Source: a virus. Taken from it: a stretch of DNA of 31,161 bases. Of this stretch, positions 1 through 31,161 are shown one piece after another. Every line of letters starts with the position of its first letter. Position 1 is the stretch's first letter. Under the pieces are notes generated by a model, which ran no database searches, was not told the DNA's origin, and worked only from the letters and a program-made list of their open reading frames with translations. Position numbers and translations under genes: made by a program. The stretch is from positions 1 through 31,161 of IMG/VR virus record IMGVR_UViG_3300027734_000221. One strand, written 5' to 3'.

Positions 1-5
1 CAATA

Positions 6-31
6 AGCCACCCTTCGGGGTGGCTTTTTTT
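6..31 (+). terminator. Intrinsic terminator of an upstream plus-strand unit
   Basis: An 8-bp perfect stem (AGCCACCC with GGGTGGCT) is closed by a TTCG tetraloop and followed by a run of T. This is a textbook rho-independent terminator for a plus-strand gene that lies before the window. Confidence 0.95.
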
Positions 32-59
32 CGCCTAAATTTTACAAGCCCCCCAATTT

Positions 60-94
60 GAAACCAGTTATTTGTCCTCGCGCGCACACCGAGG
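60..94 (+). repeat. Leader module, copy 1 (GAAACCAGTTAT plus CCTCG hairpin)
   Basis: The first 26 bases (60-85) match 841-866 with one mismatch. The block ends in a hairpin, CCTCG (76-80) with CGAGG (90-94), around a GC-rich loop. It lies just after the terminator at 6-31 and before the dyad at 109-130. In both copies the order is terminator, this block, dyad. It may be a non-sigma-70 promoter or an RNA leader; there is no consensus -10 here. Confidence 0.7.
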
Positions 95-108
95 GCGTGG
101 CTAATTAG

Positions 109-130
109 AGTTCCATACCATAGTGGAACT
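109..130 (+). promoter_or_regulatory. Dyad site 1, TTCCAT-N6-GTGGAA
   Basis: Core at 111-128, one mismatch to TTCCAC-N6-GTGGAA. Flanking bases extend the palindrome to a 7-bp perfect stem, AGTTCCA with TGGAACT. It lies in the leader of the first gene, 74 bases before its start codon. Confidence 0.7.
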
Positions 131-204
131 TTACATAAGGGGTTCTGTCCTGTAGAACTGTAAGTAATGAAGCAATAGTGCTTCAGAAAATGAAAGGACA
201 TATT

Positions 205-786
205 ATGTCTAAGAAAGTTGAAATAACATCCTTAAAGGATGCGTCTTACCAAGGTTGTATCAGTGCAGAACGTGGTGTATCAATCGGTAGGTTCATACAT
301 GAGAAGTGCCCGACGTTCTTAGAGTCCATTCCCGATGAGATAAGGGCAGAACTCGAAGAGGGGCAGATGTTACGTTTTAATGAACTCAACCCTGCCCAAC
401 ACTATACCGATAATTGGACACCTTGCGAAGAGGGAACAAAGGGTTCTAAACGTGTAGACATTAATGTAGTGATGGCTTATTCATCCCAAGCATTTGGTAA
501 CTTCCGCAATGATGAACCTATCAAGCATGGTATTCATAAGGGATGGCGGGACGATTGGTCGGACTATAAGTCCAATCGCATGAAGGACTTGAAGAGATAC
601 GTTAAACAGTATCTAGATAGTTTGGCGGGTAAAAAGCGGGAACGTGCCGTTACTAAGGACTTTGCCTTGTGGCTTAAGGAAGATGTCTTAGCAAGTATCA
701 AAGCAAGGGCTAAGACGGCTAAGGGTAGAGGGGATACTACAGTAGACGATGCTGTAGTGAATGCGATAGCTAAAGCTATCAAGTAG
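205..786 (+). CDS. Uncharacterised phage early protein, lysine-rich
   Basis: A 193-residue soluble protein that I do not recognise. The start is placed at ATG 205 because AAAGGA (193-198) sits 6 bases upstream; an in-frame GTG at 178 and an ATG at 190 lack such a site. The N-terminal half is mixed and acidic. The C-terminal half, from about residue 115, is rich in Lys and Arg and predicted helical, which would suit nucleic-acid binding, but this is inference. No signal peptide, membrane segment or cysteine cluster is visible. The gene stands alone: a terminator precedes its leader and another follows its stop by four bases, so it forms its own transcription unit. Its leader carries two repeat elements that recur upstream of the origin-like region. 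An early regulator or host-takeover protein is possible but unproven. Confidence 0.85.
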   Translation: MSKKVEITSLKDASYQGCISAERGVSIGRFIHEKCPTFLESIPDEIRAELEEGQMLRFNELNPAQHYTDNWTPCEEGTKGSKRVDINVVMAYSSQAFGNFRNDEPIKHGIHKGWRDDWSDYKSNRMKDLKRYVKQYLDSLAGKKRERAVTKDFALWLKEDVLASIKARAKTAKGRGDTTVDDAVVNAIAKAIK

Positions 787-790
787 GACT

Positions 791-827
791 AGGGGATGGG
801 GCTAAATTGCCCTGTCCCCTTTTTTTG
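791..827 (+). terminator. Intrinsic terminator after the first gene
   Basis: A 12-bp stem (791-802 with 809-820, two G-T wobble pairs) with the 6-base loop TAAATT runs directly into eight T. It starts four bases after the stop codon at 786. Confidence 0.96.
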
Positions 828-840
828 CGTTTGCTAAACA

Positions 841-876
841 GAAACCAGTTATGTGTCCTCGCGCGCGTGTACGAGG
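841..876 (+). repeat. Leader module, copy 2
   Basis: Copy of 60-94. The CCTCG (857-861) and CGAGG (872-876) arms are kept while the loop differs (GCGCGTGTA-like against GCGCACAC-like), so the hairpin is better conserved than its loop. It begins 13 bases after the terminator at 791-827 and leads into the origin-like region instead of a clear gene. Confidence 0.7.
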
Positions 877-912
877 GAATTCCCCATGCCAACACAAGGT
901 CACTATTTAGCT

Positions 913-930
913 TTCCACGGTCTAGTGGAA
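913..930 (+). promoter_or_regulatory. Dyad site 2, perfect TTCCAC-N6-GTGGAA
   Basis: Perfect copy with spacer GGTCTA, embedded in a longer block (CTATTTAGC before, ATT after) shared with the sites at 1475 and 3276. Confidence 0.75.
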
Positions 931-1061
931 TTGGACTGTGCATCATTTAGAATTCTAAGAACTGACAGGGTTAGATTAAATTCCAAAAACCTATTCAGAA
1001 CTTTTTTACCTGTTTGGAATTTTTTTGCCTTGTAACACTTTGATTTACAAGGACATTCTAA

Positions 1062-1205
1062 AAAAATTCCAAAATTCCAACTTTTTTTAGGAGGGGGTCG
1101 GGTAAATTGAGAAAAAAGAGGGAGAGCAAGGGTTGCTCAGCCAGTGCAACTTTTAACTGCAAGGTAACGTCTCCCCCTAATCCTGTTTGGAATTTTGGAA
1201 TTTTT
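1062..1205. repeat. 19-bp perfect inverted repeat of paired iterons
   Basis: Bases 1062-1080 are the exact reverse complement of 1187-1205. Each arm contains two tandem iterons plus an A or T run, and 106 bases separate them. The first 17 bases of the left arm, plus the A before it, recur exactly inside the primase-helicase gene at 21935-21952. Confidence 0.9.
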
Positions 1206-1250
1206 CTATTATTTATTATTTATTATTACTACTACTACTATATAACATAA
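1201..1250. other. AT-rich tract, possible DNA unwinding element
   Basis: Nearly pure A and T, with a short 7-base repeat (ATTATTT) followed by four ACT units. It directly abuts the right arm of the inverted iterons, where an unwinding element of an iteron origin would be expected. Confidence 0.5.
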
Positions 1251-1361
1251 GGCTTTCAGCCCGATTTTTACCCCGTTAAAAAAATTCCAAAACGCTTTTT
1301 AAACTTGGAATTTTTCTAGAATTTTTTAGCCCATTTTGGAATTTTTACCCCCAGCCTCGTA

Positions 1362-1411
1362 TAAAAAAGTCATACAAGACCATTGACCGAAATGTAAAGT
1401 TAAAGTATAAT
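1362..1411 (+). promoter_or_regulatory. Consensus sigma-70 promoter P1
   Basis: TTGACC (1383-1388), a 17-base spacer and TATAAT (1406-1411). The preceding 21 bases form an A-run and a conserved block. Bases 1362-1393 match 3146-3177 with a single mismatch, so P1 and P2 are duplicates. It should drive the small-gene operon starting at 1523, with transcription beginning near 1418. Confidence 0.92.
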
Positions 1412-1474
1412 AGTCTTGTCGATGGGGAAGAAACCAACGCAGAACACCGCAGACCTCACCGACACTATTTAGCT

Positions 1475-1492
1475 TTCCACGATGTAGTGGAA
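1475..1492 (+). promoter_or_regulatory. Dyad site 3, perfect, in the P1 leader
   Basis: TTCCAC-GATGTA-GTGGAA. It lies about 57 bases downstream of the expected P1 start and 30 bases before the first start codon, so it would be part of the 5' untranslated RNA. Confidence 0.75.
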
Positions 1493-1522
1493 TTTGTTTT
1501 AACTCTAATCAAGGAGAAGTAC

Positions 1523-1714
1523 ATGGGCAAACTAAAGCAAGCCTTAATCGTTTTCGAAGAGCAACGTGCTGGCAAAGGAAGCAAGGAATTAGATCCACGC
1601 TATCGTGGAATGGTAGATAGCGACGAAGAGTGGGCAATCTACGAAGCAGAGTTCAACGACTGGCTCGACAAGTACGAAGCATCGTTCGGTGATGAGAAAG
1701 GGTATCTACCATGA
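1523..1714 (+). CDS. Small uncharacterised protein, first gene of the P1 operon
   Basis: 63 residues, mostly acidic and helical, with a Trp/Tyr-rich second half (EEWAIYEAEFNDWLDKYEA). I do not recognise the family. ATG 1523 is chosen because AAGGAG (1511-1516) precedes it by 6 bases; an upstream in-frame GTG at 1487 has no ribosome binding site and lies inside the leader dyad. The stop overlaps the next start as ATGA, so translation is probably coupled. Dyad site 4 (1593-1610) lies inside the gene over the codons for DPRYRG. Confidence 0.8.
   Translation: MGKLKQALIVFEEQRAGKGSKELDPRYRGMVDSDEEWAIYEAEFNDWLDKYEASFGDEKGYLP
1593..1610 (+). promoter_or_regulatory. Dyad site 4, ATCCAC-N6-GTGGAA (coding)
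   Basis: One mismatch, in the outermost base. Spacer GCTATC. Confidence 0.55.
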
Positions 1715-1911
1715 GTATCAATCTTGATGCGTGGTTAGACCACGAATGGGCGAAAGCCTGTGAAGCAGACGATGCGGAGGAGGGCATGATTCAGTATTGG
1801 GGTGAGCGTTGTCCCGACTACGACAGACAATGCCCGACTTGCCAAGCATGGAAAGAGTTTGAAGCGTCAGGCGAAATCGTTAAGACCTATAAGGAGTTCG
1901 ACCATGATTGA
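1711..1911 (+). CDS. Small acidic protein with a cysteine cluster
   Basis: 66 residues, strongly acidic and Trp-rich. Cys34, Cys41 and Cys44 (C-x6-C-x2-C) could form part of a small metal site, possibly with Cys17 or a His. The family is not recognised. ATG 1711 overlaps the previous stop by four bases. Its own stop lies 8 bases inside the next gene, whose ribosome binding site is within this gene. Position and size fit the quickly evolving small early genes of phages. Confidence 0.8.
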   Translation: MSINLDAWLDHEWAKACEADDAEEGMIQYWGERCPDYDRQCPTCQAWKEFEASGEIVKTYKEFDHD

Positions 1912-2122
1912 TGAGACTTTTAACCCACAGTGCAAGCTATGTGGCGACATCTACGATGAGCAACGGTTTCGACTGGGCTACGCAGTTTGTTGTCCATGCG
2001 GTGATGAAATCGCAAAGAAGGTGAACACCAAGCGGACAGTCGTACCCATGAACAAATCGAACTACATGATGGTAACGGATATGACTATTCTTAAACAACT
2101 TAACCCAAAGAGGACAACATGA
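1904..2122 (+). CDS. Small zinc-ribbon-like protein
   Basis: 72 residues. CKLC (Cys10, Cys13) and VCCPCGDE (Cys29, Cys30, Cys32) give a C-x2-C...C-x-C or C-C-x-C pattern typical of short phage zinc ribbons; the metal and the function are inferred. The tail is Lys/Thr/Met-rich. The start is ATG 1904, with AAGGAG 1891-1896 seven bases upstream. A longer GTG reading from 1802 would run over the whole second half of the previous gene and adds a low-complexity N-terminus, so it is not used. It ends in an ATGA overlap with the next gene. Confidence 0.8.
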   Translation: MIDETFNPQCKLCGDIYDEQRFRLGYAVCCPCGDEIAKKVNTKRTVVPMNKSNYMMVTDMTILKQLNPKRTT

Positions 2123-2355
2123 TAGTCGGCAAGCGGAAGGAAAAGGAATTGGGGATTAGGTGGAATCGCACCAATCGTTCAAAGGAATATAGGGGTAAGC
2201 GAGTCAAACCCTTGACTGCTAGTTTGTATGCTAAGAACGATAGGCAATATAGACGCTATCGTGGTGGGTTGAATGAGTCTATCGTTCATGTAGTTTGCCT
2301 AAGACTTAATCGACCAGTAGATGTCCCAATGTGTCCAATGAGGAGATGGAAATGA
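2119..2355 (+). CDS. Small, very basic protein
   Basis: 78 residues with many Arg and Lys, including RNRTNRSKEYRGKRVK-type stretches and YRRYRGG, so nucleic-acid binding is likely; no known fold is recognised. Start ATG 2119 overlaps the preceding TGA. The ribosome binding site is a weak AGGACA. Its stop overlaps the next ATG. Confidence 0.75.
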   Translation: MIVGKRKEKELGIRWNRTNRSKEYRGKRVKPLTASLYAKNDRQYRRYRGGLNESIVHVVCLRLNRPVDVPMCPMRRWK

Positions 2356-2543
2356 AAGGCGAAGATAAGATATTCCTACTGGAAGTTATCAATGCGGTGC
2401 GTTCGGGGGGTAACGAGATGGCTAGGTTTCTACTAGATAGTGGAAACATAGATAGGATTATCCGTATCAAACGAGAGGTGGGTGCGGATGAACTAGACCG
2501 AGAGTTAATCAAATTGAAGGAGGTGGTGTATGAAAGTCATTAA
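2352..2543 (+). CDS. Small helical protein, unknown
   Basis: 63 residues with alternating charged and hydrophobic residues, predicted mainly alpha-helical; no family recognised. ATG 2352 is preferred over GTG 2331 and ATG 2346 because AGGAG (2341-2345) lies 6 bases before it and because it gives the ATGA overlap seen along this operon. Dyad site 5 lies within it. The gene ends in AAGGAGG, which serves the next gene. Confidence 0.75.
   Translation: MKGEDKIFLLEVINAVRSGGNEMARFLLDSGNIDRIIRIKREVGADELDRELIKLKEVVYESH
2428..2445 (+). promoter_or_regulatory. Dyad site 5, TTCTAC-N6-GTGGAA (coding)
   Basis: One mismatch, which would still pair as G-U in RNA. Spacer TAGATA. Confidence 0.5.
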
Positions 2544-2724
2544 GTTATATCGCAAGCCCGACAAGCCCGAGTTCTACAAGCTGGTGCGAAGCGATGCCCA
2601 TTCTCTATTAGTTCATTACCCGATAGACGTATGCAATCGCAAGCGACAGTCGAGGTGGTTTTACTTTGATGAAGTGTACGTGGACTGGGTTAGAACATTC
2701 ATAGGGGAAGAGCATGGGGTATAG
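2530..2724 (+). CDS. Small protein, unknown
   Basis: 64 residues, rich in Lys, Tyr and Trp, probably a small beta-rich fold (alternating pattern in YKLVRSDAHSLLVHY and SRWFYFDEVYVDWV). No family recognised. A strong AAGGAGG precedes ATG 2530. The gene overlaps its predecessor by 14 bases and its successor by 11, so its place in the operon is secure even though the function is unknown. Confidence 0.75.
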   Translation: MKVIKLYRKPDKPEFYKLVRSDAHSLLVHYPIDVCNRKRQSRWFYFDEVYVDWVRTFIGEEHGV

Positions 2725-3148
2725 ATCAACAGTTGCATATTCAATAAGGTTTATTCCACGACTAAGTGAAATACAAACTACCGATGATGAGATAGAGAAA
2801 GCAAAGGCGACGTTCTTTACATTCCTAGCTGAAGCCAAGGCAAACGAAGACACGGCTGGTGCGTTCCTTGACGAAGACCTAAAGGTAGACGAGGAGAAGT
2901 TAGCTATCTATTTCTTTGCTGACAACGTGAAATGGTACGAATCTTATGAGGATGTTAAGTGCCACGAAGCGTTACTGGATTTGTCAAAAGAGTGGGCTGA
3001 CGATGGTGACTGTTCTAACCCATACATAGGCGGTGCGTTTGCACGTATCGGTGAAGAGATGGAAGATAACGTAGAAGAAGTGTGGGGTCAGGGCGACTAT
3101 GACTGGATAAGTGTGCATCGTTCTATGTCATGCGATTGGATGGATTAA
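2714..3148 (+). CDS. MGYRS-type phage protein
   Basis: 144 residues, strongly acidic. It begins MGYRSTVAYSI, an opening I recall from a widespread family of uncharacterised phage proteins. An aromatic, acidic middle (FADNVKWYESYEDV) precedes a C-terminus predicted to be alpha/beta. No catalytic motif is evident. It is the last gene of the P1 operon. Its stop codon TAA is the start of the repeated block that makes up promoter P2, so no terminator separates it from the next operon. Dyad site 6 (2754-2771) lies near its start. Confidence 0.8.
   Translation: MGYRSTVAYSIRFIPRLSEIQTTDDEIEKAKATFFTFLAEAKANEDTAGAFLDEDLKVDEEKLAIYFFADNVKWYESYEDVKCHEALLDLSKEWADDGDCSNPYIGGAFARIGEEMEDNVEEVWGQGDYDWISVHRSMSCDWMD
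2754..2771 (+). promoter_or_regulatory. Dyad site 6, TTCCAC-N6-GTGAAA (coding)
   Basis: One mismatch. Spacer GACTAA. Confidence 0.45.
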
Positions 3149-3195
3149 AAAAGTCATACAAGACCATTGACTGAAATCATAAGTCAAGTTATAAT
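3146..3195 (+). promoter_or_regulatory. Consensus sigma-70 promoter P2
   Basis: TTGACT (3167-3172), a 17-base spacer and TATAAT (3190-3195), with the same upstream block as P1. It begins inside the stop codon of the preceding gene. It should drive the DUF3150, MoxR and VWA operon, with transcription starting near 3202. Confidence 0.92.
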
Positions 3196-3221
3196 ATACA
3201 TACTGAAGGGAAGGAGTTTTT

Positions 3222-3308
3222 ATGAAAGACTTTTGGGGTAAGTTGTTAATCGTTGTATCGGTAGGCTATTTAGCTTACCACGTGATAGTGGATTTACTTT
3301 TAGCGTAG
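3222..3308 (+). CDS. 28-residue single-pass membrane microprotein
   Basis: The sequence starts MKDFWGK and continues as one hydrophobic segment (LLIVVSVGYLAYHVIVDLLL) long enough to span a membrane, with the positive end first. AAGGAG (3211-3216) is spaced well before ATG 3222. It is the first gene after P2. It is far below usual annotation cut-offs but has every translation signal. Dyad site 7 covers its C-terminal codons (YHVIVD). A holin-like or host-membrane inhibitor role is possible but nothing in the sequence decides it. Confidence 0.65.
   Translation: MKDFWGKLLIVVSVGYLAYHVIVDLLLA
3276..3293 (+). promoter_or_regulatory. Dyad site 7, TACCAC-N6-GTGGAT
   Basis: Two mismatches, but the flanking CTATTTAGC block is the same as at 913 and 1475. 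It is in the P2 leader, before the DUF3150-like gene. Confidence 0.55.
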
Positions 3309-3332
3309 TTCAATTAAACCAAGGAGAAGTGT

Positions 3333-4244
3333 ATGAACATGGAATTAACCAAACCCGATCACCTGATTAGCTTAGCTAGTTCGGCAGTCCTAGTAAGCGT
3401 AGACATCAGCGTATGGTCGGCAACCAAGCAAGACCGAGGTATCAGTGATGAGGTTACTACCTCAAAGAACGCAGACAAACACGCGGGTCGTTACGTTAAG
3501 AATCTCTTAGCTAACCATCCCAAGCATAAGGCAGTCGTTAACTATCGGCAGACCATATACAACTGGCTTCAACGTAGGACTTACAAGTGGAATCAATCGC
3601 AGAATTTATTGCCAAGCGTAGACGTTCCCAAGTTTAAGCAAGAGTATCAAGAACACCAACTAGCTTTCCATGGTTTAGTGGATTCATTAACAACGGACTA
3701 CGATTCAATCGTGTCGGACATGGCTTTCAAGCAAGGCACTATGTTCAACCGAGATGACTACCCGACTAAGGAGCAAGTTCATGCCAAGTTCAGTTTGAAC
3801 CTGTATGTGTCCGAAGTTCCGATGAACGACTTTCGCTGTGGGATAGCAGAGGACATCGCTGATGACTTGTTTGCTACATACAAAAAGCAAGCGCAAGGGA
3901 TTATCGAATCGATTGGGCAAGAACAGTCAGAACGGTTGCTCGAGGTAATGGAGTCCATATCTCATTGTTGTGGTCATGATGAGTCAGAGGTCAATGGCGA
4001 GGTGCGAACCAAACGTCGTAAGATTTACGATACAACGATTCAGAAAGCCCTAGAAATGTGCGAAAGTTTTAAGCGATTTAATCTTAAGAATGATTCAGGA
4101 TTAGAGTCAGCACGTGCATCGCTAGAGAAAGTATTACGTGGTGTGAAGGCAGAGGACATTCGTGATTCCGATGCAGTTCGCCATCATGTTAAGGAAGGGA
4201 TAGACGATATCCTTTCTAAGTTCGGTAGTTTCAATTCAATCTAA
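3333..4244 (+). CDS. DUF3150-like phage protein
   Basis: 303 residues, soluble, mostly helical. The N-terminal LVSVDISVWSATKQDRG resembles the opening of DUF3150 proteins, which I recall as partners of a MoxR-type ATPase and a VWA protein in phages; the assignment comes from memory of the pattern and from context. A His/Cys patch (SHCCGHDE, about residue 211) could bind metal. Start ATG 3333 has AAGGAG 6 bases upstream. The ATPase follows after 16 bases with its own AAGGAG. Together with 4261-5334 and 5455-6780 it forms a three-gene unit. Its job is probably to be a substrate adaptor or structural partner of the ATPase, which is inference. Confidence 0.7.
   Translation: MNMELTKPDHLISLASSAVLVSVDISVWSATKQDRGISDEVTTSKNADKHAGRYVKNLLANHPKHKAVVNYRQTIYNWLQRRTYKWNQSQNLLPSVDVPKFKQEYQEHQLAFHGLVDSLTTDYDSIVSDMAFKQGTMFNRDDYPTKEQVHAKFSLNLYVSEVPMNDFRCGIAEDIADDLFATYKKQAQGIIESIGQEQSERLLEVMESISHCCGHDESEVNGEVRTKRRKIYDTTIQKALEMCESFKRFNLKNDSGLESARASLEKVLRGVKAEDIRDSDAVRHHVKEGIDDILSKFGSFNSI
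3666..3683 (+). promoter_or_regulatory. Dyad site 8, TTCCAT-N6-GTGGAT (coding)
   Basis: Two mismatches. TAGCT precedes it as in sites 2, 3 and 7, and it is read in the same frame as site 7 (LAFHGLVD against LAYHVIVD). Confidence 0.5.
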
Positions 4245-4260
4245 TCAAGGAGAAATACAA

Positions 4261-5334
4261 ATGAGCAAACTCAACTTCAATGCAACTGTAACCATCAACG
4301 AGTTACGTAAGACCATTCCCCTAATAGGTTCATCAATCACACCAATCATACTGTCCGAACCTGGATGTGGTAAGACTTCTCTCTTATCTATGATTCGTGA
4401 GGATTTGGGCGAGGGCTACGACTACATCTATGTAGACTGTCCTGTGAAAGATATGTCAGACATCGGTATGACTATCCCCAACCATGCGAGCAAGTCACTA
4501 GAGTATTACGTGTCATCTCTCTTCAAGCTTGACTCTCCTAAACCAAAGGTCATCTTGCTTGACGAGTTCATGAAGTCACCCAAGCTATTGCAAGTTATCT
4601 TTACCCGTCTGATGTTGGAGAGAATGGTAGGTGACGTTCCACTACCAAGTGGATCGATAGTTTTCGGTACGTCAAACAATTCAAGCGATGGGGTAGGCGA
4701 TACGATGTTGGCTCATGCTGGTAATCGTGTGTGCATTATGGAAATGAGTAAGCCGATTCCGAATGAATGGTTAGAGTGGGCATCGGCTAATGGTATCTCA
4801 CGTGTTGTTCGTGCGTTCGTTGCGTTGTTCCCTCGTACCCTTGCATCGTATCGTGATGGCAATCAAGACGACAACCCATACGTGTTCAACCCTAAAAAGA
4901 CTCAACTCTCATTCTGTTCACCAAGGTCTCTCGCTAAGTGTGATGTCATTGTGAAGAATCGTGATGCGTTAGGTGAGAATGCAACGATGGTCGCTCTTGC
5001 TGGCACGATTGGCTTGGCTGGTGCTGGTGATATGTCAGCGTTCCTATCGCTAGAGAAGACTTTAGTAGATGTTAGGGACATCGTCAAAGATCCAGATGGC
5101 ATTAAAGTTCCTGATGAAATATCAGCACAGTTGATGATTATGTTTCAAGCAGTAGATGTTCTCGAGACACAGGATGAGTTAACGAAGTTCATGAAGTTCG
5201 TTAATAAAGTTCCTAGTTCAGAGATTCAAGCGGTGTTCTTTACCATGATGATGCGTAACACCAAGGCAATCAAGTTGGCACGTAACAATATGCAGATTGC
5301 AGAGTGGGCTAAGAACAACCACGAATTGTTCTAA
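4261..5334 (+). CDS. MoxR-type AAA+ ATPase
   Basis: 357 residues. The Walker A is SEPGCGKTS (Gly35 to Thr39), Walker B ends in Asp101-Glu102 (VILLDEF), and a sensor-1-like Asn lies at 139-140 in FGTSNN. Walker A near the N-terminus and an all-helical C-terminal lid fit the MoxR branch of AAA+ proteins. These form hexameric rings that remodel target proteins, nearly always together with a VWA-domain partner that holds a metal ion. That partner is encoded downstream at 5455-6780, and a DUF3150-like protein upstream. AAGGAG precedes ATG 4261. Cytoplasmic. A cobalt or magnesium chelatase role is unlikely, since no chelatase or tetrapyrrole gene is present. Confidence 0.88.
   Translation: MSKLNFNATVTINELRKTIPLIGSSITPIILSEPGCGKTSLLSMIREDLGEGYDYIYVDCPVKDMSDIGMTIPNHASKSLEYYVSSLFKLDSPKPKVILLDEFMKSPKLLQVIFTRLMLERMVGDVPLPSGSIVFGTSNNSSDGVGDTMLAHAGNRVCIMEMSKPIPNEWLEWASANGISRVVRAFVALFPRTLASYRDGNQDDNPYVFNPKKTQLSFCSPRSLAKCDVIVKNRDALGENATMVALAGTIGLAGAGDMSAFLSLEKTLVDVRDIVKDPDGIKVPDEISAQLMIMFQAVDVLETQDELTKFMKFVNKVPSSEIQAVFFTMMMRNTKAIKLARNNMQIAEWAKNNHELF
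4637..4654 (+). promoter_or_regulatory. Dyad site 9, TTCCAC-N6-GTGGAT (coding)
   Basis: One mismatch, in the last base. Spacer TACCAA. Confidence 0.5.
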
Positions 5335-5340
5335 TTAGTT

Positions 5341-5358
5341 AACCATCATGGAGTGGAA
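5341..5358 (+). promoter_or_regulatory. Dyad site 10, degenerate, in a gene gap
   Basis: AACCAT-CATGGA-GTGGAA has three mismatches. Its right half, GTGGAAAGCT (5353-5362), is the exact reverse complement of the AGCTTTCCAC found in sites 2 and 3. It lies between the MoxR stop and the next start. Confidence 0.35.
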
Positions 5359-5362
5359 AGCT

Positions 5363-5458
5363 ATGTTAGCACTTGGATTATTTATGTGGGGTTTCACCAT
5401 GTTTGCCATAGGCATCGTGGTGGGTTTTTTAATATGTTTAACGAGGACTAAGAAATGA
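5363..5458 (+). CDS. 31-residue single-pass membrane microprotein
   Basis: One hydrophobic helix (about residues 2-26, with GFTMFAIGIVVGFLICL at its core), then a short basic tail, TRTKK. ATG 5363 is preceded by GGAG (5350-5353), and the stop overlaps the next ATG as ATGA, so it is translationally coupled to the metallopeptidase/VWA gene. It sits between the ATPase and its VWA partner, as the 28-residue protein sits before the DUF3150-like gene. The topology would leave the tail in the cytoplasm. It could anchor the ATPase complex at the membrane, which is inference. Confidence 0.65.
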   Translation: MLALGLFMWGFTMFAIGIVVGFLICLTRTKK

Positions 5459-6780
5459 ATAACAAACAAGAAATTAGATTGAAGAAGGCTCATATCGCCT
5501 TGATGAAGCATCCCGAGACTGCTCTCTATTCGGGCGTAATGCTGATGGGTAAGTCAGAGGTGAGTGATGAATCCTTTACGGCATACACCGATGGTGTCAA
5601 CAAGAGATACTCTAAACCATTCCTAGAGACTATCGACTGCGAACCCAAGTTGCGTGGTCTTGTCCTCCATGAGAATCTTCATGTGGCATTGAAACAAATC
5701 CCACGTGGCAAGGATATGTTCAAAGAAGATTCTAAGGTTGCAAATATGGCGGCGGATTTTGTAGTCAACGATATCATCTTCAACATCAAAGGAACTATTA
5801 GCGGAGGCAACGAGGCTATCGTTCAGCTACCCGAAGGTGCGTTGTATGACCCATTCTTTCACAACTGGAATATGCGTGAAGTCTACAACCATATCCGCAA
5901 GGAGAATCCTGAGCGAAGTAAAGGTAAGGGTAGCTCAAGTGGCTCACCTAGTGATGACGGCGAACAAGGTGATGGTGACGAAGATGAATCACAGAATAGT
6001 TCTCCATCACAGGGTGGAAAGCAAGATAGCAATAACAAGATCAAAGCTAATGGCAAAGAGTATGACATGGGCGGTGATGGTTTCGATGAGCATGACTGGG
6101 AATCATTTAAGGACATGACCCCCGAGGAAATCAAGGAATTGTCAGAAGGTATTGACAAGGCTTTGCGTGAAGGCGGTATGCTCGCTGGTCGGATGGGTGC
6201 GAAGATGCCACGTGCAATCGGCGAACTACTCGAACCCAAGATAGATTGGCGAGATGTTTTGCGTGACTTTGTTTCATCAGCTATGAAAGGCAAAGATGAG
6301 TTTACATGGCGACGCATGAACAAGCGTCAGATGGCTAATGATATGTATATGCCAAGCATGGAGAACGAAACCATCGGCGAGGTCATCGTGGCGATTGATA
6401 CGTCAGGCTCGATTGGTAGTGTAGAACTAACCGAGTTCGCTACGGAACTGGCATCGATTTGCGACCTTGTGCAACCCGAGGCTGTGCGTGTTTTGTGGTG
6501 GGACACGATGGTGCATGGCGAACAAGTCTTCAAGCCCGACTCATTCAACAACATCGGAGCATTACTTAAACCATTGGGCGGTGGTGGTACTCACGTGAGT
6601 AGCGTGTCTCAATACATCGTTGAGAAGAAACTTAACGCAGAGTGTGTCATCGTGTTTACCGATGGTTACGTGGAGCATGACATCGAGTGGAATATCGTTC
6701 CACCTACCCTGTGGATGATTACTCAGAACAAGGGCTTGAATGTTCCATGCGGTAAGAAAGTCATGTTCGATAGGGAGTAA
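5455..6780 (+). CDS. Metallopeptidase-like/VWA-domain protein (DUF2201 type)
   Basis: 441 residues in three parts. An N-terminal domain carries VLHENLHVAL, a HExxH zinc signature (His72, Glu73, His76), as in the putative metallopeptidase domain of DUF2201 proteins. A low-complexity Ser/Gly/Asp/Gln linker spans about residues 155-205. The C-terminal VWA domain has a complete metal-ion site: DTSGS (Asp315, Ser317, Ser319), Thr379 in GGGGTH and Asp403 in FTDGYV. VWA proteins of this kind deliver substrates to MoxR-type ATPases, and the cognate ATPase is just upstream. Intact HExxH and metal-site residues suggest an active protein. It may cleave or unfold a host or virion protein; the target is unknown. 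Confidence 0.87.
   Translation: MNNKQEIRLKKAHIALMKHPETALYSGVMLMGKSEVSDESFTAYTDGVNKRYSKPFLETIDCEPKLRGLVLHENLHVALKQIPRGKDMFKEDSKVANMAADFVVNDIIFNIKGTISGGNEAIVQLPEGALYDPFFHNWNMREVYNHIRKENPERSKGKGSSSGSPSDDGEQGDGDEDESQNSSPSQGGKQDSNNKIKANGKEYDMGGDGFDEHDWESFKDMTPEEIKELSEGIDKALREGGMLAGRMGAKMPRAIGELLEPKIDWRDVLRDFVSSAMKGKDEFTWRRMNKRQMANDMYMPSMENETIGEVIVAIDTSGSIGSVELTEFATELASICDLVQPEAVRVLWWDTMVHGEQVFKPDSFNNIGALLKPLGGGGTHVSSVSQYIVEKKLNAECVIVFTDGYVEHDIEWNIVPPTLWMITQNKGLNVPCGKKVMFDRE
6002..6019 (+). promoter_or_regulatory. Dyad site 11, CTCCAT-N6-GTGGAA (coding)
   Basis: Two mismatches. It lies in the low-complexity linker part of the VWA gene. Confidence 0.35.
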
Positions 6781-6782
6781 TC

Positions 6783-6977
6783 ATGGGCGATGGAGGACTC
6801 TCACGAATTAAGCATGACCTAGTGAAAGACTTGATGGAGCAATATGGAAAAGGTGCGTATTCCTATGCTCTAGAAAGACTTATTTCGTATCAAAACAAAG
6901 GCGACGACATGGGTGAGAACCTATGGCGAACTGTAATTGCAGATTTAGATGAACACTTTAAAGGAGAAGGACAATGA
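6783..6977 (+). CDS. Small protein, unknown
   Basis: 64 residues, helical, with mixed charge. The N-terminal part (residues 6-35) looks like a helical bundle of the kind found in small adaptor proteins, but no family is recognised. ATG 6783 follows the VWA stop by two bases, with GGGAG in the end of that gene as ribosome binding site. Its own end contains AAGGAGAAGG for the next gene and overlaps it as ATGA. The tight coupling on both sides suggests it works with the VWA module or the following unknown protein. Confidence 0.75.
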   Translation: MGDGGLSRIKHDLVKDLMEQYGKGAYSYALERLISYQNKGDDMGENLWRTVIADLDEHFKGEGQ

Positions 6978-7996
6978 AAGCATTAACGTGGGACAGACTG
7001 ACTGACATTAAAAATACTGTTAAGCCATACAGGGGGACAACCAATCGGTTTCCTGTTGGTGACAGGCGACACAACCACAAAGACTTTATTGCCGAGGAAC
7101 GTAATGGCGAGCAAGTGTATGTAATCCGTTATGGTTATGGGTGGGAGTGCAAAGATGACCACACTAAGGAGGAGTGGCTTGTTAACCAAAACACCAATCA
7201 ACCTAACATCCACGAGCGGACTACTAACGGAGTCACCACCTATGAAAGTTATAGAACAATCCCTAGAGAGTTAGGCATCGTGCGTTCGGACAATACGTTC
7301 GAGTTCACACACTATAACTACGGACAGGGCGATAACATAATGCTTAGCAACTGGAGCAGAGGATACTTTTGTAGGAGTTCACGACATGGTGGAATGATAT
7401 ATAGAGCGAACGATATCTTCCATCCTATCTTCAAGGGCATGAGAGTTAACTGCGAGACGATGATGCCTCACAAGGATAGCGAGTACCAAGTTACTGGCAA
7501 GCGTGTAAGCCGTAAGGATGCTAAGGAGTTTCTTAACCGATACACAGACTTCTACCAAGTTAACGAAGTCATGCTTAAGACGATGGAGTGGAAGGGTTAC
7601 ATGGAGACTGCGGTTGATGTAATGAAGTCATTAGACTTGACGACAGAAAACTGGTCTCTTATGCAAGACGAGAGGGACAAACTTATCAAGTTCGCTGATG
7701 AGAATCTAAATACTTGTCCACTAGATGCTGGAATCGCATTTGCCTTAGCGTATGACGTAATGAATACTTATTCAAGAGTTCGTGCGTTCGTAGACCCCAA
7801 TGCGAGTAGCCACTATGTAAGAGAGGTAGAGTTGGATATTTTGTTCGCCAATATGAAACGCAAGCTGAACAAGGAGTTGTATAAGCGTAATCCATCGGTA
7901 ATGAAACTCACAGAGTATGTACCAAACCAACCTTATCCGCCTAGCGAGTGGGGTATAGATATTACAGTCAATGGCAAAGAAGTAGAACAACTATAA
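6974..7996 (+). CDS. Uncharacterised phage protein, 340 residues
   Basis: Family not recognised. Residues 1-150 are rich in Tyr, Gly, Arg and Asn with beta-strand-like patterns (YVIRYGYGWECKDD, TFEFTHYNYGQGDN). Residues 175-290 are largely helical, and the C-terminus is Pro-rich (PNQPYPPSEWG). No signal peptide, membrane segment or nucleotide-binding motif is seen. The ATGA overlap with the small gene upstream and an AAGGAG-led gene eleven bases downstream keep it in the P2 operon. The two-part architecture suggests a binding domain plus a helical domain. Dyad site 12 (7716-7733) lies inside. Confidence 0.75.
   Translation: MKALTWDRLTDIKNTVKPYRGTTNRFPVGDRRHNHKDFIAEERNGEQVYVIRYGYGWECKDDHTKEEWLVNQNTNQPNIHERTTNGVTTYESYRTIPRELGIVRSDNTFEFTHYNYGQGDNIMLSNWSRGYFCRSSRHGGMIYRANDIFHPIFKGMRVNCETMMPHKDSEYQVTGKRVSRKDAKEFLNRYTDFYQVNEVMLKTMEWKGYMETAVDVMKSLDLTTENWSLMQDERDKLIKFADENLNTCPLDAGIAFALAYDVMNTYSRVRAFVDPNASSHYVREVELDILFANMKRKLNKELYKRNPSVMKLTEYVPNQPYPPSEWGIDITVNGKEVEQL
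7716..7733 (+). promoter_or_regulatory. Dyad site 12, GTCCAC-N6-CTGGAA (coding)
   Basis: Two mismatches. Spacer TAGATG. Confidence 0.3.
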
Positions 7997-8006
7997 GGAG
8001 AAGTAA

Positions 8007-8195
8007 ATGAAAGACGGATTGTTTACTCAAAACCCTGAGTATCACGAAGGAACATTTATCGAAGAAGACGATGATTTAATTCATTTTCTTATAGAACTTA
8101 GTGAAAGGCTGGCAGACGAATCAGACTACGACGAGTATTTAGCCCCAAAACTTTTAAGCGCAATCAAATTTTTAATAGGAGAAGACCATGAATAA
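8007..8195 (+). CDS. Small acidic protein, unknown
   Basis: 62 residues, about one third Asp or Glu, with a Leu/Ile-rich helix (LIHFLIELSERL, residues 25-36) and a second helix near the end. Strong acidity in a small early protein can indicate a DNA mimic or an inhibitor of a DNA-binding host protein, but there is no specific evidence. AAGGAG precedes ATG 8007. The last 8 bases overlap the next gene. Confidence 0.75.
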   Translation: MKDGLFTQNPEYHEGTFIEEDDDLIHFLIELSERLADESDYDEYLAPKLLSAIKFLIGEDHE

Positions 8196-9126
8196 ACTAA
8201 TCTACGAAGGATTTGAAACAGAAAACTTGGCAGCGGAGTTAGAGAACTCATCATGTAAGAGACTCATACAAGAACTAAACTTTAAGTATGGTCTCAAGGT
8301 AGTAGATAAAGTTGATCCCCATTCTCTAAGTCGTAGCAGTCCTATTAGTTTTTTACTTGCTGACCCCAATGGTTTTATGGTGGCGAAGGTGTGGACAGAC
8401 AAGGAATGTGATGATGTTGTCTATAACTATCGCTCGCCTTTCTATAAGAAAGAACGTGGCTCTGACTCAGCTGACCGAGAGACTTTGCATAGTAAGAAAC
8501 TCTCAACATTGATGGCAACTTTAAAACGCAATAATGTCGTTCCACCCCCTGATGGAATGATAAATAAGTATCCAGCAGATTCTTTTAATCAAGCCATAGG
8601 TTATATGGATTCTTATCATGGTCGAGATTACAAACAAAGTAATTTCTCAGCAGAGGAAATTCATACGATGCTCAAGGTAGTTTTACTAGGGGAAAGTCCT
8701 AGTGAATTAAATCTAAATAATTGTAAAGAAACACTTGACAAATGGGATAGTATGGATAGAATTAAGGCTAGAAAGCGTGAAGATATTGAACGCTTTTTTA
8801 ATAGTGAATTTTACGCAATCGGTGCGGATAAGTTAAATCATTTAGTTATAGGTTCAGTTAAGCGTATGCCAAGACAAGCAACAGAACACTACTCTTTTGA
8901 AGTAGTCAAGCCGTTCAAACGCATGATGGAATTGCCTGACGAGTTTAAGGCAGTCATGCTGATGAACAAGGTTCATGCGGAAGGTAAGAATATTACTAGG
9001 TTCTACGCAAATACCATTCCATCCGACAATGGATACAACCCTGACCTCGATCTGATAAATGTTAATGGTCGTCACGTCGATGAGTTTAATTGCCAATGGA
9101 CTCTAGTGCCATGCTCGGGAATTTAA
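8188..9126 (+). CDS. Uncharacterised phage protein, 312 residues
   Basis: Not recognised. The N-terminal region (residues 1-80) looks like a compact alpha/beta domain (FLLADPNGFMVAKVWTDKE). The middle, about 145-210, is helical and charged. A C-terminal region ends in strands with two Cys (FNCQWTLVPC). No membrane segment or catalytic signature is visible. AGGAG in the tail of the upstream gene serves ATG 8188. The following gene starts before this one stops. Codon use looks more AT-rich than in the neighbouring VWA gene, judged by eye. Dyad sites 13 and 14 are inside. Confidence 0.75.
   Translation: MNKLIYEGFETENLAAELENSSCKRLIQELNFKYGLKVVDKVDPHSLSRSSPISFLLADPNGFMVAKVWTDKECDDVVYNYRSPFYKKERGSDSADRETLHSKKLSTLMATLKRNNVVPPPDGMINKYPADSFNQAIGYMDSYHGRDYKQSNFSAEEIHTMLKVVLLGESPSELNLNNCKETLDKWDSMDRIKARKREDIERFFNSEFYAIGADKLNHLVIGSVKRMPRQATEHYSFEVVKPFKRMMELPDEFKAVMLMNKVHAEGKNITRFYANTIPSDNGYNPDLDLINVNGRHVDEFNCQWTLVPCSGI
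8540..8557 (+). promoter_or_regulatory. Dyad site 13, TTCCAC-N6-ATGGAA (coding)
   Basis: One mismatch. Spacer CCCCTG. Confidence 0.45.
9017..9034 (+). promoter_or_regulatory. Dyad site 14, TTCCAT-N6-ATGGAT (coding)
   Basis: Three mismatches to the consensus but still a 5-bp perfect palindrome (TCCAT with ATGGA): the changes at the inner positions compensate each other. Confidence 0.35.
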
Positions 9127-9446
9127 GCCCAGTAGTTCATCAATATGATTTTGGTCTCTATCGTGTTCCTTTGCGTAAGGAAGGAAACTCCTACACCATC
9201 TTTGTTGCTGATGGATTTAATCGGGTATTCGATGAGGATACTTTACCTGATGAAGTCAAAACTAAGATGGCGATGATACTGGCAAGTGCAAAACAAATCG
9301 TAACTGATGAGAAGGTAACGCAGTTGCAGTTAATGGCAACTACGGTGGACAACGAGTTTAGAGATGTGGGATGGCGAGCAAGTGACAGTTGGTTTTGTAT
9401 CATATTGTCTCTTGCGTCTCTAATGAAACTAAGAGGAGAAGACTGA
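9096..9446 (+). CDS. Uncharacterised phage protein, about 116 residues
   Basis: A small alpha/beta protein with strands around YDFGLYRVPLRKEG and YTIFVADGF, then helices and a hydrophobic C-terminal stretch (WFCIILSLASLM) that may be a buried helix. No family recognised. The start is uncertain: TTG 9090, ATG 9096 and ATG 9111 are all in frame, and none has a strong ribosome binding site, so translation may depend on the upstream gene, which it overlaps. Its stop shares a base with the next start (TGATG). It ends with GGAG, used by the nuclease gene. Confidence 0.65.
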   Translation: MDSSAMLGNLSPVVHQYDFGLYRVPLRKEGNSYTIFVADGFNRVFDEDTLPDEVKTKMAMILASAKQIVTDEKVTQLQLMATTVDNEFRDVGWRASDSWFCIILSLASLMKLRGED

Positions 9447-9736
9447 TGGCTACGACACCCGAGGGCAAAGTAAAGGACAAGATTAAGAAAGTTCTTAAGG
9501 AGAGAGGTATCTACTTTGTAATGCCAGCGACAGGAGGATACGGGTCAAGCGGTGCGCCCGATATTCTCGTATGTCATAAAGGAATGTTCTATGGCATCGA
9601 GTGCAAGGCTGGTGATAACAAACCGACTGCGTTGCAGAAGGATAATTTAAATCGCATTGAAGATAATGGTGGCTATGCTTTTGTCATCAATGAAACTAAT
9701 GTCGATGACTATATGAAAGTGCATTTCAATGATTAA
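9446..9736 (+). CDS. VRR-NUC domain nuclease
   Basis: 96 residues, the usual size of free-standing phage VRR-NUC proteins of the PD-(D/E)xK fold. Visible catalytic residues are Asp39 in GAPDI, Glu52 and Lys54 in IECKAG, and Gln64 in TALQ; Glu6 near the N-terminus completes the usual set. The family acts as a structure-specific DNA endonuclease, and in phages it is commonly encoded near a SNF2 helicase and DNA polymerase, both present here at 17472 and 10789. ATG 9446 is chosen, with GGAG 9 bases upstream; a longer reading from 9389 overlaps the previous gene fully and adds an unrelated N-terminus. Likely role: processing branched DNA in replication or recombination. Confidence 0.9.
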   Translation: MATTPEGKVKDKIKKVLKERGIYFVMPATGGYGSSGAPDILVCHKGMFYGIECKAGDNKPTALQKDNLNRIEDNGGYAFVINETNVDDYMKVHFND

Positions 9737-9866
9737 GAAACAACCAACCCCAGTATTCCAATTAAAGCCTTACAAGCCTGTACCTCACCCCATGCAACAT
9801 CGCATAAGTGAGTTCAGAACGATACCAAGTCAAGTAACAGGGAGAAAAGATGAGAGCAAAAACTGA
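9729..9866 (+). CDS. Small proline-rich protein
   Basis: 45 residues beginning MIKKQPTPVFQLKPYKPVP, with repeated Pro/Lys spacing, then a basic helical part. ATG 9729 overlaps the end of the nuclease gene by 8 bases, and its stop overlaps the next start. No strong ribosome binding site, so translation would be coupled. Possibly a short linear-motif protein; the function is unknown. It could be a chance reading frame, but it fills a gap otherwise left between two genes. Confidence 0.5.
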   Translation: MIKKQPTPVFQLKPYKPVPHPMQHRISEFRTIPSQVTGRKDESKN

Positions 9867-9996
9867 ATTTGAAAACTGGATTGAAAGCGAGAAGTTTGTC
9901 AGTGCAGAAGGCGGACTCGAGGAGGCTTATACAACTGGCTTCAATCGGGCGATTGAGTTAATGGAAGAATTTTTAAAGGACAAACAAAGTGAATGA
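9850..9996 (+). CDS. Small acidic helical protein
   Basis: 48 residues, helical, Glu-rich (ending in MEEFLKDKQSE). ATG 9850 has GGGAG (9840-9844) five bases before it. AAAGGA near its end serves the GTG start of the next gene, which overlaps by 8 bases. These signals on both sides make it a likely real gene. No family recognised. Confidence 0.65.
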   Translation: MRAKTEFENWIESEKFVSAEGGLEEAYTTGFNRAIELMEEFLKDKQSE

Positions 9997-10180
9997 AAAT
10001 GATTTAAGAGATTGCTTTGCTATGTTTGCATTGATGGGCTACATTGTAAAAAGAGATATAGACCCTCATATGTTTGAGACTTGCTACAACGTAGCTGATG
10101 CCATGATAAAGGCTCGCAATGCAAAAGATGAAACAGGAATTGTCGCAGTAAAACGTAGTTCAACTAAAAAGGAGAAGTAA
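9989..10180 (+). CDS. Small protein, unknown
   Basis: 63 residues. The N-terminal half is amphipathic with a hydrophobic helix (CFAMFALMGYIVKR); the C-terminus is basic (KRSSTKKEK). Starts at GTG 9989 with AAAGGA eight bases upstream. The stop is directly adjacent to the ATG of the next gene, whose AAGGAG lies inside it. No family recognised. Confidence 0.75.
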   Translation: MNENDLRDCFAMFALMGYIVKRDIDPHMFETCYNVADAMIKARNAKDETGIVAVKRSSTKKEK

Positions 10181-10717
10181 ATGAAGAAGTTAACCAAAAC
10201 CACCAAAGTGTTACGCTATATCCGTAGTCATCCAAAGGCTCTTGCAAGTGAAGTAGCTAAAGCCGTTGGAGTTAGTGTCAATACTGTGTATCAAACTACA
10301 TACAATGCTAAGAAGAAAGCTAAGTCATTACCAATGACGGCTCTTGCACCTAGCACCAATGCACCTAATGCTCAGATGTCTTTGAATCTATTTAGCGATC
10401 CACCCAAGCGTGGAAGACCATTTAAGCTGAAAACAAAACTTGGTACTTACACTAAAAAGAATCAAACTAGCCTTACAGAGATTCGTGATGGGCAAGTTCG
10501 TCTAGTAAAAGCTTTAACTGACAACGTCAATCACCCTCCACACTACAAGGCGGGCGGGATCGAGACTATCGATTTCATCGAGGCAAAGTCTCTTAACTAT
10601 AACCTTGGTAATGTAGTCAAGTACATCACACGTGCTGACCACAAAGGGAATAAGTTAGAAGATTTACAGAAGGCGCAATGGTATCTCGCTAGAGAACTTA
10701 AGAATCTAAGCAAGTAA
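10181..10717 (+). CDS. Winged-helix/AT-hook/DUF3310 fusion protein
   Basis: 178 residues. Residues 5-48 form a helix-turn-helix-type DNA-binding domain (VLRYIRSHPKALASEVAKAV, then VSVNTVY). Residues 76-83 hold KRGRPFKL, a GRP-core AT-hook-like motif that would bind the minor groove of AT-rich DNA. From residue 115 comes a DUF3310 domain: VNHPPHY, then VVKYITRADHKG and LQKAQWYLARE. DUF3310 is common in phages, often near nucleotide metabolism or polymerase genes, and its function is not established. A fusion with DNA-binding parts suggests sequence-specific recruitment. It is the last gene before a terminator and the polymerase. Dyad site 15 covers the codons just before the AT-hook. Confidence 0.85.
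   Translation: MKKLTKTTKVLRYIRSHPKALASEVAKAVGVSVNTVYQTTYNAKKKAKSLPMTALAPSTNAPNAQMSLNLFSDPPKRGRPFKLKTKLGTYTKKNQTSLTEIRDGQVRLVKALTDNVNHPPHYKAGGIETIDFIEAKSLNYNLGNVVKYITRADHKGNKLEDLQKAQWYLARELKNLSK
10398..10415 (+). promoter_or_regulatory. Dyad site 15, ATCCAC-N6-GTGGAA (coding)
   Basis: One mismatch, the same variant as site 4. Spacer CCAAGC. Confidence 0.5.
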
Positions 10718-10722
10718 CTCTT

Positions 10723-10756
10723 GGGGAGTTAGGCTTCGGCTTCGCTCCCTATTTTT
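10723..10756 (+). terminator. Probable intrinsic terminator
   Basis: GGGAG (10724-10728) pairs with CTCCC (10745-10749). An inner AGGC-TTCG-GCTT hairpin sits within, and ATTTTT follows. It is interrupted, so weaker than the other terminators. It lies 5 bases after the DUF3310 stop and ends 33 bases before the polymerase start. Confidence 0.65.
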
Positions 10757-10788
10757 GTATCTATTAAATTTGTTATTTAAGGAATTAA

Positions 10789-12669
10789 GTGAACCTAATC
10801 ACCCTAGATTTTGAGACGTACTACGCTCAAGATTACTCGTTAACTAAGCTAACAACTGAGGAATACATCAGGGATAGACGCTTTGAGGTTATCGGTGTTG
10901 CGGTTAAGGTCGGCGATGGTATCGCTGAATGGTTTTCTGGCTCACACCTTGACATCCAAAAATACCTTTCCACGTACCCGTGGAACGATTCTGCTCTCCT
11001 TTGTCATAACACGATGTTTGATGGGGCTATCCTTGCATGGCGATTTGGCATCAAACCAAAGCTATATCTCGATACTTTGTGCATGGGTAGGGCTACCAAC
11101 GGTGTTGATGTGGGAGGCTCTTTAGCCTACCTATCTGAGCGTTACAAGTTAGGCAAGAAGGGTACAGAAGTCATTGACGCTAAAGGTAAGAACATAACTG
11201 GTTTCTTAAATAGCGAGCTTGCCCAGTACGGCGAATATTGTAAGAATGATGTGGAGTTAACTTTTAAGCTCTTCCAAGTATTGTCGAGTGCGTTTCCAGC
11301 AGACGAATTACAACTAATTGATTTGACTTTGCGGATGTTTATTAATCCCATACTGGAGGTTGACGATGCTTTATTGATTGAGCGTCTTGAAGAACTTAAA
11401 GATGAGAAGTTCAAGCTACTTGGAACGCTTAAAGAGAAGTTAGGATGCGAGCTTGAAGAAGACGTACGCAAGAAGTTAGCCAGTAATAAACAGTTTGCTC
11501 AAGTGTTAGAAGACTTTGGTATTGAAGTGCCAATGAAGGAAAGCAAGACTACTGGCAAGCTAACCTATGCGCTGGCAAAGAACGATACAGGATTCATAGC
11601 GTTAACAGAACACGAAGACCCATTCATCCAGCAACTCGCTGCGGTGCGTTTGGGAACTAAATCAACTATTGAAGAGTCAAGAATAGAGAGGTTCATAGAT
11701 GTCGGTTCAAGGAACAAAGGTCGATTACCTATTCCGCTTAAATACTACGGGGCGCATACGGGTCGTTGGGCAGGGTCGGATAAGGTCAATTTCCAAAACC
11801 TACCGAGTCGTGACAAGAAGAAAAAAGCCCTTAAGAACGCAGTCGTTGCACCCGAAGGTTACGCGGTTATCAACTGCGATTCGTCTCAAATTGAGGCACG
11901 TGTACTCGCTTGGCTTTCGGGTCAGGAAGACTTGGTTAAAGAGTTTGCCGATGGGGACGATGTTTACTCCATCTTTGCGTCGAAGATATACGACTACGAA
12001 GTCACAAAGAAAAATCCCGTTGAAAGGTTCGTGGGTAAGACCTGCATTCTTGGACTGGGATACGGCACTGGCGCATTAAAGTTACAGCACACACTAAAGA
12101 CTAGTCCGCCAGGCGCTGATCTCACTAAGGAGAAGTGTGACGAGATAGTTAAATTGTACAGAGACACTAACGACATGATCGTTAAGTTATGGAGAGAAGG
12201 CGATAAGGCTTTAAAGTCCATGGCTGACTGGCAACCTGAGTTTGAGCCGTTTGACTATGGTATGCACGGGTGCGTAAAGGTAACTCAAGAAGGCTTTAAA
12301 TTGCCAAACGGGTTATACATCCGCTACCCCGACCTCAAACTCAACACTGATGAAACTAAAAGCGGATACGAGTACAAGTCACGCAAAGGCCCCGTGTCTC
12401 TATGGGGTGGTTCTATTGTGGAAAACGTAGTTCAAGCTCTTGCACGGATCATCGTGGGCGAGCAGATGTTAAAACTTACCGAGCGTTATCGACCCGTGTT
12501 AACTGTTCACGACGCTGCGGTGTGTGTAGTACCCGAAGAAGACGTAGACGAGGCTTGTGCTTGGATCGTCGAGGTCATGTCAACACCACCAGACTGGGCT
12601 AAAGGACTGCCTGTGGCTTGTGAAGCTCAAGTCGGTAAAAATTATGGGGAGATGGAAGAATGGCGATGA
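10789..12669 (+). CDS. Family A DNA polymerase with 3'-5' exonuclease
   Basis: 626 residues, the size of phage polymerases that lack a 5' nuclease. Exonuclease motifs: DFET (Asp7, Glu9), HNTMFD (His73 to Asp78) and YCKND (Tyr150 to Asp154). Polymerase motif A has Asp364 in DSSQIEAR. Motif B is Arg413-x3-Lys417-x7-Tyr425-Gly426. Motif C has His574-Asp575 in TVHDAA, where family members usually have HDE. All catalytic residues are present. Start GTG 10789, with AAGGA six bases before. It follows a terminator and overlaps the next gene by 10 bases. It replicates the phage genome with the primase-helicase at 20782. Dyad site 16, a perfect copy, lies in the exonuclease part. Confidence 0.96.
   Translation: MNLITLDFETYYAQDYSLTKLTTEEYIRDRRFEVIGVAVKVGDGIAEWFSGSHLDIQKYLSTYPWNDSALLCHNTMFDGAILAWRFGIKPKLYLDTLCMGRATNGVDVGGSLAYLSERYKLGKKGTEVIDAKGKNITGFLNSELAQYGEYCKNDVELTFKLFQVLSSAFPADELQLIDLTLRMFINPILEVDDALLIERLEELKDEKFKLLGTLKEKLGCELEEDVRKKLASNKQFAQVLEDFGIEVPMKESKTTGKLTYALAKNDTGFIALTEHEDPFIQQLAAVRLGTKSTIEESRIERFIDVGSRNKGRLPIPLKYYGAHTGRWAGSDKVNFQNLPSRDKKKKALKNAVVAPEGYAVINCDSSQIEARVLAWLSGQEDLVKEFADGDDVYSIFASKIYDYEVTKKNPVERFVGKTCILGLGYGTGALKLQHTLKTSPPGADLTKEKCDEIVKLYRDTNDMIVKLWREGDKALKSMADWQPEFEPFDYGMHGCVKVTQEGFKLPNGLYIRYPDLKLNTDETKSGYEYKSRKGPVSLWGGSIVENVVQALARIIVGEQMLKLTERYRPVLTVHDAAVCVVPEEDVDEACAWIVEVMSTPPDWAKGLPVACEAQVGKNYGEMEEWR
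10968..10985 (+). promoter_or_regulatory. Dyad site 16, perfect TTCCAC-N6-GTGGAA (coding)
   Basis: Spacer GTACCC extends the palindrome inward to TTCCACG with CGTGGAA (7 bp). It is the last copy found in the window. Confidence 0.6.
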
Positions 12670-13667
12670 TAGATGCTGGAGGGAGAACTATTGACCCCCA
12701 TTTATTAGAATCAAAAAAGTTATTTCCAGTAGCTTTGATTGGAGCAGAGGATACACACGCTAGTGTTAAAGCTGGGTTTCAAAATATTTTAGTAAAAAAT
12801 AGAATATTGACTGCTTTTACTGACTATATTAAGTTGGCTAAAGAAGGTAAAGCCTATTCTAATATTGAATATGCGGGGGAACATATCAGCGAGTGCATTA
12901 CAGATTACCCTAAAGTAATCCTTGAGAATCATTTTGATAAAGACTATCAATTAATGTTATCTGATATTGAAAATTTAGGTGAGATAAGACTACCTTTTCC
13001 CATGCTAACAATAATTACAGGGGAAAAAACTCACAACAACGATGAGACTATACACAATGAAGAATACGGAATAATCCGAAGAGGTACTCGAGTTCTGCAA
13101 GACGGAACAATCAATTTGTTCAACGCATATTTTATGGTGCAAAGAGGCGATAAGGTATTGATACACGCTATCTTTAATAAACCTAATGCACGACAAAAAT
13201 CCTACTATATTTGTTCGCTTTATCTTGGTGTAGAAAACGGAAAAATGCAACTATACGGTGTAGAAAATTATGACGAGGCAGAGTTTAATGACCCCGACAC
13301 CATAGGTACAATAGCCGCGCATGCAGTTATAGCTATTCATATGCTAACCCTATCAGGTGGAGACATTTATATGGATGCTCCTACACCTGACCAAGCGGCG
13401 GTTAATAGAAAGCGTGTTAGCAAGGGTAAGAAGCCGTTGGTTGAGTTCCGACTAATTACAGTAGACACCAAGAAGAAAGATACCGAAGTTGTTATGCACC
13501 ATGGTACTCATGCTTCACCCCGCCAGCATTGGAGACGTGGACATTGGAGGACTGCACCCAAGTCAGGTAAACAAGTTTGGATTGATCCAATCTTAGTAGG
13601 CGACGAAAAGAACGGCAAGATTATTAAGGACTATGCGGTAGGACATTACGAGGAGAGAAGAGCATGA
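12660..13667 (+). CDS. Uncharacterised phage protein downstream of DNA polymerase
   Basis: 335 residues. The C-terminal part has HASPRQHWRRGHWRT, followed by a PxSGKxVWIDPxxVGD-like stretch, a pattern I recall from proteins of unknown function in several phage groups; it is basic and His/Arg/Trp-rich, as in a nucleic-acid-binding tail. The N-terminal 240 residues are mixed alpha/beta without recognised motifs. ATG 12660 overlaps the polymerase stop by 10 bases, and a second in-frame ATG at 12666 is possible. The stop overlaps the next ATG. Base composition looks more AT-rich than in the polymerase, by eye. The location suggests an accessory replication role, which is inference. Confidence 0.75.
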   Translation: MAMIDAGGRTIDPHLLESKKLFPVALIGAEDTHASVKAGFQNILVKNRILTAFTDYIKLAKEGKAYSNIEYAGEHISECITDYPKVILENHFDKDYQLMLSDIENLGEIRLPFPMLTIITGEKTHNNDETIHNEEYGIIRRGTRVLQDGTINLFNAYFMVQRGDKVLIHAIFNKPNARQKSYYICSLYLGVENGKMQLYGVENYDEAEFNDPDTIGTIAAHAVIAIHMLTLSGGDIYMDAPTPDQAAVNRKRVSKGKKPLVEFRLITVDTKKKDTEVVMHHGTHASPRQHWRRGHWRTAPKSGKQVWIDPILVGDEKNGKIIKDYAVGHYEERRA

Positions 13668-14128
13668 AAGCGTTTATTTTCTGCGTAGGCCTGCTGTGTT
13701 CGAGCGTTAATGCTCAAGAGATGGCGGTCAATGCTATGCCATTAGATAACCCGACAGGCTCAACTTGCAAGCTAGTCATGGCTGAGTACCGTGCTGGGTC
13801 AGTCGTTATGTATACGGGTAAATGTGGTTGGAACGGTCTGTACGGCATTGCTGGGTATGTACAGGCATGGAATCACAGTAACCATATAAAGATTGTTAGA
13901 GGTATGTTTAGCAATGGTAAGGCAGTTTCATGGACAAAAGTTACTTACATCAACAAGGTTAATAGAACTATTGAAACTTATGAAGAAGATGAGTGGATAA
14001 CCAACAATAGGAAGACTCATAACTTTGATGACAGGGAGACTGATGCCCGTCAAGCTGGGTTGTATTTAAATTTTAATAAAGCGGAGTCGTTGTTTAAGTT
14101 TGCAAATTACATTGACATACATGAATAA
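13664..14128 (+). CDS. Exported protein with Sec signal peptide
   Basis: 154 residues. Residues 1-17 are a short classical signal peptide: Lys2, the hydrophobic core FIFCVGLLCSSV and the cleavage-like NA-QE. The mature part, about 137 residues, holds two Cys (in STCKL and GKCGW) that could form a disulfide in the periplasm, and many aromatic residues in strand-like runs. ATG 13664 overlaps the previous stop by four bases. It begins a set of four genes (to 15961) with cell-envelope features placed inside the replication region. No family recognised; a periplasmic effector or a superinfection factor is possible. Confidence 0.75.
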   Translation: MKAFIFCVGLLCSSVNAQEMAVNAMPLDNPTGSTCKLVMAEYRAGSVVMYTGKCGWNGLYGIAGYVQAWNHSNHIKIVRGMFSNGKAVSWTKVTYINKVNRTIETYEEDEWITNNRKTHNFDDRETDARQAGLYLNFNKAESLFKFANYIDIHE

Positions 14129-14138
14129 GGAGAAGTAC

Positions 14139-14444
14139 ATGAAAAAACTAATAGTAGTATCAGCTATGTTTTTAGGAGCTTGTGCAAGCAAGCCTGAGTC
14201 GGTGGTGTTTACACCTCCGTTTAACGCTCAGAATATTCCTATCACTAATACAACTAACATCCCAGCCGTAGCTTATGTATATGAGACAGAGGTTACAGCA
14301 ATGGGTAGGACTCAAGTGGTAGAGGCTACCCGTATGTGCGAAGACTCAGGGTTAAGAGCGTCGCCAACTTTTGCTCGCCGTAGAATTACAGGTCAGACTT
14401 CTGAAGTAGTAGTAGATATACAATGCTTACCAAAATACAAATAA
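14139..14444 (+). CDS. Lipoprotein
   Basis: 101 residues. MKKLIVVSAMFLGAC is a signal sequence ending in a lipobox (LGAC, Cys15), so the mature protein would be lipid-anchored at the envelope. The rest is a small beta-rich domain with Cys residues near the end (RMCEDSG, DIQCLP). Start ATG 14139 has AAGGAG six bases upstream; an earlier in-frame ATG at 14100 lies within the preceding gene and would spoil the signal. It is not Rz1-like: too long and not Pro-rich, and no holin, endolysin or Rz partner is near. A lipoprotein expressed by a phage outside the lysis cassette often blocks receptors or DNA entry of rival phages; here that is inference. Confidence 0.8.
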   Translation: MKKLIVVSAMFLGACASKPESVVFTPPFNAQNIPITNTTNIPAVAYVYETEVTAMGRTQVVEATRMCEDSGLRASPTFARRRITGQTSEVVVDIQCLPKYK

Positions 14445-14454
14445 AGGAAATTAA

Positions 14455-15225
14455 ATGTTAGAACTAAATGCAGAGCAAACACCAAAGCCAGCTAAGTTAT
14501 TTATAGCTACTCCGATGTATGGCGGTATGTGCGTAGGTGGATACACCATGGGTATTTTGAATACTGTACAAACTTTTATGAAGAACAAAATTCAAATGTA
14601 CTACTCATACATGATGAACGAGTCTCTGATTACCCGTGCTCGTAATGGTATGGCTTATGACTTTTTGGCATCAGACGCTACTCACCTAATGTTTATTGAT
14701 GCTGACATTAGTTTTGACCCCGAAGATATTGTGCGCATGATTAACGCAGACAAGGACATCATCTGCGGTCTATATCCAAAGAAAGAAATTAATTGGCAGT
14801 TAATATCCGATGCGGTTAAAAAAGGTGTTGACTATAAGGACTTGCCTAACTACACAGGCTCTTTTGTGGTTAACCTAGTAGGTGGTGCGCTAGAGTCCAC
14901 AGGGAATATTAACGAGCCAATGGAGATTGACAATGGCGGTACAGGCTATATGTTAATTAAGCGCAACGTCTTTGATGTTTTAAAACCTTTAGTGCCAACC
15001 TATACCAACGACATGATTCTGATTGTTGATAAGAACCCGCAGAAGAAAATTATTAGCGAGTTTTTTGACACCAGCATTGATGAAGATACAAACCGACTGC
15101 TATCTGAGGATTACCATTTTTGCAAGATCGCTCGTAAAGCTGGCTTTAAAGTATATGCCGCACCTTGGGCAAAGCTAACTCATAGCGGTACTTATAACTT
15201 TAGCGGTACTTTACCAAGGAGTTAA
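14455..15225 (+). CDS. Glycosyltransferase, GT-A fold
   Basis: 256 residues. It opens with a nucleotide-sugar-binding-like strand (KLFIATPMYGG). LMFIDADISF contains the Asp82-x-Asp84 motif that binds metal and sugar nucleotide in GT-A enzymes. ESLITRARNGMA before it and a later acidic SEDYHFCKIARKAGF resemble the catalytic regions of GT2-like enzymes. Cytoplasmic; no membrane segment. AAAGGA precedes ATG 14455. It is followed after one base by an FkbM methyltransferase; such pairs usually build or cap a methylated glycan. Possible targets are host lipopolysaccharide, a virion protein or DNA. The neighbouring envelope proteins favour a surface target. Confidence 0.85.
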   Translation: MLELNAEQTPKPAKLFIATPMYGGMCVGGYTMGILNTVQTFMKNKIQMYYSYMMNESLITRARNGMAYDFLASDATHLMFIDADISFDPEDIVRMINADKDIICGLYPKKEINWQLISDAVKKGVDYKDLPNYTGSFVVNLVGGALESTGNINEPMEIDNGGTGYMLIKRNVFDVLKPLVPTYTNDMILIVDKNPQKKIISEFFDTSIDEDTNRLLSEDYHFCKIARKAGFKVYAAPWAKLTHSGTYNFSGTLPRS

Positions 15226-15226
15226 G

Positions 15227-15961
15227 ATGATTCCAAATTGCCAACTAATCACCTCAATGGATGCGCAATTCCTTGTATTTAAAGGGAACGACCTAGTATC
15301 TAATGCTTTGCGTAATGGTGGATATGAGCTTGACCTTCATGCTATGTCGGATAGGATACTAAGCCAACATACAGGGTACGGCAAAGTTTTAGACATTGGG
15401 GCTAACTTGGGTAGCTACTGCATCCCATTAGCAAAGAAGCACCCGCATATTAAGTTTGAAGCGTTTGAACCCCAGCGTATCGTTAATTACCAGCTATGTG
15501 CAAACATAATTATTAACGGTTTAGAAAATGTTAATAGCTACGAAGTTGGCTTGTCCGACAAAGAAGAAGTGATTGAACTTGTAATGCCTGACTATACAGT
15601 CGAAGGTAATATCGGTGCATTTAGTATTGACAAAGAAGTTCGTGATAACGAGTATGAGTGTAGTTCTAAAGGAGCAACCGATGAACTTCAGTTAACAACC
15701 CTCGATGGTTTAGGCTATGAGAACATTAAGCTACTTAAGATTGACGTAGAGGGTCATGAGTTAGAAGTATTAAAAGGCGGTATCGAAACAATCAAGCGTA
15801 ATAACTATCCACCAATCATCTTTGAAGCATGGACATGGAAGCCTTGGTATCAGGAGAAGCGAACTGCTTTGTTTGATTATTTAAAAGGTCATGGGTATAA
15901 CATCATAGAAATAGGCGAAAATAACATTGCCCGACACCCTGACCATGAGGAAACAAAATGA
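15227..15961 (+). CDS. FkbM-family methyltransferase
   Basis: 244 residues. VLDIGANLGSY (Asp56 to Gly62) is the S-adenosylmethionine-binding loop and Glu81 in FEPQ ends strand 2. LKIDVEGHELEVLKGG (Asp173, Glu175, His177) is the FkbM signature. These enzymes methylate hydroxyl groups, often of sugars, in line with the glycosyltransferase directly upstream. AAGGAG precedes ATG 15227. The stop overlaps the next start as ATGA. All signature residues are intact, so an active enzyme is likely; the substrate is not known. Confidence 0.92.
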   Translation: MIPNCQLITSMDAQFLVFKGNDLVSNALRNGGYELDLHAMSDRILSQHTGYGKVLDIGANLGSYCIPLAKKHPHIKFEAFEPQRIVNYQLCANIIINGLENVNSYEVGLSDKEEVIELVMPDYTVEGNIGAFSIDKEVRDNEYECSSKGATDELQLTTLDGLGYENIKLLKIDVEGHELEVLKGGIETIKRNNYPPIIFEAWTWKPWYQEKRTALFDYLKGHGYNIIEIGENNIARHPDHEETK

Positions 15962-16191
15962 CAACTTTTACGACTGAAGACCGTGTCAATGCTACTGTTG
16001 ACCTAGAGCCTTTAGAACCCATACCGTTTGCTGGTATGGTGGATATAAATAAACCCAACATGAGCAGGCAAAACATTGCCGATGAACTTGGTGTAAGTCG
16101 TCAAACCGTTGCATACATTGAAGAAAAAGCATTAAATAAAATTCGTGCCGAACTATTTAAACGTGGCGTTAATAAGGAGGACTTATTGTGA
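15958..16191 (+). CDS. Sigma-70 region-4-like DNA-binding protein
   Basis: 77 residues. Residues 35-64 (NIADELGVSRQTVAYIEEKA, then LNKIR) follow the pattern of sigma factor region 4, where a helix-turn-helix is followed by an E-x-KAL-x-KIR helix. Region 2, needed to melt promoters, is absent, so it cannot be a full sigma factor. It could redirect host RNA polymerase at the -35 element, as region-4-like phage proteins do, or simply be a small repressor. ATG 15958 overlaps the FkbM stop. The ribosome binding site is weak, so translation is coupled. It is a candidate reader of the repeated leader modules at 60 and 841. Confidence 0.75.
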   Translation: MTTFTTEDRVNATVDLEPLEPIPFAGMVDINKPNMSRQNIADELGVSRQTVAYIEEKALNKIRAELFKRGVNKEDLL

Positions 16192-16322
16192 GCCTTGAAG
16201 AACTTAAAAAAGAACTAAGCAAGTTCTATCAATGGATAGATTCATTAGCCAAAGAAGAAGTTACTCCAGAAGAGGAAGAAGAGTGGCGCCGTTTGGAAAA
16301 ACAGAGTAATATGTCAAAATGA
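16188..16322 (+). CDS. Small charged helical protein
   Basis: 44 residues, nearly all helix-forming and strongly charged (ELKKELSKFYQW, then a run of Glu), reminiscent of a short coiled coil. GTG 16188 has a very strong AAGGAGG seven bases upstream, and the stop overlaps the nuclease ATG, so it is a convincing gene despite its size. It may be a partner of the nuclease. Confidence 0.75.
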   Translation: MSLEELKKELSKFYQWIDSLAKEEVTPEEEEEWRRLEKQSNMSK

Positions 16323-16975
16323 ACTTTACTTGGTCATTCTCCGCTCTTAAAGAATACGTTAACTGCCCTAAGCAATATCAGGAGTTAAAGGTATTAAAAC
16401 GCTACGAAAAAAAAGCCACGGAGCAAATGCTCTATGGAACTGTTGTACACAAAGCTTGTGAAGACTACGTAGCTGAGGGTAAACCCTTAGAGAAAAACTA
16501 CCAACGCTTTAAGCCTGTGCTTGACTCTTTAGTAGCAATCCCTGGAACTAAGTATCCTGAGTATGAAATGGCACTCACACCTGACAAGCAACCGTGCGCG
16601 TTCCGTGATGACGGCAGATGGGTACGGGGTATTGTGGACTTGCTTATTGTGGACGGCGACTACGCATTTATTGTTGACTACAAGACTGGCTCTAACCGTT
16701 ACCCTGACCCAAAACAGTTAAAGCTAATGGCACTAATGACCTTTGCTCACTTCCCCGAAGTCAACAAGATTAAAGCTGGGCTATTGTTTGTAATGCATGA
16801 GAGTTTCATGGATGAAGAATACACACGAGATCAGATACCAAAACTATGGAGTTATTTTGAATCTGACCTTGAAAGGTTGAACTATTCGTACGAAAATGAT
16901 ACATGGCAAGCTAACCCTACCCCCCTATGCGGGTGGTGTCCTGTTAAGTCTTGCGAATTTCATAAGGAAAGATAA
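16319..16975 (+). CDS. RecB/Cas4-like nuclease with probable iron-sulfur cluster
   Basis: 218 residues of the PD-(D/E)xK fold. His44 in GTVVHKA, Asp107, Asp120-Tyr-Lys122 in VDYKTG and Gln133 form the full catalytic set of RecB-like exonucleases. Cys16 in NCPKQYQ, Cys204 and Cys207 in CGWC, and Cys212 match the split four-cysteine [4Fe-4S] arrangement of Cas4 and AddB. It probably resects DNA ends during recombination or replication. No cas genes or CRISPR array are present, so it is a stand-alone phage exonuclease. ATG 16319 overlaps the small upstream gene. Its stop shares a base with the next start. Confidence 0.9.
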   Translation: MNFTWSFSALKEYVNCPKQYQELKVLKRYEKKATEQMLYGTVVHKACEDYVAEGKPLEKNYQRFKPVLDSLVAIPGTKYPEYEMALTPDKQPCAFRDDGRWVRGIVDLLIVDGDYAFIVDYKTGSNRYPDPKQLKLMALMTFAHFPEVNKIKAGLLFVMHESFMDEEYTRDQIPKLWSYFESDLERLNYSYENDTWQANPTPLCGWCPVKSCEFHKER

Positions 16976-17289
16976 TGCCCTACGTAACTAAACCAAGACC
17001 GTATGCAAAAGAATATCAACAAGAGAAAGAACGTGGAGAACATCCCCGTCGTATGGAGCGTCAAAGAGCGAGGCGGGCGTTGGATAAAAAATTACCTGAC
17101 GGAAACGGAAACGGTAAAGCCGATGCAAGAGAAGGCAAAGACGTTGCCCACAGAAAAGCTTTAGATAAAGGCGGTTCAAATAAAAACGGTACTTACATTA
17201 CTACTGTTGCTAAGAACCGTAGCTTTAAACGTGACTCGCAAGGTAATCTAGTATCAGAAACAAGTAAGAAAGAACGTAAAAAGAAATAG
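16975..17289 (+). CDS. HNH-like basic phage protein
   Basis: 104 residues, very basic. The N-terminal half is Arg/Lys-rich (HPRRMERQRARRALDKK). A Gly/Asn/Lys stretch follows, then GKDVAHRKALDKGGSN and later AKNRSFKR. This matches the D-H-x-x-P-L-x-x-GG-x-N core of HNH nucleases, with Ala-His in place of the Asp-His pair and without the zinc cysteines. Proteins of this type are frequent in phages. It may be an inactive or divergent HNH protein or a DNA-binding structural protein. ATG 16975 overlaps the nuclease stop by one base. Confidence 0.65.
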   Translation: MPYVTKPRPYAKEYQQEKERGEHPRRMERQRARRALDKKLPDGNGNGKADAREGKDVAHRKALDKGGSNKNGTYITTVAKNRSFKRDSQGNLVSETSKKERKKK

Positions 17290-17471
17290 GTAGTGGGGTG
17301 TTCCGCTGTAAGGCATGAGTGGGCGGTAGGGTTATTTGTTCCCCTTACAACCATGTCAGCAGGGCGGTGTTTGTGAAGGCTAGCTGATAACACTAGCGCT
17401 TCTCCTTGGCATTTGGCTCTGCCGACTAGCCCCCGTAAGGGGCGCCGTTAAAATTTAGTTAAAGGACAGTC
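17290..17471 (+). other. Gene-free 182-bp gap with several hairpins
   Basis: No credible gene on either strand. Possible stems are TGTAAGG (17307-17313) with CCTTACA (17343-17349), GCTAG (17379-17383) with CTAGC (17393-17397), GGCA with TGCC near 17408-17422, and GCCCC (17429-17433) with GGGGC (17439-17443), the last only 18 bases before the helicase ribosome binding site. There is no T-run, so it is not an ordinary terminator, and I see no consensus promoter or tRNA. It could be an untranslated regulatory leader or a small RNA. Confidence 0.5.
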
Positions 17472-19040
17472 GTGGAAATAGTAGAAAACCAAGTAGTTAA
17501 ATTCAGTATTGCTTCAGATAAAGTTAATTTAATAACAAACTATCTAGAAAAAAGCGAAGTCTTAGAAGACGACGGCAAGACTGCAGACATGGTGGTCTAC
17601 TGGGGTATCAAAGAGATGCAGCATTTAGTAAGAATCTATGGTGAAAAAGTTCCTTCACCGATACAAAAGGATTACAAGTGGCCTGGGATGTACACTCCCT
17701 TCAAACACCAAGAAACTACGGCTGCGTTTCTATCACTACAAGACAGGGCTTTCTGCTTCAATGAAGCAGGTACGGGCAAGACTTCCTCAGTAATTTGGGC
17801 TGCCGACTATTTGATGACTCAAGGCTTGATAAAGCGCGTTTTAATCATTTGCCCGTTATCTATTATGTACTCCGCTTGGCAAGCTGACATCTTTAAAACC
17901 GCTATGCACCGCAGCGTTGCCGTAGCCTACGGCGATGCCAATAAACGCAAGAAAGTTATCAACGGAGTCTATGAGTTTGTCATCATAAATTACGACGGGG
18001 TAGGAATTGTTGCTGAAGATATAAGTAAATTAGGGTTTGACCTAATTGTAATAGATGAAGCTAACGCTTATAAAACAGCTACGACCAAAAGATTTAAAAC
18101 AATGGCAAAAATACTGAAACCTTCTACAAAACTTTGGATGCTTACTGGCACACCAGCTTCTCAGTCCCCGCTTGATGCGTTTGGACTGGCTAAACTTGTA
18201 AACCCAAATGGTGTACCTAAATACTTCACTGCGTGGCGGGATAAGGTAATGCACCAAATAACACGGTTTAAGTACGTACCAAAACCTACCTCACGGCAAG
18301 ATGTTTACAACGCTTTGCAACCAGCTATTCGGTTTGAGAAAGCTCAGTGTTTGGATTTACCGCCTGTAATGTACCAGACCCGTGAAATACCACTTACCCC
18401 ACAAGTTAACCGTTATTACAAAGCTATCAAAGATCAGATGCTTATTGAAGCGGCAGGGGAAAAGATTAGTGCAGTCAATGCGGCGGCAAAGTTAACAAAG
18501 TTGCTACAAATTTCGGGTGGGGCAGTCTATACAGATACCCGTGAAGTAGTGGAGTTTGATGTGTCTCCACGACTAAATGCCCTGATGGAGGTGTTAGATG
18601 AGACGGAACATAAAGTCATTGTGTTTGTTCCCTATCGTCACACCATTGAGTTAGTTTCTAAACATTTACAAGGAGAAGGTGTCACTAATGAAATTATTAG
18701 CGGAGACGTAGGAGCAAAAGAGCGAGGCGATTTAATTAATCGTTTCCAAACCTCAGAATTTCCACGAGTCCTTATTATTCAACCTCAAGCTGCATCGCAT
18801 GGTGTGACTCTTACTGCCGCCAATACAGTAGTATTTTGGTCTCCAGTCATGAGTGTGGAAACATACTTGCAATGCATAGCTCGTATTGACCGTTATGGTC
18901 AGCAAAACAAAATGACCGTTGTGCATCTACAAGGTTCAGAAGTAGAACGCAAGATGTATGAGATGTTACAAGGGAAAGTTACTAGCCACGAGAAGCTGGT
19001 TGATCTGTACAAAGAAGAGTTAGGAATAAAAGATGAGTGA
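17472..19040 (+). CDS. SNF2-type DNA helicase/translocase
   Basis: 522 residues. Helicase motifs in order: Walker A NEAGTGKT (Gly100 to Thr104), motif II DEAN (Asp195 to Asn198), motif III LTGTP (224-228), and motif VI RIDRYGQ (Arg471 to Gln477), whose R-x-x-R-x-G-Q form is characteristic of SNF2-family enzymes. The compact size is typical of phage members. These translocate on duplex DNA and help to remodel forks or recombination intermediates, here probably with the VRR-NUC and RecB-like nucleases. GTG 17472 with AAAGGA five bases before is chosen. It overlaps the next gene by 8 bases. Confidence 0.93.
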   Translation: MEIVENQVVKFSIASDKVNLITNYLEKSEVLEDDGKTADMVVYWGIKEMQHLVRIYGEKVPSPIQKDYKWPGMYTPFKHQETTAAFLSLQDRAFCFNEAGTGKTSSVIWAADYLMTQGLIKRVLIICPLSIMYSAWQADIFKTAMHRSVAVAYGDANKRKKVINGVYEFVIINYDGVGIVAEDISKLGFDLIVIDEANAYKTATTKRFKTMAKILKPSTKLWMLTGTPASQSPLDAFGLAKLVNPNGVPKYFTAWRDKVMHQITRFKYVPKPTSRQDVYNALQPAIRFEKAQCLDLPPVMYQTREIPLTPQVNRYYKAIKDQMLIEAAGEKISAVNAAAKLTKLLQISGGAVYTDTREVVEFDVSPRLNALMEVLDETEHKVIVFVPYRHTIELVSKHLQGEGVTNEIISGDVGAKERGDLINRFQTSEFPRVLIIQPQAASHGVTLTAANTVVFWSPVMSVETYLQCIARIDRYGQQNKMTVVHLQGSEVERKMYEMLQGKVTSHEKLVDLYKEELGIKDE

Positions 19041-19437
19041 AAATAATTTAGATGAATTAGTAAAAACTTACTTGACAATTAGAAATGAACGTGAAAGAAT
19101 TGCTGGTGAGTGGAAGGTGCAAGATAAAGCTTTTGAAAACGACTTGGCAGTTCTTGGTCAACAGATGCTAGCAATCTGCAACGAAACAAATGCAACAAGT
19201 ATTAAGACTGCTCAAGGTAGAGTGGTTAAGAAATTAAATGAACGCTATACCGTATCTGATGGAGATAGCTTTCGTAAGTTTGTTATGGAGAATGAAATGC
19301 CCGAATTATTTGAGACAAGGATTCACCAAACAAACTTTAAGGAATTCATGGCTGAGAATGCAGGTGACGGTCTGCCACCTGGAGTGAATGTAATGAGGGA
19401 GTTTACAGCCGTTGTATATAAACCAACCTCAGAATAG
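19033..19437 (+). CDS. Coiled-coil phage protein near the recombination genes
   Basis: 134 residues. The N-terminal 65 residues are a long charged helix (LVKTYLTIRNERERIAGEWK), then TAQGRVVKKLNERYTVSD and a C-terminal alpha/beta part (LPPGVNVMREFTAVVYK). The overall plan resembles Gp157-type and similar phage proteins that sit beside ssDNA-binding and recombination proteins, but I cannot assign it to one. It overlaps the helicase gene by 8 bases and precedes the cysteine-rich protein by 28 bases. Confidence 0.7.
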   Translation: MSENNLDELVKTYLTIRNERERIAGEWKVQDKAFENDLAVLGQQMLAICNETNATSIKTAQGRVVKKLNERYTVSDGDSFRKFVMENEMPELFETRIHQTNFKEFMAENAGDGLPPGVNVMREFTAVVYKPTSE

Positions 19438-19465
19438 TTAAATTTAGTTAAATAAGGAGTTTTAA

Positions 19466-20329
19466 ATGAGTACAGATTTAGTGAACTTAAGCGCTATCGG
19501 CGCATTGGCAACAGTAGGTGGTTTAGATGAAGACACACTGGCGGTAGCTGGTGGTGGTGGTCGTCAAGGTACTAAGCGTCTATCTATTAAAGGTAGCGTG
19601 TTCCGTAAGTATGCGGGCGGTAAAGAGATCGGTGCTATTGAAGACCGTTTTATGAACGTAATCATCGTTAAGATGGCGCACAAAGCTTCTCGTACATACT
19701 ACGACAAAGGCTACAGAGAAGGCGAAAAGGTTAGCCCAGCTTGCTGGTCATCTGACTCAGAGACTCCTGATCCTGAAGTAAAAAATGCACCGTCTTCTAG
19801 TTGCAACTCTTGCCCTAACAGCGTAAAGGGTTCTGGTGATAATGGTATGGGCGCAAAGTGTAAGCTGTCATGGCGCACTGCGGTAGTTCTGCCTAATGAT
19901 CCAGGTGGTGATGTAATGCAGTTTGTTCTTCCAGCTACGTCAGCTTTCGGTAAAGAAGATAATGGTCGTTGGCCTTTCCGTCCGTACATCCAGCACCTAG
20001 CGTCACACAATGTGTCAGCGGGCCGCGTGGTTACTAAGATAGCCTTCGATACAAAATCTCCTACACCAAAGGTTTTGTTTGCTCCAGTCGGTGCTGTACC
20101 TGATGCTGACCTAGAAATCATTGCCCGCCAAGCCAAAAGCCCAGCGGCAGAAGCAGCTATCAAGTTAAGCGTGTTCCAAGTTGATAGCACAGGTGATACA
20201 GAGGTTGCAGTAGCGTCAGTGTCAGCCGAAGTAGAAGTAGAAGAGCCTAAGAAGCGGGAATCAAAAGCCGCTGCTGGTGAAAAAGCGTCCGATGTATCGG
20301 ATATTGTTAAAAAATGGTCTAAGAAGTAA
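19466..20329 (+). CDS. Cysteine-bearing protein, probable ssDNA-binding protein
   Basis: 287 residues. The N-terminal Gly-rich stretch (GGGGRQG) is followed by a beta-rich core. Cys93, Cys113, Cys116 and Cys132 (C-x19-C-x2-C-x15-C) could bind zinc, a layout also seen in zinc-containing phage ssDNA-binding proteins such as T4 gp32. The C-terminal 60 residues are low-complexity, with Val/Glu then Lys/Ser, ending in VKKWSKK. Its ribosome binding site is good (AAGGAG before ATG 19466), and codons look regular, as for an abundant protein. Position between the helicase and the primase supports a ssDNA-binding role. No direct match is claimed. Confidence 0.6.
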   Translation: MSTDLVNLSAIGALATVGGLDEDTLAVAGGGGRQGTKRLSIKGSVFRKYAGGKEIGAIEDRFMNVIIVKMAHKASRTYYDKGYREGEKVSPACWSSDSETPDPEVKNAPSSSCNSCPNSVKGSGDNGMGAKCKLSWRTAVVLPNDPGGDVMQFVLPATSAFGKEDNGRWPFRPYIQHLASHNVSAGRVVTKIAFDTKSPTPKVLFAPVGAVPDADLEIIARQAKSPAAEAAIKLSVFQVDSTGDTEVAVASVSAEVEVEEPKKRESKAAAGEKASDVSDIVKKWSKK

Positions 20330-20338
20330 GGATAAGGA

Positions 20339-20650
20339 ATGTCACGGACATACAGTCAAGAACTAATCAACACGGTTAGTACGTTAAACCCCAACTACCC
20401 AGGGGTTGCGTTAGCAAAAGCATGCATACAAGCGAATCTACCCTCCAAGTATGTAGCTGTAGCACTAAACGTAACTAGGATGACGCTCTATAGCTGGTTC
20501 CGTGGCAAGCCTATTCGCTTTAAGAATCAACAACTTGTCGAAGTGTTTACAGACTTAGTGGAAAGTGATACGGCTAAAGGGTTACTACCAGCTAAAACTA
20601 CTAGCCATGCTAAGGCATACTTAGAGGACATGATCGGACAAAAGATTTAA
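20339..20650 (+). CDS. Small helix-turn-helix protein
   Basis: 103 residues. Residues 36-57 (YVAVALNVTRMTLYSWFRGK) form a clear helix-turn-helix with an aromatic recognition helix and a basic end, as in Cro-like or transposase-type DNA-binding domains. The C-terminus is helical and may dimerise. Start ATG 20339 follows AAGGA. It ends its operon: a hairpin and then a terminator follow. It is a candidate binder of the dispersed dyad, being small and probably dimeric, but nothing direct connects them. Confidence 0.75.
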   Translation: MSRTYSQELINTVSTLNPNYPGVALAKACIQANLPSKYVAVALNVTRMTLYSWFRGKPIRFKNQQLVEVFTDLVESDTAKGLLPAKTTSHAKAYLEDMIGQKI

Positions 20651-20673
20651 ACAACGGGGGAAAACGAGTATTG

Positions 20674-20689
20674 CGTCGGCTCGGCGACG
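20674..20689 (+). other. Short hairpin between HTH gene and terminator
   Basis: CGTCG (20674-20678) pairs with CGACG (20685-20689) around GCTCGG. There is no T-run. It lies in the 131-bp gap before the primase gene; its function is unknown. Confidence 0.45.
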
Positions 20690-20745
20690 TTAAATAGCCT
20701 GTACCTTTCATATAAAACACACGTTAGTACCCCACCCAATAACCT

Positions 20746-20768
20746 AGCCGAGGATTTCTCGGCTTTTT
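20746..20768 (+). terminator. Intrinsic terminator directly before the primase gene
   Basis: AGCCGAG with CTCGGCT (7 bp), loop GATTT, then a run of five T. It ends only 13 bases before the start codon of the primase-helicase. Confidence 0.9.
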
Positions 20769-20781
20769 AGACTCTGCGCAT

Positions 20782-23691
20782 ATGTTAAAACAATTTTATG
20801 AGAAAGCATTGCCATCGCAGGGTGTTTATTGTGTAAGCGGTATAGAGCAAGCAACGAAGAAAACAACTAACCGCTTTGCTGAAACACTTGATGATGTATT
20901 TAAATTAGTAGACAAACTTAAAGGACAGAAGTTAAACGTATTTGTAGCACTAGGTAGCTTTGACGGGTTCAGTAGAAAAGCTGACAACTGCCTGTTCTTC
21001 CGTTCATTGTTTGTTGACCTTGACGTTGGAGAGGGTAAAGCATATGCCGACAAGGGCGAGGCGCATACAGCCTTATGGAAATTCATTGGTGAAACAGGTT
21101 TGCCAGATCCTGTTTGTATTGATTCTGGTGGTGGCTTGCATGCCTATTGGATTATGGATAGGGATATACCTATTAGTGAGTATCTGCCTTACGCGCATCA
21201 ATTCAAAGCTTTCGTACTGGATAAAATCTCGGCAGACCCGTCGGTAATGGCAGATGCGGCGCGCATTATGCGTTGCCCAGAAACATTTAATCAAAAGTTT
21301 GACCCACCAGAACCTACGTCAGTTATTGGCGATGAGATTTATGTCTATGACTGGGACGAGTTTAAAAAGTTTTTTGACGGACAAGTAGAGTCCAAGCCTA
21401 ACGACGTGCTAGCAAACGTTAAGAAGGGGCTAGACGAAGACACAATGGCTATGAAGAAGCTTGATAACTTTGAGTGGGACTTCAACAAGATAGCTGTGCG
21501 TTCTTTAGAGGGGAGCGGTTGTGCGCAGGTCAAATACTGGCTAGAGAATGAAACTACGCTAGGCTACGACGACTGGTTCTCCAGCATGAACATCGCTTAC
21601 TTCTGTAAAGATGGCGACCAGATGATCCATGAGGTTTCTAAAGGACACCCAGACTATACCGTCAAAGCTGTAGAAGAAAAGAAACTTGAGTTCGTTAAGC
21701 GTGGTAAGCCACAGACTTGCGACTATTTAGCCAGCCAACACCCAGACAGATGCAAAGGATGCAAACATCGTGGAAAAATCCATACCCCAATCGTTTTGGG
21801 AAAAACTCTTAGAGAAATTACCGACGAACCAATTGTCGAACCAACCACAGGAGAACCAAGCGCTGACCAAATCAACGCCCTCCTCGGAACCCAAACCTAT
21901 GAAGCGGAACCAATTCGGGAGACATCGGATACCCAAAAAATTCCAAAATTCCCAGAATTTTTAACACCATATAGCCGTGGAGAATTAGGTGGAGTTTATT
22001 ACAACCCGCCACCAAAAGTGGATAAAAAAGGTAACAGAGAGTATTTAGACCCAGTAGAAATCTTGGCGCACGTATTATATCCCGTACGTCGTTTGTTTAG
22101 CCCGTTAGATGGCGAGTGCATGACAATGCATTTGGTTTTACCTAATGATGGGTTAAAAGAGTTTTTGCTTCCAATGAAGTCAGTGTATGCGCTAGAAGAA
22201 TTAAAGAAGACACTAGCGTTTCACCAAGTAATTTACACCCCTAAATGGATTAACAACATACAAGAATATCTTGTGAAATGGAGCCAGTACATGATTAATG
22301 TAGGAAAAGCGCAAATGATGCGTATGCAGTTAGGTTGGACAGCAGTAAACAATACAGAAGAATGGAAGACAAGAAGCTTTGTTATTGGCGAACGTGAGAT
22401 TACGATTGATAAAGAAATAGTAGAGTCTCCCGTATCCCCGTATATCAGGGGGGTAGTAAAACACTTTAAAGCAGTAGGCACGTATGAGCGCTGGCAAGAG
22501 TCTGCAAATGAGCTTAACCGTCCAGGGTTTGAACTCCATGCCATGACATGTTTAGCTGGGTTTGGTACTACCTTGATGGCTTACATGTCTACCCCAGGCG
22601 TTGTTATATCCCTTCTTGGTAGGTCAGGTTGTGCTAAGACTGGAGCTATGTACGCTGGCATTAGCGCCTTTGGAGACCCAGATGCACTCAGCGTGTTTGA
22701 GAGTACAGACAACGGTTTGACTGGTCGCATGCTTGGCTTGAAGAACTTGATGTTTGGTGTTGACGAGATTGGTAACAAAGACCCCAAGCCTCTATCTCAG
22801 TTAGTACATAACGTCTCTAACGGTAAAGCCAAGATTCGCATGCAAGCATCGGTCAACGCTGAGCGTGTTACAGAGATGTCAGCTTCTTTGATAACCATAT
22901 TAACTACCAACGAATCTGTTTACAACAAGTTTGAACTTCATAAGGGAAGCCCTGACGGAGAAGTAGCACGTTTGATTGAGTTCTTAATTGAGCAACCAAA
23001 CGACCTAAAAGGGACTGACGGCGCTAAGCTAGGTGTTCATATCTTTGATGCGTTCAAACATAACTACGGTCATGCAGGTCCTAAGTTTATTATTGCAGCG
23101 CTAGAGGCTGGTGACATTCAGATTAAGAAGCGGATTGACTACTGGATTAATAGATACTTAACTGATACAGGCGGTGACTCTGCTTATCGTTTTCACCAAA
23201 ACTTTGTAGCAGCGGTGTTTACAGCTGGTGAGTTGGCTGTTGATGCTGGCATCGTTAACTATGACTTAGAGCGTATCTATGCCAAGGTAATTGCTGAGCT
23301 TAACAATATCAAGCTTAATGTTATCAAGGTTAACCATACAGACTACGCCGCAATTCTTGCTGACTTTATGTACGAGAACATGGGTAACACGCTACGCATT
23401 AAAGACGGAAGGGTTACTGACGAGCCTCGTGGTAAGTTGGTAGCAAGGGTAGCTATGGATGAGCCAACCCGTGTATCTAAAGATGCGTTAAAAGAATACC
23501 TGCATAAGAAGAAGATTGCTCCACGAGAGTTTGAAAAGTATATGTTGGAGTCTGGCGACATGCTAGATAAGGCGGCTAAGAAACACTTGGAGACTGGATG
23601 GAAACCAACCACCACAACTAAGGCGGCTAACGTGTATCTGTTTAAAAACTCAATGGAGTTTATGGATGTTGAATCCCACTCAGATCATTGA
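20782..23691 (+). CDS. Primase-helicase (AEP-like primase plus DUF927-like ATPase)
   Basis: 969 residues. The N-terminal part has archaeo-eukaryotic primase features: Asp79-x-Asp81 (FVDLDVG), SGGGLHAYW with His120, and Asp158 in DAARIMR. Cys313, Cys324, Cys327 and His329 (CKGCKH) could form a zinc site. The C-terminal ATPase has Walker A GRSGCAKTG (Gly613 to Thr620) and Walker B FGVDEIG (Asp661, Glu662), as in DUF927-type helicases. One polypeptide can thus prime and unwind DNA for the polymerase at 10789. There is no Shine-Dalgarno sequence before ATG 20782, and a terminator lies 13 bases upstream, so expression must be special. The linker region contains an iteron pair copied from the origin-like region. 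Confidence 0.9.
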   Translation: MLKQFYEKALPSQGVYCVSGIEQATKKTTNRFAETLDDVFKLVDKLKGQKLNVFVALGSFDGFSRKADNCLFFRSLFVDLDVGEGKAYADKGEAHTALWKFIGETGLPDPVCIDSGGGLHAYWIMDRDIPISEYLPYAHQFKAFVLDKISADPSVMADAARIMRCPETFNQKFDPPEPTSVIGDEIYVYDWDEFKKFFDGQVESKPNDVLANVKKGLDEDTMAMKKLDNFEWDFNKIAVRSLEGSGCAQVKYWLENETTLGYDDWFSSMNIAYFCKDGDQMIHEVSKGHPDYTVKAVEEKKLEFVKRGKPQTCDYLASQHPDRCKGCKHRGKIHTPIVLGKTLREITDEPIVEPTTGEPSADQINALLGTQTYEAEPIRETSDTQKIPKFPEFLTPYSRGELGGVYYNPPPKVDKKGNREYLDPVEILAHVLYPVRRLFSPLDGECMTMHLVLPNDGLKEFLLPMKSVYALEELKKTLAFHQVIYTPKWINNIQEYLVKWSQYMINVGKAQMMRMQLGWTAVNNTEEWKTRSFVIGEREITIDKEIVESPVSPYIRGVVKHFKAVGTYERWQESANELNRPGFELHAMTCLAGFGTTLMAYMSTPGVVISLLGRSGCAKTGAMYAGISAFGDPDALSVFESTDNGLTGRMLGLKNLMFGVDEIGNKDPKPLSQLVHNVSNGKAKIRMQASVNAERVTEMSASLITILTTNESVYNKFELHKGSPDGEVARLIEFLIEQPNDLKGTDGAKLGVHIFDAFKHNYGHAGPKFIIAALEAGDIQIKKRIDYWINRYLTDTGGDSAYRFHQNFVAAVFTAGELAVDAGIVNYDLERIYAKVIAELNNIKLNVIKVNHTDYAAILADFMYENMGNTLRIKDGRVTDEPRGKLVARVAMDEPTRVSKDALKEYLHKKKIAPREFEKYMLESGDMLDKAAKKHLETGWKPTTTTKAANVYLFKNSMEFMDVESHSDH
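21935..21954. repeat. Origin iteron pair inside the primase-helicase gene
   Basis: Bases 21935-21952 equal 1061-1078 exactly (18 bases): one complete iteron (21939-21946) and a second with one mismatch (21947-21954). It codes for part of QKIPKFPEF in the linker between the primase and ATPase parts. Confidence 0.75.
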
Positions 23692-23875
23692 ACCAGAATG
23701 GTTGCTTCCGTTTGAGGGTATGGATGTGGGGAATAGTTTTTTTATTCCTACACTCCGCCCAGCAGAACTTATTTACTCAATAGACTGCGGCGCTAAGCGG
23801 GCTGGTGTGCGGGTAAAGAGTTACGTGACTTCAAAAGAAGGGTTTCTAGGGGTACGTTGCTGGCGTACCGCCTAG
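23666..23875 (+). CDS. Small protein, unknown
   Basis: 69 residues, with an aromatic/hydrophobic first half (PEWLLPFEGMDVGNSFFIPT) and a basic second half containing two Cys (DCGAKRAG, VRCWR). It looks like a small beta-barrel or DNA-binding domain; no family recognised. It overlaps the primase-helicase end by 26 bases, with GGAG upstream. It is the last plus-strand gene, and its stop shares two bases with the stop of the converging minus-strand gene. Confidence 0.75.
   Translation: MLNPTQIIEPEWLLPFEGMDVGNSFFIPTLRPAELIYSIDCGAKRAGVRVKSYVTSKEGFLGVRCWRTA
23846..23875. terminator. Convergent hairpin spanning both stop codons
   Basis: CTAGGGGTACG (23846-23856) pairs with CGTACC and CCTAG (23864-23869, 23871-23875), an 11-bp stem with one bulged G at 23870 and loop TTGCTGG. 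Both opposing stop codons lie in the CCTAGG palindrome at its base. With no T-run on either side it is not a standard terminator, but it is placed to end or slow transcription from both directions. Confidence 0.5.
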
Positions 23876-26800
23876 GGTTTAATGTCGTACGCTTCAAACG
23901 TATCAACAATATTACGCTTAATAATATTTTGCTGGAAGTTTAAGTCTTTTAATAATTCTGTTTTTTCTTTCGGTGACAGATCCATCATTCTAACTCTTTT
24001 AGCTTCTGCTCTCATAACGTTTATGGCTGGTAAACTTTTATCGTAAGTAGCCACTATAACTTCAGCTAAAGGATTTTTATCCAAGTAATCTGCGTAACCT
24101 TCTGGGTTTGCTTTTTTGTACGTGTTTAATACTTCGCTTATCTTTTTAACTTTTTCTTCTACTTGTACAAATTCTTTGTTATCTATATTAGACTTGGCTC
24201 CTATAAACGAACCTAAAAATGGTAGGTCTGTCTTAGGATTAAATTCTTTTTCTCCACTTACTAAATAAGCGCCAGAAACCATAGCGTCAATTATTTTTCC
24301 TATGCCGTCAGCGTAACTGTTAGTAAGAAAATAAATACTATTAGGAGACCAATCATAGTCACCATTTGTAGCGTTAAACAACGCTTTGGATATTATTTTA
24401 TATGTCTCAGGAATGTGATCACCACCCATGTAAGCATCACCCATACGACGGTTAGAGTCTCCGTAAATCTGTTGTCCTAAACCATTCTTATTAACAACAA
24501 ACTCAAGTACGGGTCTTGCAAAGCTTGGCATTGCAGAATCTAAAGCCCACAGTGCAGGGTTATCTCTAACATCCATACGAGATACTGGGATTGGAATAAA
24601 CGAATCTAAAGCAATGTTAGTTCCAATAGCAAACATAGCGTCGCCAAATGATTGGCGACCAAACCCTACAGCCGCTAATTGAGCGCCAGCCGCTGCAAAC
24701 GCGCCCCAACCAAATCCCCAAGGCATCTGGAATGGCTTGTCAAAACCAGGAACATGGAACCTAGCAAATCTGGTCCATTTATTCATATCATCAACTAAAG
24801 TTTTGTTGCGTCCCATTTCGTCGTCGTCTGCCATCATATAAGACATCACGTAGAAAAGCGCACCTGCTGACATCAACGTAGTAAACATATACCGAGAATT
24901 AGTACTCTTTTGTGCATAGTTCTTTTTAAAATCAGCTAACGCTTCAGGGTTTTCTGAAATACTTTTTGGTAAGTTTTTAATAGCTCTTTCAAGACTGTAA
25001 GGAAACGCTGGTATTAATGACTCAATAGCACGTAAAGCTCCAGTTGCAGACGGGCGGAAGAACATAAATACTGCACCTAACCCCTTACCATATTCGCCTA
25101 CTTGCTCGAAGTTAGCTAAGTTTTTAGCAAATTCAGCTGCTTTAATAGACGCAGATTTTTCGTCCAGCTTGCCAACTTTTATGTAATTTTGTTTAGCAAT
25201 ACCATAGGCAATAGAACGGCTAGCAATCTCAAACATGTTAGTCCAACCGTCTATTAATTTATTTAACTGCCCTGCGTTACGCATTATCATGCCACGACCA
25301 AGTTCTTTTTCAAGCTGTTTAAAGTTAGACTTAATAGTCATACCTTCTAGGTATTCAGTCATACCACCTTGAAGAATATACTCAGCCATGTTTCTAATGT
25401 CGGGGTCTTTTGTAGTTTTGGCTAAGTGTTTTAATAACCCTAGATTTTTAGAGTCATACAGTTTTGCCACTTTATAAGCTTTACCAAGAACACCACGTGC
25501 ACTAACTTTTTCTGCTACTTCTGAAATAAATCTAGCTGACTCTTTTAATCCCATGTCAGCACCGATAGCCCAAGCGTTGGTCAATGCGTCACGAACAAAG
25601 TTTAATGGAGCAAAGTTGTAGTTGTAGCGGGTGTGCATTTGACCTAATCCGCTAGTAATTTTATTAGCTATGTCAGTAACAACCCATGTATCTTTATACG
25701 TGCTACGGATAGAATTAAGTAGCCGTGGGTCCATAATTTGAATAACGTCCATGCTACCGTCAGGGTTCATACTAAAAATAGTATGTTCTGTAGGCAATGC
25801 TTTTATAGCATCTGGAGTGCGTTCTTCAAAAGTTAAAGTTTTAATTACTTCAGCTTCTATATGGCCTTGACCATTAGGGTTATATTTATTAGCTTTAGAG
25901 GCATTCTTAATAGCTAAACCTAAGTCTTTTCTGCCAGCACGACCAGCTGCCTTAACTGCGTCAGACATTGATTGCAATATTGGATTAAATGAAACGCTAC
26001 TACGTCCATCCATTGACTGTGGTACGTCTTGCATTTCTTTACCACCGCCCATATCGTCAAAGTTAAAACCTTCGTCCACTTTACTTTTTTTATCAACACC
26101 TTTTAAAGGTACATAGTTTTCAAACCCGTAGAAGTTTACAAAATTTGAAACTTTATCTGACCAATAATTACCTTCTTTATTAAGTTCAATTGTAGCGTTA
26201 TGTATTTCTTTAATAGAATCAATAATGTCGTCTAATATTTCTTTGTGCGGGCTATTCTTGTAATCTTTAATTTTTGCTCTTGCAGCTTGTGCGCTTAAAC
26301 CTGTAGCGTTGTATATTACTGCGTCTGGGTCAATACTATTAGCCAACGCTTCTGGTGTTACAGTTTTAATTTGTTCAGCGCTTAGGTCAGCAAGTGGGTC
26401 AACGTATTTATTGTTAATTACTCTTTTGCCTGTAGTTGAGTCTATTGCAATATTACCGTTTGCGTCGCGCATAAAAATCATAGAGTCTAACTCGTACCTA
26501 AGTTTTTTAACTTGGTCTTCACTCAATGTTTTTTGTTTGAGTAGATCTGTAATTTCTTTTCTGCGGTCAGCAGCTGTAATGGTGTTGTTTCTAAGGTTTT
26601 TATTTTTATTATCTAAAGGCACCTTTAGAATGAACTTAACCATATTACGTTCTTCAGTATGCAAAGCTTCTAACATCTGATGTAAATAGTTAAGCGACTC
26701 TTTTAAATCGAAACCAGTTGCCTTTCTAAAATCAAAAAGACCTTTGCTCAACACTTCATACGGACCTTGAATCATTGAATTAAAATAATTTTTAGCCAAG

Positions 26801-29800
26801 CCAGACGCTAAAGTTAACTGAGTGTAAAAATTATTAATTCTTGGACCAGTGTATTCTAGTACACCAGCTAAATCCATTTGATCTTGTCTGTATTTTGCTT
26901 CGTAACGTTTGTTTACCAACGCACGAACAACGTCTCTTAAACCTTTTGCAGTAAATAACATGTCTTTAAAATATTTTAAAGTTTTAGGTTGTTGGTCTGG
27001 TGGTAAATCATACTGTTTATTTTTAACGTCAATAGTTTCTTCTTGGCGTAATTCTTTTTCTGTGACTGGAGGCGCAGCTGTGGCGTAAGAAACTTCTGCG
27101 CCAGCAAACTCAGTTGGAATAGCAGCGATTCTAGACAAGTCTTCTAGAAGCTCTTTAAATACTATGTATTCATCTGGTCTATTAAACTGCCCTAAACCTA
27201 ACGCCTCAGCTACGTTAGAGATAATTCTTTGAAATAGATTTTTGTTTTCTTCTCTAGTTTTATAAGTCTTTGTAGGTCCAACAGATACATACTGCCTTTC
27301 CTTATCCATATCCATTGTGCGCAAATCAGATTGAAATGCAGAATTACCCCAAAACTCAGCAATGAATTCTTTCATTGTTCCAATGTCGTATTTCTTACCT
27401 AACTTATCTTTTACATAACGGTAGTTATTGTCAAGGCGATTAAGTGCATTCTCTACAGCTTTGCGATCAGCTGCGTTTTTAATAGACGCTAAGTAATTTT
27501 TGCGATTGTCTATTATGTGGTCATTTAAATAGTGCCCTACCTCGTGCATTACTACTTCAGCAAGGGGGCGTTTACCTGTATATACATTTGCTTCGCCTTT
27601 TACAGTAATGACATTATTAGACGGATCAAACTTACCATCTTTGCCATCTTCTACTTCACCAAAACGAATCTGTAAATTCTTTGCTTTCTCACCTTGTTTA
27701 ACTTTTTTATTAATGCCGCCAAACAATTTAATTAGCTGCGTAAATATTTTTGCGTTAGTTCTAGTAGCTCTATCATTTAAAGTTGAGTCAGAAATATTTT
27801 TAATAGCGTCTGATACATTGTTAGCTTTAATATTAGCTTCAAGCGCAGTTACTAACTTAGACTTAGCAGGGGCTTCTTTTTCTTTTTTTTCCGCTTTCTT
27901 AGGTAGCACTTTTTCAGCTGCTTTATTAAATTCTTTTAACTCTTTAGTTAATTGTGTTTCAGCAGCAGCTTCTTGTTCGATGCCCTGTTGAGCTTCTGTT
28001 TCTCGTTTAGCGTCAGCTTCTTTTTTAAGCGTTGCCAATTCTTGAGATAACTCATCAGCTGTAACAGATATTTTGTCTTCTTTTTCTAATTTAAGTTTGC
28101 GCTCGTCGGCATCAGTAGTCTGTTCTTTTCTACTTAACTTAGATACTATTTCTTGTTCAAGAGCTTTTCTAGCAATAATGTTAACTTTGGCTTGCTGCAA
28201 CATATCCAACTTGCCAAGGAATGTGTTCCTAACGTCAGCGTGTTCTTCTCTAGACGTACGTTCTTCTTTAATAATTTGTTTTTTGTTAGCATGCTCAAGG
28301 TAAAGCTCAACTAACTCTTTTGGAGTCATAAACTCAAGCGGACTTCCAGCATCGTATAGTGGGATGCTCGAAACTAAACTAGTAATACGTTTGTTTGTGT
28401 ATTTTTTACCTGTCTCTTTATCTACTTTGCCAGTTAACTCTTCGCGCATTTGTTCGCGCTTAGCGTTTTGTTCTTTGTTCTTTTTAGCAACAATAGATTT
28501 AAGTTTAGGTATTACGCCCATTTTTTGGGCAACAGTATCGTAAGTATCAAAAGCAATCTCGTGCCCTGCATACTGGATTGCGTTGTCAATATCTTTAGGT
28601 GCAGCTGCGCCGTAGTAACTAGGAGTCTCTAAATAGTTTTGTGTAGCTGGAGCAGCTTTAGCGGTTTTAGTTTTTTTAGGTTTTTCTTCAACAACTTCTA
28701 CAGGTGTTTTTTCTACAACTGTTTCTGTAGGTGCTTCTTCTACAACCGTTTCTACAGGTGCTTCTTCTACAACTGTTTCTGTAGGGGCTTCTTCTACAAC
28801 TTGTTCTTCAGCTAATCTAGCTTCTTCATCTAATCTAAATTGTTCAGCAGCTGCGGCGGCTTTAGCTTCTTGGTCGGCTAATGCTTGTTCGTCAATTACT
28901 TCTACACCAGCAAGTTCGTTAATTAAATCTTGAGACTGATTAGTTTCTGCGCCCCATTTTTCTACAAGCTCAGGAAAATCAGAAGTTTCAGCATCTTCTG
29001 GTAAATTAATACCGTTTTGAGACGCCCACCCAAAAAATGATTTAACTGGGTCTAGTGCAGACTGCTGTGTTCCCGCTCCGTCTTGAGGTGCTGATTCAAG
29101 ACTTTGATCGCCGTCCACTCTAGGTCGTCCAAGTCCAACTCCTGTAGTTCCATCGGCGGATATATCTTCTCTGGGTTCTCCAGATATTCCAGCGCCATCT
29201 CCACTTGCTGGAGCGTTAGTCTGTTGAATAGCATCTTGGCCTCCTAATTTAGCTTTTAGTATAGCTATTGCGTTTACGTTTGAAGTGCCGACTGGAATAG
29301 TTATTCCTGCGGCTTTAGCTATTTGCCTATATTCAGATTGCGTAACTTTGTGTCCAGCATCAACCGCAGCCAAATAAGATGGTAAGTCTGTAAATGTAGT
29401 AGCTTGTTTAGCTACAGTTTGTTTTGCAGGGATAGGCGCACCAGCTTTTAAAGCCTCTAATTCTTTTCTTTCTTTTGCTTGTGTAATAGCAGCGGCTTTA
29501 GGATTACCATGTGTGCCAGCATCTAGTTTAGCTTGACGTGTAGCAATAGACTCTTCTAATTTAGTAACCCTAGTTGCTTTTTCTTCATCAGATAGTATGT
29601 CAAACGTTTCTTCTTTTTTAGCAGCAAGCTCATCAGCTGTAAATTGAGTTGCATTGCCTGTATCGTCAAGAACACTTTTTAGCCTGTAGTCAGTTTCTTC
29701 AACGATAGGCGCTTGTTGTTCTTTACCTGCTTCTTTTTCTAAAAGTTTTTCTTTGTCAGCAGCTTTTTGTAATTCTTTTACATCTAATTTTCCTTGCGCT

Positions 29801-30888
29801 GTTAAAGCTTCTTTGCCACCAGCTACAGAACCTAAACCTAGTCCAGCTAAACCTTCTAATGTTGCTTGCCCTACAACGCCACGCATAGTAGGTACATCTA
29901 AACCTTCACGTTGCGCTGCAATATTTTGTGCTAGTTGTTCTTGACCAGCTTGACCAAATTCTGTAGCAAATTCTGTACCGCCAGTAATTGCACCTTGTTT
30001 TACAGCACCACGTTGCGCTGCTTTTTTAAGTCCTTCTTCAGCGACGTTACTAAGTTCTTGTTTTACAGCGGCTTTTGTTAAGATGCCTTTAGCCAACTGT
30101 CTAGCAATAGCGGGTTCAGCGCCTGTTGTAGCGCCAATACTACCAATAGCGGCGCCAGCCAAAATCATATCTAAGTTCTTACCGTTATAAGCTTGAGCTA
30201 GTTGTGCCCTTGCTTCTGCTTGGTCAGCAGGCATGTTTGTTTTACCTAGTTCATCTTTAACTGCTTCGTATATAGAACCTTTAACAGTACCAGCGCCCAT
30301 AGTTGAGCCAACAGTAAGACCCGCCCCAATAGCTGCAGCTGGTCCTAATACTGAAGCACCTAAACCAGCAAGAATAGCTGGCCCTGCTGTACCAAACGCA
30401 TTAGCAATAAAGTCAACAGGAGCTACACTCATTGCTTGGATAGCTGATTTAACTTGGTCAAGCGCTCCTTTGTCTTCAGCTTCTTTCATGATACGAGCAA
30501 TTTCTTGCGAGTCTTGTTTAGACTGAGCGCTCATTAAGTTAGCTAAATAGTTTTCCGCACCTTTTAAAGTATTACTTGTGCTACTGCCAGCACCAAATGC
30601 GTCGGCAATCATCCTAACGCCAGACACTGCTCCTTTACCTACTTGTAGTGGTACGTCAGCAATTCCTCTAAGCGTAGAAAAGCTTTCTGGAGCTGCAGCT
30701 GTGGCTGGAGCAGCCTTTGCCGAAGGAGGACCCTTCATTAAAGTGTCAAGAATAACGTCGTCAGATGCCCCTGCCTGCCTAGCACCTATTACATCAAAGC
30801 CTAACTTTTGACCCAAAAAATTATTTATTTCAGCGTCACTAGCCCCAGCTCTTCTTGCACCCTCTAAGTCAAAAGGGAGACTTGCCAT
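23872..30888 (-). CDS. Giant virion-type polyvalent protein with a metallopeptidase motif
   Basis: 2338 residues. The N-terminus has two tandem copies of a motif (GARRAGASDAEI at about residue 10 and GARQAGASDDVI at about 35). Gly/Ala-rich hydrophobic stretches lie at about 155-195, 235-255 and 340-358. Long Glu/Lys/Ala low-complexity regions include a 10-residue Val-Glu repeat (697-737). HEVGH (His1115 to His1119) in VVMHEVGHYLND is a zinc-peptidase signature. The last 700 residues, including NFAPLNFVRDALTNAW and a membrane-like helix near 2000, resemble C-terminal domains of large phage polyvalent proteins (LPD type, from memory). Such proteins are packaged and injected with DNA, helping ejection or countering host defence. 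The upstream stop codon abuts its ATG. Confidence 0.85.
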   Translation of the reverse strand: MASLPFDLEGARRAGASDAEINNFLGQKLGFDVIGARQAGASDDVILDTLMKGPPSAKAAPATAAAPESFSTLRGIADVPLQVGKGAVSGVRMIADAFGAGSSTSNTLKGAENYLANLMSAQSKQDSQEIARIMKEAEDKGALDQVKSAIQAMSVAPVDFIANAFGTAGPAILAGLGASVLGPAAAIGAGLTVGSTMGAGTVKGSIYEAVKDELGKTNMPADQAEARAQLAQAYNGKNLDMILAGAAIGSIGATTGAEPAIARQLAKGILTKAAVKQELSNVAEEGLKKAAQRGAVKQGAITGGTEFATEFGQAGQEQLAQNIAAQREGLDVPTMRGVVGQATLEGLAGLGLGSVAGGKEALTAQGKLDVKELQKAADKEKLLEKEAGKEQQAPIVEETDYRLKSVLDDTGNATQFTADELAAKKEETFDILSDEEKATRVTKLEESIATRQAKLDAGTHGNPKAAAITQAKERKELEALKAGAPIPAKQTVAKQATTFTDLPSYLAAVDAGHKVTQSEYRQIAKAAGITIPVGTSNVNAIAILKAKLGGQDAIQQTNAPASGDGAGISGEPREDISADGTTGVGLGRPRVDGDQSLESAPQDGAGTQQSALDPVKSFFGWASQNGINLPEDAETSDFPELVEKWGAETNQSQDLINELAGVEVIDEQALADQEAKAAAAAEQFRLDEEARLAEEQVVEEAPTETVVEEAPVETVVEEAPTETVVEKTPVEVVEEKPKKTKTAKAAPATQNYLETPSYYGAAAPKDIDNAIQYAGHEIAFDTYDTVAQKMGVIPKLKSIVAKKNKEQNAKREQMREELTGKVDKETGKKYTNKRITSLVSSIPLYDAGSPLEFMTPKELVELYLEHANKKQIIKEERTSREEHADVRNTFLGKLDMLQQAKVNIIARKALEQEIVSKLSRKEQTTDADERKLKLEKEDKISVTADELSQELATLKKEADAKRETEAQQGIEQEAAAETQLTKELKEFNKAAEKVLPKKAEKKEKEAPAKSKLVTALEANIKANNVSDAIKNISDSTLNDRATRTNAKIFTQLIKLFGGINKKVKQGEKAKNLQIRFGEVEDGKDGKFDPSNNVITVKGEANVYTGKRPLAEVVMHEVGHYLNDHIIDNRKNYLASIKNAADRKAVENALNRLDNNYRYVKDKLGKKYDIGTMKEFIAEFWGNSAFQSDLRTMDMDKERQYVSVGPTKTYKTREENKNLFQRIISNVAEALGLGQFNRPDEYIVFKELLEDLSRIAAIPTEFAGAEVSYATAAPPVTEKELRQEETIDVKNKQYDLPPDQQPKTLKYFKDMLFTAKGLRDVVRALVNKRYEAKYRQDQMDLAGVLEYTGPRINNFYTQLTLASGLAKNYFNSMIQGPYEVLSKGLFDFRKATGFDLKESLNYLHQMLEALHTEERNMVKFILKVPLDNKNKNLRNNTITAADRRKEITDLLKQKTLSEDQVKKLRYELDSMIFMRDANGNIAIDSTTGKRVINNKYVDPLADLSAEQIKTVTPEALANSIDPDAVIYNATGLSAQAARAKIKDYKNSPHKEILDDIIDSIKEIHNATIELNKEGNYWSDKVSNFVNFYGFENYVPLKGVDKKSKVDEGFNFDDMGGGKEMQDVPQSMDGRSSVSFNPILQSMSDAVKAAGRAGRKDLGLAIKNASKANKYNPNGQGHIEAEVIKTLTFEERTPDAIKALPTEHTIFSMNPDGSMDVIQIMDPRLLNSIRSTYKDTWVVTDIANKITSGLGQMHTRYNYNFAPLNFVRDALTNAWAIGADMGLKESARFISEVAEKVSARGVLGKAYKVAKLYDSKNLGLLKHLAKTTKDPDIRNMAEYILQGGMTEYLEGMTIKSNFKQLEKELGRGMIMRNAGQLNKLIDGWTNMFEIASRSIAYGIAKQNYIKVGKLDEKSASIKAAEFAKNLANFEQVGEYGKGLGAVFMFFRPSATGALRAIESLIPAFPYSLERAIKNLPKSISENPEALADFKKNYAQKSTNSRYMFTTLMSAGALFYVMSYMMADDDEMGRNKTLVDDMNKWTRFARFHVPGFDKPFQMPWGFGWGAFAAAGAQLAAVGFGRQSFGDAMFAIGTNIALDSFIPIPVSRMDVRDNPALWALDSAMPSFARPVLEFVVNKNGLGQQIYGDSNRRMGDAYMGGDHIPETYKIISKALFNATNGDYDWSPNSIYFLTNSYADGIGKIIDAMVSGAYLVSGEKEFNPKTDLPFLGSFIGAKSNIDNKEFVQVEEKVKKISEVLNTYKKANPEGYADYLDKNPLAEVIVATYDKSLPAINVMRAEAKRVRMMDLSPKEKTELLKDLNFQQNIIKRNIVDTFEAYDIKP
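28690..28803 (-). repeat. 30-bp tandem repeat in the giant gene
   Basis: About three and a half imperfect 30-base units encode repeats of VVEEAPTET/VVEEAPVET (residues about 697-737). The region is acidic and Pro-containing, so probably an extended spacer. Copy number is likely to vary between relatives. Confidence 0.8.
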
Positions 30889-31161
30889 TTATTTTTGGCT
30901 CCAAAAACTATTTAGATCAACGCCACTAGATCCGCTAGACGAACCCGAAGAAGTTGTAGTCATTCCTTTATTTTTCTTAAAAAACTCAACGTTATCTCTA
31001 AGTTCTTTCTCACGATTTTCAAATTTTTGAACTTCTTTTAAAGAATCTTCGTAACGTTTCTTTTTAGCTTCGTCAAACTTACCAGCTTCATAATCTGCTT
31101 TGCCAGCTTTAACAATTGATTTACTGGTTGAATATGTATTACCTATTGCATTACCTTCTTT
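30889..31161 (-). CDS. C-terminal part of a minus-strand virion-region gene
   Basis: The last 90 codons and the stop of a gene that begins beyond the window. The visible part is a Lys/Glu-rich helix (ADYEAGKFDEAKKKRYEDSL) followed by a Ser/Gly-rich tail (TTTSSGSSSGSSG) and ending in FWSQK. Its TAA (30889-30891) directly abuts the ATG of the giant gene, whose ribosome binding site is not evident, so translation is probably coupled. A helix plus Ser/Gly tail is common in internal virion and tail proteins. It cannot be identified from this fragment. Confidence 0.75.
   Translation of the reverse strand, partial: KEGNAIGNTYSTSKSIVKAGKADYEAGKFDEAKKKRYEDSLKEVQKFENREKELRDNVEFFKKNKGMTTTSSGSSSGSSGVDLNSFWSQK

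Follow-up and report, generated by a model that had tools for sequence, protein, structure and literature searches.

DUF927 helicases have been described from staphylococcal islands and cassettes, where Cch contains the DUF927 domain and the Rep protein of SaPIs binds iteron origins via its C-terminal domain (PMC7581432). Members of this family have been published as self-loading, iteron-binding initiators, which apparently act as two hexamers (PMC7581432). In this study, a phage locus was compared with these replicons in a virus record of 31,161 bases, and the whole of this stretch is called the window. The record is apparently a fragment of a phage genome of about 64 kb, judging by the nearest of its near-complete relatives, two contigs of 63,694 and 64,185 bases. 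Its longest intergenic gap (787-1523, 737 bases) holds a cluster of iteron-like sites, and we consider it likely on sequence grounds that the region 979-1343 is the core of the phage replication origin, which would be of a bipartite iteron type. No DNA-level relatives of positions 1-8000 were found among phage records, and no Rfam match was found in the window, so that a known RNA family was rejected. The features of the locus and the genes referred to below are as follows.

791-820, plus strand: terminator-like hairpin after the upstream gene, at the left limit of the gap; kept there in relatives
841-866, plus strand, with a second copy at 60-85: conserved 26-bp box, GAAACCAGTTATGTGTCCTCGCGCGC / GAAACCAGTTATKTGTCCTCGCGCGC
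901-932, plus strand: left box, CACTATTTAGC with the hairpin TTCCAC-N6-GTGGAA; conserved
979-986, minus strand: iteron 1, exact TTGGAATT, outer left, directed away from the core
1014-1021, plus strand: iteron 2, exact TTGGAATT, inner left, directed towards the core
1065-1080, minus strand: left tandem iteron pair (1065-1072 and 1073-1080), 8-bp period; kept in relatives
1081-1186: core between the pairs, 106 bp, 52.8% AT, no significant fold
1187-1202, plus strand: right tandem iteron pair (1187-1194 and 1195-1202), mirroring the left pair
1203-1250: AT tract, putative DNA-unwinding element, 87.5% AT
1283-1290, minus strand: iteron 7, exact TTGGAATT, right half, directed towards the core; inverted pair with 1305-1312
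1305-1312, plus strand: iteron 8, exact TTGGAATT, right half, directed away
1336-1343, plus strand: iteron 9, exact TTGGAATT, right half, directed away
1383-1411, plus strand: strong, conserved promoter of sigma-70-like type, TTGACC-17-TATAAT, directed into the gene at about 1524
1463-1494, plus strand: right copy of the CACTATTTAGC / TTCCAC-N6-GTGGAA hairpin box
10789-12669, plus strand: family A DNA polymerase with 3'-5' exonuclease
17472-19040, plus strand: SNF2-family helicase gene, the sole gene family present in all 18 genomes compared
20339-20650, plus strand: helix-turn-helix protein of 103 aa, encoded immediately before the primase-helicase; could bind the iterons in its place or as an accessory
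20782-23691, plus strand: proposed initiator of 969 aa, with AEP primase-polymerase, DUF927 helicase and winged-helix-like domain

Nine exact copies of TTGGAATT are present within the 365 bp of 979-1343, as the initial annotation had it; four are on the minus and five on the plus strand, and a tenth copy lies inside a gene at 21939. Over the full 31 kb of the window 1.72 copies would be expected, and ten were never reached in 100 shuffles. When the gap 787-1523 alone was shuffled 5,000 times, the mean was 0.09 sites, the maximum was two and the mirror pair never appeared, and in 300 shuffles of the same gap any 8-mer was found at most five times. A cluster of short sites in non-coding DNA above chance is characteristic of iteron origins. 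The arms 1062-1080 and 1187-1205, which hold the tandem pairs, proved to be a perfect 19-bp inverted repeat around 1081-1186 (also listed as 22 nt at 95%), and the further inverted pair and the adjacent AT-rich tract described earlier are both present. Iteron origins usually have direct repeats only, whereas the sites here lie on both strands with a mirror core; direct repetition was taken as not strictly defining, and 979-1343 is therefore treated as a variant iteron origin. It also differs from lambda O-type origins, whose iterons lie within the O-type gene, in that its iterons are intergenic.

The core had been described as having its own hairpins. A 6-bp stem does exist at 1124-1138, but the core folds no better than shuffled sequences (z -0.57 and -0.63), and the hairpins were rejected as a key feature. 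The motif AGTGCAA, which contains GTG, is situated in mid-core at 1143-1149 and is present in the cores of 19 of 73 relatives, as compared to 0.6 expected. Related PrimPols start at GTG (PMC8718748), and the GTG inside AGTGCAA is a possible primase start signal. The AT tract carries ATT/ACT triplets on the top strand, which are TAG/TAA triplets on the bottom strand. Iteron origins have an AT-rich region beside the sites, and the position of this one on the right side is conserved: relatives average 77% AT right of the right pair, compared with 59% within the core and 65% on the left side. The longest bottom-strand TAG/TAA run right of the right pair averaged 2.65 triplets versus 1.52 in shuffled sequences, and four or more triplets were found in 34 of 103 loci on the right and in none of 109 on the left. 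Judged by eye, the tract is often followed by a AAGNACTTAC-like box. With its strand-specific triplets, it is a putative DNA-unwinding-like element, and the triplets have the polarity that a filament or a 3'-to-5' helicase starting from the right pair would call for.

When viral contigs were searched for a mirrored arrangement of two tandem pairs, leaving the end bases free, at least 119 stretches matched. A rough count that assumes uniform base use puts the chance expectation at about 0.02, and in an empirical control there were 12 matches in 257 Gb of genomes from bacteria and archaea. Loci retrieved via the unrelated 193-aa neighbour protein have the same sites in the same places. The mirror layout is thus borne out by its conservation and is no accident of the 31,161-base contig. 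The last two iteron bases vary among relatives (TT, CA, CT, TA or GA), and the end bases of site pairs agree in 74% of cases within a locus versus 39% between loci; L011 and L012, for example, have TTGGAACA at the corresponding iteron places and unchanged hairpin boxes. The loci also share their gene order: on the left, the minus strand encodes the portal, the terminase and a small gene, and on the right, the plus strand encodes the 303-aa, AAA, VWA and further genes. Together with the agreeing end bases, this order indicates one phage family in which the sites follow one binding protein. The sites outside the pairs keep their order across 73 non-redundant relatives. Left of the left pair, plus-strand sites lie mostly within 50 bp and minus-strand sites at 50-100 bp; right of the right pair, minus-strand sites lie at 50-100 bp and plus-strand sites at 100-150 bp. 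The extra sites are directed outward in 213 of 347 cases (213 vs 134, P about 3e-5). By this order the two halves mirror each other, and the right one has the AT tract as an insertion. Eleven named phages were checked, several of them in part (KPP25, RHph_TM27A, Rollin, phiA008, 023Pt_psg01, DSL-LC04, HTVC027P, HTVC023P, Pag-Yong1, CRP-901 and CRP-810), and no mirrored TTGGAA pairs were found in them. Directly after the early small genes, 3333-6780 encodes a conserved trio of a 303-aa protein, an AAA ATPase and a DUF2201 metallopeptidase/VWA protein, of which all three have homologues in Pag-Yong1 and the AAA and VWA proteins in RHph_TM27A.

One main dense iteron cluster per genome is found in 17 near-complete relatives of 52-65 kb, and in all 17 its distance from the minimum of the cumulative GC skew is 0.5-11.5% of genome length, the mean being 4.6% versus 25% at random for these mutually related genomes. 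In G008, which was examined gene by gene, the skew minimum coincides with a junction of divergent genes, about 3 kb away from the element, so transcription may cause the skew. The whole-genome skew, proposed initially as a check, agrees with an origin in these relatives, but it tracks gene direction too. The contigs G007, G020, G024 and G025 end within 500 bp of the element. Since the core is present in diverged copies at the two ends of G007, strain variation seems to be concentrated at the origin. Contig ends were rejected as genome ends because their distances from the element differ.

The initial annotation saw no recognised initiator in the window, and this was wrong, as the 969-aa product of 20782-23691 has a Pfam DUF927 match. 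This protein is composed of an AEP domain (about residues 1-200), the DUF927 domain (about 500-760) and a C-terminal winged-helix-like domain (about 855-955). Profiles of its family matched the PDB entries of Cch (5dgk, E 3.9e-17) and of a SaPI protein (8tch, E 1.2e-15), the latter being titled an initiation-of-replication protein of SaPIBov1. An AlphaFold model was built with 53 sequences (mean pLDDT 84). Its residues 388-964 aligned to 5dgk with Z 32 over 484 residues and to 8tch with Z 27 over 466 residues, and its residues 1-199 aligned to 6zp9, the PrimPol of phage S-2L, with Z 19. The last domain has the helix-helix-strand-strand order of a typical winged helix in the model, and the Cch helix-turn-helix profile (HTH_56) matched weakly in 6 of 53 relatives. 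In sequence and fold, the protein matches the SaPI/SCC self-loading initiator helicases. The earlier suggestion that the binding protein may be new is hence unsupported, this family having already been published as iteron-binding initiators (PMC7581432). Two other candidates were rejected as initiators: only about half of the loci that have sufficient flank contain the 193-aa protein (205-786), and the 303-aa protein (3333-4244), although conserved, is without a family, its alignment columns track phylogeny, and Foldseek against the PDB gave no match at E 0.001 or better.

The phage thus resembles SaPIbov1 and the SCCmec Cch system in the helicase family, in the fold including the C-terminal domain (Z 27-32), in the short iterons and in having a DUF927 AAA+ helicase, a C-terminal DNA-binding domain and a primase in one module. 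In contrast to both, its primase and helicase are fused, its 8-bp iterons form a mirror array that has a triplet AT tract on one side, and the replicon, a phage of roughly 52-65 kb, encodes its own DNA polymerase. The origin of SaPIs lies beside rep, directly downstream of the helicase gene, whereas the iterons here are about 19.5 kb from the primase-helicase gene. The alpha protein of P4, the Rep of SaPI5 and the NrS-1 polymerase likewise combine an AEP or other primase with a hexameric helicase in one protein, and in P4 and SaPI5 this same protein recognises the origin; unlike the phage protein, they belong to other helicase families (SF3/D5 and DUF5906). The bacterial oriC with the DnaA-trio motif (PMC4980987) is similar in its one-strand TAG/TAA triplets beside initiator sites, with matching polarity. 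The likeness is one of sequence pattern only; there are no DnaA boxes in the region, the sole TTWTNCACA match of the window lying at 12417, and a DnaA-dependent oriC was rejected as no DnaA boxes are near the AT tract.

Given an origin, the DUF927 protein would on balance be the one that binds the iterons. In Streptomyces hokutonensis (L323, from the cellular scan), a PrimPol gene and a gene for DUF927 with the Cch-type helix-turn-helix are followed by 13 TTGGAA sites, of which the seven left of a core are on the minus strand and the six right of it on the plus strand. This mirror cluster beside primase and DUF927 genes is similar to that of the phage, and it differs in its separate primase and helicase genes, its GC-rich flanks, its cellular contig and the lack of an AT tract of the phage kind. 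On a Pseudoruegeria chromosome (L327, 3553-6433), a PrimPol-DUF5906 gene precedes nine mirrored TTGGAACA sites; this type of site is therefore found with another helicase family as well. Several other cellular matches adjoin housekeeping genes and may be due to chance. Two DUF927 phages, G035 and G063, show the mirror layout too, their sites reading TAGAACA instead of TGGAACA. In the AT-rich phage G018 (L068, 3600-4260), mirrored TTGGAAGA sites surround an AT-rich core, and no DUF927, DNA polymerase A or AAA gene was detectable there despite the mirror element; conversely, no such element was detected in the near-complete DUF927 phages G075 and G080. Mantel tests of protein distance against iteron difference gave P 0.15 for DUF927 and P 0.07 for its C-terminal part, and none of the 12 protein families tested was significant. 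Residue-level covariation was rejected as a means of naming the binder because it was dominated by phylogeny.

Lambda O recruits the helicase to its origin, and in a similar manner the iterons could be bound by the 103-aa helix-turn-helix protein, which would then recruit the primase-helicase. The gene of this protein stands directly upstream of the DUF927 gene in most genomes, and its product has weak Pfam matches to HTH_3 and Phage_rep_O (E 0.036). Its recognition helix has Thr before Arg in all five genomes with the consensus TTGGAATT and Ser in 12 of the 13 others, but four of those five genomes form one clade, and the Mantel test gave P 0.067. The protein was undetected in G018 and G021, and G015 and G024 have marginal helix-turn-helix matches of another type, yet the iteron core TTGGAA is unchanged in all of these; in the Streptomyces module, moreover, PrimPol and DUF927 are the genes identified beside the sites. 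We regard this arrangement as unlikely, although the protein is a serious rival for iteron binding.

The probable origin comprises two mirror-symmetric half-sites, each with an outward tandem TTGGAATT pair and single sites, the right half also holding the AT-rich putative unwinding tract. If the DUF927 primase-helicase is the binder, it would attach to the iterons through its C-terminal winged-helix-like domain and assemble as two helicase rings on the mirrored pairs. These rings might melt the AT tract right of the right pair and then leave in both directions, the AEP domain would start priming, perhaps at the GTG inside AGTGCAA in the middle of the core, and the phage DNA polymerase would extend the primers. 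The specific proposal of a head-to-head ring pair of SaPI/Cch type on the mirror core, with a DnaA-trio-like TAG/TAA track giving a bidirectional start, is put forward tentatively and is considered rather unlikely. If it is true, one protein recognises the origin, melts, unwinds and primes, and its iteron specificity has changed repeatedly across the phage family. The mirror core and triplet tract make two-ring loading directly testable, and a minimal origin with one protein is assayable in an E. coli plasmid system. The analysis predicts an origin and a matching initiator for an uncultured phage family with at least 119 element-bearing viral stretches, and it would tie a phage origin to the DUF927 helicases; the varying iteron endings offer a natural series on how such initiators read DNA.

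Clustered sites are typical of operators as well, and the iterons might be bound by a transcription repressor or activator with no origin present, which we hold to be quite improbable. The conserved sigma-70 promoter comes immediately after the region on its right, and there are promoter-like boxes on both sides of the region. However, no iteron overlaps the promoter, the nearest ending about 40 bp upstream of its first hexamer. Stoperators are found at many promoters, whereas these genomes have one dense cluster each and mostly two to four TTGGAA in 450 bp outside the main cluster. An origin accounts better for the mirror pair, which is invariant, for the AT tract with its triplets and for the primase-helicase genes that neighbour such sites in Streptomyces and Pseudoruegeria. 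A dual use of the sites, for the origin plus autoregulation, is still conceivable. The initial reading of the region as origin-like gains comparative support from conservation, the concerted change of the sites, the AT tract, the nearby skew minimum and the mirror iterons beside primase-helicase genes elsewhere. A partition, packaging or recombination site is very improbable: in relatives the terminase genes are about 3-6 kb away and several contigs (G007, G020, G024 and G025) end at or near the element, but the window proteins that were scanned included nothing ParA/ParB-like and no integrase, the contig ends lie at varied distances and, with the two diverged copies in G007, fit assembly breaks between strain variants, and the AT tract and site number are, to our knowledge, unlike known pac or cos sites.

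The hairpin boxes and the promoter around the iterons were absent from the initial annotation. The two copies of the 26-bp box (60-85 and 841-866) each stand after a terminator-like hairpin. The two TTCCAC-N6-GTGGAA hairpins beside the iterons come after CACTATTTAGC. Further such hairpins are present at 107-130 (a variant) and 10968-10985 of the window, and relatives have them in other places as well, with six sites in G007 and four in G008; these dispersed hairpins are perhaps 5'-UTR or promoter elements. The hairpin boxes were rejected as degenerate iterons, as they are unchanged in L011 and L012, where all iterons go from TT to CA.

Among the named phages, Pseudomonas phage KPP25 (L140, 26219-26895) has 8-bp TGTTACGA sites in an analogous intergenic place; they occur on both strands, and one 8-bp tandem pair lies next to an AT tract. 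KPP25 is also similar in its 64 kb genome and related DNA polymerase. It differs in the site itself, the absence of a mirrored pair of pairs and the absence of a DUF927 match. Pag-Yong1 (L202, 18000-18500) has six copies of GTCATACA in the analogous intergenic place, and the repeat clusters of KPP25 and Pag-Yong1 are possible origins of these named phages.
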